Made by a program: the position numbers and the translations under genes. A stretch of DNA of 64,000 nt from Acidobacteriota bacterium (GTDB lineage: Bacteria > Acidobacteriota > Terriglobia > Terriglobales > Acidobacteriaceae). Position 1 is the stretch's first letter. Each line of letters starts with the position of its first letter. The stretch is taken from NCBI GenBank assembly GCA_013289795.1, contig JABCZH010000004.1, positions 124,001-188,000 of the forward strand, in the 5' to 3' direction. The notes under the pieces were generated by a model, which did not search any database, had not been told where the DNA came from, and worked only from the letters and a program-made list of their open reading frames with translations. Shown in pieces: positions 1 through 64,000 of this stretch.

Positions 1-591
1 ATGATTGAGTATCTTCAACAGAAAAAAGATAAGCCGATTGCGCTGACCGTGCTGCGCAACGGCCAACCCATCACCTTCAACATTCAGTCGGTGCTGGCGG
101 ACGTGCAAACCTTGCAGACCAAGGCATACCGCATCGGCGTAGGCAGCTTGCAGTTGAAAGTCGGGAGCCTCTCGTTTGGAGCGGCGCTGCGTCGCTCGGT
201 CGACGAGAACCGCAAGACTTCGCTTTTGATTCTCGAGTTGATGCAGAAACTGGTGCAGCGCAAGATGTCGATGCGCACCATCGAAGGCCCCATCGGCATC
301 GGACGCGCCGCCGGAGCCGCCGCCAGCGAAAAAGGCTGGACGCCGCTGCTTTTGCTCACAGGCGCCATCAGCCTGAACCTTGGCATCTTTAATCTTCTGC
401 CCATCCCCATCCTTGACGGCGGCGTCATCATGCTGCTGCTCATCGAGACTCTGATACGCCGCGACATCAGCCTCCGCATCAAAGAGCGCGTCTATCAAGC
501 TGCATTTGTTTTCCTGGTGTTGTTCGCGGTCATGGTCATCTACAACGACCTGGCCAAAACTCTGCCCGGCTTGGCGGGAAGACTGCCTTAA
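1..591 (+). CDS. rseP: RIP metalloprotease RseP, C-terminal part (5' end outside window)
   Basis: This is the C-terminal part of a site-2 intramembrane zinc protease (M50B), which cleaves anti-sigma factors or signal peptides within the inner membrane. The frame is open from the first base, so the ATG at base 1 is probably internal. The first 60 or so residues look like the end of a PDZ domain. The motif NLLPIPILDGG near residues 130-140 is the conserved second metal-ligand segment (LDG) of the family, normally followed by His; here Val follows the two glycines. Two hydrophobic segments close the protein (about residues 115-145 and 165-185). The HExxH half lies upstream of the window. The next gene is convergent. 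Family assignment is firm; start and N-terminus cannot be seen. Confidence 0.88.
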   Translation: MIEYLQQKKDKPIALTVLRNGQPITFNIQSVLADVQTLQTKAYRIGVGSLQLKVGSLSFGAALRRSVDENRKTSLLILELMQKLVQRKMSMRTIEGPIGIGRAAGAAASEKGWTPLLLLTGAISLNLGIFNLLPIPILDGGVIMLLLIETLIRRDISLRIKERVYQAAFVFLVLFAVMVIYNDLAKTLPGLAGRLP

Positions 592-631
592 GACAGTTCC
601 CGCTTTCTAGAACTGATCTCCGTCCCGAATC

Positions 632-3600
632 CTAGGTGGCTTTGTGCGCGAAGATTGCAGCCAGGTCGCTGCGGCTCGCGATACGGTCGGTCTTGGCTTC
701 TGCTTGAATGCTCTCCGCAATTTGTCGCGCTTGAGAGTAGTGGGGCGCCGCGTCAGCTGCGTCGCCCGCCAGGTCGAACGCGCTCGCAAGCAGGAAATGG
801 CTCCGCGCCAGCAGCGCGCGTAGCCCAAGTTTCTCGCTGCGAGTAACCGCGCCTTCGAGCTCCCGCTGCGCCGCCGTAAATTGTTTCTGATTGGTCAGCG
901 CTTCTCCCAGCAACATCGAACACTGAATGGATAGATATTTCAGGCCCAGGCTGTCTGCTTTTTCCGAGAGGGCACGCAACTGGTTTACGGCCGCACCGGA
1001 GCGCCCTTGCTGGACGGCTAGCCTCGCCAGATTGATCTTCGCCAGCAGAGTGAGCCGCGCGTCCGTGGTGCGCGCCGCCGCCTGCAGAGCCTGATCATAG
1101 AAAGGTGCGGCCGATTTGTAGTCGCCGCGGTAAAAGAAATTATCGCCTTCATAGCCAAGCACGACCGCCACCTGGGCCTGGTTCTTCAGTCCGGCCGCAA
1201 CGGTCAAGGCCTCATCCAGACTCTTTTGCGCGTCGTCGTTACGTCCAGCCTGGGCAAGAGCGTTGCCGTAGCCGCCAAGAATCTCCGCCAGCCAGAAGCC
1301 GGTCTCCTTGGTTTCGCGGAATGTCTTAATGGCATCTTCCTCGGAACTCAGCGCCGCGCCATAGCGTCCTTCGTACCCGAACAGCGTTCCCATGCCGGCC
1401 GACTCGAGGGCGGCCCCGCGAGTGTCGCCGACGCTCCGCCGCAGATCCAAGGCACGCAAATACCACTGCAGCGCCTGATCGTACTGCCCCAGTTTGGCCG
1501 AAGTCTCCGCCAGGTTGTGCACCGTATCCGCGATGTCGCCGGGCACATTCAGTTTTTCGCGGAGTGCCAGGGCTTGCTCAAAGTAAGTCCGCGCATCCTC
1601 GTAATGCGCCATCGACAAATAAGTGTTGCCAATACTATTGAGCACAAGCCCCTGGTCGCTCACGTTGCCCAAGTCAACCTGGATTTGCAGCGACTCTTTG
1701 TACAGCCCGAGCGCTTTATCGTACTGGCTGCGATTGTTGTAGAAGTCCGCCAGATCGTTCAGCACTCTCGCTGCGTCCGCCTTATCCCCCATCTCGCGGT
1801 ATGAGTCCAGCGCGCCGCCGTAATCTTTCAGCGCCTGGTCCGGTTTTCCCAGAGGCTCCTCCGTTTGGGCAATGGATTCAAGACTGTCAGCAATTCCCTT
1901 CTTCAAACCCAGACGGCGCTTGATCGCAAGCGAATCCTGAAAGCTGCGAAAAGCATCTTCCCACTTGGTCAGATCGGAGTAAGCGATCCCCATGGCTTGA
2001 AGAATCTGCGCTTTCTCCTCGTCGTTGCCAAACTCGACCGCCATCCCCTGAGCGCGGGTCAAATATTCCAGTCCGCCCTGGTCGTTGCCACTCTTAATCT
2101 CGACCCGGCCCATCGCCAGCAGTCCATCCACTCGCTTGGGATCGATGGCCAGCACCTTGGAGTACTCCTCCTTCGCCTTATCAAACGCACTCGATTTTTC
2201 GTATAGATCTGCCAGGGCAAAGTGCAGGTCGGCATTCTCAGGAGACGCCTTGACTAGGTTCCCATACGCTTCAATTGCCTGCGGATAGCTCTTCAAGATG
2301 GCCTGATGCTTCGCCAGAATCAGATACTTCTCGGCCGCCGGAAGTTTGTCACTGAGCCCGACTGCCTTTTGCGAAAACCGCTCGGACTCGTCTTCCTGGC
2401 CCAACTGAGCGTAGGTTTCCGCCATACCCGAGTAGGCGAGAGCAAAATTCGTGTCTTCCTTGGTGGCAGCTTCAAACTGCTTCTGCGCATCGAGGAAATT
2501 CCCCTGCCGCGCAAGTTGAACGCCTTGATCGTAGTCCCGCAGGGCCGGCAGAGAACTGGTGGAAGGCTTGAAGGATTGTCCCTGAAGCTCCTTGATAATG
2601 CCGCTCGAAAGCGCCAGATTATCGCGAATCTGGCCGGCCAGGTGATCGACGACCGCCAGCACATCCTTCTCCTTCGCCGATTCCGGGATCTGCGCAGTGT
2701 GTGCGCGTTTGAAATCCTGCACCGTGGTGTCGATGTGGATTTGGTCTCCCGACCTTGTATATTGCCCCCAAACCACGGTATCGGCGTTGCTAAAGTCGGC
2801 GAGGCGCTTGATCGTGGCGGGATCAAACATAGCTGAGGGCGAGATTCGCAAGTCGCGAACCGTTTGGCTGATGCGTTCCGGAGAAACCACGCGCAGAGAC
2901 GCAGACTGCCCTACATCCGTGCTCAGCATCTGCGCCAGACTCGCCCCCAGCCAGTCCAGGTTCGCGTCTCCGGACGCGTTGCGGAACGGCAATATTGCCA
3001 GAGATACCGCCGGCCCACCCGCTTGTGTCTGGGGCTTCGACCGGAAGCGCTGGCGCAAACCGATTCCGCCCGCCACAACAAGCACCAGGGCCACGGCCGC
3101 CGCAACTCCATGTTTCTTCCAGGAAAACGACCGCGGCAGAAATCCAGCTATCGTCGTCGTCCACGGGACCTTGCTGTTACCCTGAATCCAAGTTTCCAGA
3201 TCATCCGCAATCTCGCGCGTCGATTGATACCGGCGCTTGGGATCAATCTCCAGACACTTCCTCGCGACCTCGCTCAAAAATGGCGGAACATTCGGATCTA
3301 CTTCAATCGCCGGCCGGGCGGGCTCCTTGGTCCGTTTGAACATGGAAGCTTGCGCCGTGTTCGCCTCGTACGGCATCTTGCCGGTAAGCAATTCGTAGAG
3401 AATCAGGCCTAACGCGAAAATATCGGAGCGCGGTCCAACGTGCTCGCCCCGTACCTGCTCCGGAGACATATACTCCGGCGTACCGACGAGCATCCCGGTC
3501 TGCGTCATGCCTCCCGGCTCGATCGATCGCGCAATGCCGAAATCCATTACATAGACCCGGCTCTGCTGGTCCACCATAATGTTTTGCGGCTTGAGATCAC

Positions 3601-4258
3601 GATGAACCACGCCTTCCGCGTGCGCCGCTTCCAGGGCCAGGCAAACCTGTTTCACAATCTGAACAATCTCTTCGACCGGCAACTTCCCTTTGGTCCTGAC
3701 CAGGCCCTTCAGATCATGGCCCTCGACGAAATCCATGGTGATGAACTTGGTGCCGCCGACTTCACCAAGATCGAATATCCGGATTACGTTGCGATGGGTT
3801 ACTTTGCGGGCAAGAATCAGTTCCTGCTTGAAGCGCGCGAGGACCTCGGGATGCGCCGCCATCTCCGGACGGATCACTTTCAGAGCCACCACGCGGTCAA
3901 GTTCCCGGTCTCTCGCTTTGTAAACAGCACCCATTCCGCCTTCGCCGAGCAAACTAAGGATCTCATAGCGCGTTCCCAGAAAACTTCTTGGCAGAAGTGG
4001 GGACAGGGAGGCGGGAGACACAGGCGATGGGCGTGACCAACCTTCGGCAACTCCAACGGTGGCGTCGCCAGGCGAAGACGCTGCCACCCCGACAGTTTCA
4101 TCTTCAGACGGAGGCGCCGGCATTTCCGCCGTTCCCGCGTCAGGCAGGGTAACTGCCGTCACCGCACCCGCGTCGAGAGACGCATCGCATTGAACGCAAC
4201 GAAGCGCCGTCGGCGGGTTGCTGGCGTGGCAATGCGAACATTCCATGTCGCTCGCCAT
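632..4258 (-). CDS. Ser/Thr protein kinase with N-terminal zinc ribbon and C-terminal TPR array
   Basis: A 1208-residue transmembrane Hanks-type kinase. Residues 7-24 hold two CxxC pairs (CSHC and CVQC), a zinc-ribbon. The kinase domain spans about 98-355: glycine loop GEGGMG near 105-110, ATP-binding Lys127, catalytic HRDLKPQN with Asp221, and DFG at 239-241. A membrane segment lies at about 384-402. Then comes a FlgO/TolB-like domain (about 418-545, beginning VSLAILPF), and from about 580 to the end a long series of TPR units. The C-terminal part is expected outside the cytoplasm and may sense protein partners. Such kinases are frequent in Acidobacteriota and Myxococcota. ATG at 4258 is used; an in-frame ATG at 4246 is also possible. 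No substrate is indicated by the neighbours. Confidence 0.93.
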   Translation of the reverse strand: MASDMECSHCHASNPPTALRCVQCDASLDAGAVTAVTLPDAGTAEMPAPPSEDETVGVAASSPGDATVGVAEGWSRPSPVSPASLSPLLPRSFLGTRYEILSLLGEGGMGAVYKARDRELDRVVALKVIRPEMAAHPEVLARFKQELILARKVTHRNVIRIFDLGEVGGTKFITMDFVEGHDLKGLVRTKGKLPVEEIVQIVKQVCLALEAAHAEGVVHRDLKPQNIMVDQQSRVYVMDFGIARSIEPGGMTQTGMLVGTPEYMSPEQVRGEHVGPRSDIFALGLILYELLTGKMPYEANTAQASMFKRTKEPARPAIEVDPNVPPFLSEVARKCLEIDPKRRYQSTREIADDLETWIQGNSKVPWTTTIAGFLPRSFSWKKHGVAAAVALVLVVAGGIGLRQRFRSKPQTQAGGPAVSLAILPFRNASGDANLDWLGASLAQMLSTDVGQSASLRVVSPERISQTVRDLRISPSAMFDPATIKRLADFSNADTVVWGQYTRSGDQIHIDTTVQDFKRAHTAQIPESAKEKDVLAVVDHLAGQIRDNLALSSGIIKELQGQSFKPSTSSLPALRDYDQGVQLARQGNFLDAQKQFEAATKEDTNFALAYSGMAETYAQLGQEDESERFSQKAVGLSDKLPAAEKYLILAKHQAILKSYPQAIEAYGNLVKASPENADLHFALADLYEKSSAFDKAKEEYSKVLAIDPKRVDGLLAMGRVEIKSGNDQGGLEYLTRAQGMAVEFGNDEEKAQILQAMGIAYSDLTKWEDAFRSFQDSLAIKRRLGLKKGIADSLESIAQTEEPLGKPDQALKDYGGALDSYREMGDKADAARVLNDLADFYNNRSQYDKALGLYKESLQIQVDLGNVSDQGLVLNSIGNTYLSMAHYEDARTYFEQALALREKLNVPGDIADTVHNLAETSAKLGQYDQALQWYLRALDLRRSVGDTRGAALESAGMGTLFGYEGRYGAALSSEEDAIKTFRETKETGFWLAEILGGYGNALAQAGRNDDAQKSLDEALTVAAGLKNQAQVAVVLGYEGDNFFYRGDYKSAAPFYDQALQAAARTTDARLTLLAKINLARLAVQQGRSGAAVNQLRALSEKADSLGLKYLSIQCSMLLGEALTNQKQFTAAQRELEGAVTRSEKLGLRALLARSHFLLASAFDLAGDAADAAPHYSQARQIAESIQAEAKTDRIASRSDLAAIFAHKAT

Positions 4259-4344
4259 TCTACCGCTAACCGCTGTCCTGACAAGACCTTCGCATGGGCG
4301 GATTTAGGACCGTCGCGTCCATGAAGGGAGGAGGGGTGGGGTGG

Positions 4345-4505
4345 CCCACCTTTGCGCTTTTGCAAAGGTGGGGATAAATCGCCACAAGCAATCAAGTGAT
4401 TGCGCGATTCCGTCGTGGCGTTCGCGCGATGCCCTCTTAATCCCCTATACCCGACAGCGGAACCTTCTGCCTTTGGAACAAAGTGTTGTCGTGGAGTTCC
4501 ACGCT
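4345..4505. repeat. 160-bp direct repeat, copy 1
   Basis: This segment aligns almost without gaps to 5901-6060. By eye identity is roughly 85%, with shared words such as CCCGACAGCGGAACCTT and AACAAAGTGTTGTCGTGGA. The second copy covers the 3' end of the giant secreted-protein gene and its downstream hairpin. The two copies flank the GloVer gene at 4569-5834 in the same orientation. Confidence 0.85.
4437..4505 (-). pseudogene. Remnant of the C-terminus of a choice-of-anchor D protein
   Basis: Read on the minus strand, this stretch encodes VELHDNTLFQRQKVPLSGIG then D and a stop. It is nearly identical to the end of the giant protein (VEIHDNTLFQKQKVPLSGMG then D and stop at 5993). Nothing homologous precedes it, because the neighbouring upstream sequence is the end of the GloVer gene. 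It is therefore a 23-codon orphan tail, left either by a duplication of the giant gene's 3' end or by loss of a paralogue. It is not expected to be expressed as a protein. Confidence 0.75.
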
Positions 4506-4568
4506 CTTCAGCGTGCGACTCCCAGACTTCAATGAAATCCCGCAATCATCGAACGTGGCATGCCTACT

Positions 4569-5834
4569 TCACTTCGAGATTCTGTAAACGACACCCGAGG
4601 CGTACTGCCCGCCGTTGACCGCTACTCCATATAGCTTCCCCGCGCGACCGACTAGATCTCCGTAATTGGGGTCACGCCCGTCCGCACAATTTGGAAGCGA
4701 GCAGAAAGTGTAGAGTACGGTCTCCGTCTGGCCTTTGAGCATAAAGACGTTGCCAGGTCCGCCGTCCGAAGTTGTGCCAAACATTGCCCCGCTCTTTTTG
4801 TCCAGAAGAACTCCAGTTTCCGGGTTTCCGCCACCAGCCAGGCCATCGAAGAAGAAGTGGTACTCTTTCCCGCCGCCACCTGAGCCAGCAACCAGCTTGA
4901 ATACGCCTCCGCACGTGACATCGCAACCATTATCACCGCCTAAAAGAAAGGTTCCATACAAGTTTCCTGTCTGATCGACGGCGATTGGGGAAATTGGGTA
5001 CGCGCCCGTCGTTCCATTGAATCTATAGAGCACGGTTTCGGTCCACTTTCCACCGGTTGTCGGAGTTAGTTTATAAACTAGACCGCAGCCCACGGTCCCG
5101 CCGCCGCAGTTCTCCGTCCCGCCATTCTTTGTCGTCCCGAAGAGGGTGCCCGACTTGTCTATTGCGATGCCATATTCGGGATAGGCGCCGTCCGGTCCTG
5201 AGAAGCTGTGCAGGATGGAGAAGGTATAACTTCCGCCCGAGGCCGGGCTCAACTGAAAAACGACTCCCATGTCATCGGGGCCGCCGCCAATGGTAGTGCC
5301 ATAAATATTTCCACTTACGTCCATATACAATTTGCCAGCGTAGGGGCCAACTCCGTCCGCGCTGCCGCCCTTGAAGGTCCAAAGAACCGTTTCGCTCCAA
5401 GTTCCCCCGGGCGCTTGCGGTGGGCTGAGTTCGAAGACGGTTCCGTTCCCAACTCCTCCATAAAATGTAGTCCCGTACAAATTGCCTGAACTGTCCGAAA
5501 TGAGCCCCGCGTAAGGCTGCGCGCCGTCGGGGCAGGTAAATTGGTTCGAGGTGACACAAAAATTGTAAAGAATCGTTTCCGTCCAGCCGTTCCCCGAGGG
5601 ACTCAGTTCATAGACGGTGCCGCAACCCCCACTGCTCTGACAAAAGCTGCCTCCCAGTTCGGTCGTGCCATAGATATTCCCGAGAGCATCAAAGAGCAGA
5701 CCACCGCTTGGCGCGACCCCGTCGTTGAGGTAGGCTCCAAAACTGTAGAGCACGGTCTCAGTCGATTGTGCCGATGCCCAGGTGCAAGCCAGCAGGATTG
5801 CGATGAAAAGCCAAGAAAATTGAGTTCGGCTCAT
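4569..5834 (-). CDS. Secreted GloVer-repeat protein (copy 1)
   Basis: A 421-residue exported protein of the choice-of-anchor tandem-repeat GloVer family. The ATG at 5834 is preferred because GGGAG lies 7 bases upstream; it yields a signal peptide ending near ASAQS. The mature part is a series of units of about 50 residues, each with a core like TVLYSFG, then G(A/S)xPxxGLxxDxxGNxYGTTxxGG. Both half-motifs recur about eight times, suggesting a beta-propeller-like fold. The family's function is unknown; it is abundant in Acidobacteriota. Paralogues occur at 24930, 39002 and 61148. This copy is bracketed by the 160-bp direct repeats. Confidence 0.85.
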   Translation of the reverse strand: MSRTQFSWLFIAILLACTWASAQSTETVLYSFGAYLNDGVAPSGGLLFDALGNIYGTTELGGSFCQSSGGCGTVYELSPSGNGWTETILYNFCVTSNQFTCPDGAQPYAGLISDSSGNLYGTTFYGGVGNGTVFELSPPQAPGGTWSETVLWTFKGGSADGVGPYAGKLYMDVSGNIYGTTIGGGPDDMGVVFQLSPASGGSYTFSILHSFSGPDGAYPEYGIAIDKSGTLFGTTKNGGTENCGGGTVGCGLVYKLTPTTGGKWTETVLYRFNGTTGAYPISPIAVDQTGNLYGTFLLGGDNGCDVTCGGVFKLVAGSGGGGKEYHFFFDGLAGGGNPETGVLLDKKSGAMFGTTSDGGPGNVFMLKGQTETVLYTFCSLPNCADGRDPNYGDLVGRAGKLYGVAVNGGQYASGVVYRISK

Positions 5835-5900
5835 TTTGTTCTCCCAAACGATCACTCGAAAGCTTACGCGCTCGCCTTCTATTAGTAAACAGGCGTGAGG

Positions 5901-6060
5901 CCCACCTTTGCGCTTTTGCTAAAGGCGGGAATAAGTCGCCGCAAGCAATCAAGTAATTGCGCGACCTTGTCGTGGCATTCGCGCGATGCCCCCTAGTCCC
6001 CCATACCCGACAGCGGAACCTTTTGCTTCTGAAACAAAGTGTTGTCGTGGATTTCCACGC
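5901..6060. repeat. 160-bp direct repeat, copy 2
   Basis: Partner of the copy at 4345-4505. It covers the last 22 codons of the giant gene plus about 90 bp downstream, including an imperfect version of the first hairpin and GCAATCAAGTAATTGC in place of the perfect small dyad. This copy is continuous with the intact gene, so it is probably the parental one. Confidence 0.85.
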
Positions 6061-9000
6061 AGCCGACCCGCTTCCCCTTCCCTTTCGGAGTGAAGGTTAC
6101 ATTCATCACGCACTGCGCGTTCGGCGCCAGCGTGGTGCCATTGCTGCAAGTCGTTCCTGACGCAAAAGCGAAATCCCCGCTGATGGTCAGCTTCGAGAGA
6201 ACCAGAGAGGTTGTTCCGGTATTGGTCAGAGTCACCGTCTGCGGGGGACTGGTCGTGCCCACCTGCTGATTTCCGAAATTCAGCGACTTGGGCACAACCC
6301 GCGCCCTTGGATTGATGATCGTAGCGCTGAGCGGCACCGTCTGCGGGCTTCCCGGCGCATTGTCAGTGATAGCGAGTGTGGCCGTCGGGCTGTAGTTGTC
6401 TGAATCCGAGAGGCAAGTCAGCAAGATCTTGCACGACTTACCCGCCGCCAGACTACTGGGGCAGAAGCTGCGGGCGTGGAAGTCATCGAGATCGTTGCCC
6501 GGAGCGGCAATCTTGATCGAGTTGATGATCAAGGGCGCGTTCCCGGTATTCGACAGGGTGACGAAGGACACACCCGGTAGTCCGAGGTACAGATTGCCAA
6601 AGTTTACTTTGGACGGGCGCACGGTGGCGATCGGGCCCGATCCACCCACCACTTGGATGGTCGCCGTAGCCATTTGCGGCGGATTGTTTAGTGCCGCGAG
6701 CGTGGCAGTGTTGACGTAAGTGCCGGCGCTTGAATTGGAACTCATCACATGCACGCTAGTGCGGATGGCGGGAGACAAGCTTCCCAGAGTGCAGGTCAGG
6801 GTTTGACCATTGGCAATGCCGGTGATGGCGCAGATTCCGGGGCCGGTGTATGGCGGGCTGACCGACCAGTTGACGTCGGCGCCAGCCGGTAGTGGATCGC
6901 TCAGCGTCGCATTCGTCGCCGACCCCGTACCCGGCGCTGCGCTATTGCTCATCACTATGGTGTAGCCGATGGGGCTGCCGGCGTTCACCACGGTCTGATC
7001 CGCCGTCTTGGTCACGCTCAAGTCCGGCGCCGCATTGTTGAGCGGGAAAGCCACCACCACATCGTTGAACTGCTTGGTCTTGCCGCCAATGCCCGCATCG
7101 GGCGGCTGGTGCGGATCGAAGTAGGTCGTGATATCGAAGACAAACTGGCAGTAAATCGGCGGATCCGTGGGGTTCCCGTTGATCAGCATCGGCACCGTGC
7201 AGTTGGTCCCGTAGGGCGTAATGATCGAAGCTTCGTAGTCGGGATCGTCGTACAGCCGCAGATTATTGAGCTGATAAGGATAATTTGGATTTGGCAGGAA
7301 CGAAGTATTGTTCCAGGCAATCGACCAGGAGATGGGGCCGTTGTAATCGGTGATGGGCGGCTCGATTCCCTTGGTCCCGAAGTACACACTATAGAAGACG
7401 CAGTTTCCGTTCGAATAGGCGTCGCATGCCGGAACAATAACGTCACCGTTGCCGAGCGTCTCAAACGGGAAGAAGCTCGTGAACCGGCAATCGAAATCCG
7501 TGGACGGGATCTGCCCGAACTGGCAGTCTCCATCGGCCTGGGCCATGGAAACTTCGTTGGCGGCAACGGTCATGGTGAATGGTGAGTTCACCTGCGCCGC
7601 GGTCAGCGCGAGCGAGTGCGCGTTGGGATCGGGGCAGGGGTTCTTCCCCGATGGACAATTGAACACCGCAGGCGGCGCAGTGACATTCTGGCAAGGATAG
7701 ATACCGCCCGGACACGTGAATGGAGCTGACATGGTAATTGGCGGCGGAACAAACGAAGCAGTAACCACCTGGTTCGAATTCATCAACACCGAGCAGCCCT
7801 CGACACCACTGCAAGCTCCTCCCCAACCACCGAAGGTCGTGTTTTCCGACGGAGTCGCCGTCAAATTCACCGTTGTCCCTGCGTTGTAACTGGCGGAGCA
7901 GGTTCCAGACTGCACACCGGCTGTGTCAACGCAGTCGATCTGTTCAAAATTGTCAGTCACCGTGCCGTTGCCCGTGCCCAGTGTGGTCACGGTCAGCGTA
8001 AACGTCTGACTCGATGCCATCACCGACAAAACCACCTGCGTGCTGGTGTAATTGACCGCCCAACTCAAATTTGGAGGCAACGGGGGCAAGTTCGTAGTGA
8101 CAAACTGGTTGCTGAGTGAACTCGCGGTCAATATCACGAATTGATTGCCGCCCGCAGGAACAAAATTGTTGATAAGGCTCACGTTGAGCGTGCCGCCCAA
8201 GCTCGCAGTACCGGGAACATTCAGTTGCGAGTACTGCGTCCCGGCCGTGAGTCCTCCGATCACCACGTCATACGCACCCGCTGAACTTTGGGTATAGCTG
8301 CCGACGCCATTGATGCCAATCGTCAATATTCCGGGGTTAGGAATGTCGCCCGCCTCCGTCACTCCAGCCATGCTTACATTACTGAGAATGGTCCCGTTAC
8401 CCGATAGCGTGCCGCTGCCGGTCACGTTCACGCCTTGAGAAGTGGCCAGCGTCCCATCCACCTGCGCCGTTCCTCCGTTCAGCCCGACGCTAACCGATGA
8501 AGCGTTACCGGTTGCGGTGACTTGGAACAGGCCGGCATTTTGCGTATAAGCACTGACGTTGAAAGTGGCCGAATCCAAAATAATGTTCCCGGCGTTCAGC
8601 AAGGATGTCCCCAGGAACATGTTGGGGCCGCTGGTCATCATCACGGATCCGGTCCCGGTCAACGTCGCGCCCCCGCTCGCAGCATTCAGAACGGTGTTGC
8701 TTTCACTCGAATCCAGCAGTACCGTGCCGTTATTGTTGATTGTCCCAAACAGGTTGGTGGTGCTGTTGTTTCCAACCGTGTAAGTTCCTCCGGCAGCTAT
8801 CAAAACGGCGTTAGCCGTGCCGTCCAGGTTGAGAACGTTGCCGCTGAAACTTCCGACGAAACCACCGTTAATGCCATTCAGCGTTCCGCCCTGAATCGTA
8901 ATTCCATTCGCGAATTGCACCGCCGCACCGCCGCCATTCGCAACGATGCTTCCGCCCGCATTGCTAACACTCGTGCTAACTTGCAGCATGCCAACGCCGG

Positions 9001-12000
9001 TTGCTTCGAGCATCCCTTGGTTGGTAAGCGCGTTTGGATTCAGCACCAGAGAACTCGCAACATTGGCATTGATCGTCCCCTGATTCACAACGCTCAAGCC
9101 ATTCGCCCCAATGACTCCCGTCCCTTGCAGTGCGTTGCCCGAGTTGGCCAATGTCTGATTGCCGCTAGAGGCCGCGATCTCCGCCGCTCCGTTACCCGTC
9201 GTGGTCAATGTCACCGTACCCGCACCCGTCAAACTCACCGGCCCAGCCACGCTCAGGAACGTATTGTTGCCCGCCGCATTAACCTGAATCGCACCTGTGT
9301 TGTTGATTGTTCCCAACAGGAACGTCGTGCTGCTGTTGGCGACAACATAGGTGCCCGCAATGTTCAAAACACCTTGACTGCTCCCATCCAAGGTAATGCT
9401 GTTGCCGCCCGGGATAGTCAAGACTCCCCCATTAGCAGTCGCCAGCGTTCCACCCTGAACAACGGCATTGTTTACGAATTGCACGCTCGACGTGGATCCG
9501 TTCACATCGATCGTGCCTCCGTGATTGTTCAGTGTCGAGTTACTCAACACCAGCGTTCCCCCAACCGTCGCCTCCAGCAGTCCTTGGTTGGTAAATCCGC
9601 CATTGATCACCAACGCTCCCTCTGCCGGCAAGTTGGCATTGATCGTCCCCTGGTTCACTACGATCAAACCATTCCACCCGATCACGCCCGTCCCTTGCAG
9701 AGTATTGTTGACATTCGTCAACGTCTGATTCCCGCCCGCGGTTGCCAAAGCCGCCGTTCCGTTACCGCCCTTGGTCAACGTCACCGAACCGCCACCCGTC
9801 AAACTCACCGCGCCGGTCATAGTCAAGAACGTATTGTTCCCCGTCGCGTTCACCTGAATCGCGCCTGTATTGTTGATGGTCCCTAACAAGAACGTCGTGG
9901 AACTATTGGCAATCGCATAGGTGCCCGCAATCGTCAGCGAACCCAGTGTGCTCCCGTCGAAGGTAATAGCATTGCCGCTCGGAATGGTTAAGACCCCATT
10001 GTTGACGCCGGCCAGCGTCCCACCCTGGATGGTGGCATTGTTTACGAACTGCACGCTCGAGGCCGCTCCGTTCACCTGGATCGTCCCCGTACGGTTCGAG
10101 ATCGTCGAACCACTTAGCGCCAGAATGCCTCCTGACGAAGCCTGCAGCAGGCCCTGATTCGTAAACACGCTCGGATTCAGCGTCAGCGTGGCTGCCGAAA
10201 CATTGGCATTGATGGTCCCCTGATTGGTCACCTCCAAACCGTTCCATCCGATGACGCCGAACCCTTGCAGCGTGTTGTTCAAATTCGTCAGCAACTGGTT
10301 CCCGCCGGCAGTAGCCAGGGCTGCGGTTCCGTTACCCGACGTGCTCAACGTCACCGAGCCCGCGCCCGTCAGACTTACTCCTCCAGACATGGTCAGGAAG
10401 GTGTTGTTCCCCACGGCGTTCACTTGAATCGCACCCGTGTTGTTGATGGTTCCGGTCAGGAACGTGGTGGCGCCGTTGCCGACCACATAGGTGCCCGCGG
10501 TCGCCAAAGCACCCTGGCTGCTTCCGTCCAGGGTGAAAGTGTCGCCCGGGGGAGTGGTTAAGATCCCACTGCTCGCGGTAGCCAGGGTTCCGCCCTGCAC
10601 CGAACCGCTGATGAACTGCACGGTTGAGCCGGCACCGCTCGCGAGGATTCTTCCCCCCAGATTGTTGAAGCTGTTCTGCAGTCCCAAAGTGCCGCCGGCC
10701 GTTGCCTCCAGCAGACCTTGGTTCGTTGTGTTGGGCGTATTCACCGTTAGCGTGCCGGTGCTCGGCGTGTTGCCATCGATGATCCCGCCCGCTTGATTCA
10801 CTAAGTTCAGACCGTTCCACCCGATGACGCCCGTCCCTTGCAGTGTGTTGTTCACGTTGGTCAGCGTCTGGGAGCCGCCCGCGGTGGCAACCGCAGCCGT
10901 TCCATTGCCTCCCTTGCTCAAGGTCACCGAACCCGCGCCGGTAAGACTTACCGGCCCCACCATGGTCAGAAACGTGTTGTTGCCGGTCGCGTTCACCTGA
11001 ATCGAGCCTGTATTGTTGACCGTCCCCAACAGATTGGTGGTGCTGCTGTTGGCGACCGCGTAGGTGCCCGCGATGGTCAATGGCCCCAGTGTGCTCCCGT
11101 CCAATGTAATAGCATTGCCGCTCGGAATAGTCAGGACCCCGTTGTTGACACCGGCCAGCGTTCCGCCCTGGATTGTGACGTTGTTCACGAACTGCACGCT
11201 CGACGTCGCTCCGTTCACCTGGATCGTCCCGGCGCGGTTGTTAATCGTCGAACCACTCAGCGCCAGAATGCCTCCCGACGTGGCCTGCAACAGACCCTGG
11301 TTCGTAAATACGCTTGGATTCAGCGTCAGCGTGGCTGCCGACACATTGGCGTTGATGGTCCCCTGATTGGTCACCTCCAAACCGTTCCAGCCGATGACGC
11401 CGAATCCTTGCAGCGTGTTGTCCACATTAGTCAGCAACTGGTTCCCTCCGGCGGTCGCCAGAGCTGCTGTTCCGTTGCCCCCGGTGGAGAGCGACACTAC
11501 CCCGTTCCCAATCAGACTTACTCCGCCCGTCATGGTCAGGAACGTGTTGTTGCCCTGCGCCGCCACTTGAATCACACCGGTGTTGTTGATGGTTCCAATC
11601 AAGAATGTGGTGCTGCCGTTGGGTCCTGTGTAAGTGCCGACAATGGTCAATGGCCCGTGAGCGTTACCATCGAGCGTAAGGTTATTGCTGCTCGCAACCC
11701 CAAGACTCCCGCCCCCGCTTGTGCTGAGGGTCCCGCTCTGGATCACGGCACTATTCGCAAACTGAACATTCGAGCCGGTGCCGCTGGCCAGAATGGTCCC
11801 GCCGGTATTGTTAAAGACGCTGCCGTTGAGTTGCAGTGTGGCCGCGGCAGTTGCCTCGAGAAGCCCTTCGTTGGTTAATGCACCGGGGTTAAGTTCCAGA
11901 GTTCCTTGCGCCGGCAGGTTAGCGTTGATTGTGCCCTGATTGATCACATTCAAGCCGTCCCCGATGACGCCGGCGCCTTGCAGGGTGTTATTCACATTGA

Positions 12001-15000
12001 TCAGCGTTTGAGCTCCGCCGGAGCTGGCGATGGCGGCCGTTCCATTCCCTCCCTTGCTCACCGTCACCGAGCCCGCGCCCGTCAGACTTACTCCGCCAGA
12101 CATGCTCAGGAAGGTGTTGTTCCCTACCGCGTTCACTTGGATTGCACCCATGTTGTTGATGGTTCCCGTCAAGAAGGTGGTAGCGCCGTTGCCGACCACA
12201 TAGGTGCCCGCGATGGCCAAAGCACCCTGACTGCTTCCGTCCAGGGTAAAAGTGTCGCCGGGGGGATTGGTTAAGATCCCATTGCTGGCGGTGGCCAGGG
12301 TTCCTCCCTGCACCGAACCGCTGATGAACTGCACGCTTGACCCGGCGCCGCTCGCCAGGATTCTCCCTCCCAGATTGTTGAAGCTGTTCTGCAGGCCCAA
12401 AGTGCCGCCGGCGGTTGCCTCCAGCAGACCTTGGTTCGTTGTGTTGGGCGTATTCACCGCTAGCGTGCCGGTGCTCGGCGTGTTGCCATCGATGATCCCG
12501 CCCGCTTGATTCACTAAGTTCAAACCGTTCCACCCGATGACGCCCGTCCCTTGCAGCGTGTTGTTCACGTTAGTCAGCGTCTGGGAACCGCCGGAGGTGG
12601 CAATAGCAGCCGTTCCATTCCCTCCCTTGCTCAGTGTCACCGAGCCCCCGCCCGTCAGACTCACTCCTCCAGACATGGTCAGGAAGGTGTTGTTCCCTAC
12701 CGCGTTCACTTGGATTGCACCCGTGTTGTTGATCATTCCGGTCAAGAAGGTGGTGGCGCCGTTGCCGACCACGTAGGTGCCCGCGATGGTCAAAGTACCC
12801 TGGCTGCTTCCGTCCAAAGTGAAGGCGTTGCCACCTGGTGTCGTCAAAGTACCGTTGCTGGCGGTGGCCAGGGTTCCTCCCTGCACCGATCCGCTGATGA
12901 ACTGCACGGTTGAGCCGCTGCCGCTCGCCAGGATTCTTCCCCCTAGATTGTTGAAGCTGTTCTGCAGTCCCAAAGTCCCGCCGGCAGTTGCCTCCAGCAG
13001 ACCTTGGTTCGTTGTGATGGGCGTATTCACCGATAGCGTTCCGGTGCTCGGCGTGTTGGCATTGATAATCCCGCCCGCTTGATTGGTCAGGAGCAAACCG
13101 TTCCACCCGATGACGCCCGTCCCCTGCAGCGTGTTGTCCACATTGGTCAGCAACTGGCTCCCGCCCGAAGTCGCCAGGGCAGCGGTTCCGTTACCTCCCT
13201 TGCTCAACGTCACCGAACCCCCGCCCGTCAAACTGACTCCAGCACCCATCGTTAGGAATGTGTTGTTGCCCGCCGCGTTCACAAAGATCTGTCCTGCATT
13301 GGAGATGTTTCCAAACGCCGACAATTGCTGACCGTTGCTGATGGTCAGACTGCTTCCGCTATCTATGTAGAGCGCGCCCACACTGGCGTTGATGTCGAGC
13401 GTCACCTGCGACGGAGTCGGATTGCCGTCGTTGATGCACACATTCACGCCGCCGCCATTCGGAACCCCGTTGCTCCAGTTACTGGGATTGCTCCAATTGC
13501 CGGATGCTCCTCCGATCCAGTTGTCGGTCGTCCCCGTGCAACTCGTGACCGCCGTCAACTTGAAAGTCGCGGTTACCGCTTGATTGGAGTTCATGGTTAC
13601 CGTGCAGGCCCCTCCGCCGCTGCAAGCGCCGCTCCAACCAACAAACGTCGAACCCGCATTGGGGGCGGCAGTCAACGTCACACTGGTTCCGGAAGAGAAA
13701 TTCGCGGCACAACTTGTCGTCGGGCAATTGATGCCTGCCGGGTTGCTCGTCACCGTGCCACCACCGGTACCCGCCTCCGCCACGTTGAGAGTGAACGAAG
13801 TGGTCGTGCCCGTACCCGAGAGAGTCACCGTTTGCGTGCTGTCGGAGATGTTGTTGGAGTTGTCGGTGAACGTCAGTGTCGAGTTCTCGGTCTCCGGAGT
13901 CGAAGGTTTGAAAACCACAAAAACTGTGCACGACGAATTTGGTGCCAACTGTCCGCCAGCCGAACTACAGGTATCACCGGGGCCTTCGAAGAAGTCCCCT
14001 GGAGACAACCCATAGGTAAACGTCAACGGCGCACTGCCTGGATTGCCCAGGGTCACGGTCTGCGGGGAACTCTGCGTTCCCACTTGCTGATTGCCAAAAC
14101 TAAGACTGGGCGGGGCGACATCCGCAAGCGGCGTTGCCACCAGAAATCCATAAGCCGCAATGGTTCCGATTAAAGGACTGCTCTGAGCGCCGCTGATAGT
14201 GGAAGTGGCTTCTTCTCCTTCAGTCGCATAAGCGAAAATAGTGTGGAACCCCGGCAACAGCGGCGTCGTGGTGCCGGTGAAATTCCCGTGTGTAGTTGGA
14301 GTGGCCGGCGTCCACGATCCCAGCCACGTGTCCATCTGGAAAAGCAATTCGTCCACAGGCGCAGCGCTGAGACCGTTTGAAGCCGAGAAGTTGAAGGTTG
14401 GCGTCTCGTCGGAGGTCTGATTACCCACGAGGGGCGCAATGGCCGTCGCGATCGGGTTCGGCCGTACTCGCTCCGCCGTGATGACGCTGGTGTTCGAACT
14501 CAGGTTATTAGCGACATAAACTTCACCCGTCACCGGGTTTGCGGCCAACGCAAAAGGCTGGTTGGCATTCGCGTCCGTCACCGCGGTGCTGGCATTGCTG
14601 CTTCCGTCGATAACGGTGACGCCGCCGAAATCCGTGCTGTTGTTGCCGTTGTTGGCGACGTAGATTCGATTCAGCGTTGCATTGACAGACACGGCAGAAG
14701 GAGCCGTCCCTGCCTGCACCGTGGCGATTACCGCCAGCGCCGTGCCGTCAATCACCGAGACGGTATTGTTGCCCGAGTTCGTTACATAAACCCTGTTGGT
14801 AATCGGATTGAGCGCCAAAGCGCTCGGAGTGTCACCCACATTGATGGTGGCTACGACTAGAGCAGTGGTGCCATCAATGACCGTGACGTTGTCGCTAAAC
14901 GAATTGGCTACGTATATCTTGCCAGTCAGCGAATCCACTGCCAGCGCTATCGGGCGACTCGCAGCTAAGTCAGTGATGGTCACGTTGCTCGAGACGACGG

Positions 15001-16675
15001 GATCAAACACTGTGATGTTGTCACTCCCATTGTTGGCGACATACACCAGTCCAGTGGCTGGGTTGACGGCAATGGCAACCGGAGTAGTCCCGGCGCTGAC
15101 TGTGGTGGTGACTGAGTTATTCGCCCCATTGATGACGGTGACGTTGCCGCTTCCGTTGTTGGCGACATACACCGTGTCAGTCACGGGATTCACGGCGACA
15201 GCAACGGGATTGGTCCCCGTGGGAATCGTGGCCACCACCGAATTGTTGCTGCCGTCGATCACCGTGACGGTGTTGTTGCCCTTGTTAGCCACATACACCG
15301 TGTTGCTTGCAGGATTCAACGCGATGGCAACCGGATTGGTGCCAGTGTTGACGGTAGCGACAACCAGGTTAGTGGTTCCATCGATCACCGAAACCGTGTT
15401 GCTTGCGCTGTTGACCACGTACACCTTGTTCGTCACCGTGTCCAAGGCTACGGCAGACGGATTCGTCGATGTAGTCAGGGTGGTCGTGACCAGGTTGTTG
15501 TCGGCGTCGACTACGGTAACGTTCGCGCTCCCGTTGTTCGCCGTATAAACCGTGTTGGTTACAGGATCCACCGCCACGGCAACCGGAGCAATCGCGTGAG
15601 AGTCTGCGACGGTTGTGGTCGCATTGGAAACTCCGTCAATCACGGTGACACTGTTGCTCGCGTTATTGACAACGTAAATCTGGTCCGTGGTCGGGTCGGC
15701 CGCCACCGCGATCGGACTGTTTCCCGTGGCGACTGTTGCGGTGACCGTATTGTTGGCGCCGTTGATGACGGTGACGTTGCCGCTGCCGTTGTTGGCAACG
15801 TAAACTACGTCGCTCACCGGATTGACCGTCACCGCCGCGGGACTTGTTCCCACACCGACTGTGGCGGCAACCGTGTTGCTCGCCCCATTAATCACCGTCA
15901 GGTTGTTGCTGCCGTTGTTCGCGGCATACACCATGTCCGTCGCGGTATCCACCGCCAGGGAATCCGGGTTGGTTCCAGTCCCAACCGTGGCGGCAATCGT
16001 GTTGTTGGCTCCATTCACGACGGTGACGTTGTTGCTGGCGCGGTTGGCCACATACACCATGTTGGTTGCCGGATTCACCACCACCGCGGCGGGAATGTTG
16101 CCGACGCCAACGCTGCCCACCAGAGTGTTCCCTGCCCCATTGATGACTGTCAGGTTGTTACTCTCACTGTTGGCCACGTACACCATGTTGGTCAGCGGGT
16201 TCAGCGCCACCGCGATGGGACTAATCGCATTTGGATCTGTAACTGTGGAAGCAACATTGGTCGCGCCGTTGATGACGGTGATGTTGCTGCTTCCGTTGTT
16301 GGCCACGTAAATCATGTTGGTCAGCGGATTGACCGCCACGGCAACCGGATTACTTCCTGTGTTGACGGTCGTGGTGAGCGAGTTGGTCGCTCCATTGATC
16401 ACGCTGACCGTGTCGCTGGCCGTGTTGACCACGTAGATGGTGCTGGTCACAGGATTGACCGCGATGGCGACGGGAGAGTTCCCGACACCGATGGTGGACG
16501 TCACACTCTGCGGCAGTGCAACTCCAGCAGACAGCAAGACTCCAAATAACAGCCAGAGTGCTGCCCGCACCAACCGTGAAGGGTTAGCCGGCACTGAAGT
16601 TACGGACAGTCTCGAAGGAGAGAATTTACGCTGCTTCGCGAGTTCGCGGCTTGACGAGGGGCGAGCTGCTTTCAT
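5993..16675 (-). CDS. Giant secreted repeat protein: YVTN propeller, filamentous repeats, DUF11, choice-of-anchor D
   Basis: About 3560 residues, read from ATG 16675 (an in-frame TTG lies two codons upstream). A signal peptide ends near residue 57 (GVALPQS). Domains in order: 16 YVTN/YncE repeats of about 42 residues (about 60-730, core YVANNGSxNVTVING); an Ig-like stretch; a choice-of-anchor D domain (about 860-960); an InlB-type repeat with GWSGACSGGGAC (about 970-1040); a GNWSNPSNW module; eight filamentous repeats of about 185-200 residues (about 1130-2700, core NNTLQGTGVIGWNG); a second InlB-type repeat (about 2900-2970); a DUF11 module (about 3220-3330); and two more choice-of-anchor D domains. 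No LPXTG or PEP-CTERM tail is seen. Likely a surface or secreted adhesin-like protein; the actual role is unknown. No clear Shine-Dalgarno precedes the start. Confidence 0.85.
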   Translation of the reverse strand: MKAARPSSSRELAKQRKFSPSRLSVTSVPANPSRLVRAALWLLFGVLLSAGVALPQSVTSTIGVGNSPVAIAVNPVTSTIYVVNTASDTVSVINGATNSLTTTVNTGSNPVAVAVNPLTNMIYVANNGSSNITVINGATNVASTVTDPNAISPIAVALNPLTNMVYVANSESNNLTVINGAGNTLVGSVGVGNIPAAVVVNPATNMVYVANRASNNVTVVNGANNTIAATVGTGTNPDSLAVDTATDMVYAANNGSNNLTVINGASNTVAATVGVGTSPAAVTVNPVSDVVYVANNGSGNVTVINGANNTVTATVATGNSPIAVAADPTTDQIYVVNNASNSVTVIDGVSNATTTVADSHAIAPVAVAVDPVTNTVYTANNGSANVTVVDADNNLVTTTLTTSTNPSAVALDTVTNKVYVVNSASNTVSVIDGTTNLVVATVNTGTNPVAIALNPASNTVYVANKGNNTVTVIDGSNNSVVATIPTGTNPVAVAVNPVTDTVYVANNGSGNVTVINGANNSVTTTVSAGTTPVAIAVNPATGLVYVANNGSDNITVFDPVVSSNVTITDLAASRPIALAVDSLTGKIYVANSFSDNVTVIDGTTALVVATINVGDTPSALALNPITNRVYVTNSGNNTVSVIDGTALAVIATVQAGTAPSAVSVNATLNRIYVANNGNNSTDFGGVTVIDGSSNASTAVTDANANQPFALAANPVTGEVYVANNLSSNTSVITAERVRPNPIATAIAPLVGNQTSDETPTFNFSASNGLSAAPVDELLFQMDTWLGSWTPATPTTHGNFTGTTTPLLPGFHTIFAYATEGEEATSTISGAQSSPLIGTIAAYGFLVATPLADVAPPSLSFGNQQVGTQSSPQTVTLGNPGSAPLTFTYGLSPGDFFEGPGDTCSSAGGQLAPNSSCTVFVVFKPSTPETENSTLTFTDNSNNISDSTQTVTLSGTGTTTSFTLNVAEAGTGGGTVTSNPAGINCPTTSCAANFSSGTSVTLTAAPNAGSTFVGWSGACSGGGACTVTMNSNQAVTATFKLTAVTSCTGTTDNWIGGASGNWSNPSNWSNGVPNGGGVNVCINDGNPTPSQVTLDINASVGALYIDSGSSLTISNGQQLSAFGNISNAGQIFVNAAGNNTFLTMGAGVSLTGGGSVTLSKGGNGTAALATSGGSQLLTNVDNTLQGTGVIGWNGLLLTNQAGGIINANTPSTGTLSVNTPITTNQGLLEATAGGTLGLQNSFNNLGGRILASGSGSTVQFISGSVQGGTLATASNGTLTTPGGNAFTLDGSSQGTLTIAGTYVVGNGATTFLTGMINNTGAIQVNAVGNNTFLTMSGGVSLTGGGSVTLSKGGNGTAAIATSGGSQTLTNVNNTLQGTGVIGWNGLNLVNQAGGIIDGNTPSTGTLAVNTPNTTNQGLLEATAGGTLGLQNSFNNLGGRILASGAGSSVQFISGSVQGGTLATASNGILTNPPGDTFTLDGSSQGALAIAGTYVVGNGATTFLTGTINNMGAIQVNAVGNNTFLSMSGGVSLTGAGSVTVSKGGNGTAAIASSGGAQTLINVNNTLQGAGVIGDGLNVINQGTINANLPAQGTLELNPGALTNEGLLEATAAATLQLNGSVFNNTGGTILASGTGSNVQFANSAVIQSGTLSTSGGGSLGVASSNNLTLDGNAHGPLTIVGTYTGPNGSTTFLIGTINNTGVIQVAAQGNNTFLTMTGGVSLIGNGVVSLSTGGNGTAALATAGGNQLLTNVDNTLQGFGVIGWNGLEVTNQGTINANVSAATLTLNPSVFTNQGLLQATSGGILALSGSTINNRAGTIQVNGATSSVQFVNNVTIQGGTLAGVNNGVLTIPSGNAITLDGSTLGPLTIAGTYAVANSSTTNLLGTVNNTGSIQVNATGNNTFLTMVGPVSLTGAGSVTLSKGGNGTAAVATAGGSQTLTNVNNTLQGTGVIGWNGLNLVNQAGGIIDGNTPSTGTLTVNTPNTTNQGLLEATAGGTLGLQNSFNNLGGRILASGAGSTVQFISGSVQGGTLATASSGILTTPPGDTFTLDGSSQGALATAGTYVVGNGATTFLTGTINNTGAIQVNAVGNNTFLTMSGGVSLTGAGSVTLSTSGNGTAALATAGGNQLLTNLNNTLQGFGVIGWNGLEVTNQGTINANVSAATLTLNPSVFTNQGLLQASSGGILALSGSTISNRTGTIQVNGAASSVQFVNNATIQGGTLAGVNNGVLTIPSGNAITFDGSTLGSLTIAGTYAIANSSTTFLLGTINNTGAIQVNATGNNTFLTMTGAVSLTGGGSVTLTKGGNGTAALATAGGNQTLTNVNNTLQGTGVIGWNGLIVVNQGTINANLPAEGALVINGGFTNQGLLEATVGGTLVLSNSTLNNHGGTIDVNGSTSSVQFVNNAVVQGGTLATANGGVLTIPGGNSITLDGSSQGVLNIAGTYVVANSSTTFLLGTINNTGAIQVNAAGNNTFLSVAGPVSLTGAGTVTLTTTGNGAAEIAASSGNQTLANSGNALQGTGVIGANGLSVVNQGTINANVASSLVLNPNALTNQGMLEATGVGMLQVSTSVSNAGGSIVANGGGAAVQFANGITIQGGTLNGINGGFVGSFSGNVLNLDGTANAVLIAAGGTYTVGNNSTTNLFGTINNNGTVLLDSSESNTVLNAASGGATLTGTGSVMMTSGPNMFLGTSLLNAGNIILDSATFNVSAYTQNAGLFQVTATGNASSVSVGLNGGTAQVDGTLATSQGVNVTGSGTLSGNGTILSNVSMAGVTEAGDIPNPGILTIGINGVGSYTQSSAGAYDVVIGGLTAGTQYSQLNVPGTASLGGTLNVSLINNFVPAGGNQFVILTASSLSNQFVTTNLPPLPPNLSWAVNYTSTQVVLSVMASSQTFTLTVTTLGTGNGTVTDNFEQIDCVDTAGVQSGTCSASYNAGTTVNLTATPSENTTFGGWGGACSGVEGCSVLMNSNQVVTASFVPPPITMSAPFTCPGGIYPCQNVTAPPAVFNCPSGKNPCPDPNAHSLALTAAQVNSPFTMTVAANEVSMAQADGDCQFGQIPSTDFDCRFTSFFPFETLGNGDVIVPACDAYSNGNCVFYSVYFGTKGIEPPITDYNGPISWSIAWNNTSFLPNPNYPYQLNNLRLYDDPDYEASIITPYGTNCTVPMLINGNPTDPPIYCQFVFDITTYFDPHQPPDAGIGGKTKQFNDVVVAFPLNNAAPDLSVTKTADQTVVNAGSPIGYTIVMSNSAAPGTGSATNATLSDPLPAGADVNWSVSPPYTGPGICAITGIANGQTLTCTLGSLSPAIRTSVHVMSSNSSAGTYVNTATLAALNNPPQMATATIQVVGGSGPIATVRPSKVNFGNLYLGLPGVSFVTLSNTGNAPLIINSIKIAAPGNDLDDFHARSFCPSSLAAGKSCKILLTCLSDSDNYSPTATLAITDNAPGSPQTVPLSATIINPRARVVPKSLNFGNQQVGTTSPPQTVTLTNTGTTSLVLSKLTISGDFAFASGTTCSNGTTLAPNAQCVMNVTFTPKGKGKRVGCVEIHDNTLFQKQKVPLSGMGD

Positions 16676-16985
16676 GGGCAAACTTTCAGTTCAAGAGTTA
16701 GGCCTGCGAACTTCCATGCTGGCAAGAATCTGGATCGGGGGAATCCAGTGTCTCAGCCATGGTGCCAACCGGCGCCAAACCCGGCGAAGCATTGTACCTC
16801 TTTCCAGGGATCGGGGCGGTGTGCAATATTTTGCATCTTGCCGCGTCCGGCGCGGCTTCGAGCCGGGTTCGGCGTCACCTCGCGGTGCGTCGAATGACTG
16901 CATTAGGGGCCATTGCCTGCGCGGGTATCCCCTCGGTCCGGACTAGGTCCGGACCGCATTTCCGCGTGTTAAAATAGAGGTTCCC
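16676..16985. other. Divergent spacer between the giant gene and ispG
   Basis: No gene is seen here. The ispG-proximal end holds a perfect dyad (separate entry) and GAGG 5 bases before the ispG ATG. Both divergent promoters should lie in this spacer, but I could not pick a convincing -35/-10 pair. Confidence 0.5.
16935..16955. promoter_or_regulatory. Perfect inverted repeat upstream of ispG
   Basis: The arms GGTCCGGAC and GTCCGGACC are separated by TAG. Each arm contains the palindrome GTCCGGAC, so the element is a doubled palindrome. It ends 30 bases before the ispG start codon. It could be an operator or a 5'-UTR hairpin; no known regulator is recognised. Confidence 0.4.
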
Positions 16986-18224
16986 ATGGCAAACCTTCTT
17001 CGCAGAAAGACCGTAACCTGCACCGTAGGCAACGTCCGCGTCGGCTCCGACGCCCCAATAGTGGTGCAGTCCATGACAAATACAGATACCGCGGACATCG
17101 CCTCCACCGTCCAACAAGTCGCCGCCCTCGCCAAAGCCGGGTCCGAGCTGGTCCGCGTAACCGTCAACACCGAAGAAGCCGCCGCCGCCGTGGCCCCCAT
17201 CGCCGACCAACTAGAAAAGCAAGGAATAACCGTCCCCATAGTCGGCGATTTCCATTACAACGGGCACCTGTTGCTTAAGAAGTTTCCGGAGTGTGCGCGG
17301 GCTTTGGCTAAGTATCGCATCAATCCGGGGAACGTTAGCATTGGGCGGAAGAATGATGACAATTTTGCCACCATGATTGAAGTTGCGGTGGAGAATCAGA
17401 AGCCGGTGCGCATCGGAGTGAACTGGGGATCGCTTGATCAGGCTCTGCTTACTCGCATGATGGATGAGAACTCGCGGCTGGCTGAACCTCAAGACGCTCG
17501 CGAGGTCACGATGGAAGCAATGGTCGTCAGTGCGCTTAACTCCGCCAAGCTGGCTGAGAAGTACGGGCTGCGTCCGGATCAGATTATTCTTAGCGCGAAG
17601 GTCAGCGGGGTGCAGGACCTGGTTGACGTCTATCGGTCGCTGGCGGCGCGTTGCAACTATCCGCTGCATCTTGGACTGACCGAGGCCGGCATGGGCGCCA
17701 AGGGGATTGTCGCTTCTAGCGCGGCGTTGGGCGTGCTTTTGCAAGAAGGCATTGGCGACACCATCCGCGTGTCGCTGACTCCTGCGCCGGGCGGTGACCG
17801 CACCGAAGAGGTCCGCGTGGCGCAGCAGATTCTGCAATCCATGGGCATTCGCAGCTTCACTCCGCAAGTCACCGCCTGCCCCGGATGCGGGCGCACCACC
17901 AGCACTTTCTTCCAGGAAATGGCCGAGCAGATTCAGACTTATCTGCGCGAGCAAATGCCCGAGTGGAAGGGACGCTACGTGGGCGTCGAGGAAATGAAAG
18001 TTGCTGTCATGGGATGCGTGGTCAACGGCCCCGGCGAATCCAAACACGCCAGCCTGGGCATCTCGCTGCCGGGAACCTTCGAAGAACCCAAAGCTCCCGT
18101 CTATATCGATGGCCGCCTATTCACCACGCTGAAGGGCGACCACATCGTCGCCGAGTTCATCAAGCTGGTGGATGAGTATGTGGAAAGCCACTACGCGGCG
18201 AGAGAAGAAGTGGCCGCGCGATAA
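16986..18224 (+). CDS. ispG: 4-hydroxy-3-methylbut-2-en-1-yl diphosphate synthase
   Basis: Converts 2-C-methyl-D-erythritol 2,4-cyclodiphosphate to HMBPP in the MEP isoprenoid pathway, using a [4Fe-4S] cluster in the cytoplasm. The 412-residue product begins with the typical IspG N-terminus ([22 protein letters not shown], of which residues 15-34 are diagnostic). The C-terminal cluster ligands are visible: Cys298 and Cys301 in ACPGCGR, Cys344 in [10 protein letters not shown], and Glu351 as the likely fourth ligand. The length is somewhat above the 370 residues of the E. coli enzyme and normal for this clade. ATG at 16986 is preceded by GAGG at 5 bases. It stands alone between unrelated genes. 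Confidence 0.97.
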
Positions 18225-18365
18225 CCTGTCATTCCGACCGCTTCCGTCATTCTGATCCCTGGTCCCATAAAAACATCGCCCAGTTGTGGAGAGGTGGAGA
18301 CTCACTTCGAGGGTGAGCTTTCAAAGAAGTCGCTGAGGCCTAATTGATCTACCCTGCTCGTGTGG

Positions 18366-18388
18366 GGACGGGCGCACCCCGCCCGTCC
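18366..18388. repeat. GC-rich perfect hairpin downstream of ispG
   Basis: Arms GGACGGGCG and CGCCCGTCC flank a CACCC loop. No T-run follows. It lies 140 bases past the ispG stop and 100 bases before the AIPR gene start. It may be a transcript-end structure or a dispersed repeat; function is unproven. Confidence 0.4.
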
Positions 18389-18488
18389 GAATTGAGGCGT
18401 CCCCGGGGCTTTGCCGCTTGTGCCATACATACAAAAGGAGGATCATAGATACACTTCATCTTGCGACTTAATGTCTCTTGGAGGAATC

Positions 18489-20198
18489 ATGTCAGCGAAG
18501 CTCCTGCTCTCCTATCCGGACATTTTGCAGTTGCTTGCACCTCACGCAGTGGTACAGCGTACAGAATCCAGGCAGTTCTTAGCTTGGTTCTTGCACAACT
18601 ACTATCGCCTCGAAGAGGGCGAAGTAGATGACTGTATTTGTGATGGCCCTAACGACAAAACCATTGACGGCATATACGTTAACGAACAAAGTAACCAGAT
18701 CGATGTCTTTCAGGCCACCATCGCAAAGGGCAAGAAGACCTTAGGAGACACTGCATTAAAAGAGTTCTATGGTTCCCTTTCGCAATTTCGAGATCGCAAG
18801 ACCGTTGACGGACTCCAAGCGGCAACAAAGAATAAGGAACTCCGCAATCTACTTCTTGATCTAGACATCGCGGAAAAAGTTGGAAAAGGCTATCACGTAC
18901 GTGGCGTCTTTATTACCAATGCAGCCCGCGATCACAACGCTGTCGCTTACCTGAAAACGGCACCCGATCTGGTGCTTTACGACAGTACCGAACTTCAACG
19001 TGCGTTCGTCGCGATTGATAAGACGGAGCCGATCGCTGGCGAGATCACGTTCGATGTGTCCAGCGTTCCGGTAATGGAATACCCAATTGGGTCGAGTTTG
19101 AAGATGGCCATCGCTCCGGTATCGGCGCTAGAACTGGTAAAGATGCAAGGTATTAGTAACGGCGAGCTGTTTGCGTGGAACGTGCGGCAGTCGCTACGCA
19201 AGACGAAAGTAAACGACGATATTGCAAAAAGCATCCAGACGCAGGAGGAGCACAAATTCTTCCCAGCCTTTCACAACGGTGTGACTGTCTTGTGCAAGAG
19301 ACTAAACATCTCTAAAGATCTCGTCACGATTTCGGGCTACGCGGTTGTGAACGGCTGCCAGAGCCTAACTGGACTTAACGAAAACAAGGGCAAGCTCAGT
19401 TCCGACCTTCGTATTCTGACGAAGTTTATCCAGACTCCACCAGATGGCAAGTTGGCGGCGAAGATTACCGACCATACCAACAATCAGAACGGGATCAAGC
19501 ATCGCGATTTGCAATCGAATAATTTAATACAGACGAGGCTGCAAACAGAGATCAACGGTGGCGGCGAGTTTTACTACAGGATCAAACGTGGAGAACACCT
19601 CGAATGGCCGACAGACAAGGTCATAGAAAACGATCTGAGCGCGAGGATCCTACTGGCATTCGACAAGCGTGAGCCGTGGTCATGCCACCAGACCTACAGA
19701 TTGTTTGACGAGTTACACTCTCCAATTTTTGGTCGCCCTGAGGTTAACGGGAACCGTATCGTAGTGTTTTACCGTATCTATCAGGTGATGATGTCCAAGC
19801 TTGATCTCTTGGACAACCAGTTGTTCGCTCGTTACCGTCTTACGCATTTTTTCTTATTGTATCTGCTGCGGCAGGCGCTGGAGACTGACGAGGTTGGCAG
19901 GGAGTTCTGTCGTAACCCTCTGCCTTTTACAAACACGCGGAGAAATTCGGACCGGGTAATGAAATGTGTCGACAAGATATCACAATCGATCGTTAGGGTA
20001 CTCAATGGTGAAGTCAAGAGGCGAGATGCGGATAGCAAGAACCCCCTAGACTTCAAGCGAGAACTGAAGAGCCCCACCCCCGTACGCGCTATTGAGAGCA
20101 CTGTTATTACCCACTACCAAGTGCTGACTGATAGTGACGCAGCGGTCACATTTTCCAAGGAATGGCAAAACTCAAGATCAAACAAGGCGGTTGCTTGA
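18489..20198 (+). CDS. AIPR-family protein (abortive phage infection type)
   Basis: A 569-residue protein with the features of the AIPR family (named from abortive infection phage resistance): a mixed alpha/beta N-terminal part, then a conserved middle with the motifs KFFPAFHNGVTVLC, VVNGCQSL and TNNQNGIKHRDL (about residues 255-375). The N-terminal segment DKTIDGIYV then IDVFQ (Asp60, Asp72, Gln75) resembles a PD-(D/E)XK nuclease core, although the Lys expected two residues after Gln is not there, so catalysis is uncertain. ATG at 18489 is chosen because GGAGG lies 4 bases upstream; in-frame ATG 18471 and TTG 18411 lack that support. The gene reads as less GC-rich than ispG, consistent with transfer. 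Role in phage defence is inferred from the family only. Confidence 0.85.
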   Translation: MSAKLLLSYPDILQLLAPHAVVQRTESRQFLAWFLHNYYRLEEGEVDDCICDGPNDKTIDGIYVNEQSNQIDVFQATIAKGKKTLGDTALKEFYGSLSQFRDRKTVDGLQAATKNKELRNLLLDLDIAEKVGKGYHVRGVFITNAARDHNAVAYLKTAPDLVLYDSTELQRAFVAIDKTEPIAGEITFDVSSVPVMEYPIGSSLKMAIAPVSALELVKMQGISNGELFAWNVRQSLRKTKVNDDIAKSIQTQEEHKFFPAFHNGVTVLCKRLNISKDLVTISGYAVVNGCQSLTGLNENKGKLSSDLRILTKFIQTPPDGKLAAKITDHTNNQNGIKHRDLQSNNLIQTRLQTEINGGGEFYYRIKRGEHLEWPTDKVIENDLSARILLAFDKREPWSCHQTYRLFDELHSPIFGRPEVNGNRIVVFYRIYQVMMSKLDLLDNQLFARYRLTHFFLLYLLRQALETDEVGREFCRNPLPFTNTRRNSDRVMKCVDKISQSIVRVLNGEVKRRDADSKNPLDFKRELKSPTPVRAIESTVITHYQVLTDSDAAVTFSKEWQNSRSNKAVA

Positions 20199-20448
20199 CG
20201 CGGCCACCGGGAGGTGGCACGCGCCCCTTAATTCCGCGGATTTGGTTCGAACCGGGGTGCCCCGCTCCTTGCCGCATTTGCAAGGGGCGGGCGCGGCGAC
20301 CACTCGTCCAATTGGTGGGTAGAACTCCCTGCGGCGTTCTTGCAAGGTTCGGGAAGTACAGGGGTCCTTCACTCCCTGGCCGGTTCGCTTCGCGAAACGG
20401 CCACTGCGTTCAGGATGACAGGGGTGCTTGGGGCGGAGTAGCTATCCC
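20199..20448. other. Convergent spacer with a hairpin
   Basis: No gene is seen between the convergent AIPR and nuclease genes. A hairpin with one mismatch is present at 20378-20402 (arms GGCCGGTTCGC and GCGAAACGGCC). GGTTCGAACC near 20241 resembles a tRNA T-loop, but no cloverleaf forms on either strand. Confidence 0.45.
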
Positions 20449-20913
20449 TCACGCCATCAGGTACCAGGCATCGCGATACTTTTCGTATCGACCTGGCTCG
20501 GCGGTTCCGCGCGGATGGAGGTGCACACTCCGGCGTGGCACAAATGCTCGCACTGGAATTACGAACCACTCGTCTTCGGGAACGATGTGAGCCACCAGGA
20601 AATCGATCTCTTCAACCGTATAGGGGACTTGCTTTTCACCCCGCCTTCTGTGCGCATGGATCATGTATCCTCCCCAACCGACACTGTTGGATGACTTGAC
20701 TTGCACCTTCCAGAAATTGGGTTCGGAGTGGACGATGAAGTCATAGCGGTTGCTTTCTCCGTAGGGCTTGGAGACGCCGAAGCCGAGACTCTCGGCTTTG
20801 TGGACGAAGGCCAATTCGGAGAGCTCGCCTCGTTTCTTGCAATCGACGGTGGCGCGTAACGAGCTTTGTTTTCTTTCAAACTTTTTCTGTAGAGATTTAT
20901 GGGTTGTGCTCAT
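20449..20913 (-). CDS. Small PD-(D/E)XK endonuclease-like protein
   Basis: A 154-residue protein resembling the PD-(D/E)XK family related to group I intron endonucleases. Visible core: RGELSELAF (Glu30, Glu33), KPYGESNRYDFIV (Asp58), then KVQVKSS (Gln71, Lys73), a complete E-D-QxK set in the usual spacing. A basic N-terminal helix precedes it. ATG at 20913 is used. The frame stays open upstream to a TTG at 20979, but no better start is seen. Unusually, a terminator-like hairpin and T6 tract end directly at the ATG. DNA cleavage is inferred from the motif; target and role, whether defence, mobile element or repair, are unknown. Confidence 0.72.
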   Translation of the reverse strand: MSTTHKSLQKKFERKQSSLRATVDCKKRGELSELAFVHKAESLGFGVSKPYGESNRYDFIVHSEPNFWKVQVKSSNSVGWGGYMIHAHRRRGEKQVPYTVEEIDFLVAHIVPEDEWFVIPVRAFVPRRSVHLHPRGTAEPGRYEKYRDAWYLMA

Positions 20914-20937
20914 AAAAAACGCCGGCTTGCGCCGGCG
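20914..20937 (-). terminator. Intrinsic terminator-like hairpin abutting the nuclease start codon
   Basis: On the minus strand CGCCGGC-GCAA-GCCGGCG is followed by TTTTTT, and the next base is the A of the nuclease ATG. The ribosome-binding-like GAGGAAGG lies just upstream of the hairpin. This is either an attenuator, the end of an upstream transcript, or a structured spacer. Confidence 0.6.
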
Positions 20938-20980
20938 GATGGTCCTTCCTCTAGATTGTCGGTGGTTGATTTCGAGCAAG

Positions 20981-21009
20981 AAAAAGGCGCGAGCTTGAGG
21001 CCCGCGCCT
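20981..21009 (-). terminator. Rho-independent terminator (minus strand)
   Basis: Arms of 10 bp (GCCCGCGCCT against AGGCGCGAGC, one mismatch) with a CTCAA-type loop are followed on the minus strand by TTTTT. It lies about 190 bases after the small membrane-protein gene at 21195 and probably ends that transcript. Confidence 0.6.
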
Positions 21010-21194
21010 GTTGACTGCCTATACATTCAGAATAGCAAATTGGTCAGGTAAGTGAGACACGAAATCGGAATTTATTTCTGCCGTCGAATGATGAGTTTGT
21101 GGGGAGATTCGCTTTTTCGTCCCCTTGACAACGACTTTTGGGGGGCGGGGCCGTTTTGGGAATGAGCGAGTTTTTGTTCTTGTTTGGGACGGAT

Positions 21195-21449
21195 CTATCG
21201 GGGCTGTAGTTTGATGGGGAAAATGTGGAAGAGGTGGAGCATTTCGAGTCCCCAGAGAAAGAGGGAGACAAGGGCTCCGGTGACGGCGAGCATCTCGCCG
21301 AAATTCAGGCCGCGGACAGGCTGGGCGCGGCGGGTGAGCAGGTTAAGAATGTTGAGCGACGCGAAACCGCAAACCAGCGCGATCAGAATGTTGAATACGT
21401 TGCCGGAACCCTCGGCAAGGAGCAACGATTGGAGGTGAGCTGGAGACAT
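21195..21449 (-). CDS. Small two-helix membrane protein of unknown function
   Basis: An 84-residue product with two hydrophobic segments: about residues 18-38 (NVFNILIALVCGFASLNILN) and about 52-72 (EMLAVTGALVSLFLWGLEML). The loop between them is basic. No Shine-Dalgarno is evident before ATG 21449. A plausible terminator follows it. I do not recognise the family; it could be a genuine small inner-membrane protein or, less likely, a chance frame. Confidence 0.5.
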   Translation of the reverse strand: MSPAHLQSLLLAEGSGNVFNILIALVCGFASLNILNLLTRRAQPVRGLNFGEMLAVTGALVSLFLWGLEMLHLFHIFPIKLQPR

Positions 21450-21534
21450 CGCCGTGGCCGATAAAGTTCAAAGGGCAAAGTGGCAGTGCAGCGCTCCAAT
21501 AATGTAGCCGCTCTCCTGGCGATTTGCAATTCTT

Positions 21535-22470
21535 TCAGGACAGAGACAGCGGCAACTCTGGCTCGTTGTCGGGGAGGGGATCGGCGATGGTCTTTAGTTC
21601 AGGATAGTGCTGGAGCAGCGGCTCGGGGGCTGTGACCCGTTGGCCGCTGAGCATGTGTTTCAGCTGGAGGGCGTTGACTCCGGCTTTGCCTTCGAAGTGA
21701 TTGTTGGCGATTACGTAGGTGACTTCGGCCTTCTGGGCGATGTGTTCGATCTTATTCTGCCATCCCGACAGCTCCTTTTCGTTATAGAGATAGTTGTAGC
21801 GGTCTTCGCCTCGTTCGGCTTCGAACCACATATCATAGTTGCGCCCGTGGAGGCGGACGTAGCCGACGGGCGAAGTGACGTATTCGGTGGCTTCGAGGGC
21901 GCGGCCGATCTGGGGTTGGTCGATGTTGCAGAAGGCTACATTTTTCTGGGTGAAGTAGGCGAGGGTTTCAGGATTGTCCCAACTGGAGTGGCGGACTTCG
22001 ACTACGCGTGGGTACTCGATGAATTGGCGGAGCAGGGTTTCGAGATATTCGCGGTTGAGTGAAGTGTTCTTGAACGAGACGGGGAACTGGATCAGCAGGG
22101 CGCCGAATTTTCCGGCGGAGGCGAGGGCGTCGAGACCCTGGCGGGCGAGGCGTTCGTCTTCGTCGCCGGGGCGGATGGTGGCGGCGGAAGTGGGCTCCAT
22201 GACCGCGATGGGTGAGTGGGTGAACGAACGATGCAGCTTGGCGGTGAACATGAAGCCGGGATTCACTGCGGCGACTTTGCGCGCCCAGAGTTTGGCGAGC
22301 TCGGGCTTGATGTGTCCGTAGAACGAGGTATTGATCTCGACTACGTCGAAGCAGCGGGCAACGACCTCCAGGGGATGCTGCTTGCGGAGCCGCATGCCGG
22401 GCGGGTAGAAGATTCCTTCCCAGTCTTTGTAGGACCAGCCGGCGGTGCCGATGCGGATGCTGGGAGGCAT
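21535..22470 (-). CDS. DUF72 family protein (YecE-like TIM barrel)
   Basis: A 311-residue cytoplasmic protein that starts with the typical DUF72 opening IRIGTAGWSYKDWEGIFYPPG and continues with EINTSFYG, VEVRHSSW and the C-terminal YVIANNHFEGKAGVNALQLK. The family adopts a TIM-barrel fold, and its biochemical role is not established. ATG at 22470 is chosen over the far-upstream frame start because it matches the family's N-terminus; no strong Shine-Dalgarno is visible. It sits between unrelated genes on the same strand. Confidence 0.88.
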   Translation of the reverse strand: MPPSIRIGTAGWSYKDWEGIFYPPGMRLRKQHPLEVVARCFDVVEINTSFYGHIKPELAKLWARKVAAVNPGFMFTAKLHRSFTHSPIAVMEPTSAATIRPGDEDERLARQGLDALASAGKFGALLIQFPVSFKNTSLNREYLETLLRQFIEYPRVVEVRHSSWDNPETLAYFTQKNVAFCNIDQPQIGRALEATEYVTSPVGYVRLHGRNYDMWFEAERGEDRYNYLYNEKELSGWQNKIEHIAQKAEVTYVIANNHFEGKAGVNALQLKHMLSGQRVTAPEPLLQHYPELKTIADPLPDNEPELPLSLS

Positions 22471-22540
22471 AAGAAAACGTCCCGGTTGTGATACGCAGTG
22501 ATTTAACCATAGAGGGCACAGAGGAGCACAGGGGAAGGCG

Positions 22541-23281
22541 CTACTTGGTTGGGGTCGGCGAAGTATCCGGCACGGGAGCGATGCCTTTGGCCCCGAGGAT
22601 GGCCCAATGCCATTCTTGATCGGCGGCGAGGGGCGCACCGAGTTTTTCGTGGAAAACGTTGCTGGCCAGTGATGGGACTGGCCCCTTCAAGTGAAAGACT
22701 AGAGTCAGTTCCGAAGGCTTCTTCCCGGTTTCAGGTTCCTCGGCGACGGCGGGCATTAGCCGGGCGCTGCCAAAGTAAACGCCGTCGTCCACGGGGCGGC
22801 GGACCAGAGTGAGGCCGACCGTGACCTCCGTCAGTTTCCAGAAGCTGCCGTTGTACATCGAAACTTCGAGGCTGTCGCCTTCGATGGTGGCGGGACCTTC
22901 GAGTTTGGCCAATTCGGCGGGCGGCAGGTCTTCAGACACGAAAGGCATGGCGAGCAAGCTCGCAGCGGCGGCATCGAAAGAGAGACTGCAAGTGCCGTCG
23001 GGCGACGAGAGCGCGAACTCTCGAGCGCGGGGAGCCGGTGGAGCTTGTGGCTTAATGCTCATGCGGTGGCTCTCGACTTCGTCCATCACGTTGGACAGGT
23101 TGTCATTGTCGATGACCAGAGGGGCTGAAACCGGAGCTTTACTGCGCCGCACGACGCGGGCGAGATCGCCGAGAGAAACGGCGGCGTCAGATTGCGAAGT
23201 CACAGATTGCGCCGCCACGGAAAACGGGCATAACAGCACGAATAAAAGGCAAGCGGCGCGCCGATGAAGGGTACGATTCAC
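22541..23281 (-). CDS. Secreted protein of unknown function
   Basis: A 246-residue product from a GTG start, with a signal peptide (basic MNRTLHRR, hydrophobic ACLLFVLLCPFSV, cleavage near AAQS). The mature part contains SQSDAAVSLGDLARVVRRSK, a short motif often seen in exported acidobacterial proteins. It then has a domain discussing no recognisable catalytic residues (MYNGSFWKLTEVTVGLTLVR around residues 140-160). It may be periplasmic. I do not recognise the family and infer no activity. A 70-bp gap separates it from the DUF72 gene, so the two could be co-transcribed. Confidence 0.68.
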   Translation of the reverse strand: MNRTLHRRAACLLFVLLCPFSVAAQSVTSQSDAAVSLGDLARVVRRSKAPVSAPLVIDNDNLSNVMDEVESHRMSIKPQAPPAPRAREFALSSPDGTCSLSFDAAAASLLAMPFVSEDLPPAELAKLEGPATIEGDSLEVSMYNGSFWKLTEVTVGLTLVRRPVDDGVYFGSARLMPAVAEEPETGKKPSELTLVFHLKGPVPSLASNVFHEKLGAPLAADQEWHWAILGAKGIAPVPDTSPTPTK

Positions 23282-23507
23282 GGAGATTTGCGGAGCTTAT
23301 CCTAAAATTGTAGGTCAGAAGGGGCGGAAGAACAGCAAAGGAGGGCGAACCTTGGTCGTAGCACTTTAGTTAGCAGTGGGTTTACGAACACCCGGAGAGA
23401 TGCAGTTTCCATGAGTGCTAACGCCTGATTACAGGAGTTACGAACCACAGGGGACAACAAAAAGCCCCCACACCAATCAGTGCACCGAACCGTCCTCCTC
23501 GCTAAGC

Positions 23508-24548
23508 TCAATCGCTCTGCCGTTCAAACGCGCCCATGTCGCAGCCGCCCGTGTCCTCCTTGTCGGGACGCGCTACGCCGCGCTGATCCGTGTCCAGCGG
23601 ATGACCGTTCCCGTCAGTACAGCCGTTCGGATTACCTGCATCAATTGCCGGACTGCCGGATAGCAGAGCTTGGGTCTGAGTCGGGCCGCCATTATTCTGC
23701 AATGGGCCGAGCAGGGGGTTTGTGTTGTTCAGATCTCCTGGACCGTTGAAATTGCAGGTGCCATCACTGGCCAGGTTGTAACCATCCGAGGCGACAGGGT
23801 TCTCGCAGTTGCCGGCAGCATTATTCGCGACAATGCTGTTCTGGAATGTAATCACACCGCCGATGCCTGCCCAGCTGTTGCCCGTGATTGTGCTGTTGCT
23901 GATCATCGCCACTCCGCCGTTCAGGATACCGCCGACGGTTCCACTAATTCGTGAGGTATTCCCGCTGATGGTGCTGTTGCTAATCGTCAGCTGTCCCTCG
24001 TTGTAGATGCCACCGCCTTGGCTGGCGCAGGGGAATCCAGAACATGAGACCCGATTCCCGCTGATGGTGCTGTTGCTGATCGTTGCCGTGCCGACGTTGT
24101 AGATGCCGCCCCCACCACCTATGCGGCCCAGGCCTGCCCCATTTCGACTGATCGTACTTCTGTTAATGGTTAGTGTGCCGATGTTGAAAATGCCCCCACC
24201 GAAAGTGCCACTGGTACCATCTTGGATGGTCACATTTGATACGGTAACGTTAGCCGAGACGGTGACCACCGTGTTAATTTGTCCGCCATCGATGATGGTC
24301 GTGCTGGCACCGGAACCAATTAGATTCAGATTGAGGTTGATGGCGAGGTTCTCGGTATAAGTTGCTGGACCGATTCCGATTGTGTCTCCGGAGGAAGCCA
24401 ACGAGATAGCATGTCCAATCGTCTTGCAAGCAGTCTGGCGAGTCTTGCAGTTGTTCCGGTCATTACCGTGCACTCCATCGACGTACCAGATACTGGCGAG
24501 GGCAGTCGGAGCCACGGCAAGGAACAAGGCGAGAAGCAACTTGCTCAT
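23508..24548 (-). CDS. Secreted right-handed beta-helix protein with choice-of-anchor Q C-terminus
   Basis: A 346-residue exported protein. The signal peptide ends near TALAS. The opening IWYVDGVHGNDRNNCKT and KTIGHAISLASSGDTI are typical of polysaccharide-lyase-like parallel beta-helices. Repeated strands NSTISGN and SNSTISGNT follow through about residues 110-260. The end matches choice-of-anchor Q: GSPAIDAGN, then DQRGVARP and CDMGAFE. It is probably a surface or secreted protein, perhaps carbohydrate-binding; no lyase residues are evident. AGAGGG lies 5 bases before the ATG. Confidence 0.85.
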   Translation of the reverse strand: MSKLLLALFLAVAPTALASIWYVDGVHGNDRNNCKTRQTACKTIGHAISLASSGDTIGIGPATYTENLAINLNLNLIGSGASTTIIDGGQINTVVTVSANVTVSNVTIQDGTSGTFGGGIFNIGTLTINRSTISRNGAGLGRIGGGGGIYNVGTATISNSTISGNRVSCSGFPCASQGGGIYNEGQLTISNSTISGNTSRISGTVGGILNGGVAMISNSTITGNSWAGIGGVITFQNSIVANNAAGNCENPVASDGYNLASDGTCNFNGPGDLNNTNPLLGPLQNNGGPTQTQALLSGSPAIDAGNPNGCTDGNGHPLDTDQRGVARPDKEDTGGCDMGAFERQSD

Positions 24549-24929
24549 AGAATCCCTCTTTGTAGCGGGAATCAGTCGGTCAAACCGTGTGGCGCTTAGA
24601 AGCCAGTGCCTAGGAGAAAGGCCAGACGGACGGCCAGGCGCACCACAGCTTAGTCGCGAATAATAGGGCTAACGGGGACACCTGTCAATTGTAGTTTTGA
24701 GCCAATCAGGGCGCGACGCCACTTTGTGAGGTGCTAAGGCAAGTGAATGAGAGCTAATGATTTAAGTTCTGTTCAGAAGGTCATTGGCGCAACATCGCCA
24801 TTGCACTCATTGACCGGATCAATGAGTGGTAACGCCGTTAACAACCGTTGGTCAGTTCCGAGATCAGGGCGAGGGTCACATCAAGTATTCGCGCCACATG
24901 CTGGGATGGGCGGGACAGGAACGTGGGAC
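24549..24929. other. Intergenic region with a perfect dyad
   Basis: No gene is seen. The dyad at 24804-24828 (CACTCATTGA-CCGGA-TCAATGAGTG) is exact over 10 bp. It is not followed by a T-tract on either strand, so it is more like an operator or a transcript-end hairpin than a standard terminator. Confidence 0.5.
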
Positions 24930-26171
24930 TCAAGGCGTCACCTTGAAGACGATTCCCGAACCCCGGCCCGGGCCACCGCCGAAACAAGTGGTGCCGTATA
25001 GGGTGCCCGTGGCATCCCGAATCAGACCTGCATGGGGCTCGTTACCGTCCACCCCCGCCAGAAAGCGATGCAGCACCATCTCCTTCCCAGTGCTATCAAG
25101 TTTGAACACCGTTCCGGCGCCGTAAGCGCCACCTGCGAATGTAGTGCCGTAGATGTTACCCGCGGAATCAGCAACTAAGGCTCCGCTGGGCTGCGAGCCG
25201 TCCGGGGTGCCGGTGAAGCTGTACAACACGGTTTCATTGCTCGTGTTGTCCAACTTGAATACCGTTCCGCATCCGCCAGAGCAGTTGGAACTGCCACCAC
25301 CTGAGGACGTAGTTCCATAGAGGTTTCCGGTTCTGCCACGGAGCAAAGTCCCGGAGGGGTACCGACCATCCGCTCCTCCGCTAAACGTGTAGAGCACGGT
25401 TTCGCTGCCAGACTGATCCAGTTCGAAAACCGTTCCACACCCCTCGCCGTCCTGGCATCCGCGATTTCCGCCCTCATAGGTGGTGCCGTACAGGTTGCCT
25501 TTGGCATCCACGATCAGGTCGCTGGGAACTGACCCGTCCGGTGGCCCCCTGAAAGTGTACAAAACCGTTTCCTTGCCCCCGGTCTCGAACTCGAACGCAG
25601 TGCCGTAAAGCGGATATTCCGCAGTCCCAAAGAAGTTGCCCGCCGAATCCCGGGTCAAGCCACCGGGGAATGCCGCGTCCGGCACTCCCTGGAAACGGTA
25701 CAGGACTGATTCCTGCCATCCGTTCGGCGTCTGGGTAAGGGAGAAAATGGTGCCACAACCGACTGAGCAAAAGAGATTGAAAGATCCGCCATAGGCCGTC
25801 GTCCCGTAAAGAGTGCCTGCAGAATCCAGCACCAGACCGCTGTACGTATTTGCTCCGTCGCTGAAGCTACTTCCTCTGTCTGGTCCCCCAGTGAAGCTGT
25901 GCAGCAAGGTTTTCTTGCCAGTCGCATCCAGCTCAAAAACGGTGCCATTGTTGTTGATGCCGCCCTGGTAGGTGGTGCCATAGAGGTTGCCCGCAGCATC
26001 CCGAACTAAAACTCCATAGGGGCAAGCCCCGTCCGTTCCGCCTAGGAATCTGTAAAGCACTTGGTAATTTGCACGCTCCGCCTGGTTCGCGGCGTACTGA
26101 GCGACGGCGAACGCAGAAAACGCAAGGTTCAACAACAACGCAAATGCAAACATCGAGGAAGTGGATTTCAT
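24930..26171 (-). CDS. Secreted GloVer-repeat protein (copy 2)
   Basis: A 413-residue paralogue of the GloVer protein at 4569. It has a signal peptide (ALLLNLAFSAFAVAQ) followed by about eight repeat units with the paired motifs VLYRFLGG/LYSFTGTPDG and DAAGNLYGTTYQGG. The sequence ends in VFKVTP, like the other copies, so the C-terminus is conserved. AGGAAGGG lies just before ATG 26171. Function is unknown; secretion is inferred from the leader. Confidence 0.88.
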   Translation of the reverse strand: MKSTSSMFAFALLLNLAFSAFAVAQYAANQAERANYQVLYRFLGGTDGACPYGVLVRDAAGNLYGTTYQGGINNNGTVFELDATGKKTLLHSFTGGPDRGSSFSDGANTYSGLVLDSAGTLYGTTAYGGSFNLFCSVGCGTIFSLTQTPNGWQESVLYRFQGVPDAAFPGGLTRDSAGNFFGTAEYPLYGTAFEFETGGKETVLYTFRGPPDGSVPSDLIVDAKGNLYGTTYEGGNRGCQDGEGCGTVFELDQSGSETVLYTFSGGADGRYPSGTLLRGRTGNLYGTTSSGGGSSNCSGGCGTVFKLDNTSNETVLYSFTGTPDGSQPSGALVADSAGNIYGTTFAGGAYGAGTVFKLDSTGKEMVLHRFLAGVDGNEPHAGLIRDATGTLYGTTCFGGGPGRGSGIVFKVTP

Positions 26172-26289
26172 AACCCTTCCTGAGTACTGCGCAGTTTTGG
26201 TGCGCGCCTTATTCTACGCTGATTCTTGACGTGCGACTGCTGGCAATCTTACGCCGGCAAACCGCCGAGTCTGGTTCCCGCAGCGGCGG

Positions 26290-29013
26290 TCATTGCTTCA
26301 GGTCAGCGGGCCAGTTGGTGATCAGGGTGAGGGGTTCGGTTATGGATTGCGGCAGTACGGTGTTCATCACGAATTTCTTGCCGTCGGCGGAAACGGTGTA
26401 AGGTCCCGAGGAACCGCTCACAGTGGTGGCCTTGAACAGGGCGTGGGGGGTGCCCAGTTCCAGGCTGGCGCCCTTCTGGCTAACGTCCACAGCCATCACC
26501 TGCTGGTCAGTCGACCAAAAGACGAGTTCCTTGCTGTCCTTCCGCCAGTTTGGTCTCGTTCCTCCGGCGGTCGATACCTGCCAGCGGCCGGTGCCACTGG
26601 GGAAAGGCTGAATGTAAACCTCCATGCGGCCGGTCTCATTGTTGGCATAGGCCAGCCATTTGCCGTCGGGTGAGAAAGCGGGTGAGACGTCCGAGAAATT
26701 CGTGGCTACCACCGGAAACGGTTTCTGCTCGCCGGACTTGTCGGGGAACATGGGCAGCGCCCAGATATCCAAGCCGGTGGTCGATTTGGGATCCACCCGC
26801 ATGTAAGCGATGTAGCGGCCATCGGGAGAGACGGAGAAAGGAATCTCGCGTATGCCGGTGGTTTCTAGCAGCTTCTCCTTGGCACCTGTGCCGTCGGCAT
26901 TTTGACGGTAGAGAGAGTCCATATTGCCGCTTGGCCCGTAGGTGAAGACAATGGATTTTCCGTCGGGCCACCAGATAGGCCAACCGCTGTATTGCGGGCC
27001 AAAGGTGATGCGGGTCCTGGTGTGGCGGGTGAGGTCCACCACCCAGATGTCGCCGACTCCGTTGTTCTCGAGGGCAAAGGCCAACTTGCTAGCGTCGGGG
27101 GAAAGGATGGGCCAGTAGTAATCGGCGGTTTCGGGCACCACCGGCTCACCCGGCTTGCCGGATGGGTCGTACCAGATCAACTGAGAGCCGCCGCCAGCGG
27201 CGCCGTGCTGGTACAGCAACTCGCCGTTGGCCGAGGCTGTCAGGACGCTTCGCCAGGTGTCAGTATTGACCGCGACATGGTCGGCCACGGGCTTGGCCTC
27301 GCCCTCCAACGCCAGACTGCGCGGGTTGAAACGTTGCGCAACCAGAGTGTTGTCGCGCACGAACAAAAGATATCCGGGGGCCGCGTAGATGGCGTTGGAA
27401 TCATTCCGCAGCAGCAGCTTGCGGTCCTTGGAATCGAGTGCACCCAGATAGATACCGCTGTCTGCGCTGGTCCCGCCGTGGGCGAAGTAGAGAAAGTGCT
27501 TGCCGTCGGGAAGGAAATCGGGCCAGCGATGGGAAGTCTCCTTGACGTCTGGCGTGGATAGGGCGACGCGCGTACCCCCAGCGGCATCAACGCGCGCCAG
27601 GCCTACATTGGTATCCGGCGCGAACACGATTGTGCCGGTCGTGCTCCACGTTCCTCCCCGTCCGGAGGGGGCATCGCAAAGGGCTTGTGGAGGACCGCCG
27701 CTGGCATCCAACTTGTTCAGCTTATTCCCGGCGAAGAACGCCACGTAGCGACTGTCAGAGGACCAGAACGGGTAGGTGGCTCCATCGGTTCCGGACATAG
27801 GCTGCGCGACTGCGGAGTTCAGCGGCCGGATCCAAAGCATTTGCTTACCGTCTGCGTTCTTGGCAACGAAAGCGAGTCGCAGCCCGTCCGGGGAGAGCAC
27901 CGGCGGTCCGGCGGTGTTTCCGGTCAGCAGGAAAGTGGCTTTCTCCGGCGCCAGGATGTAGGAGTGAACCGAAACCTGCGGTGCGCGCAGGGATTGAAGA
28001 TAGGCCAGCGCGAAGCCGATGGCGACGATTGCGAGCACTCCGACTGCAATCCACGCCAGCCATGGCCGTTGTGCAGGCGCAACGGCGGGCACCTGGGTTG
28101 TAGCTAGCGGCGCTTCGGCAATCGCTTGCAGTTGGAGCTTGAGGTCGTGTGCAGACTGGATGCGCTCGTCGGGATCTTTATCGAGGCAGAGGCGAACGAC
28201 GCGGTCTAGCCCTTGTGGAGTCTCGGGACGCAGAGTGCTGACCGAAGGCGGATCCACCGCGAGAATCTGCCCGACGATGCTGGCCTGCGTTTTGCCTTCG
28301 AAGGTGCGCTTGCCCGTGACCATCTCGAACAGCATCACGCCGAAGGAAAAGATGTCGGAGCGGGCATCGGCCTCGACTCCCTGGATCTGCTCGGGCGACA
28401 TGTACTGGACGGTGCCGATCACCGCTCCGGCAGTGGAAAGCGGAGAAGCAGGCGAGTGGGCGGGCATGGTCTGCGTCAGGGCTGCGGCGAAAACGGAAGC
28501 TGAAGAGGTGCGTCCGCTTCCGGAGGCGACGGTCGCGTTGAGCGGCTTGGCGAGACCGAAATCGAGAAGCTTGGCGCCGGACTTGGTGAGCATCACGTTG
28601 CCGGGCTTCAAGTCGCGATGCACGACTCCGGCGCGGTGTGCTTTTTCGAGAGCGTCGGCAACCTCGATGGCGATTCTCAACACTTCTTCAGAGGCGAGCG
28701 GCCCCTTTCTCAACCGGTCGGCCAGAGATTCCCCTTGCAGGAACTCCATGACCAGGTAGTCGATGGGGCCTTCGTTGCCGACATCGTGGAGCACGCAGAT
28801 ATGCGGATGCTGAAGCTGGGAGATGATCTTGGCTTCGCGTTCGAAGCGGGCGCGCAGTTCAACGCTCGCCACTAGTTGAGCGTTCAATACTTTGATGGCA
28901 ACTGTGCGTTCCAATCGCGTGTCGCGAGCGCGATAGACTTCGCCCATGCCACCCGCGCCGAGCGGTGATTCGATTTCGTAGGGGCCAAGTCTGGTGCCAG
29001 AGGTCAGAGCCAT
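26290..29013 (-). CDS. Ser/Thr protein kinase with TolB-like beta-propeller sensor
   Basis: A 907-residue transmembrane kinase. ATG at 29013 places the glycine loop GAGGMGEVY at 19-27, Lys41, the catalytic HRDLKPGN with Asp134, and DFG at 151-153. A membrane helix follows at about 320-342 (WIAVGVLAIVAIGFALAYLQ). The remaining 560 residues form a WD40/TolB-type propeller with repeated SPDGxxxAF and FSPDGKWLAYANN blades. Cytoplasmic kinase plus extracytoplasmic propeller suggests ligand or protein sensing. An in-frame TTG at 29025 is the only alternative start close by. It is a different architecture from the TPR kinase at 632. Confidence 0.94.
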   Translation of the reverse strand: MALTSGTRLGPYEIESPLGAGGMGEVYRARDTRLERTVAIKVLNAQLVASVELRARFEREAKIISQLQHPHICVLHDVGNEGPIDYLVMEFLQGESLADRLRKGPLASEEVLRIAIEVADALEKAHRAGVVHRDLKPGNVMLTKSGAKLLDFGLAKPLNATVASGSGRTSSASVFAAALTQTMPAHSPASPLSTAGAVIGTVQYMSPEQIQGVEADARSDIFSFGVMLFEMVTGKRTFEGKTQASIVGQILAVDPPSVSTLRPETPQGLDRVVRLCLDKDPDERIQSAHDLKLQLQAIAEAPLATTQVPAVAPAQRPWLAWIAVGVLAIVAIGFALAYLQSLRAPQVSVHSYILAPEKATFLLTGNTAGPPVLSPDGLRLAFVAKNADGKQMLWIRPLNSAVAQPMSGTDGATYPFWSSDSRYVAFFAGNKLNKLDASGGPPQALCDAPSGRGGTWSTTGTIVFAPDTNVGLARVDAAGGTRVALSTPDVKETSHRWPDFLPDGKHFLYFAHGGTSADSGIYLGALDSKDRKLLLRNDSNAIYAAPGYLLFVRDNTLVAQRFNPRSLALEGEAKPVADHVAVNTDTWRSVLTASANGELLYQHGAAGGGSQLIWYDPSGKPGEPVVPETADYYWPILSPDASKLAFALENNGVGDIWVVDLTRHTRTRITFGPQYSGWPIWWPDGKSIVFTYGPSGNMDSLYRQNADGTGAKEKLLETTGIREIPFSVSPDGRYIAYMRVDPKSTTGLDIWALPMFPDKSGEQKPFPVVATNFSDVSPAFSPDGKWLAYANNETGRMEVYIQPFPSGTGRWQVSTAGGTRPNWRKDSKELVFWSTDQQVMAVDVSQKGASLELGTPHALFKATTVSGSSGPYTVSADGKKFVMNTVLPQSITEPLTLITNWPADLKQ

Positions 29014-29088
29014 GCGTGGGCGCAATTATAGCCTGAGCAGCACACTAGAGAACATGCGACGTCAATGGCCTGCCATCATCACGTAGCG

Positions 29089-29616
29089 CTACTTCTTTCC
29101 GATGCGGTAGACGATTCCGAAGTTGAGTCGAACCGAAGACGTAGTGGAACCGCTTGAGCGAATGCCAAAGTAATCGCTGCCCAGCCGCAGGGCGAACTTG
29201 CGGCTGCTGCCGAGCCCGATGTCGGCTCCGCCTCCGAGCGCGAAGGTAAACTGGGTTCCCCCGGCGGTGATGCCTCCGGTCGATTCGGAAAAGTGCGATC
29301 CACCGAACAGCGCCTGGGCGAAGGGCACGACCCTGTCCAACTTGCGGTAAGAGAATCGCGGGCCGAAGGTGTATGTTTCTCCCGAGAACGCGTCTGGGAT
29401 ATGGCCGACGTAGCCGCCGAAATCGCCAACCACGCCGAACCAGGGGTTGGCGTTGAGAGCGACCGAGGCGCTGCCGCCGTTCATCCAGATGGTAAAACCC
29501 TTAACAATATAAAGAGGAGAGTATCCCACGGCGACGTCAGCCTTGGGGGTATCCTGCGCGCGGGAAATCGGGGCTAAGAGCGAAAAAGCAAGGACGGCCA
29601 AGATCGGTTTCTTCAT
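29089..29616 (-). CDS. Small outer-membrane beta-barrel protein
   Basis: A 175-residue product with a signal peptide (MKKPILAVLAFSLLAPISRA) and alternating polar/hydrophobic strands ending in VRLNFGIVYRIGKK, consistent with an eight-stranded OmpA/OmpX-like barrel. Typical strand sequences are FTFALGGGADIGLG and FALRLGSDYFGI. ATG 29616 is chosen because it gives a clean leader. It is divergent from the export operon, so it might share regulation with it, but no functional link is demonstrated. Confidence 0.75.
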   Translation of the reverse strand: MKKPILAVLAFSLLAPISRAQDTPKADVAVGYSPLYIVKGFTIWMNGGSASVALNANPWFGVVGDFGGYVGHIPDAFSGETYTFGPRFSYRKLDRVVPFAQALFGGSHFSESTGGITAGGTQFTFALGGGADIGLGSSRKFALRLGSDYFGIRSSGSTTSSVRLNFGIVYRIGKK

Positions 29617-29997
29617 TTGTAGGCTCCGGAGAACGAAAAGTCCTAAATTGCACGCCTGAGCCCCAAGAAGATGGCAGGAAATATACCGCAAAACCTCAGT
29701 CGCGGTGTCAAGTTAATGTAAGAACCATCTGCAACCGCGAGCGGTGCTGAAGGACTGTTTCCACAAGCCGAGGATCCCGTACTCTGCCTCAGCCGGTTCA
29801 GCAACGGCAAGTAATGAATTGCCGTGGATTGCCCAAGAAACCCGCCAATCCTGAGACCGGCCGCCACCTAACAATGAGGTGTTGACCCGTAATGGCCGAC
29901 AGCAGTAAGATTCGCACTCGGAAAAGAGCCGGCCTTGCGCCCCTCCCCAACGTCGCGCAGGCAGCCTACGGCAGGACAGTTCGCAGAAACGCCGTTT
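29617..29997. other. Divergent promoter region of the export operon
   Basis: No gene is seen. A sigma-70-type promoter candidate for the operon is listed separately. CGGCAGGACAGTTCGCA near 29970 resembles a -24/-12 element, but its GG-to-GC spacing is one base too long. Confidence 0.5.
29882..29911 (+). promoter_or_regulatory. Candidate sigma-70 promoter for the GAF/HlyD/M50 operon
   Basis: TTGACC and TAAGAT are separated by 18 bases. Transcription would begin near 29918, giving a leader of about 80 bases before the ATG at 29998. It is identified by eye only. Confidence 0.35.
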
Positions 29998-32397
29998 ATG
30001 CCGAATCCACAATCTACGTTCGCGGTCGATGTGGTCGAGTTTGCCGCCACTCTGCTGGCACAGCAGGAGGCCGCCCCCCGTGCGCAGGTAATCGCAGACA
30101 AGGTTGCCGAGTTGCTGGCGGACACCGCGGTCGTGGTCTATGTGATTGCGGACCAGGAGAGTCCCGAATGGACAGCGAAGGCTACCGCAGGGGAGATCAC
30201 GGTTACAGATGCGGTGGAGTTTGAGACTGGAACGCTGGGCGCGTTAGCGGCAAAGCGGGAACTGCTGGTGTTTGAGGGGAGCGACCTGCCCCGCGAAGAG
30301 TACGCCCATCTCGACATTCGTCGGCAATTCGTCGCTCTGGCCTGCGTCCCGCTGCAGGTGAACGAGACGCTGGTGGGCGCCATCGAGCTGTTCCATTACG
30401 AAAGTTCCTTCCCAAAAGCCATGTTGGCAGCACTGAACGAGGTCGCCGAACTGGCTGCGCCCGCGCTCGCGTCCGCGCTCTTCTACGAGAGCGAGCGCAA
30501 CACCAACCTGCACTCCATCAGCCGCGTCACCCAGATGTACGACCTGGAAAAGGTCTTCAACTCAACGCTAGAGATGGACGAATTGCTGGGCACGATTGCC
30601 GGAAAGTTCCAGGAAGTGATGAACGTGCAGGGCGTCAATTTGTGGATGGTGAACGACGATGCTTTGGAACTAGTTGCGTGTGCCGGAGTCGATCCCACGG
30701 TTGAGGTTGGCATGGTGCAGAAGCCGGGCGAGGGCATCGCGGGAGATCTCTCCGACAGCGGCGAACCGGTGGTGATCGATGATCCCGAAGACGAGCGCCT
30801 CCAGAAGCGAAATCAAGGTGTCCAGGATGGGGCGGTGTTCTCCCTTGTGGCGGCTGCGCTGATGGAGCACGAGACGCTGGTGGGCGTAGTTGAAGCAGTG
30901 AACCGGATGGATGGACTTCCATTCGACGAAGATGACGAATTCCTGCTGGCCAACATCTGCGAAACCGCCAGCAATGCGCTGCACAATGCCAGCTTGTTGC
31001 AGGCTGAGCGCAAAGTGGAGATCCTTGAAGCCCTGGTTAAGGTGAGCGGTGAGATTACTTCCACTCTCGATCTGGACCGGGTTCTGGATGCGGTGGTGAA
31101 CGGGCCCAGCAGCGTAATCCCATATGAACGGGCGGCGATCGCGTTGGACCAGCGGGGCAAGTTGCAACTGAAAGCGATCGCGGGAGTGAGCAAGATCAAT
31201 CCCCAGGACCCGAACACAGCGCGTCTGCAAGAGTTGCTGGAGTGGGCGTCGTCGTCCAAGCAATCCATGTTCGTGATGCAGCACGGGAACGATGTGGAGG
31301 ACGAGCGTCCGGAGACGCGTGCGAAGTTCGAGAAATACTTTGCCGATAGCGGTATGCGTGCGTTTCATGCGCTGCCGCTGGCGGATGACGATGGCACGTT
31401 GGGCATCCTGTCATTCGAGAGCAGCGATCCGGACTTTCTCAGTACTGCACATCTGGAAATGATCAAGGTGCTGGCCGGGCAGGCAACGGTGGCGCTGCGC
31501 AATGCGTCGCTTTATCGCGAGGTGCCGTTCATCGACGTGCTCGGGCCGATTCTGGCGAAGAAACGCAAATTTCTGGCCATGGAGAAGGGGCGGCGGACGG
31601 TCGTGGTGGCTGGCGCGGCTCTCGCCCTGTTGTTCCTCGCAGCCTTTCCCTTGCCGCTGCGGGTGGATGGGCCCGCCGTGGTGGCTCCGGAACATAGTGC
31701 GCGGGTGCAGCCTGAAGTCGCCGGCGTGGTGCAGGCAGTGAATGTGCGGGAAGGCGACGCCGTGAAACAAGGCACGGTTCTGGCCCGTCTGGCGGATTGG
31801 CAATATCGTGCTGAACTTGCTGCCGCGCAGGCCAAGTACGAAACCGCAGTTTCACGAACGAACCGGGCACTCGCCGGCAACGACGGTACCGAGGCCGGAA
31901 TCGAACGGGTGCAAGCCGACTACTGGGCGTCTGAAGTGGCTCGCGCCCGAGAACGATTGCAAAAGACGCTGTTGCGCTCGCCCATCGATGGTCTGATTGC
32001 CACACCCCACATCGAGGACTCGGTAGGACAGGATTTGAAACCCGGCGATACTTTTGCGGAAGTCGTCGATACCTCGCGGGCAAGTGTGGACGTTGCCATC
32101 GATGAACATGATGTGTCGCTGCTCCGGCCCGGCGAAGAGGCATCGGTCAAACTCGATGGGTTTCCCACGTACACGTTTCGCGGCGAGTTGACGGTGGTGA
32201 GCCCCAGGGGCCAAGCGCAGGGCGATGACCGCGTGTTTTTTGCACGAGTCAGCGTACCCAATAGCGAAGGGCTGATCCGCACGGGAATGCAAGGCCGCAG
32301 CAAGATCTTCACGGCGTGGAGACCTGCGGGAGAGGTCTTCTTCCGGCGGCTGGGCATGTGGCTGTGGTCGAAGATTTGGTCGTGGTTTGGATGGTGA
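29998..32397 (+). CDS. GAF-domain protein fused to an HlyD-type membrane-fusion module
   Basis: About 799 residues. The N-terminal two thirds hold three GAF-like sensor regions (about residues 20-160, 185-335 and 350-520), the second with VGVVEAVNR and the third with LGILSFES. A single membrane helix (VVVAGAALALLFLAAFPLPL) lies near 545-565. It is followed by an HlyD-type barrel-sandwich: EVAGVVQAVNVREGDAVKQG, a short coiled coil, then LLRSPIDGLI and a beta-barrel domain. The expected topology is GAF domains in the cytoplasm and HlyD in the periplasm, unlike ordinary adaptors, which lack cytoplasmic sensors. It heads a three-gene operon with another adaptor and an M50/HlyD protein. Ligands of the GAF domains are unknown. 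Confidence 0.88.
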   Translation: MPNPQSTFAVDVVEFAATLLAQQEAAPRAQVIADKVAELLADTAVVVYVIADQESPEWTAKATAGEITVTDAVEFETGTLGALAAKRELLVFEGSDLPREEYAHLDIRRQFVALACVPLQVNETLVGAIELFHYESSFPKAMLAALNEVAELAAPALASALFYESERNTNLHSISRVTQMYDLEKVFNSTLEMDELLGTIAGKFQEVMNVQGVNLWMVNDDALELVACAGVDPTVEVGMVQKPGEGIAGDLSDSGEPVVIDDPEDERLQKRNQGVQDGAVFSLVAAALMEHETLVGVVEAVNRMDGLPFDEDDEFLLANICETASNALHNASLLQAERKVEILEALVKVSGEITSTLDLDRVLDAVVNGPSSVIPYERAAIALDQRGKLQLKAIAGVSKINPQDPNTARLQELLEWASSSKQSMFVMQHGNDVEDERPETRAKFEKYFADSGMRAFHALPLADDDGTLGILSFESSDPDFLSTAHLEMIKVLAGQATVALRNASLYREVPFIDVLGPILAKKRKFLAMEKGRRTVVVAGAALALLFLAAFPLPLRVDGPAVVAPEHSARVQPEVAGVVQAVNVREGDAVKQGTVLARLADWQYRAELAAAQAKYETAVSRTNRALAGNDGTEAGIERVQADYWASEVARARERLQKTLLRSPIDGLIATPHIEDSVGQDLKPGDTFAEVVDTSRASVDVAIDEHDVSLLRPGEEASVKLDGFPTYTFRGELTVVSPRGQAQGDDRVFFARVSVPNSEGLIRTGMQGRSKIFTAWRPAGEVFFRRLGMWLWSKIWSWFGW

Positions 32398-32411
32398 GCC
32401 GAGGTGAAGCG

Positions 32412-33299
32412 ATGAAGCGATATATCGTGATCGGGCTGACGTTTCTGCTGCTGGGTTTCAGTGGATGCAGCGGTTCGAAGGAAGTCGTCGCGGCCGCCGC
32501 CCCGGCGCAACCGGCGGACCAGCCGGCCAGTGTACAGAAGGAGAGCGTTTTCGTCGCCTCGGGCCCGGTCGTGGTGGAGAACCAGGTGGATGTCAGCGCC
32601 TTGCGAGAAGGGCCGGTGGTAACCATTCTGGCCCAGCCCGGTACGCAAGTACATCAAGGACAACTTCTGGCGAAACTCGATGACCGCCAGATTTCCGCTG
32701 ACGTGGAGGGCGCGGCCGCCCGGGTTCGGTCAATCGAGGCGAATCTGAAGAATTGGCAAGCCGAGACCAATGTTCTTAAATCTGACCGGGCGCGCGCTGA
32801 GAAATTATATGAGGCGCAGGTGATCCCGAAAGAAGAGCTGGAACATGTGCAATATAAAGAAGAGGCGGACGAATACGAAGTGCAGCGTGAAGCCGAAAGC
32901 CTGAACAATGCCAAGGCGACCCAGAAATCACTCGAACTGGAGCTTGACAAGACCAACATTGTCGCCCCGTTCGACGGAATCGTGGCGCGCCGCTATGTGC
33001 GAGTCGGCCAGAAAGTCTCGCCCGGCGACCGGCTCTTCTGGGTCACCGCCATGGCGCCACTGCAGGTGAAATTCACCTTGCCGGAACGGTTACTCGGAGA
33101 TGTCAAGCGCGGGCAAGTCGTTTCCGTATCTTCCACGGATGTCTCTCCCGCTGCCCAACACGACGCCAAGGTGATCGATGTCAGCCCGGTGGTGGATCCA
33201 TCGAGCGGCACGATTGAAGTTCTGGCCCAGATTGAGGGGCCTGCCCCTGATTTGCTGCCCGGGATGCTGGCCTCGATCCGCATCAACCTGCCGCAATGA
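32412..33299 (+). CDS. Lipoprotein membrane-fusion (RND-type) adaptor
   Basis: A 295-residue periplasmic adaptor anchored by a lipobox (LLLGFSGC, Cys19). After the lipoyl half-motif (VVTILAQPGTQVHQGQLLAK) there is a coiled-coil hairpin (about 90-160), the second lipoyl half (IVAPFDGIVARRYVRVGQKV) and a beta-barrel domain. GAGGTG lies 5 bases before ATG 32412. It follows the GAF-HlyD gene by 14 bases and overlaps the M50 gene by four (ATGA), so translation is probably coupled. No RND pump or TolC gene is adjacent, which suggests that the partner is the M50/HlyD protein. Confidence 0.9.
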   Translation: MKRYIVIGLTFLLLGFSGCSGSKEVVAAAAPAQPADQPASVQKESVFVASGPVVVENQVDVSALREGPVVTILAQPGTQVHQGQLLAKLDDRQISADVEGAAARVRSIEANLKNWQAETNVLKSDRARAEKLYEAQVIPKEELEHVQYKEEADEYEVQREAESLNNAKATQKSLELELDKTNIVAPFDGIVARRYVRVGQKVSPGDRLFWVTAMAPLQVKFTLPERLLGDVKRGQVVSVSSTDVSPAAQHDAKVIDVSPVVDPSSGTIEVLAQIEGPAPDLLPGMLASIRINLPQ

Positions 33300-35449
33300 A
33301 CATTGTTCAAGCACTGGACGCCGCGATTCCTGAAATGCCCGAACGGGTGATCCGGCGGGACAAGCCCAAGGTTGACCCCCGCGTCATCACCAAAGAGCAC
33401 ATCGAGGACGGCCGCCCGATTATCGTTACCAAGCTCCCGGGAACTGAGGTGGTTCTTCGCTTCATTCCTGAACAATGGAAGTTGATTCAGCTCTTTGACG
33501 GAAACAGAACCTATCAGGAGATCGCCGCACTCTCGGCTGAGGCCACGGGGTCGGCTTTCTCAGAAGACGACGTGCGAGAGATTACCAGCTTCCTGTACAA
33601 CAACACGGAGTTTATCTGCAAGACACCGCTGGAAAAAAACATCATCCTGCAGGAACAGGTCCGCGGCCAACGCCGCAAGAAGCTGAAGAAATCCCGGATA
33701 ACGGATTTCACCGACATCACCGTAAAGGAATGGCCGAACGCCGACCAATACATCACCTGGCTGTACCCCAAACTGAAGTTTATCTACACTCCTGCCTTCG
33801 TTCTATTCAGTTTTTTCCTGTTTGCCGTCATGCTCTGGATGTGGGCTGACAAATTCATGGAAATCTGGAATGACAGCTTCGAGTTTTATAACTTCACCGC
33901 CAAGTCCGGGAAGGATCTGCTCGAGTTCTGGTTTCTGTTCGGAACCATGGCTTGTATTCACGAGAGCGCGCACGGGCTCACCTGCAAGCACTTCGGCGGC
34001 AACGTCGAAAAGATGGGGTTCACTCTCATGTATTTTGCCCCCAGCTTTTTCTGCGACGTTTCTCAAGTATGGATTTACGGGGGCCCGGTGGAGAGGATGG
34101 CTACAGCCATTGCCGGCATTTGGATTGATCTGATCATTTGCGTCTTCGCCACGGTGGTGTGGTGGGGAACGGCCACCGGCATGACCATCCACGACCTGGC
34201 CTACAAAGTGATGATGGTCACCGGCATCGGCGTCTCCTTGCTTAACCTCAACCCGCTGATAAAGCTGGACGGATATTTGATCTTTACCGAACTCATTCAT
34301 GAGCCCGACCTCAAGGAAAAGAGTACAGCCTACCTTTCCGGCCTCATGCGGAAAAAGATCTTCGGCCTGCCGGTGGAGGTGGACTTTGTCCCGCGGCGTC
34401 GGCGTGTTTTCTATGTCGTCTATGCCATCCTTTCCGGCATGTACGGATATCTGCTGTTGTCGTTCCTGATGGTGCTGTCGTTTCATATTTTGCAGGCTTA
34501 TACGCCGGAGTGGGCCTTCCTGCCTGCTCTTGGCATCGGGTATTGGGTCTTCAAGTCCAAGATCAAAATGGTGGTGAAGTTTATGAAAATTGTTTACCTG
34601 GACAAGAAAGAACGGCTGCGAGCCTGGCTGACCGTGCCACGCATCGTAGCGCTCTCTGCTGCGTTATTGGTGATCATCTTTCTGCCGCTATGGCCGGAGT
34701 TTGTCGAAGGACGCTTTGTGTTGGAACCGGCTCACAAAGCGTGGATCCATGCCGAGGTCGCGGGACGGGTGACGCGAGTGCTTGCCCGGGAAGGGCAAGC
34801 TGTGGCCGCCGGCCAACCTTTGGTCGAACTCCGAAATCTGCAACTGGAGTCGGCGGCGGCAGGCGCGAATGCTGACTTGCACGCCGCTTCCGATCAAGCC
34901 AACCTTGCGCTTTTGCACTATGACGATTTCGGTCCGGCAGAGTATAAACGCCAGGAGATGGCAGAGCGGAACCGGGCAATGGTCGACCAGGAAGCTCTTC
35001 TCCGAGTTACCAGCCCCATCTCCGGTGTGGTGGTGACTCCGCGGCTGGATGACCTGATGGGAGCATATTTGAAATCTGGCGCGGAGATCGCGGAGGTGGC
35101 CGATCCCTCTACCCTGACTGCCCGCATCTACATCCCCGAATTCGGGATGACGGACGTTCATCCGGGTTCCACAGTGAGGCTCCAGGCGGAATCTCATGCC
35201 ATGCCTCTGACTGCGACCTTGCTGTCAGTGGCGGCTGCATCCAGTTCGATTGAGCCGGGGCTCATCCCCCAGGACCAACTGAAAGGCATTACTGCGCCTC
35301 GTTTCTATGTGGGATCGGCATCGCTGACGAACCCCGGCGCACTACGGGAGGGTATGACCGGCGCCGCCAAGATCCTGGTCACTTACCGCAGCATTGCAGG
35401 GTTCAGCTGGATATTTGGCCGCGATCTGATCGAGCGCAAGCTGTGGTAA
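33296..35449 (+). CDS. PqqD-like / M50 metalloprotease / HlyD fusion protein
   Basis: A 717-residue membrane protein. Residues about 45-108 (VVLRFIPEQWKLIQLFDGNR and TYQEIAAL) resemble a PqqD-like RiPP-recognition fold. Membrane helices start near 165. HESAHGLTCKHFGG at 222 gives the HExxH zinc site of peptidase M50, and NLNPLIKLDGY (Asp325) supplies the third ligand. About residues 470-700 form an HlyD barrel-sandwich (AEVAGRVTRVLAREGQAV, then SPISGVVVTP). Proteins of this layout occur with peptide-export operons. It overlaps the adaptor gene by four bases. It is the likely core of a processing-and-export complex; its convergent neighbour encodes a possible substrate. The PqqD call is by eye and less certain than M50 and HlyD. 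Confidence 0.85.
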   Translation: MNIVQALDAAIPEMPERVIRRDKPKVDPRVITKEHIEDGRPIIVTKLPGTEVVLRFIPEQWKLIQLFDGNRTYQEIAALSAEATGSAFSEDDVREITSFLYNNTEFICKTPLEKNIILQEQVRGQRRKKLKKSRITDFTDITVKEWPNADQYITWLYPKLKFIYTPAFVLFSFFLFAVMLWMWADKFMEIWNDSFEFYNFTAKSGKDLLEFWFLFGTMACIHESAHGLTCKHFGGNVEKMGFTLMYFAPSFFCDVSQVWIYGGPVERMATAIAGIWIDLIICVFATVVWWGTATGMTIHDLAYKVMMVTGIGVSLLNLNPLIKLDGYLIFTELIHEPDLKEKSTAYLSGLMRKKIFGLPVEVDFVPRRRRVFYVVYAILSGMYGYLLLSFLMVLSFHILQAYTPEWAFLPALGIGYWVFKSKIKMVVKFMKIVYLDKKERLRAWLTVPRIVALSAALLVIIFLPLWPEFVEGRFVLEPAHKAWIHAEVAGRVTRVLAREGQAVAAGQPLVELRNLQLESAAAGANADLHAASDQANLALLHYDDFGPAEYKRQEMAERNRAMVDQEALLRVTSPISGVVVTPRLDDLMGAYLKSGAEIAEVADPSTLTARIYIPEFGMTDVHPGSTVRLQAESHAMPLTATLLSVAAASSSIEPGLIPQDQLKGITAPRFYVGSASLTNPGALREGMTGAAKILVTYRSIAGFSWIFGRDLIERKLW

Positions 35450-35483
35450 AGGCGTTTTGAGAAGTTGCGATCGGGTGCAATAA

Positions 35484-35512
35484 AAAGGACCGCCTTTTTG
35501 AGGCGGTCCTTT
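35484..35512. terminator. Bidirectional rho-independent terminator
   Basis: Perfect 12-bp arms AAAGGACCGCCT and AGGCGGTCCTTT flank a TTTTG loop. T-rich sequence follows on the plus strand and TTTTTA follows on the minus strand. It separates the convergent export operon and the repeat-peptide gene. Confidence 0.85.
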
Positions 35513-35541
35513 CTTGTGTGACTTGTGTTTCGCGATGCGAA

Positions 35542-35886
35542 TCAGAGCGCCTTTACCCTCGCCAGCGGCGTGACGCGAGCGACTGGGGTGACGCGAGCGA
35601 CCGGGGTGACCCGGGCTACGGGCGTAACGCGGGCTACGGGGGTTACCCGAGCGAGCGGCGTGACGCGGGCATGAGGCGTGACGCGAGCGTGGGGTGTGAC
35701 CCGAGCGTGCGGAGTTACTCTGGCAAGGGGAGTGACTCGCGCGTGCGGAGTGACTCGCGCGTGCGGGGCAACTCTGACGCTGGCGACCTTGGTCTGGCCG
35801 GGATTGCTGGTCATTTCAGGCTTCGCTACCAGGGCTTTCTTGGTGGCCGTGCGATTGCTGATCAAAGATTTCTTCTGGATAGCCAT
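35542..35886 (-). CDS. Small basic protein with tandem ARVTP hexapeptide repeats (possible secreted peptide precursor)
   Basis: A 114-residue product. ATG at 35886 is supported by GCGAGGAATTCAA directly upstream. Residues 1-36 form a leader-like basic region (MAIQKKSLISNRTATKKALV and on). From about residue 37 the protein is a six-residue tandem array: eleven exact ARVTP units joined by H, L or V, with a degenerate copy at each end and ARVKAL closing. Arg every sixth residue and several His make it strongly cationic. No classical Sec signal or membrane segment is seen. It has its own sigma-54 promoter candidate and a shared bidirectional terminator with the M50/HlyD export operon. I know no family for it. 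A role as exported peptide substrate is inferred from context; a DNA- or RNA-binding basic protein is an alternative. Confidence 0.78.
   Translation of the reverse strand: MAIQKKSLISNRTATKKALVAKPEMTSNPGQTKVASVRVAPHARVTPHARVTPLARVTPHARVTPHARVTPHARVTPLARVTPVARVTPVARVTPVARVTPVARVTPLARVKAL
35548..35775 (-). repeat. 18-bp coding tandem repeat (ARVTPx array)
   Basis: Twelve to thirteen 18-bp units encode the hexapeptide array. The units differ mostly at silent positions. Arg uses CGA, AGA, CGG and CGC, Thr and Pro use all four codons, and Ala uses three, while ARVTP is unchanged in eleven units. Confidence 0.9.
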
Positions 35887-35940
35887 TTGAATTCCTCGCA
35901 AAGTTTCTGGATTTTGGTCTCCGACGACGCAGCTACTACA

Positions 35941-35958
35941 AGCACCTCTGCTGCCAAA
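35941..35958 (-). promoter_or_regulatory. Candidate sigma-54 (-24/-12) promoter of the repeat-peptide gene
   Basis: The minus strand reads TTTGGCAGCAGAGGTGCT. This matches the TGGCA of the -24 element and the TGCT of the -12 element, with the diagnostic GG and GC exactly 12 bases apart. Transcription would start near 35930, leaving a leader of about 44 bases with a good Shine-Dalgarno. Confidence 0.6.
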
Positions 35959-36083
35959 CCCCGCAACCCCAATGCGGTGGTGTGTGATCATGCAGAATCA
36001 AGCAGTTGCACAGCCTGAGGCTCGGCAGTTCCCTCCTCTTGAAACTGCTTTATCTCCGCCCGGTAAAAAATTAACTTCCCTTC

Positions 36084-36098
36084 GGTTAATTATTGACC
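36084..36098. promoter_or_regulatory. 15-bp dyad, candidate activator site (copy 1)
   Basis: GGTTAATTATTGACC is an imperfect palindrome, 13 of 15 bases identical to GGTTAATTTTTAACC at 37553. It lies about 140 bases upstream of the sigma-54 promoter candidate, the usual distance for an enhancer of an NtrC-type activator. It falls immediately outside the stop codon of the activator gene. Confidence 0.55.
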
Positions 36099-36104
36099 GA
36101 ACCC

Positions 36105-37505
36105 TCATAGATTTCGCTTGCGGCAGAGATATTTCATGCGCTGGGGGTCGATGCCAAGCAAGGCCGCCGCGGCCGACCTCTTGCCGCCGGTCCGGTTCAA
36201 GGCCGCTTGCAGGTAGGCGAGCTCGATGCGGTCCATCTCGGAGTCGAAATCGACTCCCCCTTCGGGAATAAGGATCGCCTCCTGACTGGCATTGCTGGCC
36301 ACCAGCATTTGCTGTGGCAGGTTCTGGACGTTGATGATGGCGCTGTCATTCATCAGCACCAGCCGCTGGACAACGTTTTCCAGTTCCCGCACGTTCCCCG
36401 GCCATTGGTAGTCTTCCATGACCCCGAGAACTTCGGCTTCCACTTGCTTCAAGGGCTTGCCGTTGGCTTTGCAATAGATGCGCAGGAAGTGGCCGACCAG
36501 CAAGGGAACATCTCCCTGCCGTTCGCGCAAAGCAGGCAGTGCGATGGGTACGACGTTGATGCGGTAATAAAGGTCTTCGCGGAAACGGCCAGCCTGGACC
36601 TGGGCTTCCAGGTCTTCATTGGTCGCTGCAATGAGGCGGAAGTCAATTTTCTTGGCGGTCTTGCCCCCGATGCGAGTCACCGCCCGGTCCTCTAAAACGC
36701 GCAGCAGCTTGGACTGAAGGGCGAGGCCTAGAGTGGCGATCTCATCCAAGAACAGGGTGCCGGTATGCGCCAGCTCGATGTGCCCCTGGCGGGCCTCTTT
36801 GGCATCGGTGAACGCGCCTCTCTCATGGCCGAACAGCTCGGTTTCGATGAGATTCTCAGGAAGGGCGGCGCAGTTAATGCTGATGAACGGCTTCTCGGCG
36901 CGCGGTCCCATGGTGACGATGGCCCGTGCCACCAGTTCCTTGCCGGTGCCGCTCTCGCCGCGTAGCAATACCGTGCTGTTGCTGTCGGCGACCCGGGTAA
37001 CGGCGTCATAAACACGGCGCATGGACTCGCTGGCGCCAATCAACTCGCAGAATGACTCCCGCTCAGCGTCTTTCTCCTGGCGCTGCCGGTATTCGACTTC
37101 TACCGCTCGCTTCTCCAGAGCACGACCGAGGACGACGCGGACTTCCTCAAAGTTGATGGGAGCGACAAAATACTGATCGACGGTGGCGTCGATGGCCTTG
37201 TGTCGCAGCTTGCGGCTGTCGGAGCGGGTAAGGGCAACCAGCACCAGATCGGGCCCGAAGGAACGCAACTCGGCGAGTGCGGTGATTCCCTGTTCGCTGT
37301 TGGCCCCGACGGTATCGATGTCCAGGAGTATGGCATCGGGAGACCGCTTCTTCACCCATGCCAGCAGTTCATCCCAGGTGCGAAGCATGTGGAGGTCATA
37401 ATCGGGCGCGAGGTGGGTTTCGGCCTCAGGGCCCACCAGTTCGTCACCGGTGACGATGACGATGCAGTACGGGGAAGCCAGATCGCGGGCAGTTGCGGTG
37501 CGCAT
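36105..37505 (-). CDS. Sigma-54-dependent transcriptional activator with receiver-like N-terminus
   Basis: A 466-residue NtrC-type bacterial enhancer-binding protein. Residues 12-130 resemble a receiver domain with Asp62 in AILLDID, but the conserved Lys of the KP motif is replaced (VAPINFEE), so phosphorylation may not control it normally. The AAA+ domain spans about 154-380: Walker A GESGTGKE (183-190), the sigma-54 contact loop GAFTDA (230-235), and Walker B LFLDE (251-255). A Fis-type helix-turn-helix closes the protein (RSAAAALLGIDPQRMKYLCR). TTGGAGGGCT gives a strong ribosome site. No histidine kinase is adjacent. Its own gene and the peptide gene each have the shared 15-bp dyad, suggesting it activates the peptide gene and represses itself. 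Confidence 0.92.
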   Translation of the reverse strand: MRTATARDLASPYCIVIVTGDELVGPEAETHLAPDYDLHMLRTWDELLAWVKKRSPDAILLDIDTVGANSEQGITALAELRSFGPDLVLVALTRSDSRKLRHKAIDATVDQYFVAPINFEEVRVVLGRALEKRAVEVEYRQRQEKDAERESFCELIGASESMRRVYDAVTRVADSNSTVLLRGESGTGKELVARAIVTMGPRAEKPFISINCAALPENLIETELFGHERGAFTDAKEARQGHIELAHTGTLFLDEIATLGLALQSKLLRVLEDRAVTRIGGKTAKKIDFRLIAATNEDLEAQVQAGRFREDLYYRINVVPIALPALRERQGDVPLLVGHFLRIYCKANGKPLKQVEAEVLGVMEDYQWPGNVRELENVVQRLVLMNDSAIINVQNLPQQMLVASNASQEAILIPEGGVDFDSEMDRIELAYLQAALNRTGGKRSAAAALLGIDPQRMKYLCRKRNL

Positions 37506-37525
37506 AGCCCTCCAAGAAGCGCACC

Positions 37526-37567
37526 ATTATGACAAATTTTTCGCTCCTTGGGGGTTAATTTTTAACC
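37526..37567 (-). promoter_or_regulatory. 15-bp dyad (copy 2) with candidate -10 of the activator gene
   Basis: The dyad GGTTAATTTTTAACC occupies 37553-37567, inside the larger perfect inverted repeat GGGGTTAA-TTT-TTAACCCC (37551-37569). On the minus strand a CATAAT -10 candidate lies at 37531-37526, so the dyad covers the -35 region. Occupancy by the activator would be expected to repress its own gene. Confidence 0.5.
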
Positions 37568-37743
37568 CCGAGGCGCGCTTCTCACCGCCATGCCATTCCC
37601 TGGCTTCGTGTGTTCAAAGGAAAAGGAAGATAAAGGCTTGAAAAACCTCACCGATTCCCGTAACTTTAGCACGCGCTTGGAACATCCCACTTCACCGCTT
37701 TCCGCAATGATCGGAGCCCCGGCGAAGAAAGAAGGAGAATCGT

Positions 37744-38082
37744 TTGGACATCAATGTCCGTAAGCGTTCGGAAGTACAGTTGATCCAGCTCCGCGGACCG
37801 TTAAGGATGGGGCCCGCGGTGGACGGATTGCGTCAAGCCATGGAGGAACTGATTGGCCAGGGCGACTATCGCATGGCCATCAATCTGGCCGAAGTAAATA
37901 TGATTGATTCCAGCGGCATCGGTCTGCTGGTGCGGTTTCTGGCCTCCACCAAGAAACAAGGCGGGAACATCAAACTGGTGCAACCTTCGAAGTTTGCCGT
38001 GCAAACCCTGAAGCTGGTGGGAGTCCTCAATCTGTTCGAAATCTTCGAGGATGACGACGCAGCGGTGGGGTCCTTTTCTTAG
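37744..38082 (+). CDS. STAS-domain anti-sigma factor antagonist
   Basis: A 112-residue single STAS domain of the SpoIIAA/RsbV type. The TTG start at 37744 is preferred because AAGGAG lies 8 bases upstream and no ATG fits. The key segment is VNMIDSSGIGLLVRFL, with Ser in the DSSG motif as the predicted phosphorylation site (about residue 58). In partner switching this protein binds the anti-sigma kinase. Here the next gene, 37 bases downstream, encodes such a kinase, supporting a module. No alternative sigma factor or PP2C phosphatase is adjacent, so the target is unknown. Confidence 0.9.
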   Translation: MDINVRKRSEVQLIQLRGPLRMGPAVDGLRQAMEELIGQGDYRMAINLAEVNMIDSSGIGLLVRFLASTKKQGGNIKLVQPSKFAVQTLKLVGVLNLFEIFEDDDAAVGSFS

Positions 38083-38119
38083 TTTCGGATGTTTCTATTT
38101 CACACGGAGATGAGCCTTC

Positions 38120-38557
38120 ATGGCCGATGAATTTGGCGCAGGCGGGAGTAGCGGCTTCACCGAACTACTCAATCTGAGCCTGCCCGCGAGTTCGGAATCG
38201 ATTGCGACCATTACCGGCGCCATCTCCGAGATCCTGGAGCGGCTGGACCTTCCCGAACAGAAGAGGTTTGAGATCGACCTGGCGGTGCAGGAAGCCCTGG
38301 CCAATGCCGTGGTACACGGATGCGATGGAGACCCCTCGAAGACCATTACGTGCAGGTTGAACGGCGATCCCAAGGGCCGGCTGGTGATTTCGGTGACCGA
38401 TCCCGGTCCCGGCTTCCGGCCCGAGAGCGTACCCGATCCGAAGCGTGCTGAGGGCCTGTATGGCGACCACGGCCGTGGAGTTTATCTGATCCGCCAACTC
38501 ATGGACGAAGTTCAGTTTGAGCATGGCGGCGCAGAAATCAAGATGTGGAAGTATTGA
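38120..38557 (+). CDS. RsbW-like anti-sigma ATPase/kinase
   Basis: A 145-residue GHKL ATPase of the HATPase_c_2 family, as in RsbW and SpoIIAB. Visible motifs are the N box QEALANAVVHG (about residues 57-67), the G1 box VTDPGPGFRP (about 94-103) and the G2 region YGDHGRGVYLIRQLMDEVQF. GGAGATGAGCC stands before ATG 38120. It follows the STAS gene in the same orientation, so the pair likely forms a partner-switching unit in which the ATPase phosphorylates the STAS Ser. The third component could be a sigma factor or a different effector encoded elsewhere. Confidence 0.9.
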   Translation: MADEFGAGGSSGFTELLNLSLPASSESIATITGAISEILERLDLPEQKRFEIDLAVQEALANAVVHGCDGDPSKTITCRLNGDPKGRLVISVTDPGPGFRPESVPDPKRAEGLYGDHGRGVYLIRQLMDEVQFEHGGAEIKMWKY

Positions 38558-39001
38558 GTTGCGAAGTAGGCCCGGCAAGGGTGAGGCGCCGGGAAGTCGA
38601 ATCGGGTAAGAAAGGTTAGCTTCGGAAAAACCAGGGCATGCTGGAAGACTCAGTGCGCGCAACGGGACCCAGCATGCCCTTGGTAAAGGAGAACCCTACA
38701 ACAAGCCAGAGGAACGAAATCGCGCTACCGGATCCATGGCCGGTACTGCATCACGTCTGAATATCCAGCGAGCCACCGCAAATCCGAACGCCGCGTAACA
38801 CAGATAAACGACTCTCAAATGTCACCCCCGAAGATGCTCATCGCGCCTTGGGGGTAGGCTGGATATGCGTCCACGGTAGCAAGCGCACACCGGTGGTACA
38901 AGCCCCGAACGGGCCATGGTCGTAGCACGAAAGTTTAGGGTGGAAAACTATGGTACCGCGGGAAGTAACATCCATCCGATCAATCGCAGACAGATTCACA
39001 G
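38558..39001. other. Intergenic region with a long-loop inverted repeat
   Basis: No gene is seen. Perfect 11-bp arms GGGCATGCTGG (38634-38644) and CCAGCATGCCC (38669-38679) are separated by 24 bases. No T-tract follows. It may be a transcript-end structure after the STAS/ATPase pair. Confidence 0.5.
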
Positions 39002-40348
39002 TTATGGCGTGATCTCGAATACCACACCGCACCCGGGGTAATAGTAGGACTGGCAGTCGTTGAGGTTGCCGCCATAGATTGTTGTCCCGTAAACATTACC
39101 AACCCGGTCGAGAGTCAGACTGGGACTGCTTTCAGGGTATGCGCCATCCTTCCCGGCAAAAGTATGAAGGACAGTCTCTTTCCATACCCCGCTCGATGTG
39201 CGCGTCAGTCTGAAGACCACACCACATCCGCCATTGCAGAGTTGGCTGCCACCACTGCTCGCTGTAGCATCCAGATTTCCCGCCGGATCTAAGATCGGGC
39301 TGCCTACGGGCGCTGCTCCGTCCTTTCCGCCAGTGAAGGTGTGCAGTACTTTCTCCTCCCATAGGCTGTTGCCACGGGGCGATAGCTCAAACACAACGCC
39401 GCAGCCGCCATGGCAGACTTGGCTGCCGCCGCTCCCGGCTGTCCCATAGAGGTTGCCTTCCGCGTCAGAGATCACGCCAGCGCCGGGACTCGCTCCGTCC
39501 TTCCCACCCGTAAAGCTGTGAAGGACAGTTTCCCTCCATTCGTCTCTCGAATCTCTCGAAACTGGTGTCAGTTCGAAGACAACACCACCGTTGTATCTGC
39601 CACCTAACTCGGCGGTGCCGTAAAGGTTTCCCGCCGCATCAAGCACGGGTGTGGCGTTGGGAGATGCACCGTCGACACCGCCAGTGAACCGATGGAGTAC
39701 CGTCTCGGACCACGGTCCGGCGGTCGTAGGTGTTAGCTCAAACACGACCCCGCATGTGCCAAAAATCGGACAATGAGCAAGCCCACCGAGAAAGGTTGAG
39801 CCATAGAGATGGCCAGCCGTATCGAACACCAAGCCGGCGTCGGGAACTGCTCCGTCGCTTTCCCGGAAGGAATAGAGGATTTTTTCTGTCCACTGTCTGG
39901 TGCCAGTTCTCGCAAGCTCGAAGACCACGCCGCAACCGGGCACCGCATAAGAGCTGCAATACCTGGCGTCACCGCCCTCACTCGTAGTGCCGTAGAGATT
40001 ACCGCTGGAATCGAAGACCAAACCGCTGTTTGGAAAACCCCCGTCTGCGACACCCTTGAAGACATAAAGCACCGTTTCCGTCCACATCCCGCTCCCATCA
40101 GGAGACAGCTCAAATACCGTACCGCATGAACCTGGACATGTTCCGCCCCCGCCATTCATTGCAGTACCGTATAGATTGCCGGAGGAATCAAAGGTAAGGC
40201 CGCCAACAGGGATACTTCCATCGTTCCCGCCAGTAAACGAGTGCAGAACTTCCTCTTGCGCCCCCGCCTTAGCGATGGTCGGTTGAGTCAGCGTGGCGCT
40301 AGCTATCACCGCTGAAAGCGCGAGTCTCAACAATGTTTTCAGGTTCAT
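39002..40348 (-). CDS. Secreted GloVer-repeat protein (copy 3)
   Basis: A 448-residue member of the GloVer family. ATG 40348 starts a signal peptide (LLRLALSAVIASATLT, cleavage near AKA). About eight repeat units follow, with VLHSFTGGxDG and DSSGNLYGTAxxGG halves. The C-terminus VFEITP matches the family's ending. This copy has several Cys-containing inserts (CPGSCGTVFEL type) shared with copies 1 and 2. Role unknown. Confidence 0.88.
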   Translation of the reverse strand: MNLKTLLRLALSAVIASATLTQPTIAKAGAQEEVLHSFTGGNDGSIPVGGLTFDSSGNLYGTAMNGGGGTCPGSCGTVFELSPDGSGMWTETVLYVFKGVADGGFPNSGLVFDSSGNLYGTTSEGGDARYCSSYAVPGCGVVFELARTGTRQWTEKILYSFRESDGAVPDAGLVFDTAGHLYGSTFLGGLAHCPIFGTCGVVFELTPTTAGPWSETVLHRFTGGVDGASPNATPVLDAAGNLYGTAELGGRYNGGVVFELTPVSRDSRDEWRETVLHSFTGGKDGASPGAGVISDAEGNLYGTAGSGGSQVCHGGCGVVFELSPRGNSLWEEKVLHTFTGGKDGAAPVGSPILDPAGNLDATASSGGSQLCNGGCGVVFRLTRTSSGVWKETVLHTFAGKDGAYPESSPSLTLDRVGNVYGTTIYGGNLNDCQSYYYPGCGVVFEITP

Positions 40349-40636
40349 AGATCCAACCATTAGACTTTCAGATCCAGGAGTCCGAAGGCTCGTTTGTCCG
40401 CGGGGCAAGCGTGCACTATTCAGACGGGATACTTGGTGAAGCAGCTAGCACCGCAATTATTGTCTTCGGCTACCGTCGCGTCAAGGGGTAAGGTGGTTTT
40501 CCTCCCGCCCGGAATAAGTTTCCTCGAATCGCTGATGCGGGCAAGAACGCAGCCACTTATCAATATGAATAGTCAGCACTGCCAGGACATGGCTATGTCA
40601 GACCTTTGATTGGAAACGCGGATTCCGAGGCTTAGC

Positions 40637-41524
40637 CTACTTCTTACCGCCCTTTTCCAGCAGGGCCCGTGCGGCTTGCAATTGCTTGCGCTGGGCTGCG
40701 TCTACTTTGGGGTAGGCCAGCTTGAGTTCTTCGAGTGTATCCACGATAACGGCGGCCACTACCGCACGAGTGAACCACTTATTGTCTGCCGGCACCACAT
40801 ACCACGGGGCGTGTCCGGTGGCGGTGTAGCGGATCATCTCATCGAAGGCGTTCACGTAGTCCTGCCAGTAACCGCGCTCGCGTATGTCGGCGGCGGAGAA
40901 CTTCCAGTTCTTGGCAGGATTGTCCAGACGTTCCTCGAAGCGGCGCTTCTGCTCCTTCTTGGAGAGGTTCAGGAAGAACTTACGCACCACGATGCCGTTT
41001 CTGCTCAGATAGCGCTCCAGGGCGTTAATGTCCTCGAAGCGATGCTGCCAGAAATCCGAGGTCACGAGCGACGGGGGTATTCTTTCACCCTTTAATACCT
41101 CGGGATGCACCCGCACCACCAGTGTTTCCTCGTAATAAGAGCGGTTGAAGATTCCGATATGGCCGCGCGCCGGCAGATTGCGCGTGCTTCGCCACAGAAA
41201 ATCGTGATCGAGTTCTTCGGAACTTGGAGTCTTGAAGGAATAGACCTGGCAGCCCTGGGGATTCACGCCGGTCATGACGTGCTTGATGGCTCCATCTTTT
41301 CCAGCGGCGTCCATGCCCTGGAAAATCAGGAGGAGCGCCGACCGGTCCTGAGCGTAGAGTTTGTCCTGCAACTCGGTCATAGAGACGATGCCGCGCTCGA
41401 GCACTTCGGCCGCTTGCTCCTTGGAACGCAGCGGCCCGGTGTCGCCGGGATCGAAATCTTTCAGGCGGAACTTCTTGCCATCATCTACGCGATAAGGTTT
41501 GGCCAGCTTGCCAGCCCAGCTCAT
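40637..41524 (-). CDS. PPK2-family polyphosphate kinase (polyphosphate:nucleotide phosphotransferase)
   Basis: A 295-residue cytoplasmic enzyme that uses polyphosphate as phosphoryl donor for nucleotides. Visible are the Walker A-type motif GMDAAGKDG (70-78), the following KTPSSEELDHDFLWR, and FNRSYYEE (126-133) at the second conserved block, all typical of the PPK2 family. The C-terminal PADNKWFTRAVVAA also matches. Whether it favours AMP or ADP cannot be read from the sequence. GGGAGAG lies 5 bases before ATG 41524. No polyphosphate gene is adjacent. Confidence 0.92.
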   Translation of the reverse strand: MSWAGKLAKPYRVDDGKKFRLKDFDPGDTGPLRSKEQAAEVLERGIVSMTELQDKLYAQDRSALLLIFQGMDAAGKDGAIKHVMTGVNPQGCQVYSFKTPSSEELDHDFLWRSTRNLPARGHIGIFNRSYYEETLVVRVHPEVLKGERIPPSLVTSDFWQHRFEDINALERYLSRNGIVVRKFFLNLSKKEQKRRFEERLDNPAKNWKFSAADIRERGYWQDYVNAFDEMIRYTATGHAPWYVVPADNKWFTRAVVAAVIVDTLEELKLAYPKVDAAQRKQLQAARALLEKGGKK

Positions 41525-41844
41525 ATGGACTCTCCCAATGTCATGGGCCAGGCTTCTGCCGGGCGAAGAATATCTGCGATCGCGATTGACATTTCAGCTT
41601 AATGATAGCTGAGTCAACGAAATCCTGGGGTCTGTGTTGCCTGGAAGGACATGTCCGCATTCCTCATCACCCCAGGTGTACCAGTCCCAGATTGGGCGTG
41701 TTTCCGGCCCTCGGAAATTGATCGTCCTCCAGTTTCAACTCTGTCCTTCCGCCATCTGTCAGTGACACTAGCCATAAGTCAGACTGACCTTTCACCGTTT
41801 TGACATCGCACCTCAAGGAGATCACTGCAAGCGTTCTGCGCACT
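41525..41844. other. Intergenic region without visible features
   Basis: This is a divergent spacer between the PPK2 gene and the lipoprotein gene. I see no gene, convincing promoter or structured element. Confidence 0.4.
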
Positions 41845-43794
41845 ATGAGCACTCACATCAAGGCGAGAATCGGTTCCGCGGGTTGGGAAGGAGTCGTACT
41901 CTTGCTGTCACTCACCATGCTGGCCGGATGTCAGGGTCTGAGTGCTGGGGGGAAGTCGGCGACTCCTCCGCCGCAGAACAATAACTCGGCCGGCAACCTG
42001 GGCATGAGTACCCTGAGTCTCGACTTCGGCAGCGTATCGGTAGCCGGCAGCAAGACCCTGAGCCTTACAGCGACCAATAATGGCACCACCGAGATCACGG
42101 TTTCGAGCGTTGCGCTTTCGGCGACGCAGTTTACCCTGAGTCAGCCAACGATTCCGGTAAAGATCGCTGCTGGGCAGAGTTCAAGCATGAGTGTGGTGTT
42201 CGCTCCTACGGCTACGGGAAGCATCACTGGGTCGATGTCGATCACGAGTGACGCGTCGAACGCCTCGATAACAGTGGCGCTACAAGGTGCGGGCTTGGGC
42301 GCCGGGCAGGTCACCGCCAGTCCAACCAGCCTCAGCTTTGGAAGCCTGCCGCTTGGCAAGAATCAGACTCTGCCGGTGACGCTGACCAATGTGGGCAATT
42401 CCAGCGCAACTATTTCTCAGGCGACGGCGACCGGGGCAGGATTCGCTGTGAGCGGGTTGTCGTTGCCGTTGACGCTGGCGGTTGGCCAGAGCACGAATTT
42501 CAATGTGGTGTTTGCGCCCCAAGCCAGCGGGGCGGTCACTGGCAACGTGGCGATTGTCAGTGATGCGATCAATTCTCCGTTCAACCTGCCGCTTACAGGC
42601 ACCGGACTGCCGCCGGGTTCGCTCTCGGCGAATCCGCCAAGCATCCGCTTTTCCAACGTGCAGGTGGGAAACAACCAGAATATTCCGGAGACGCTGACTA
42701 ACAGCAGCGGTGCCAGCGTAACCATCACTCAGGCGGTAGTCACGGGTGCGGGTTTCAGCGTCAGCGGTCTCAGCCTGCCGGTGACTCTGGCGGCCGGGCA
42801 AAGCATGGGATTCAGCGTGGTATTCACTCCGCAGTCAGCGGGTAGCGTCAGCGGCAACCTCGCGGTCGTGAGCAACGCGTCCAACTCCACGCTCAATATT
42901 CCGCTGGCGGGAACGGGGATCCAGCCCGGAACGTTGACCCCGACTTTGCCCAGCGTCAACTTTGGCAATGTGCAGGTGGGCCGCAACAAATCGGTATCGG
43001 AGACCGTCACCAACACCGGCGGCTCGGATGTGCACATCTCTCAAGCCACGGCCACGGGGAGCGGTTTCAGCGTTAGTGGGATCAATCCGCCGCTTACCCT
43101 CACGGCGGGACAGAGCATCACGTTCAACTTAGTGTTTACTCCGCCATCGGCAGGCAGTGACAACGGAAATCTTGCCATCACTTCCGACGCGTCTAATCCC
43201 ACATTGAATGTTCCGTTGACTGGCAACGGGACGCCGGCGGGACAGTTGGCGGTAAATCCGAGCACGTTGAGCTTCGGTAATGTAGTGGTGGGACAGAGCT
43301 CGCAGAAGACAGCACAATTGCTGGCTTCCGGCGCCACCGTGACGGTGTCTTCGGTGAATGTCAGCAATGGTGACTTTACCGTGAGCGGGCTAACGTTTCC
43401 CGTGACCATCCCAGCCGGACAGGGCGCGCAATTTACGGTGACGTTTACGCCGCAATCGGTGGGAGCAACGTCGGGAACAGCTTCGTTCACCAGCGATGCC
43501 GCTAATTCACCGACTGTGCTCAGCGTAAACGGAACCGGCACGCAGCCAGTGCAGCACAGTGTTCTGTTGAACTGGACGGCCAGCATATCGCCCAACATCG
43601 ACGGCTATAACATCTACCGGAGCGGTAAATCGGGAGGCCCGTACAGCAAGGTGAATACTTCCTTGAACAGCGGCACCAGTTACACTGACACCACAGTCGC
43701 GAATGGTTCGACGTACTACTATGTGACCACCGCAGTTGATTCCAATTCCCAAGAGAGCACGTACTCCAACCAAGCGCAGGCCGTAATTCCGTAA
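41845..43794 (+). CDS. Lipoprotein with choice-of-anchor D repeats and C-terminal fibronectin-III module
   Basis: A 649-residue exported lipoprotein (lipobox TMLAGC near residue 32). ATG 41845 is chosen; an upstream in-frame TTG at 41800 is possible. Five choice-of-anchor D (ASH-type) domains of about 105 residues follow, each with the core SLSFGSLPLGKNQTLPVTLTN-type strand and AAGQSxxFxVVFxP. The last 85 residues are a fibronectin-III module with GYNIYRSGKSGGPY and YYYVTTAVDSN, ending SNQAQAVIP. Paralogous modules occur in four neighbouring genes around an exosortase. Likely a surface-exposed structural or adhesive protein. Confidence 0.87.
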   Translation: MSTHIKARIGSAGWEGVVLLLSLTMLAGCQGLSAGGKSATPPPQNNNSAGNLGMSTLSLDFGSVSVAGSKTLSLTATNNGTTEITVSSVALSATQFTLSQPTIPVKIAAGQSSSMSVVFAPTATGSITGSMSITSDASNASITVALQGAGLGAGQVTASPTSLSFGSLPLGKNQTLPVTLTNVGNSSATISQATATGAGFAVSGLSLPLTLAVGQSTNFNVVFAPQASGAVTGNVAIVSDAINSPFNLPLTGTGLPPGSLSANPPSIRFSNVQVGNNQNIPETLTNSSGASVTITQAVVTGAGFSVSGLSLPVTLAAGQSMGFSVVFTPQSAGSVSGNLAVVSNASNSTLNIPLAGTGIQPGTLTPTLPSVNFGNVQVGRNKSVSETVTNTGGSDVHISQATATGSGFSVSGINPPLTLTAGQSITFNLVFTPPSAGSDNGNLAITSDASNPTLNVPLTGNGTPAGQLAVNPSTLSFGNVVVGQSSQKTAQLLASGATVTVSSVNVSNGDFTVSGLTFPVTIPAGQGAQFTVTFTPQSVGATSGTASFTSDAANSPTVLSVNGTGTQPVQHSVLLNWTASISPNIDGYNIYRSGKSGGPYSKVNTSLNSGTSYTDTTVANGSTYYYVTTAVDSNSQESTYSNQAQAVIP

Positions 43795-43998
43795 GTTCTG
43801 GTTATCACCACTCGCCTCGAGGCTTCCGCGTTGGAAAGCGTACGACGGTAGGCAGGAAACCGCCGCAACTGTCGACGTCCATTTGCCTCCCAGTACGAGT
43901 CCGATCTCCGAAAAGGGACTGGTGCTCGGGAACTAGCGCCGGGATGTACTAGAGAGACCTTCCCTCGCAGCGAGGGGAGCCAGCAAACTGATCATGCT

Positions 43999-45261
43999 AT
44001 GCCCCTCCCCCAATTGATTTCTCGTTCTGTCTTTTTTCGTGTCGTCATTTTGATGACCCTGCTCGGTATCAGCGTGCCGTGCGCATACGCGAGCCGTACG
44101 CAGTTGATTTGCAATCCGCGCAGTCTGGGATTCGGCAAGGTTGTGACCGGCCAGACCCTGACCCTGCCGGTCAGTGTGACCAACACTGGATCCTTTTCAG
44201 TCACGGTTTCCAGCCTGACCGTGACCAACGCCGCGTTTACAGTTAACGATTTCACGGTGCCGCAGACCCTGACCGCAGGTCAGAGCGTTCAGTTCAGCGT
44301 GAGCTTCTCTCCCGCGACGGTGGGGAATGTGAGCGGCACTGTGGAGTTCAGTACCAGCATCGGGACGCTCAACCTTCCAGCCAGCGGCCGAGGTGTAAAC
44401 AACTGGCCGTTGACGGCAAGTCCCGCCGGCTTGAACTTTGGCACTGTCGCGGTGGGTGGTTCATCAACCCTGCCATTGACCATCAATAACCCCGGTACAA
44501 CCAGCCAAACCGTGTCGATCGGCAAGGTATCAGGCACGGGGTTTTCGGTGACGGGGGTCACGCTGCCGCTGATTTTGGCGGCGGGTCAGAGTTTTACTTT
44601 CGGCGTCACGTTCGCTCCCTTGTCGGCCGGAGCCTTCAGCGGCAGTATCCTCGCGACCAGTCCTTCGACGCCGGCTCTGATCATTCCGCTTTCCGGTACC
44701 GGCGCCACAGCGGGCCAGTTGACGGTCACGCCGCCTACGATCAATTTCGGCAATGTGACGGTTGGGCAGAGTTCAAGTCAGGGCGGCCAACTGACTGCCA
44801 GCAATTCCAGCGTGAACGTTTCTTCCGCGATCATGAGTAATCCGATGTTTGCCCTCAGCGGGATTTCATTGCCAGTAACCATCGCTGTGGGCCAGTCGAT
44901 CAACTTTACGGTCACCTTCACTCCGACGAATGCTGGAACCATCTCGGGGACCTTGTCGTTTGTTAGCAACGCGGTCAACTCCCCGACAGTGCAATCGCTG
45001 ACCGGCTCGGCAAGTGTGATGCAGTACTCAGTGAATCTCAGGTGGAATCCCAGCACTTCGCAAGTCGTGGGCTACAACGTGTATCGCAGCACGCAGTCGG
45101 GCGGACCGTACGCCATGATCAACTCCGTATTGGACCAGAACACGGCCTACACCGATAGCACGGTAGCGGATGGGCAAACCTATTACTATGCCACTACTGC
45201 GGTGAACTCCGATGGCCAGGAGAGCGGCTACTCGAATCTGTCGCAGGCTGTAATTCCCTAG
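43999..45261 (+). CDS. Secreted choice-of-anchor D / fibronectin-III protein
   Basis: A 420-residue exported protein. The signal peptide spans the N-terminal 30 or so residues (VILMTLLGISVPCAYAS). Three choice-of-anchor D domains follow (FGKVVTGQTLTLPVSVTNTG type), then a C-terminal fibronectin-III module with GYNVYRSTQSGGPY and the ending SQAVIP. It is not a lipoprotein, unlike the paralogues at 41845 and 46952. ATG at 43999 is used; no strong ribosome site is seen. The 200-bp spacer before it contains nothing I can name. Confidence 0.83.
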   Translation: MPLPQLISRSVFFRVVILMTLLGISVPCAYASRTQLICNPRSLGFGKVVTGQTLTLPVSVTNTGSFSVTVSSLTVTNAAFTVNDFTVPQTLTAGQSVQFSVSFSPATVGNVSGTVEFSTSIGTLNLPASGRGVNNWPLTASPAGLNFGTVAVGGSSTLPLTINNPGTTSQTVSIGKVSGTGFSVTGVTLPLILAAGQSFTFGVTFAPLSAGAFSGSILATSPSTPALIIPLSGTGATAGQLTVTPPTINFGNVTVGQSSSQGGQLTASNSSVNVSSAIMSNPMFALSGISLPVTIAVGQSINFTVTFTPTNAGTISGTLSFVSNAVNSPTVQSLTGSASVMQYSVNLRWNPSTSQVVGYNVYRSTQSGGPYAMINSVLDQNTAYTDSTVADGQTYYYATTAVNSDGQESGYSNLSQAVIP

Positions 45262-45296
45262 GCCCGGGAACCACGAAGAGAGTCTGAACGAAAACA

Positions 45297-45821
45297 CTAC
45301 GGGAACGGAATCACCACTTTTACCACGTTGGAATGACGGCTCTGCTTCCCGGCCTGGTTGACGGCCGTGGTTGCGTAGTAATAGGTGTGTCCACCGCGCA
45401 CTTGATCGTCGACATACTCAGGGATGGGAACAGGATCGCGGTTGATCCTAGCGCATCGAGCACTCAAGCCGCTGCACCGAAATACGTTGTAACCAACGAA
45501 GTCATCGTTGGTCAGAGCATTCGCACTGGGCTGCCAGGACAACATAACCCGATGCGGCCTGGTGACGCGCCTTTGAAACCTTGAATTCGTTCCATCTGCT
45601 GGGTACGGCTGGTCTGCTTGCGACAGCAAAGGTGTGTCTGGATTCTTGCCGGCTCGCGGCCCCGCTTCGACTGATTCCTGCTTGAGGGTTCCGTCGCTGC
45701 TTTTCGTCACGTAGCTGGTGGGAGTAGAATCCGCTGGAACCTCGCCGTTAGTTCCCCAGAGCTGAAGGCGCATCCCACCAAGCACCACAAAAACCGCGAC
45801 GGCAACGGGGACTGCTCGCAT
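45297..45821 (-). CDS. Secreted fibronectin-III protein
   Basis: A 174-residue exported protein from ATG 45821, with AGAGG about 8 bases upstream; an in-frame TTG at 45854 is less likely. A hydrophobic leader (AVPVAVAVFVVLGGM) is followed by a low-complexity linker and a single fibronectin-III module: VMLSWQPSANAL, GYNVFRCSG, YYYATTAVNQAG and the ending VVKVVIPFP. Two extra Cys residues (RCSGLSARC) may form a disulfide. It is convergent with 43999 and belongs to the cluster of related modules around the exosortase. Confidence 0.72.
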   Translation of the reverse strand: MRAVPVAVAVFVVLGGMRLQLWGTNGEVPADSTPTSYVTKSSDGTLKQESVEAGPRAGKNPDTPLLSQADQPYPADGTNSRFQRRVTRPHRVMLSWQPSANALTNDDFVGYNVFRCSGLSARCARINRDPVPIPEYVDDQVRGGHTYYYATTAVNQAGKQSRHSNVVKVVIPFP

Positions 45822-46243
45822 ACTTCTGCCTCTTCGAATCGACGGTACTCTCAATCCAAGCGCCCGCTCATCCGCTGGCGATCGATCACGAGATCGATCC
45901 TCCCAAACCAGCGCGGAACGCTGGCCTCAAGTTGAATCACACCCTCGAACCTTGCTGCGGCTCACTGTGTTTTTTGGGACTGGCAATTCTACCCGGTCTG
46001 GCTGGCGTTTTGGGGTTTCGATCAAGATATTTCTCAGGTGCGGTTCACAAATGGTTCACACCGGTTACACCTCCCTCATGAGTGCAAAATATTGCATACT
46101 CCACGATCCCGATGGTAACCAGTTACTCTTCCCAAAGTAATCAAACGAAGCAGCTTAAGTGGCACCGACGGGCCATGCGCTGTGGCGGTGAAGATGCGAT
46201 AGTACATGTACGCCTGGACAGTACCAGGCCCACACCAACGATT
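45822..46243. other. Intergenic region with GATCGATC repeats
   Basis: Two GATCGATC palindromes at 45880-45887 and 45892-45899 are separated by ACGA and form a dyad. A possible VOC-domain remnant lies at 46051-46140 (separate entry). Otherwise nothing is recognised. Confidence 0.4.
46051..46140 (+). pseudogene. Possible remnant of a VOC/glyoxalase-family gene (C-terminus only)
   Basis: The short frame ends AKYCILHDPDGNQLLFPK and a stop. The DPDGN motif followed by a short hydrophobic end is typical of the C-terminus of VOC-superfamily proteins. Nothing upstream continues the homology, so it would be a decayed fragment of about 30 codons. A chance match is possible. Confidence 0.3.
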
Positions 46244-46738
46244 ATGAAGAAATTCAGCATTGGCGGGGCGTACAGGTTTGGCGCAATCACCCTCTTATTT
46301 CTTCTTGCGGGTACGTACGCGGCAGTGTCACAGGAAGTCTCCATGGCGCTGCTTCAACCGGCGCCCATCCAGCCTTCGCCTGCGGCCGTGGTCAGGACCG
46401 TACCGTCTAGCCCGGTACGCCTGGGCGGAGAAGCACACAAGTTCTGGGACGCGAAGAACACTGCTTTGTTCGCCACGGTTGCGGGGTTCAGCGCCGCCGA
46501 CTTCGCGGTCACTCGTGACAACCTCAGCCATGGCGGGCGGGAACTGAATCCGCTGACACGACCTTTCGCCGGCAGCACAGCCGCTCTGGCGGTGAATTTC
46601 GCGGGCGAAACCGCTGGCGTCGTCGGTCTCAGCTACTGGTTCCACAAGACCGGCCACCACAAACTGGAACGTCTCACTCCGATCGTTAACTTCGGGATGT
46701 CGGCCTTTGCTGTAAGCTACGGCCTCGCGCACCGCTAA
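46244..46738 (+). CDS. Exported or membrane protein of unknown function
   Basis: A 164-residue product from ATG 46244 with a signal-like N-terminus (FGAITLLFLLAGTYAAVSQ). A proline-rich linker precedes a conserved-looking C-terminal half: KFWDAKNTALFATVAG, GRELNPLTRPF and TPIVNFGMSAFAVSYGL. The pattern of hydrophobic stretches suggests two or three short membrane segments. NPLTRPF-type motifs recur in acidobacterial hypothetical proteins. I do not assign a function. It lies within the fibronectin-III/exosortase neighbourhood. Confidence 0.65.
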   Translation: MKKFSIGGAYRFGAITLLFLLAGTYAAVSQEVSMALLQPAPIQPSPAAVVRTVPSSPVRLGGEAHKFWDAKNTALFATVAGFSAADFAVTRDNLSHGGRELNPLTRPFAGSTAALAVNFAGETAGVVGLSYWFHKTGHHKLERLTPIVNFGMSAFAVSYGLAHR

Positions 46739-46951
46739 GTGCCCTGACAGTCCCCGTTTCGAACTGCACCCGCCTAGCCCAGACCACGCTCACGATTCCG
46801 ATTGCTGTGAATTGGGCAACTGGATTATGATCGCGTCGCTCCGGGTCATTCTAGACGGCCCAAGTTACCAAAGTGCCATACCGCGCGGGATGCAGGACAT
46901 GGATTCCCGGACTCTGGACTGTCCCGAAGTGAACCTCGGATAATCGAGGTC

Positions 46952-47650
46952 ATGGGAAAGAAGTGGCCATTCTGGCCTGGCCATTGGTGGGGCCTGCTGG
47001 CAGTACTCGCCTGCATGGTGCTCACCGGATGCGCGGGCGTGTCCTCGGGCGGGTCGTCGAACTCCAATCCGCCCCCGAAAAATGACCCTCCCAGCGTGGG
47101 CCAGCTCTCGGTTGCCCCCACCACCATCAACTTCGGGACGGTGGCTTTGGGCAGCAGCTCCAACTTGACCGGCACGCTGACGGCTGCCACTTCCGACGTC
47201 AATGTCACCTCAGCCGCCTGGAATGGGCAGGGTTATAACGTCAGCGGGATCACGTTTCCGGTAAAGGTGGCCGCAGGAACGAGCGTAAACTACACCGTCA
47301 CCTTCACGCCGGAGGCGGCGGGCAACAGCCCGGGCGCGATTTCCTTCGTCAATGACGGATCCACCTCGCCGGTGGCCGAAACTCTCGACGGTAGCGGCGG
47401 CCAGGCAGGGGTGCATACGGTTGGCCTCTCCTGGCATGCCAGCACGTCTTCCGTGATCGGATACAACGTCTATCGTGGAACTAAGTCCGGCGGCCCTTAC
47501 CAGCGGCTGACCACGTCGCCACAGCCAGGCACCAGCTATACCGACAGCACGGTGTTGACTGGCACGACTTATTATTACGTCTCTACGGCGGTAGATTCGA
47601 ACCTTGCCGAGAGCGTTTACTCGAATCAGGCGCAGGCCGTAATTCCGTAG
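46952..47650 (+). CDS. Lipoprotein with choice-of-anchor D and fibronectin-III domains
   Basis: A 232-residue lipoprotein; lipobox VLTGC (Cys near 26). One choice-of-anchor D domain (INFGTVALGSSSNLTGTLTA, about 50-145) is followed by a fibronectin-III module with GYNVYRGTKSGGPY and YYYVSTAVDSN, ending SNQAQAVIP. This ending is identical to that of the 41845 gene, so the two are recent paralogues. It is convergent with the exosortase gene, their stop codons only 9 bases apart. Surface localisation is inferred. Confidence 0.82.
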   Translation: MGKKWPFWPGHWWGLLAVLACMVLTGCAGVSSGGSSNSNPPPKNDPPSVGQLSVAPTTINFGTVALGSSSNLTGTLTAATSDVNVTSAAWNGQGYNVSGITFPVKVAAGTSVNYTVTFTPEAAGNSPGAISFVNDGSTSPVAETLDGSGGQAGVHTVGLSWHASTSSVIGYNVYRGTKSGGPYQRLTTSPQPGTSYTDSTVLTGTTYYYVSTAVDSNLAESVYSNQAQAVIP

Positions 47651-47659
47651 TCGCAACTC

Positions 47660-48556
47660 TCAACGGTGTGCCGAACTCAGCGGCGCCATTGGTGTCAAGC
47701 CGGACGCCGGAGACCGCCGTTCTCCCTTCCGCAGGATCCACAGCAGCAGGAAGATGACCAGCAGAGCGATGAGGAGGAACAAGACCCCACCATGGCGGTG
47801 AAGTCTGCCGCTGAGGTATCCGGGATCAACCTTGGTCCCGAGCATGGCAATGGTGAAAATGCGGAGGCCGTTCTTGGCAACCGACAGCGGAACCGCCACC
47901 GCCACCAGCAACGCCTTGCGCCAGAAGGAGCGCAACTGAAGCTGGGCCAGCACCATAGTCGTGACCACCAGCAACAAGCTGGAACGAATGCTGCTGCACT
48001 CCTTCGCGACTTCGATGGTCACGCCGGGGATGGTCAGGAAAAAACCGTCTTGGGATACCGGCACTCCCGCCGCGCTAAAAAGGACCTGAGCGCTGAAAGC
48101 CGACCAGCGCTGCAGAAACGTGATGACATGGGCCAGCATGAATGCCGGAATTGGCACCAGCCATAACAAGAAGCCCAGTGGAAACAGGAATGTTCGCGCG
48201 ACTCCGTTCCCGAAGCACAGCACAAACACTCCCGCCCACCAGACCACCAGAGCCAGCATGTCGAGAGCGAGGCGTGTGTCGGATTGAAATCCGGGGCCCC
48301 ATTTCGCCAGCGTGGCAAGGAGTACAGACACCACGCAAAGGGCAGAACCCCATCTCAGCCCCGGTTTCGGCAGGACCTTGAACACATGCCGATCCAGAAA
48401 GATCAGGGCTGTGACTATGGGAAACACCAGGAGAATCTGGGTGTACTCTTCCCTGTCCAGGGCGAGAGAAAAAGTAGCTGCCAGAGCACGCCACTCCAGG
48501 ACCACCGAGACGCCGCACAACAGAGCGAACGTGAGCGGAGCGGGCAACTTAGTCAT
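47660..48556 (-). CDS. Exosortase family transpeptidase
   Basis: A 298-residue polytopic membrane protein with about eight hydrophobic helices. The exosortase active-site triad is visible: Cys187 in AKECSSIRSS, Arg232 in KNGLRIF, and His255 in HRHGGVLF. Exosortases cut C-terminal sorting signals of PEP-CTERM-like proteins during export, often in EPS gene clusters. No EPS genes are near. The start codon overlaps the stop of the fibronectin-III gene at 48549 (ATGACTAA), so translation is likely coupled. None of the visible neighbours has a canonical PEP-CTERM tail, so its substrates are unknown. Confidence 0.9.
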   Translation of the reverse strand: MTKLPAPLTFALLCGVSVVLEWRALAATFSLALDREEYTQILLVFPIVTALIFLDRHVFKVLPKPGLRWGSALCVVSVLLATLAKWGPGFQSDTRLALDMLALVVWWAGVFVLCFGNGVARTFLFPLGFLLWLVPIPAFMLAHVITFLQRWSAFSAQVLFSAAGVPVSQDGFFLTIPGVTIEVAKECSSIRSSLLLVVTTMVLAQLQLRSFWRKALLVAVAVPLSVAKNGLRIFTIAMLGTKVDPGYLSGRLHRHGGVLFLLIALLVIFLLLWILRKGERRSPASGLTPMAPLSSAHR

Positions 48557-48983
48557 GCGACTGAATCTTTACCTTGATCTCGTTCGAGGGGCCGCTTTCC
48601 GTTCCGTTGGCGGCCACTCCGCGGGTCACGTAGAAATAGGTTGTTCCAGCTTTAACGTCGGTGTCAGTGTAGGTCGTGCCGGCACAGAGCTTGGGATTGA
48701 TGCGCGTCGGGTTGCGGTCGTGTGACTTGGTGCTGCGATACACGTTGTAGCCGACGACGGTGTCACGAGGCAACTTGCTGGCCGGCACGCTTGCAGCCCA
48801 CGAAAGTTTGACGCTGTGGCCCTGCACTGCTGCCGCGGGGGAGCCGGGAGCCGAACCGTCTGCGGGGGCGTTTGCAACTTTCGAAGACGAGACAGCCTGG
48901 GTGGCGGCCGGGGAGACCAAGCCGGATGCCAGAACGGTGACCAGCACCGCACTCCCTAGATTGGCCAGTTTAAACATGTGCAT
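48549..48983 (-). CDS. Secreted fibronectin-III protein coupled to the exosortase gene
   Basis: A 144-residue exported protein with a signal peptide (LGSAVLVTVLASGLVSPAAT). After a linker a single fibronectin-III module is visible: VKLSWAASVP, GYNVYRSTKSHD and TYFYVTRGVAANG. It ends IKVKIQSHD without hydrophobic sorting helix. The last eight bases overlap the exosortase start. Co-expression suggests a functional tie, but the missing C-terminal signal argues against it being a standard substrate. Confidence 0.78.
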   Translation of the reverse strand: MHMFKLANLGSAVLVTVLASGLVSPAATQAVSSSKVANAPADGSAPGSPAAAVQGHSVKLSWAASVPASKLPRDTVVGYNVYRSTKSHDRNPTRINPKLCAGTTYTDTDVKAGTTYFYVTRGVAANGTESGPSNEIKVKIQSHD

Positions 48984-49330
48984 TCAGGGCCCTTAATCTG
49001 GCTGACAACAGAATCATAGAGCGATTGTGGGGCGAGTACCAGCACTCTGTAACCGAGAATCCGAACCGTTAAGCCGAGAGGTGGGGACGCACAGGCACCC
49101 GGCTACGCCGTACGGGAGGGAAAGCCAGCGGCCGGCGGCTCGCTAATCCTCGCCCGAGGTGCTTTTCCGATATACTTGTGGACGTCCCCAGAAGCAGCCG
49201 GGATCGTCTGTGGCGGCAAGCACCAGCAAGGTCGCCATCATTGACAGTGGCGCTGTCGTCGCGAGGGGCCGGACCAAGATCGTCTATTGGAATACGCCCA
49301 ACCCTAAGGTTCCGGGACAAGGAGATCACA
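48984..49330. other. Divergent spacer upstream of the OmpA/PEGA gene
   Basis: No gene is seen. An open frame continues upstream of the OmpA start, but it lacks leader-peptide features. The spacer should hold promoters for both divergent genes; none is convincing by eye. Confidence 0.4.
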
Positions 49331-51067
49331 ATGAAAGTTCAGATCCAGGCATCACGTTTTCTGCTGTCTCTGGTTTTGCTGGTGTCGCTGAGTGGAATCT
49401 CAAGTCTTGCGCAAGACGGTAAACTCATCATTCATGTGACGCCCAAGCAGGCTTACATCTTCCTCGACGGGCACGCCATCAGCGAAGCCAGCAAGCACCA
49501 CTCACTAAAGCTCAGTGCCGGTGATCACAAGATTGAGCTGGCCAACTACGGCTATCTCCCGTCCACACAAACCGTGAACATCACCGCCGGCAAGAGCAGC
49601 AAAATCGACGTGACCCTATCGCCGGTTTCCGGAACCATCCCCGGGCCCTTCGGCGCCATAACGATTGAGGGCGCCAGCCGCGATGCGGTGTTGCTGAACG
49701 GGAAGACACCCGACTACTTCGTCGGCCACGGCGACGAATTCGATCACAACTGGTGGTGGAAGCAAGAACTGGTGGTCCCGCCCGGGAGCTATCAGGTTTC
49801 GGTGCTGTCTGGGGACAAGGAGATTTGGTCAGGCCCGGTCAACGTCCCTGCTAACCAGCGTGTGGTCATCGACGTCCCCAAGGGTGTTCGCAAGACGGTG
49901 GCTTGGCCGCGTGGGGAAAAACTCAGCGCGATACCACGATTCACCGCAGGTACCGCTACCGCGACGGTAGCCGTTGCCAAACCCACTGCGCAGCTATCGA
50001 CGACGGCAGCGCAACTCAACTGCGGAGACTCTTCGCAGCTCAATTGGACGTCTTCTGACGCAGCGGATGTTGCCATCACTCCGGTTGGGCCGGTTGCTAC
50101 GTCGGGCCAACAGCCCATTCAGCCCACCCAGACCACCACCTACAACCTGACCGCGACTGGCCCTGGCGGCACCGCGACTACTAGCACGACGGTCAACGTC
50201 AACAACGCTATTCAGGCTAACCTAGGGCTTACACCGGCGGTGGTCCACTACAAACGCGTTGGGGATAAGGTGGTCGCGGACGATAGCCCGGTGTTGAACT
50301 GGACGGCCGCTAACGCCTCGACGGTATCGATCGATCCGCTGGGCACGGTCAGTCCGAACGGCACACGGAATCTGGAGGTCGCTCCTACGAAGACGGACGC
50401 CGATCAGACCGTGACGTACACGCTCAACGCCACTAACCCTTGCGGCGGAGCTGAAACTAAAACTGCCACCCTGCGCCTGGTGGAAACGATTGTGCCCTCT
50501 GAGGCGCTTTCGATGCGCAGTATTTACTTCCCAACCGATCGGCCGAGATCGATCAAGTCAGAGGCGGCACTGCTTCCAAGCGAAGAAGAAATGCTTAAGT
50601 CGATTGCCGCCGCTTTCAAGCAATATCTTGCGGTGAAACCGGATGCCCATCTGACTCTCGCCGGACACGCCGACCGGCGTGGGCCGCAAGCCTACAACCA
50701 GCCGCTCTCAGAAAGGCGCGCCGAATTGGCCAAGCGCGTTTTGGTGGAGCAAGGTATTCCCGAGGCCAATCTTGACGCTCGAGCCTTCGGTAAAGGGCAG
50801 AATCTGAGCGTCGATCAAGTCAAGCAACTGGTGGAGCAGGATGCCAGTCTGAGCCCGGAAGACCGGGAGAAGACCCTCAAGAAAATACAGACCATCGTGT
50901 TGGCCTACAACCGCCGCGTGGACATTACGTTGAGCACCACGGGGCAAGAATCAGCCCGGGAGTATCCGTTCAAGTCGCAGGATTTTGCCAGGCTGGTTGA
51001 CCGTAACGGTCCAGCGAAAGCAAGCGGCGTGGAAATGGCAGCGCAAAAGGAAAAAATAAAGAACTAA
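49331..51067 (+). CDS. OmpA-family protein with PEGA domain
   Basis: A 578-residue cell-envelope protein. ATG 49331 has AAGGAG 7 bases upstream and starts a signal peptide (FLLSLVLLVSLSGISSLAQ). A PEGA domain follows (about 24-95, HVTPKQAYIFLDGHAI). Then come two Ig-like stretches rich in Thr and Ala (SSQLNWTSSDAADVAI type). The C-terminal OmpA domain (about 395-535) has LAGHADRRG, QPLSERRAELAKRVLVEQGI and NRRVDITLS, the peptidoglycan-binding signature. It likely tethers an outer structure to peptidoglycan. A strong terminator follows. Confidence 0.9.
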   Translation: MKVQIQASRFLLSLVLLVSLSGISSLAQDGKLIIHVTPKQAYIFLDGHAISEASKHHSLKLSAGDHKIELANYGYLPSTQTVNITAGKSSKIDVTLSPVSGTIPGPFGAITIEGASRDAVLLNGKTPDYFVGHGDEFDHNWWWKQELVVPPGSYQVSVLSGDKEIWSGPVNVPANQRVVIDVPKGVRKTVAWPRGEKLSAIPRFTAGTATATVAVAKPTAQLSTTAAQLNCGDSSQLNWTSSDAADVAITPVGPVATSGQQPIQPTQTTTYNLTATGPGGTATTSTTVNVNNAIQANLGLTPAVVHYKRVGDKVVADDSPVLNWTAANASTVSIDPLGTVSPNGTRNLEVAPTKTDADQTVTYTLNATNPCGGAETKTATLRLVETIVPSEALSMRSIYFPTDRPRSIKSEAALLPSEEEMLKSIAAAFKQYLAVKPDAHLTLAGHADRRGPQAYNQPLSERRAELAKRVLVEQGIPEANLDARAFGKGQNLSVDQVKQLVEQDASLSPEDREKTLKKIQTIVLAYNRRVDITLSTTGQESAREYPFKSQDFARLVDRNGPAKASGVEMAAQKEKIKN

Positions 51068-51090
51068 GAAGAGCCTTCCAAAAAGACGAT

Positions 51091-51118
51091 GGGCGGCCGT
51101 CATGCGGCCGCCCTTTTT
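51091..51118 (+). terminator. Rho-independent terminator of the OmpA/PEGA gene
   Basis: Arms GGGCGGCCG and CGGCCGCCC with a TCATG-type loop are followed by TTTTT. It starts 24 bases after the stop codon. Confidence 0.85.
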
Positions 51119-51148
51119 ATTAGCTTTTCCCTTTTCAAGGTGAGTAAG

Positions 51149-52318
51149 CTACGGCTCGACTCTGTACAGCGTCACCATGCCCGTATCCATGTGATCTTCG
51201 ACATGGCAGTGATACAGCCAGATGCCAATATTGTCCGGGATCATGTCCACCGTCTGCATCGACGCCGGCCCCAAGAGCAGAACATCGGTGCGCTTGCCAT
51301 GGTCGAGCACGACGTTGCCGTGCCAGTGCGGAGTATGGAAATTGACACCCTCTCCCATGGTCAACAGGTACCAGCGTACGCGTTCACCTTTCTTCATTGT
51401 CATCATCGGTCTGTTCGCAAATAGGTAGCCGTTGATCGTGGACTTGAAGTTAGCGGCCGCGAAACCAGTTCCTGCAAGAGAGAATCTTCCCTCGTCATCT
51501 ACGGGCAGGAATTCCTGTTTGTTCACTCCTTTGGGATCGGTGGTGTACGCCTGGAGGTTGTGGTCGAGATACCAGCTGGTGTTTTCGTCAAAAATCATGA
51601 AAAGATTGACGAACTCACGATCCACGTCTTTGGGTTTGCCATCAGGACGAGCCATGCCCCGGGCTGTGATGATGATCGCGCCGACCAACCCGCTCTCTAG
51701 CGCCGTATTCCCGTGCGAGTGGTAAAGCCAGACCAGCGAACTCGGGTCGCCAGGCCCTGGGCCCGCTCGCTCCCGAACCTCCCATGAGTAGACGTGTGTC
51801 TTGCCCGGGAGTACGTCGTCATCTGCTTTGTCGTCCCCGGTTGTGCCGTCGTCGTAGCTGGCCCCCTCGGAGGCCTTGTTGTAAAAGACACCATGGGAAT
51901 GCATGCTGGCGGGATGAGTGGCGTTGTTCTTAAAGACCACGCGGATGGTATCGCCTACCTCGGCGCGCAGGATTGGTCCGAGAATGCCCGCGTGCTCCCA
52001 CTCCGGCGCGCGCGGCTTCAACTTGTTGAAGGTCTCGTCGGTATATTCACGATACACCGCCTTGCGATAGACCTTGCCGATGCGATGCGGGCCCGGCTCC
52101 ACAAACACATTGGGATAGCCCGAGAATTTCATGCCCATCATCTTGTTGATGCCGTCGGGGGCATAGTCCCATTCCACTTCGTCTGCAGCCACATAATAGA
52201 TGCGAACTTTGCCAAGGGAGAAATCTGGGGGGTGTGCCCAGCAAAATGACGTGACTCCGAAGCATAGAACGGCCACCGAGAACAGCGTCTTCCACGTGCT
52301 GCCTACGAGTTGGCGCAT
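51149..52318 (-). CDS. Multicopper oxidase
   Basis: A 389-residue exported copper oxidase. A signal peptide precedes cleavage near CWAHP. The copper-ligand motifs are present in order: MHSHGV, WLYHSHGN, HTPHWHGN and the C-terminal WLYHCHVEDHMDTGM, which supplies type 1 Cys and Met ligands and the trinuclear-site His pairs. The length fits a compact two- or three-cupredoxin form. The substrate, whether metal, phenol or nitrite, cannot be decided. No copper-resistance gene is adjacent. Convergent OmpA and terminator end the plus-strand transcript beside it. Confidence 0.9.
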   Translation of the reverse strand: MRQLVGSTWKTLFSVAVLCFGVTSFCWAHPPDFSLGKVRIYYVAADEVEWDYAPDGINKMMGMKFSGYPNVFVEPGPHRIGKVYRKAVYREYTDETFNKLKPRAPEWEHAGILGPILRAEVGDTIRVVFKNNATHPASMHSHGVFYNKASEGASYDDGTTGDDKADDDVLPGKTHVYSWEVRERAGPGPGDPSSLVWLYHSHGNTALESGLVGAIIITARGMARPDGKPKDVDREFVNLFMIFDENTSWYLDHNLQAYTTDPKGVNKQEFLPVDDEGRFSLAGTGFAAANFKSTINGYLFANRPMMTMKKGERVRWYLLTMGEGVNFHTPHWHGNVVLDHGKRTDVLLLGPASMQTVDMIPDNIGIWLYHCHVEDHMDTGMVTLYRVEP

Positions 52319-52503
52319 GTTCGCCCTCCCCTAATTGCGATGTGATTGTTTCGCCTGCAAGACCGGCCAATGCTAACACCTCTTGGCGTTCCGCCCTGCG
52401 CACTGCAACTGTTGATCGGGAAAGGATCAGCCCGGGCAGCGAGACGGAAAGCCATTCCACGGCCGTTCTACTGCCTGTGCGCCGAACGGAACCAACAAAA
52501 AAA

Positions 52504-52531
52504 GCCGGGCCCGCTAAGGCCCGGCCTTTTT
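52504..52531. terminator. Bidirectional rho-independent terminator
   Basis: Arms GCCGGGCC and GGCCCGGC with CGCTAA loop have TTTTT after them on the plus strand and seven T on the minus strand. It mainly serves the lectin-domain gene that ends at 52544. Confidence 0.8.
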
Positions 52532-52543
52532 CACTTCATCAAG

Positions 52544-54976
52544 CTAGTGCTTGTTACTTACGTTGGCCGACAGCGCAACCTGTTGCGGACTGCCGGGAGC
52601 GTTGTCGGTGAAATTCAGAGTCGCCGTGTTTTGGCCCGTGTCATCCGCATAAAAGAAGACAAAGACCGAGCAACTCCTGCCGGCTCCGAGCGACCTTCCA
52701 CAGAAGCTGAAGAACGAAAAATCGTCTTCATGCGGCTGGCCTGGAGTCACGGTGATGTTGCTGATCTGGAGCGTGGCGGTACCCGTGTTGTTCACCGTCA
52801 AGGTTTGCGTGGACCAACTGCGATAACGAACGTTCCCGAAGTTGATACTCGAGGGCGAGAAACTCACCTGCGGCCCCCCAGTCACACTCAAGGTAAAGCT
52901 CTGCCCCGACGATCCTGCAGTGCTAGTCGCGGTGAAACTGATATTGAACGTGCCGCTGACGGTCGGTGTTCCCTTGAGCGTACCCGTGCCGTTGCCGTTG
53001 TCCTGGAAGCCGACACCATTCGGCAGTGTCCCCGACTCAGTCAAACTGGGAGTCGGAAATCCTGTCGTGGTCACGGTAAAGCTGCCGAACACGCCCACTT
53101 GGAATGTGGTGTTGTTCGGGCTGGTAATGACGGGAGCCTGCAACACTGTCAGCGCGAAGGGTTGCATCGCGTTGCCGGCGCTGTTGCTGGCGATATTCGT
53201 AAAGTTGTATACGTTGCCGGTATTGGCCGCGGGTATGCCTCCGAGCGTCGCAGTTCCGTCGCCGTGACTCACCAGCGTCACCCCATTTGGCAGTGCACCG
53301 GTTTCGGTAATCGACGCTGCCGGAAAACCTGTTGTGGTTTCGAGAAACGAGCCCAGCGTCCCAACCTGGAAGGTTGCATTGTTGGCACTGGTAAAGGCCG
53401 GCACTTGGCCAACCGTGAAGTTCGAGGTTTGCGTGTTGGTGTCCAGCACGCTATCGGTCGCCGTCACCACCAGACTTCCGGGGCCCGTTTGGTTGAATAC
53501 CACCATCTGGCCGTTGGTCACCGAGTTGCCGTTCAGCAGGCCAGTGCAGCTGGTGATGGTTACAAAGGGCGCGTTGGGATCGGGAGCGCAGGAGAAGCCA
53601 ATCGTGACTGTCTGCCCCACAATCACGGTTTGTCCGTTGGCCGGCGAGGTGATTGTTACGGAAGGCAGCGCAGTGCAGTTTTGGGCGACGACAAAGTCAG
53701 AAAATCCCTTGCTGCCCCCGTGCGTGCCTGGATCATTTCGGCCCTGCGTGAACGTCTCAATGATGTTTTGCCAGTTGTTGGTACCGATCGGAGCCTTCAG
53801 GAGACAAGCGCCGGTGATGCTCTGGCCGGTGTTGAAGTTATTGAACAGATCGTAGTTGAGGTTCGTGCAATCGTTGCCTTGAGACTGCGTGCAAACCACT
53901 TCAAACACGACGCAATTGCCTCCGGCTCCATCGTAGATCACGCACTGTGCGTTGCTGAAATTGGTACCTGCTAGGCGGGTCTGGCTGAAGGTCTGCTGAT
54001 TCGTAGGGATAGCTGTGACCTGCACGCTATCTCCGTTGTTTGCGTTCGAGTACTGCAGCTTATGGTTGTAGCTGCCATAGACGTAATTGGTCTGGACGGG
54101 CTGAGGGTTAGGAGTCAGAGTCTGAGTGATCGGGGTCGGGACGTTCGCAGGTGCGAAAGTCCAACTCAGGATGTCGTTACTCTCGGTATAGCCCCCCGTG
54201 GAGGCCGTAAAACCTACCCAGGCGGTTCCATTGTTCAAGCCGAGCTGAGTTGAAAGATCAACGCTGATCACCAACAAGGGAGTTCCCAGGTTGTCGACAA
54301 AAATGCTCAATGTACCGGGGTCATACTGAAGTACTGCCGTGTGGACATTGCCGTCGGAAAGTGTAATTCCCCCAAGATCAGCGACGATTCCCAGATTAGA
54401 CGGGTTGTTGTCGGGGCAAAAAGCGGTATGGTCCTGGGTGTTTGGACCGGTCCCGCAGCTCTGCACCGCAATGTGGTTCGCGTTCGGATCAAAGCTGTTT
54501 TGAAACGTGTCGAACTCAACCGTCAGACTGTTAGGAATGGGCGAACCGAACTGCCCGGAATCGGCAAAACCATAACCGATACCGCTGCCAGTTGCGCCCA
54601 AGGCCGCGGTTCCTAGTCCGTCGCCGCTCGAATTCTGGATGGTGAACGTCAGACCGTCTCCCGGTCCATAAGTGCCGTTTGACGGGTCATGCGTAATCTG
54701 GAACTGGAACACAGTAGTGAAACCCTGATTCACGGTTTGTTGCTGCGTCATAAACCAGGCCGTTCCGGCTACAGTGTTCGTCCCGTCCGGCGTCAAACGC
54801 AATACGTTTTGGCCGCTTCCGTTTACGGCCTGCGCGGCCGACCCATTCAGAGCTAGGCTGCTGACGTTGCTGAAATCGTTGAATGAGATCTGGGCAAACA
54901 AGGGCGTCGTGCCCGCTGCGAGTAGGACCAGAACAATTCGCAGCCACGCGTTCAGCCGCTGAAAATGGGTGATCAT
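52544..54976 (-). CDS. Secreted L-type-lectin-like protein with Ig-like and choice-of-anchor D domains
   Basis: An 810-residue exported protein. ATG 54976 has AGGAGG 4 bases upstream; the signal peptide ends near PLFAQ. Residues about 25-260 resemble a legume/L-type lectin fold (GDGLTFTIQNSSG, LTVEFDTFQN). A region with paired Cys follows, then two putative Ig (He_PIG-type) domains around 490-690 with NNTTFQVGVFGSF and TFNISFTATSTAGSSGQSF. The end is a choice-of-anchor D domain with INFGNVRY and SLGAGRSCSVFVFF. Carbohydrate binding at the cell surface is inferred. Not fused to any enzyme. Confidence 0.84.
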   Translation of the reverse strand: MITHFQRLNAWLRIVLVLLAAGTTPLFAQISFNDFSNVSSLALNGSAAQAVNGSGQNVLRLTPDGTNTVAGTAWFMTQQQTVNQGFTTVFQFQITHDPSNGTYGPGDGLTFTIQNSSGDGLGTAALGATGSGIGYGFADSGQFGSPIPNSLTVEFDTFQNSFDPNANHIAVQSCGTGPNTQDHTAFCPDNNPSNLGIVADLGGITLSDGNVHTAVLQYDPGTLSIFVDNLGTPLLVISVDLSTQLGLNNGTAWVGFTASTGGYTESNDILSWTFAPANVPTPITQTLTPNPQPVQTNYVYGSYNHKLQYSNANNGDSVQVTAIPTNQQTFSQTRLAGTNFSNAQCVIYDGAGGNCVVFEVVCTQSQGNDCTNLNYDLFNNFNTGQSITGACLLKAPIGTNNWQNIIETFTQGRNDPGTHGGSKGFSDFVVAQNCTALPSVTITSPANGQTVIVGQTVTIGFSCAPDPNAPFVTITSCTGLLNGNSVTNGQMVVFNQTGPGSLVVTATDSVLDTNTQTSNFTVGQVPAFTSANNATFQVGTLGSFLETTTGFPAASITETGALPNGVTLVSHGDGTATLGGIPAANTGNVYNFTNIASNSAGNAMQPFALTVLQAPVITSPNNTTFQVGVFGSFTVTTTGFPTPSLTESGTLPNGVGFQDNGNGTGTLKGTPTVSGTFNISFTATSTAGSSGQSFTLSVTGGPQVSFSPSSINFGNVRYRSWSTQTLTVNNTGTATLQISNITVTPGQPHEDDFSFFSFCGRSLGAGRSCSVFVFFYADDTGQNTATLNFTDNAPGSPQQVALSANVSNKH

Positions 54977-55407
54977 GGAGCCTCCTGGGGTCGTTCTCGG
55001 ATCGGATACCACGCCGGCTGCCAGAAACTGGGGCTGCTGCCGCCCCCCGGGGGACAGGGTGAGGAATGGTACTTCGGCCTAGGGGCAATAGTCAATCGAA
55101 ACCGCATCAATCCCGGTCGACTTACGGCTATAGTAGAAAGTCTTCCAAACACCAGGGTCGGCTATGGAGCAGTTCGGCGGCCTCGACATACGGGCGGGCC
55201 ACCCGCTCCCCCTTCTGCGACTCGCCTCTCCAGATCTGACGCCTCAATCGCGCGACGCTGCAGGTCCAGAAGGAGTGCCAGGATGGACGCGGCACCGGGT
55301 TTCGAGGACGACCTCATGTTAAAACGCTGAAACCACATGGCTTATTGGCTTCGTTTCGCAAGATTCTCTACGCTCGGACAGCCTCACTCTTTTTCCACTG
55401 CTGTTGA
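54977..55407. other. Intergenic region without visible genes
   Basis: This is a spacer between two minus-strand genes and the left edge of the phage-like cassette. I see no integrase attachment site, tRNA or direct repeat here. Confidence 0.4.
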
Positions 55408-56118
55408 TCAATCGACGTCGGTGGTCGGCTTTCTGCGATTTGCTTTTTGCGCGACCAGCTCGCGATACCGTAGCCTTGACTCTTCGCTTGGAGACAGTTC
55501 TCTCGGTTTCCCAGTGGCGTCCAAGCCATTCAGTCCCGTTCCTCGCGACACACCTGCGTTGTCCAGTCGCGATTTTCTCGCCACGGAGAGCCTTCCGTCC
55601 GCGTGGGATTCGTGGCCGAACTGATCCGTGAGCACAATCTCGAATGGCACCATAGCAAAATCGGGGTATTCCGCCGGAATCGGTGCTGCCCCCGACGCCA
55701 GGAGCCAACCTTCAACTATCTGGCCGCGATACCAAAATCGCAGATTCTTACCGGCTACGTCGAGTATTTCCCTTCTTTCGAATTCAAACCAGCCCAGTTT
55801 GAACACCTGGTTTCGAGGATCCAACGGCAAGACGGTGATGTGGTTGTCGAAGGCAGTTCTGATTTCGCAATCTGGCACAATTACGTGAGATCGCAGTGCA
55901 ACCAAGCGCACCCAAACCGCATAATACGCAACTCCGTCGTGTTGAACGTTAAAGATCATGTTCTCCCAAGGTGGCCCGACTCCGATTTCTAGGACACGCG
56001 CGGCTTCCAGCCATTCCTCCGGGATTTCGACATCAATACCTTCGTCGCGCACTTGTAGCAGGCGATCCAGATACGTCGCTTTTTCCGCCCGGCTCAACCG
56101 GGGTTTGCGTATTGGCAT
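55408..56118 (-). CDS. Protein of unknown function in the phage-like cassette
   Basis: A 236-residue soluble protein. ATG 56118 has TAGGAGG 5 bases upstream. No signal peptide or membrane helix is visible. The N-terminal part (PIRKPRLSRAEKATYLDRLL) looks helical and basic; residues 50-170 alternate in beta-like fashion (VAYYAVWVRLVALRSHVIV). The C-terminus is basic. I recognise no domain. It follows the 56156 gene by 37 bases and is probably co-transcribed. Confidence 0.6.
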   Translation of the reverse strand: MPIRKPRLSRAEKATYLDRLLQVRDEGIDVEIPEEWLEAARVLEIGVGPPWENMIFNVQHDGVAYYAVWVRLVALRSHVIVPDCEIRTAFDNHITVLPLDPRNQVFKLGWFEFERREILDVAGKNLRFWYRGQIVEGWLLASGAAPIPAEYPDFAMVPFEIVLTDQFGHESHADGRLSVARKSRLDNAGVSRGTGLNGLDATGKPRELSPSEESRLRYRELVAQKANRRKPTTDVD

Positions 56119-56155
56119 CTATTCCTCCTAGAAAAAACGGCAGAAACGACAGAAA

Positions 56156-57451
56156 CTACTCAACCGGTTTCTGCTCAGTCCCTTGCAACTCCTTGCAATC
56201 GGGGCAGTCGTCGATAAACGGCAACTGTAGCCCGAATTCCCGGACAAGTTGGTGTATCCGGGTGCGATTCTCGCTCGAGAACCGCAACGCCTTGCGTTGC
56301 CCGTCGCTGCGGGTAGGCAGTTTGAGGTTCCGCAACCTCCACCCAATTTCCTTGCTGTTGTACTCGTAGATGTCGCCAAGCGCCCGCATGATTGCATTTG
56401 CGCGAGTCGTAATTTCACCGACGGTCATTTCTTTCTGAAGGTGCGACGGAGTCCAGACCGCTTGCAGACTTGCAACTCGGGGATCGTGGGGCCCCCACTC
56501 CACAAGCCCTTGCTGGAGCGACTCCAGCAGCGGGGTCAGCACCCGGACAATTTCTGCGTCTGCCGGAATGCAGGGTGCCAGGTTGCGCACCAGCTCAAAT
56601 CTAGCCAGGGGGTGCAACTTCGCGACGACGGGCTCCCCGCCCAGTAGGCGCAGGCGAAACATCTCGAGCTGTGGCTGAAATTCCGCCGCGATACCTGCGA
56701 GTTGCGGATCGCTCAGGGGTAAAACGTCGGTGGGTGGCAAGGGCAGAAACATTGCTTCCGGGCCCCACATCAACGGCGACTGATCCGGCTGCAGAACGAC
56801 GACCTTGGTGCAATCGAAGGCGCTCAGTGTGCTCCCAGTCCCTGCAACGAACACACCGGGGCAACTCGCGGCGCGCCAGAAGACGCTTTTTTTGAGCAGC
56901 GGATCATTCACAATCGGAGTCGGACGCAAGGAGAATGGAAGGCGACGACTGAGTTCCGCTACCAGGAGCGCACGACGACACAGCGCACCGAGAAACCGCA
57001 AGGCATTGCATACCCGCATGAATTCACCGCTCACACACAGGGTGATCGGGATCTGGAGGATTTCATTGACCCAAGAGCTCAGAATCGCGCAAGTCGCGAA
57101 TGCTGCCCAGTCCTCCGCCAGCCCCAGGTACTGGCTGCAGGTGTCGGCGACTTTCCTGAATAACTCGAGGGTCGTACGGTAACCGGAAGCACCGTTCGGA
57201 AACCTTATTGCTGCACGGATACTGGGGTGCAATCTGGGAGGATGGTAGGAGATACCGTCGCAATTGATCACCGGTCGGACAAGCGTGTGCTTCCCGTCCC
57301 AGGAAAGAAGCGACAGTCCGTCCCGATCGCCCGCATCCACCAAATCGAGGATCGTGCCGTTCGGCAGTATTTCGCCGTAGGTGGTGCGCTCTTGCGGTTT
57401 CGCTGTAAAGTTGGACGTTCCGCCTGGATTCTCCAAAGCTCCCTCCGTCAT
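56156..57451 (-). CDS. Large unknown protein of the phage-like cassette
   Basis: A 431-residue protein without signal peptide or clear membrane segment. The N-terminal part (NGTILDLVDAGDRDGLSLLS) and middle CVSGEFMRVCNALRFLGALC resemble the general pattern of large plasmid- or phage-encoded proteins, but I cannot name a family and see no intact Walker or nuclease motif. C-terminal residues are basic with a Cys pair (DDCPDC). It heads the minus-strand pair, upstream of the 55408 gene. The ribosome site is weak. Confidence 0.6.
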   Translation of the reverse strand: MTEGALENPGGTSNFTAKPQERTTYGEILPNGTILDLVDAGDRDGLSLLSWDGKHTLVRPVINCDGISYHPPRLHPSIRAAIRFPNGASGYRTTLELFRKVADTCSQYLGLAEDWAAFATCAILSSWVNEILQIPITLCVSGEFMRVCNALRFLGALCRRALLVAELSRRLPFSLRPTPIVNDPLLKKSVFWRAASCPGVFVAGTGSTLSAFDCTKVVVLQPDQSPLMWGPEAMFLPLPPTDVLPLSDPQLAGIAAEFQPQLEMFRLRLLGGEPVVAKLHPLARFELVRNLAPCIPADAEIVRVLTPLLESLQQGLVEWGPHDPRVASLQAVWTPSHLQKEMTVGEITTRANAIMRALGDIYEYNSKEIGWRLRNLKLPTRSDGQRKALRFSSENRTRIHQLVREFGLQLPFIDDCPDCKELQGTEQKPVE

Positions 57452-57908
57452 CGCCTGCTGCGGTGGCCACGTCAGGAAGGCACCGGATTGCGTCCGGGGC
57501 TAGAAACGGGGCAACGCTAGCAGGCAGAAATATTTCTTGGGAACACTTTGGATACCATTCCAGAACAACGATACTTACCGTGAGGGTGAAACGCTTACTT
57601 GACCGCCATCTTAACAGACTCACGACGTAATGCAAACTTTTTTGCATCGGGGGACCGGCAATACCGCGCACTGTCGCCCAGGACTCGCCGGCGGGATCTC
57701 AATTTTCTCCTTGTTCTGGAACCCCAGGATCGCCCGCCATTTTTTCGGGCTCACCGGTACAGGTTGCCTAAAAAGATCGGCCCCCGGCTGAGTTCGGCAC
57801 CGGGACGGGTCGCCCTCGGCGGAAGGTCTCGTGTTGTCTGGCGTGGTCCGCGAACTCAGACCTCGACAATCGCAATCCCCGGAGAGAACTTACCAGGAAT
57901 GATGACTC
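57452..57908. other. Spacer with a small dyad
   Basis: ATGCAAA-CTTT-TTTGCAT at 57630-57647 is a perfect 7-bp dyad and a possible operator for the minus-strand pair. No convincing coding region is visible. Confidence 0.45.
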
Positions 57909-58073
57909 CTACTTCTCTTTCTTCTGTCTAGCCCACCTAGCAAGGGCAGCCTTTCGGGCACTAGCACTCCTCTCCTCCGGACTCAGCTTAGCGGCTCGCC
58001 TCTTCCCGCCTTTCGAGCCTCCCATTTTCCCCAATGCCACCGCATGAGGGTTCTTCTTAGACATTTTGGACAT
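57909..58073 (-). CDS. Very small basic KGG-type protein (54 residues)
   Basis: A 54-residue frame: two in-frame ATGs (58073 and 58064), then HAVALGKMGGSKGGKRRAAK, LSPEERSASARKAALARWAR and a basic end. The GGxKGGxxRA then LSPEERxxxARKAAxARW pattern recurs in many small bacterial proteins of mobile regions and is probably nucleic-acid binding by its charge. It is divergent from the 58211 operon across a shared promoter region. It is easily missed because of its length. Expression is unproven, but the pattern is not random. Confidence 0.65.
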   Translation of the reverse strand: MSKMSKKNPHAVALGKMGGSKGGKRRAAKLSPEERSASARKAALARWARQKKEK

Positions 58074-58128
58074 TTCTGCCTACCTTTATGCCCCAACTGG
58101 CGACAAGAACGCAACAGTTAAAAATCTA

Positions 58129-58157
58129 TTGACAATGCGTACACGCCTACGCATAAT
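58129..58157 (+). promoter_or_regulatory. Sigma-70 promoter of the recombination cassette
   Basis: A consensus -35 TTGACA and -10 CATAAT are separated by 17 bases. The start would be near 58164, with about 47 bases of leader before ATG 58211. It is the best sigma-70 promoter I see in the window. Confidence 0.7.
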
Positions 58158-58186
58158 ATAAGTAATATGCGTTAGCGCCTACGCAT
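58135..58186. promoter_or_regulatory. Twin operator (two 20-bp palindromic sites)
   Basis: Site 1 (58135-58154) is ATGCGTACACGCCTACGCAT, and site 2 (58167-58186) is ATGCGTTAGCGCCTACGCAT. They are the same over 17 of 20 bases and start 32 bp apart, about three helical turns. Site 1 fills the -35/-10 spacer and site 2 covers the transcription start. This layout is typical for cooperative repressor binding. No repressor gene is identified in the window. Confidence 0.7.
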
Positions 58187-58210
58187 AGCTAACTAGAATT
58201 CGGGGACTTT

Positions 58211-58969
58211 ATGACCTCAGCGGCAACTGCGACGAATCAAAACGTCCGACTGGCAAAACGGAGATGGGCGGGACTACCCAGGGTAGCGCTCATAGCGTTG
58301 AGAGAGCTGAGTCGGGAATATCGGCTGTCCGTTGCGTTAGGCCATCTGCTTTACATAGATGAACGCTGGTACGTAAGCCACGCGGGTCTCTTAAGGATTG
58401 CTCAAAGGAGGAAGTGTTCTGGGATAAAGGTAGAGTGCCTGCGAGAATTTTCCGATCCAGGGGCGTCACGTTGGGCATTCAAATCTACAGTCTTTAAGCC
58501 CGGCGATTGCAGAGGATTTGTTGGTTATGGCGACGCCGACCCATCAAATGTCTCATCTCTAGTCCACGGTGCCGAGATGCGCGTCGCAGAGACGCGCGCC
58601 GTCAATCGCGCGTTGCGCAAGGCCTATGGGATCGGCATCTGCTCGGTCGAGGAAGTCGGTTCCTTTGGTGGCCAGCCCGCTTCGCGTCCAGAGTCCAAGA
58701 AGCTGCCGCAGCCTGCCAATGGCAACGGGAACTACGGCGGCCGCACGGTCCGCGATCGCCTCTGCCAATTGATTCGACAGCATCGGCTCGATGCCAACCT
58801 CGTCAAGTCCTACGCGACTGACTTCTGCGGCGTCAAGACGCTACGCGAGGCCACGCGCGAACAGGTCGAGAGCTTCGTCGTGCACCTGGCCGACTGGGCT
58901 GAGAAAGACCCTAACGCGCTGCTTTGCCAACTCAACAGCTACCCGGTTCAGAAGGAAGGTACAGCATGA
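58211..58969 (+). CDS. Putative single-strand DNA annealing/recombination protein (Rad52/ERF-like)
   Basis: A 252-residue protein, the first of the cassette. The middle holds YVSHAGLLRIAQRRKCSGIK and the segment HGAEMRVAETRAVNRALRKA with YGIG following, a pattern found in phage and archaeal proteins thought to anneal single strands and related to the Rad52/Sak/ERF group. The C-terminal 70 residues (RDRLCQLIRQHRLDANLVKS) look like a separate helical domain. A nuclease gene two positions downstream supports an annealing/nuclease pair. ATG 58211 has only a weak GGGG site. Assignment rests on pattern and context. Confidence 0.6.
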   Translation: MTSAATATNQNVRLAKRRWAGLPRVALIALRELSREYRLSVALGHLLYIDERWYVSHAGLLRIAQRRKCSGIKVECLREFSDPGASRWAFKSTVFKPGDCRGFVGYGDADPSNVSSLVHGAEMRVAETRAVNRALRKAYGIGICSVEEVGSFGGQPASRPESKKLPQPANGNGNYGGRTVRDRLCQLIRQHRLDANLVKSYATDFCGVKTLREATREQVESFVVHLADWAEKDPNALLCQLNSYPVQKEGTA

Positions 58970-59406
58970 GACGCCGCATCCAAGGGTTAAATGACGCGGA
59001 CCAGTCTGCAGCGGACCAGGTTCGCGATGGCCTGTTCCTGGTCAGGGTCGAGCGAGCCCACCATCAATGGCACGCTCGGAGGCCGTTTTATTTACTCCGC
59101 TTCTCTGTTCTGAAACCCAAAGAACTCAGCGGACAGCCGATTACCGGCCGACTCTACTGCACACCCAGAGCTTTGTGGAAACTCAACTGGTTCTTGCGTG
59201 ATTTCGGCTACGACGCCGACCTGCTTGGGCGAGATGAAATTGATGAAAAGAAATTGGTCGGCCTGCGTGGAGTGGCCAAGATCAGCCACGTCGTCGCGGA
59301 CGGTGCTTCCCTGCTCAACCTCGATGGCTTCGCACCTGCTGGCCAATGGGAAGAGTCGTCGAGCGTTTCGCGGTCAAGTACATCCAGCAGGGAGGTGATG
59401 CGATGA
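58966..59406 (+). CDS. Phage-type DNA-replication accessory protein of unknown function
   Basis: A 146-residue soluble protein whose ATG overlaps the preceding stop (ATGA), with GAAGGAAGG upstream. The pattern FYLLRFSVLKPKELSGQPIT and LVGLRGVAKISHVVADG resembles small phage proteins that accompany annealases (DUF669-like), which are thought to bind single-stranded DNA. The resemblance is weak. It lies between the annealing-protein and nuclease genes and ends in another four-base overlap. Confidence 0.6.
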   Translation: MRRRIQGLNDADQSAADQVRDGLFLVRVERAHHQWHARRPFYLLRFSVLKPKELSGQPITGRLYCTPRALWKLNWFLRDFGYDADLLGRDEIDEKKLVGLRGVAKISHVVADGASLLNLDGFAPAGQWEESSSVSRSSTSSREVMR

Positions 59407-60206
59407 CCTACAGCTACACCCAAATGAGCAACTATTTGACCTGCCCTCGCCGTTACCGCCATCGCTATCTCGACGGCTGGCAGGAAAAAGACACCCGCGC
59501 CGCCATGCTCTTCGGGCGGGCATTCGAGCAAGCTCTCAGTGCCTATTTCCTTCGCGAGGACGCTGCAGGGGTTTTATTCCGTGAATGGTCTGCCTACAAG
59601 GATCAACAGCTGCACTACTCAAAGGGCGATAGTTGGGACCGGATACTGCAGCAAGGCATCCAACTTCTGGACCGGTTCTGCCAGGACGACCGCATCCGCA
59701 TTCGCCAACCGCAGCGTAACCTGCAGATCAAGTTCGAGCGGCCGCTGGCTGGGAAGAATGTCTTCGTAGCCTATGTTGACGCCGTCGGGAAATTGGATGG
59801 CACACGCTGTCTCATCGAGTGGAAGACCACCTCGGCCCGCTATCCAGAAGAGCCCGATGGGTTGCTGGCCCTCGATCCCCAACTCCTGTGCTATTCCTGG
59901 ATGACCGGCATCTCCGAAGTCGCTCAGATTGTCTTCGTGCGCAAGCGGCTGGTTGAGGTACAGTACCTCCGCACCACCATCACCGACGAGCAGCGCCATG
60001 AATTCGGCCATCTGGTCGCAGATACGATTGGCCGGATCGAGTCTGCCCAGTTCTTGCCGCACAGCGGAATCCGTTTCCCGCAGAATCCCTGCAGTACGTG
60101 CCCGTTTCTGGGGCTTTGCCTGGGGAAACAGGAGATGGTCGACACCCGACTGGTGCGACGACCGGGAGCAGAGCACCTTGGTTGGCTTGACGAGCTTGCA
60201 TACTAA
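59403..60206 (+). CDS. Cas4/RecB-like PD-(D/E)XK nuclease with Fe-S cluster
   Basis: A 267-residue nuclease of the PDDEXK_1 family. Asp126 in AYVDAVG, Glu139 and Lys141 in LIEWKTT, and Gln160 in LDPQLLCY form the active site. Cys14 in YLTCPRRY and the C-terminal CSTCPFLGLC supply four Cys for a [4Fe-4S] cluster, as in Cas4 and AddB. No cas1 or cas2 is near, so it is not CRISPR-linked. It likely generates 3' single strands for the annealing protein, like phage Exo/Bet pairs. ATG 59403 overlaps the preceding stop by four bases. Confidence 0.85.
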   Translation: MTYSYTQMSNYLTCPRRYRHRYLDGWQEKDTRAAMLFGRAFEQALSAYFLREDAAGVLFREWSAYKDQQLHYSKGDSWDRILQQGIQLLDRFCQDDRIRIRQPQRNLQIKFERPLAGKNVFVAYVDAVGKLDGTRCLIEWKTTSARYPEEPDGLLALDPQLLCYSWMTGISEVAQIVFVRKRLVEVQYLRTTITDEQRHEFGHLVADTIGRIESAQFLPHSGIRFPQNPCSTCPFLGLCLGKQEMVDTRLVRRPGAEHLGWLDELAY

Positions 60207-60216
60207 CAATCCGCCC

Positions 60217-60915
60217 ATGCTGCCCAAGCTCAATCGCCGACGAGCGGTGTTCGTGCTCACGAAGATCGACGAGATTCTGGCCTGGGAGAAGCAGAAGGAA
60301 GCGGAACGGGACACCCGGTTCGTCGAACTCGGGCGTTACTTGTGCGAAGTGCGGGCGGGACAGTACTGGCGGGTGGAGAACGTGAAGTCGTTCGATGAGT
60401 TCCTGGAGCGGCGTTTTCCGGAGTCGCGACGAAAGGCGTACTACCTGATGTCCATCCACGAGAACCTACCGCCACAGGCACGGCGGGATCTGAAGGAAGT
60501 GGGATGGACGAAGGGGCTGGAGTTGGCCAAGGTAGCTCGGAGGGACCGGGAGCACTTCGATTGTGCAACCTGGTTGCACAAGGCACGAGAGATGCCGAAG
60601 GAGCAGTTTAAGCAGGAAGTCGAGAAGGAGCTTACTGGAAAGGAAAGTGAGCCGTCGGAGATTATCTATTTCAAGCTCTATAAAAGCCAGATCCCGGTTG
60701 TGGAGCAGGCAATCGAGACGGCTGCATTGATGCTGGGGACGGACAAATCCCGCGGCTATTGCTTAGAAATGATTTGTGCTGATTTTGTGGCGGGTGCCAA
60801 CCTTGAAAACAGCAATTCGCAGGTCCTGCTGCAGTCGATCTTGCGTTTCTTCAAGTTCTTGCCGGGAGAAGAAAGAAAGACGTTTCTCGATAACTTTGCC
60901 GAGAAGGCATCGTGA
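60217..60915 (+). CDS. Cassette protein of unknown function
   Basis: A 232-residue soluble protein starting 10 bases after the nuclease gene. The helical N-terminal half holds FVELGRYLCEVRAGQYWRVE and FDEFLERRFPESRRKAYYLM, suggestive of a helix-turn-helix or ParB-like DNA-binding region. The later part (EIIYFKLYKSQIPVVEQAIE and on) is helical too. I do not know the family. The GTG of the HNH gene overlaps its stop (GTGA). DNA binding is a guess from the context. Confidence 0.6.
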   Translation: MLPKLNRRRAVFVLTKIDEILAWEKQKEAERDTRFVELGRYLCEVRAGQYWRVENVKSFDEFLERRFPESRRKAYYLMSIHENLPPQARRDLKEVGWTKGLELAKVARRDREHFDCATWLHKAREMPKEQFKQEVEKELTGKESEPSEIIYFKLYKSQIPVVEQAIETAALMLGTDKSRGYCLEMICADFVAGANLENSNSQVLLQSILRFFKFLPGEERKTFLDNFAEKAS

Positions 60916-61139
60916 GCTGCGCACGACCGAAGCAGCCTCGCCTGCGGCTTGACCCCCAGCTATACGAACAGTTACGCGATCAGGTAGTGAACCGCGATAG
61001 CTGGAGATGCCAAGCATGCGGCTCGATGTCCAACCTCGAAGTCCACCACAAGGAATTCCGCAGCCAATCCGGCGACGATTCCGAGCAGAACCTGATTACG
61101 CTCTGTTCAACATGCCACGCGATTGTGCACCGCGGCTAA
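60912..61139 (+). CDS. Small HNH endonuclease
   Basis: A 75-residue HNH protein from a GTG start. Two zinc-knuckle pairs (CQACG and CSTCH) bracket the active-site LEVHHKEFRS, then NLITLC gives the conserved Asn. Free-standing HNH proteins of this size are common in phages and mobile elements, where they assist packaging or cleave DNA. It is the last gene of the cassette and convergent with the GloVer gene at 61148. Confidence 0.88.
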   Translation: MSCARPKQPRLRLDPQLYEQLRDQVVNRDSWRCQACGSMSNLEVHHKEFRSQSGDDSEQNLITLCSTCHAIVHRG

Positions 61140-61147
61140 GCAACTGA

Positions 61148-62353
61148 TTACGGCGTGATCTTAAACACGACGCCGTTGTTATACTCTCCCCCTAACTTGG
61201 CCGTACCGTAGAGGTTGCCGTGACTGTCAAAAACCAGGTTACTGTAAGAGAACAAACCATCGTTGTTTCCCGTAAAGACGTACATCGAGTTATAGTTCCA
61301 CGTGCCAGCGGAGTTCGTAAGTTCGTAAACCGTTCCGGCCTGGTACGTACCGTCGCAATGCGTAGTGCCCCAAATGTTACCAGATGAATCTAGGAAAAGA
61401 TTCTGGAAGACCCCTGAAATGTCCCAGCCAGGCAAGCTATAGAGAACGTTGAAATTCCAGCCGCCGGCTGACGGCGTCAGCTCGAAAATTGTGCCCCCGC
61501 TATTTGCACCACCACCAGTGGCTGCGCCATAGAGATTTCCGGCCTTGTCAAATATCAACCCAGCGTATGGAACATCGCCGTCACCTTGGTGTGTGAAATT
61601 GTGCAGGATGTTTTCCTTCCAGTGCTTGGAGGTCGTGGCCACGATCGGTGTCAACTGGAAGACGGTGCCGTATGTGTCTGTGCCTCCTGCAGAAGTCGTG
61701 CCATACAGCGTCTCTCCAGCGCCCAAGGTGACACCAGCGATAGGATTTGCGCCGTCGGCGGTCCCACCGGCGAAGCTGTACAGCACACTTTCCTTGCCAT
61801 TCTTGCTCAATTCAAACACCGTTCCGGCGCCGTACGCGCCTCCAACGGTGGTCGTACCATAGAAGTTGCCTCGATTATCCATCACCAAACTTGCCTGGGG
61901 ATTTGCACCGTCAGCGGTGCCACCTGCAAAACTATATAGCAGAGTCTCCTGACCGCTCGAGCTCACCTTGAACACCGTGCCGAGGCCGTTGGCACCCCCA
62001 GCGTAGGTCGTACCATACAGGTTGCCTTGCGAATCCATCAGTAAGCTTGCTTCGGGAGTTGAACCGTCTGTTCCGCCAGTGAAGCTATATAGCAGGCTTT
62101 CCTGGCCACTCTGTGTCACCTTGATTACGGCGCCGTTCCACGAGGCTCCCCCCTGACTGACAGTACCGTAAAGGTTTCCGGCTGAATCAATCACGAAGCC
62201 AGCAAGGGGATACCCTCCATCTGTATTTTTGCCTGTGAAATTGTAAATTACGCTAAAGGTTTGAGCTTGAACTCGCAGTGGCGCGAACGCCCCCAGTCCA
62301 AGAATGAAAGCCAATACCAAAATACCGGTGGGTAGCATCGATGGGGGTCTCAT
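61148..62353 (-). CDS. Secreted GloVer-repeat protein (copy 4)
   Basis: A 401-residue GloVer protein. ATG 62353 with AGGAAGGG upstream gives a signal peptide (LVLAFILGLGAFAPLRVQAQ). Repeats are unusually regular: LLYSFTGGTDGSTPEASLLM-type and DSQGNLYGTTYAGGANGLGT halves. The end is VFKITP. It lies against the right edge of the phage-like cassette, 8 bases from the HNH stop. Role unknown, as in the paralogues. Confidence 0.88.
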   Translation of the reverse strand: MRPPSMLPTGILVLAFILGLGAFAPLRVQAQTFSVIYNFTGKNTDGGYPLAGFVIDSAGNLYGTVSQGGASWNGAVIKVTQSGQESLLYSFTGGTDGSTPEASLLMDSQGNLYGTTYAGGANGLGTVFKVSSSGQETLLYSFAGGTADGANPQASLVMDNRGNFYGTTTVGGAYGAGTVFELSKNGKESVLYSFAGGTADGANPIAGVTLGAGETLYGTTSAGGTDTYGTVFQLTPIVATTSKHWKENILHNFTHQGDGDVPYAGLIFDKAGNLYGAATGGGANSGGTIFELTPSAGGWNFNVLYSLPGWDISGVFQNLFLDSSGNIWGTTHCDGTYQAGTVYELTNSAGTWNYNSMYVFTGNNDGLFSYSNLVFDSHGNLYGTAKLGGEYNNGVVFKITP

Positions 62354-62776
62354 ATGACATCCCTTCCTATTCACGAAACTGTGATCCCAAGCCCCGAAAA
62401 TACCCGGACCACACAGACCAGCCAGAGATTCGCACCAACATAGCACGGAATACTAAGGGCTCCAAAAGATACTGCAACGCCGCCTCTACCCCGAATTCAC
62501 CGATCTTGAGGCGACTTCGATAAGCATCCGGCATCCAAACAGCAATTGCCACTCTTCCATGGGAAGCCGGCACTGCTACTGGCACCGTCAAATTCAAAGG
62601 GCCCAATTGTATACCATGTTGCCTTCCACCGTCGCTGAAACCGAGCCAGCCGCGGGCAGTACGTGGTTTCCAAGTCCATTAAGTACCGATCATCTGCCAG
62701 CGATTGGGTAACCCATTTAGAACTAGGTAGATGCACTGGGTCGAATGTGGTTCGGCGGAAGCGTCCAGCAAGCCCG
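62354..62776. other. Intergenic region without visible features
   Basis: This is a spacer between two minus-strand genes, the GloVer gene and hom. I see no gene, terminator or structured element that I can support. Confidence 0.4.
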
Positions 62777-64000
62777 TTACTCGATGCGCAACAGCAAGAC
62801 AGGCCGAGTGAGGAACTGAAGCGCGTTGATTTCATCCACAGCACGACAAATCAGAGGCTCCGAAACCGCCTCGACGGTGATGCCAAGAGACAATTCATCC
62901 TTAGACATGCGAGGCTCCTGCCCCAAGGACTCGAGATGAATATCGTAGCGAGCAATGACCTCTGCCACGCGTGCCACAACACCTCGCTGATCTTTGACGT
63001 TTAGACCTAGATACCAGCGAACCGGGCGGGGATTCTCACAGATCTTCATCTCCGGTGAATCCACGAATCCAACCGCACTCCTCGCCCTCAAATGCCCCTG
63101 TACGAGATCACGACCGATTTCAATCAGATCAGAAACCACGACGGCTCCGGTCGCATCGCCCCCAGCACCGCGACCGTAAAACATCTGGGTTCCAATCTTG
63201 CTTCCGGACACAAAGATCGCATTATTCACCCCCCGAACCCTGGCCAGCATGGAATGGCGGCTCACCATCCATGGCCGCACCGAGACCTCAACTCCGGATT
63301 CGGTGTTCTCCGCCGAACCAATGAGGCGGATGGTGCTGTCGAGACGGTTTACGGCGCGAACATCAGCAGCACGGATCTGGCGGATACCACAAGTGGGAAT
63401 CCGAGATATGTTCAATCTTCCGCCGAAGGCCATTCGTGCAAGGATGCAGAGCTTGTCTCGGCTGTCCACGCCGTCGATGTCTAAAGACGGATCGGCCTCC
63501 GCGTAGCCCTCCTCTTGCGCCTCCTTTAGCGCCTTGTCAAACTCGATGCCACGGTCCTCCATCTGGGTAAGGATGTAATTGGCAGTACCATTCATGATGC
63601 CGTACACCGCGCTCAAACGATCGCCGGTGGTGGACTCGTGAATGACTCGCACAATGGGAATGCTTGACGCTACGCTGGCTTCAAAACCGATCGGCAGATT
63701 CCGCGATGCTGCAAGCGCGAACAGTGCATCGCCATGTTCCGCCAGGAGATTCTTATTGGCTGTCACCACGGGCTTACCCCCTTCCAGGGCGGCGCGAACG
63801 AGTTGCAGAGATTGGTCCGTGCCGCCCATGACCTCGACGACTATGTCTACGTCGGGAGCGGCAACCAGTTCTCTCCAATCGGAAACAAAGCGCGCACCGT
63901 CGGGGATGTCTTGCGGTCTCACCCCTGAGCGCCGGCATATGACTGTGACCTCGAGCCTGATCCGGCTTCGCCGCTCGATAAGGTCGACGTGCTGGGAGAT
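62777..64000 (-). CDS. hom: Homoserine dehydrogenase, partial (N-terminus beyond window)
   Basis: Reduces aspartate semialdehyde to homoserine in threonine and methionine synthesis. The frame is open to the window end, so the GTG at 63922 is internal and the NAD-binding start is missing. Visible features: VEVMGGTDQ and KPVVTANKNLLAEHG, the catalytic region GIMNGTANYILTQM, then EEGYAEADPSLDIDG, YGRGAGGDATGAVVVSDLIE, and a C-terminal ACT domain (KDQRGVVARVAEVIARYDIH). The domain order equals the standard monofunctional enzyme with ACT regulation, probably by threonine. Confidence 0.95.
   Translation of the reverse strand: MSQHVDLIERRSRIRLEVTVICRRSGVRPQDIPDGARFVSDWRELVAAPDVDIVVEVMGGTDQSLQLVRAALEGGKPVVTANKNLLAEHGDALFALAASRNLPIGFEASVASSIPIVRVIHESTTGDRLSAVYGIMNGTANYILTQMEDRGIEFDKALKEAQEEGYAEADPSLDIDGVDSRDKLCILARMAFGGRLNISRIPTCGIRQIRAADVRAVNRLDSTIRLIGSAENTESGVEVSVRPWMVSRHSMLARVRGVNNAIFVSGSKIGTQMFYGRGAGGDATGAVVVSDLIEIGRDLVQGHLRARSAVGFVDSPEMKICENPRPVRWYLGLNVKDQRGVVARVAEVIARYDIHLESLGQEPRMSKDELSLGITVEAVSEPLICRAVDEINALQFLTRPVLLLRIE

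Follow-up and report, generated by a model that had tools for sequence, protein, structure and literature searches.

The M50 protease EpeP is thought both to cleave and to export the epipeptide, according to the account given in PMC10885120, and deletion of epeP is described there as not fully abolishing production. Daptide leaders, as presented in PMC10036551, are removed by a fusion of an RRE to an M50 protease, and the daptide protease MpaP is characterized as an RRE-dependent intramembrane peptidase. Here we describe an acidobacterial locus at which a protein of similar design is convergent to a small gene that encodes a repeat array. The locus lies within a 64,000-nucleotide stretch of genomic DNA, called the window throughout. 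Drawing on sequence comparison, structural models and analogy, we consider that the small gene probably encodes the precursor of a repeat peptide, under sigma-54 control, guided by its leader, processed by an M50 protease and exported through HlyD-type domains. No description of the precursor family or of the system was recognised among the papers listed in searches of the open-licence literature.

The probable precursor gene and its leader family

The precursor gene and its flanking signals comprise the following features.

35542-35886, reverse strand: repeat-peptide gene, 114 residues, ATG start; an orthologous ORF is present at 47 of the 48 loci that could be tested
35821-35886, reverse strand: conserved leader MAIQKKSLISNRTATKKALVAK, residues 1-22, defined by alignment of precursors
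35779-35820, reverse strand: spacer, residues 23-36, variable between species; NPGxTKVAS is common to the window and locus L029
35761-35778, reverse strand: degenerate first unit, VRVAPH
35563-35760, reverse strand: array of 11 ARVTP[HLV] units
35542-35562, reverse strand: C-terminal tail ARVKAL and stop codon
35893-35897, reverse strand: Shine-Dalgarno-like GAGGA, seen in the sequence
35941-35957, reverse strand: sigma-54-type promoter TTGGCAGCAGAGGTGCT, of the form GG-N10-GC, which begins 71 nt before the ATG and holds the same position in orthologues
35482-35514, between the convergent genes: terminator-like hairpin with a 14-pair stem in the model, -23.2 kcal/mol, z = -6.2; not listed by a simple terminator scan

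The array occupies 198 of the 345 bases of the gene (35760 down to 35563), with H (four times), L (three) or V (four) after each ARVTP, and the period-6 score of the precursor is 56, a value that never exceeded 7 in 10,000 shuffled versions of the protein. An earlier note on this DNA, made from the sequence alone, had relied on the frame being translated; the conserved leader, synteny, sigma-54-type promoter, ribosome-binding site and terminator hairpin together give it the look of a real gene.

The leader follows the pattern KKSLIS...KKA..A, in which K5, K6, L8, I9, K17, A18 and A21 are invariant across the first ten sequences of the alignment. Its pooled pN/pS over 15 orthologue pairs is 0.19, a value raised by the L029 pair, which is misaligned by one residue; on this sequence evidence the leader is under purifying selection. 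A conserved leader followed by a variable core is the arrangement expected of a RiPP precursor, and no precursor scored above a curated family cut-off when eight were compared with Pfam and 11 with NCBIfam.

A search with the M50 protein across 60 relatives and the genome itself produced matches in 13 of 61 genomes, and in nine of the 12 other matching genomes a small ORF with the same leader lies beside the M50 gene, mostly with different repeats. That screen found no leader ORF at the two most distant M50 matches (L014 and L015), while at L006 the contig ends too early. A scan of 84,980 species genomes, from which the best 80 of 240 relatives were used, shares some genomes with the first search (L005 and L037, for example, come from one genome); the first 67 loci among those listed (L029-L095) are all acidobacterial by title. 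M50 identity is at least 36% at 57 loci, nine of which lie on contigs that stop within 300 bases of the gene; at 47 of the 48 testable loci that remain, a leader ORF is convergent to the M50 gene (46 by pattern and L076 by eye). L082 is the sole exception; L083 was set aside from this tally because its M50 gene is broken by N near the contig end, and L040 and L068 were counted despite interrupted M50 frames. When 399 genomes of the class were searched with a profile of the leader, 25 matches at E<1e-3 were found in 24 genomes, and for the 24 matches with loci the flanks contain the sigma-54 regulator in every case and the M50 gene in 22, L111 and L120 being those without it. Both searches pooled yield 61 distinct precursor sequences by pattern. 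When 72,556 plasmid records were searched with the M50 protein, 72 matched, all below 60% identity. Locus L111 (521-1725) carries three tandem leader-bearing precursors, each with its own sigma-54 site and each a short cationic peptide without a strong array.

Other leaders occur in the same position. Eleven more distant Acidobacteriota loci were inspected by eye (L084-L089, L092, L094, L095, L098 and L108), and nine of them contain a small ORF in convergent orientation that bears either of two leaders, the first resembling LTxxQxxxIxxATG (L087, L088, L089, L092, L095 and L098) and the second AKKxxxxxKxGKxI (L085, L086 and L094); no such ORF was seen at L084 or L108. Seven of these nine precursors contain arrays, with units such as GDQEALRA, VAAPR and LQRGT. 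A profile of the LTxxQ-type leader matched seven of 297 genomes of the phylum, where the sigma-54 regulator adjoins all seven matches and the M50 gene is present in the short flanks of four; two of these (L145 and L146) proved to be the L095 and L088 peptides, and the search added arrays of ALASKS, AAKSLR, AAKGLK and LSGKS.

A probable sigma-54 switch and the RRE-M50-HlyD protein

The neighbours of the precursor gene are as follows.

30001-32397, forward strand: three GAF stretches fused to a HlyD domain, start codon chosen by us
32412-33299, forward strand: HlyD-type periplasmic adaptor
33296-35449, forward strand: fusion of RRE (PqqD-like), M50 protease and HlyD, 717 residues, convergent to the precursor gene
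33365-33610, forward strand: RRE/PqqD-like domain of the fusion, about residues 24-105, from AlphaFold model, Foldseek and PDB profile search
33959-33973, forward strand: M50 HExxH motif (H222, E223, H226)
36105-37505, reverse strand: sigma-54-dependent response regulator (receiver, AAA+ and Fis), present at 29 of 30 loci
37744-38082, forward strand: STAS-domain protein; 13 of 30 loci have a relative close to the cluster
38120-38557, forward strand: RsbW-like HATPase, adjoining the STAS gene

Neighbours were surveyed at 30 loci (the window, nine long stretches and 20 oriented loci) using ORFs of at least 100 residues. The only families found at more than five loci were HlyD-bearing genes (30, three genes being counted as one on account of the domain they share), the sigma-54 regulator (29) and the STAS gene (13); no tailoring enzyme, ABC transporter or inner-membrane pump, receptor or second protease was conserved among neighbours at more than five of the 30.

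RpoN is encoded in the genome. Promoters were scored with a sigma-54 consensus and weights reportedly due to Barrios et al., and p values were obtained against Markov-chain shuffles fitted to each upstream region. A site at p<=0.05 precedes 57 of the 61 precursors, with 47 at the 0.01 floor and ten showing the full consensus, and the best site lies 60-93 nt from the start codon in 60 of them and at 108 nt in the other; in the four that fail the p cut (L008, L039, L063 and L126), too, the best site falls 72-81 nt before the ATG. A site is likewise present ahead of L076 and of all nine other-leader precursors (for the nine, p<=0.02 and a distance of 45-143 nt). As a control, the region upstream of the GAF-HlyD gene, whose starts are approximate, has a site in one of 19 cases (L050, p=0.03). 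The promoter of the window scores lower than most (21.2 out of 23.9, p=0.02), and its pattern, TTTGGCAGCAGAGGTGCT, has five exact matches in the 4.67-Mb genome, as has the reversed control, so the evidence for this promoter is its position and conservation rather than its rarity. No KKSL leader ORF lies within 220 bases after four other sigma-54-like sites of the genome. With such a promoter and a genomic RpoN, the precursor has the sequence attributes of a gene of the sigma-54 regulon, and the neighbouring response regulator would be what turns it on, as suggested by promoter and adjacency across the loci compared.

The usual gene order is not universal, since at L024 (11277-11630) a small gene that appears ArsC/glutaredoxin-like by inspection stands between the precursor and a flipped sigma-54 regulator. 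The regulator of the window matches RtcR models in PADLOC, which returned no defence-system match for the peptide, the M50 protein or the GAF-HlyD protein, and membership of a defence system was rejected on that result. Elsewhere in the window, an AIPR-family protein (18411-20198; Pfam E 7.8e-27) has a PD-(D/E)XK endonuclease-like neighbour on the opposite strand (20449-20979) and is possibly a phage-defence gene. The window also contains a tandem repeat of period 126 in 3.7 copies (15744-16213) and, at 41800-47650, several large secreted-looking proteins, the first of which has five ASH-like Ig repeats.

In the 717-residue protein, the HExxH and NP...DG motifs of the M50 part are invariant in 35 aligned sequences, and HlyD domains follow downstream of it. 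In the AlphaFold2 model of the N-terminal 125 residues, helices come after a three-stranded sheet (pLDDT 78.6). Foldseek finds the closest PDB structure to be that of TbiB1, a lasso-peptide leader-binding protein, in complex with its leader (E 0.005, probability 1.00). This match fills ranks 1 and 3-6, an unrelated methyltransferase comes second, and no hit reaches E 0.001. The top three matches in a PDB profile search are PqqD proteins (E 0.05-0.3). PqqD is also the Pfam family most often matched by members, in 12 of 42 at E<=1 with a best value of 3.8e-6, and the domain of the window itself has no Pfam match. From the predicted fold and these weak profile matches, the N-terminal domain probably has the leader-binding RRE fold, which would place an RRE in the immediate vicinity of the precursor.

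By analogy with the daptide and epipeptide proteases, the RRE domain would bind the conserved leader, as its conservation and the predicted fold suggest, and the M50 part, in which the catalytic motif is intact, would remove the leader at or near the membrane. The fused HlyD domain and the two other HlyD-type adaptors might then pass the remainder outward, as has been proposed for EpeP. Relatives of the RRE-M50-HlyD protein also occur in Oligoflexia, Bacteriovoracaceae, Verrucomicrobia, Planctomycetota, Bacteroidetes and Zixibacteriota (L096, L097 and L099-L107), where the flanks examined contain no strong match to the sigma-54 regulator.

Sameness within arrays and change between species

The earlier note had reported eleven identical ARVTP units written with diverse synonymous codons, and this observation stands, together with its coordinates and strand. 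Threonine and proline each use all four of their codons, arginine uses four, and alanine and valine three each; the eleven 15-mers are all different, with a mean nucleotide identity of 0.76. Over the whole periodic region of the window (12.3 units), the codon identity of like residues is 0.30, where codon usage in the M50 gene predicts 0.31 (P = 0.67), and synonymous change has therefore reached saturation. Divergence between units is 0.118 for pN and 0.73 for pS, nearly all amino-acid variation being confined to the sixth position, and amino-acid pair identity is 0.86, as against 0.10 under neutral decay to the observed pS (200 simulations, star-like with uniform mutation; range 0.04-0.25). 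The proposal that purifying selection acts on the peptide, and that the DNA is not its target, is borne out by these values.

The same holds across the family. In the 40 arrays kept for this analysis, those with a low periodicity score being excluded, median pS is 0.61 and median pN 0.06. By a cut-off of our own, 18 of the 40 are saturated, and in several of these pN is near zero (0.00 in L035 and 0.02 in L011, for example); other arrays are young, with codon identities of 0.91 in L118 and 0.86 in L061 and L128. We read this series, from sequence comparison, as arrays that may be born by duplication and then age synonymously under strong selection on the peptide. The young arrays might come from concerted evolution of the DNA, by recent expansion or gene conversion and without any selection on the protein, but as a general account this is highly improbable, because the codons of the window array are random and residues remain uniform in the saturated arrays. 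Codon identity at its expected value refutes DNA homogenisation for the window itself and leaves it tenable solely as an account of how the youngest arrays arose. We also considered, and rejected, selection for adjacent units to differ in their codons: over the 18 saturated arrays the lag-1 deviation is only -0.015, with 10 of them below expectation.

The hexapeptide itself, which the earlier note had taken to be under selection, is not the conserved object, since the closest readable orthologue has a five-residue unit. This orthologue, L029, has an M50 protein 77% identical to that of the window (dS about 1.06) and the unit A[SA]TR[MVLI] of period 5, in place of ARVTPx of period 6; L030, which is cut by a contig end, carries AATRV and AANRV, which resemble the L029 units. 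Among the 61 precursors, 52 pass the periodicity cut (L052, L058, L063, L071, L075, L090 and the three of L111 were dropped), and their arrays comprise 49 units that are distinct up to rotation, fall into 43 groups when 25% mismatch is tolerated and range in period from 3 to 13. Examples are KLG, KPAI, VRPT, LAPNK, ASKVA, LSGGKG, SKGGAL, GHSPKVV, AADAGSM and KAPAKLAA. Random amino-acid differences inside the units of orthologues, the pattern that the earlier note had set against its own reading, were not seen; most orthologues carry another, nearly uniform unit, and departures from the column consensus number 163 across the arrays, of which 80 are conservative. To judge from these sequences, the conserved property is sameness within an array.

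Individual units nevertheless vary in how long they last. AADAGSM is found in L010, L079 and L081 over M50 dS values of 0.48-1.5, and like units are retained between L054 and L060 (dS 0.51), L051 and L068 (0.83) and L087 and L089 (0.63), whereas the unit has changed between L055 and L058 at an M50 dS of 0.90, and L007 has ten KLG units where L063, at 1.10, has no array. Nine of the 61 precursors are without a strong array, as are L088 and L095 with their other leaders, so repetition is not obligatory for handling by the system.

Composition is more constrained than sequence. Lysine or arginine occurs in 45 of the 52 units, usually at one exact spacing, and is lacking in seven; V, I, L, M or F occurs in 49, and aliphatic-type residues and K/R are combined in 42. 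Forty-four arrays are net basic, four acidic and four near neutral; tryptophan and tyrosine are absent from all 52, and cysteine, phenylalanine and glutamate almost so. An intracellular, histone-tail-like binder of nucleic acid, with coincidental neighbours, would account for basic arrays such as KAPAKLAA and KPAI, which seem to resemble basic tails; we regard this as unlikely, given the leader and M50 gene together at 47 of 48 loci and the existence of acidic and neutral arrays.

Under the explanation we prefer, that of an exported repeat peptide, the array would itself be the product, as suggested by uniform protein on randomised DNA and by a unit that differs in most species. Two forms of that product are about equally likely, and we advance each tentatively. 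The array may be cut into identical oligopeptides, many copies of one short peptide that would serve as a species-specific signal or antagonist. Units that are near-uniform within arrays and differ between species favour this possibility, the frequency and usual exact spacing of K/R would suit a trypsin-like cutter, and fungal KEX2-processed precursors of such design are described in PMC6339444 and PMC5850478; against it, no second protease or receptor is conserved in the cluster, seven units lack K/R, some members have no strong array, and units follow one another without a spacer. Alternatively, the whole array may be exported as a periodic and mostly cationic polymer that acts through regular charge spacing, for example by binding anionic surface polysaccharide or building a matrix. 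This would fit the net basic charge of most arrays, their restricted composition, the mostly fixed spacing of K/R and the disorder predicted for the array: AlphaFold2, run on the precursor with no alignment, predicts no secondary structure (pLDDT 55, pTM 0.10), which is weak evidence alone. A bulk polymer should tolerate single changes, yet pN is near zero in several saturated arrays such as L035 and L011, and the few acidic and near-neutral arrays also fit it poorly. Neither form readily accounts for the very low pN of aged arrays.

Comparison with described systems

Period 6 with valine at regular places recalls the left-handed beta-helix of LpxA, LpxD and GlmU, which the earlier note had offered as a possible structure, and weak NCBIfam matches to these proteins were found (E 0.002-0.02). 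Their scores, however, are 14-17 against cut-offs of 207-666, the hexapeptide period is not conserved in relatives (periods 3 to 13 over 52 arrays) and no structure is predicted; the beta-helix is thus unsupported, and we reject it for the family. TigB, a repeat-bearing RiPP precursor (NCBIfam NF047709), is weakly matched by the L010 array (E 4e-6), but at 26.8 bits this falls below the cut-off of 70, and only this Ala/Ser/Gly-rich acidic array matches, the other precursors scanned in NCBIfam (4 + 6) giving no match to the model. Fungal KEX2-processed precursors of the alpha-factor type share near-identical repeats in a secreted precursor, as outlined in PMC6339444, whereas the present system is bacterial, has units without spacers and employs leader-protease machinery, so the likeness is one of analogy only.

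The nearest NCBIfam models of the M50 part are the daptide and epipeptide proteases. The daptide protease MpaP/DapP is likewise an RRE-M50 fusion and is the best match (E 4.8e-40, residues 25-419), but the daptide_HExxH score of 137.9 is below the cut-off of 300, the oxidative decarboxylase, aminotransferase and methyltransferase of daptide clusters are not among neighbours at more than five of 30 loci, and the daptide leader motif as given in PMC10036551, ELExMEAP, is absent from the 61 precursors. The epipeptide system (EpeX/YydF with EpeP/YydH) resembles ours in having a leader-bearing small peptide that adjoins an M50 membrane protease, as portrayed in PMC10885120. It differs in that its radical-SAM epimerase is not among neighbours at more than five of 30 loci here, the NCBIfam YydH/LiaK score is 39.4 against a cut-off of 225, and in our locus the precursor is a repeat array and both HlyD and RRE are fused to the protease.

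These comparisons raise the question of whether an M50-HlyD protein exports peptides without an ABC pump. One possible answer, which we put forward with some reserve, is that the family represents a class of untailored exported peptides in which selection preserves internal sameness and residue spacing rather than sequence, and that the RRE-M50-HlyD protein is an ABC-independent exporter, guided by the leader and blind to its cargo. If so, leader, switch and machinery would be conserved, whereas most species would have a cargo of their own, kept uniform within each array. The arrays would then constitute a natural library of secreted repeat sequences and a test case for the meaning of selection for sameness, and the system might provide a carrier for the export of arbitrary repeats. 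The machinery is akin to that of known systems, and what appears novel is the precursor, an array whose unit changes from species to species and whose copies stay uniform while their synonymous positions are saturated.
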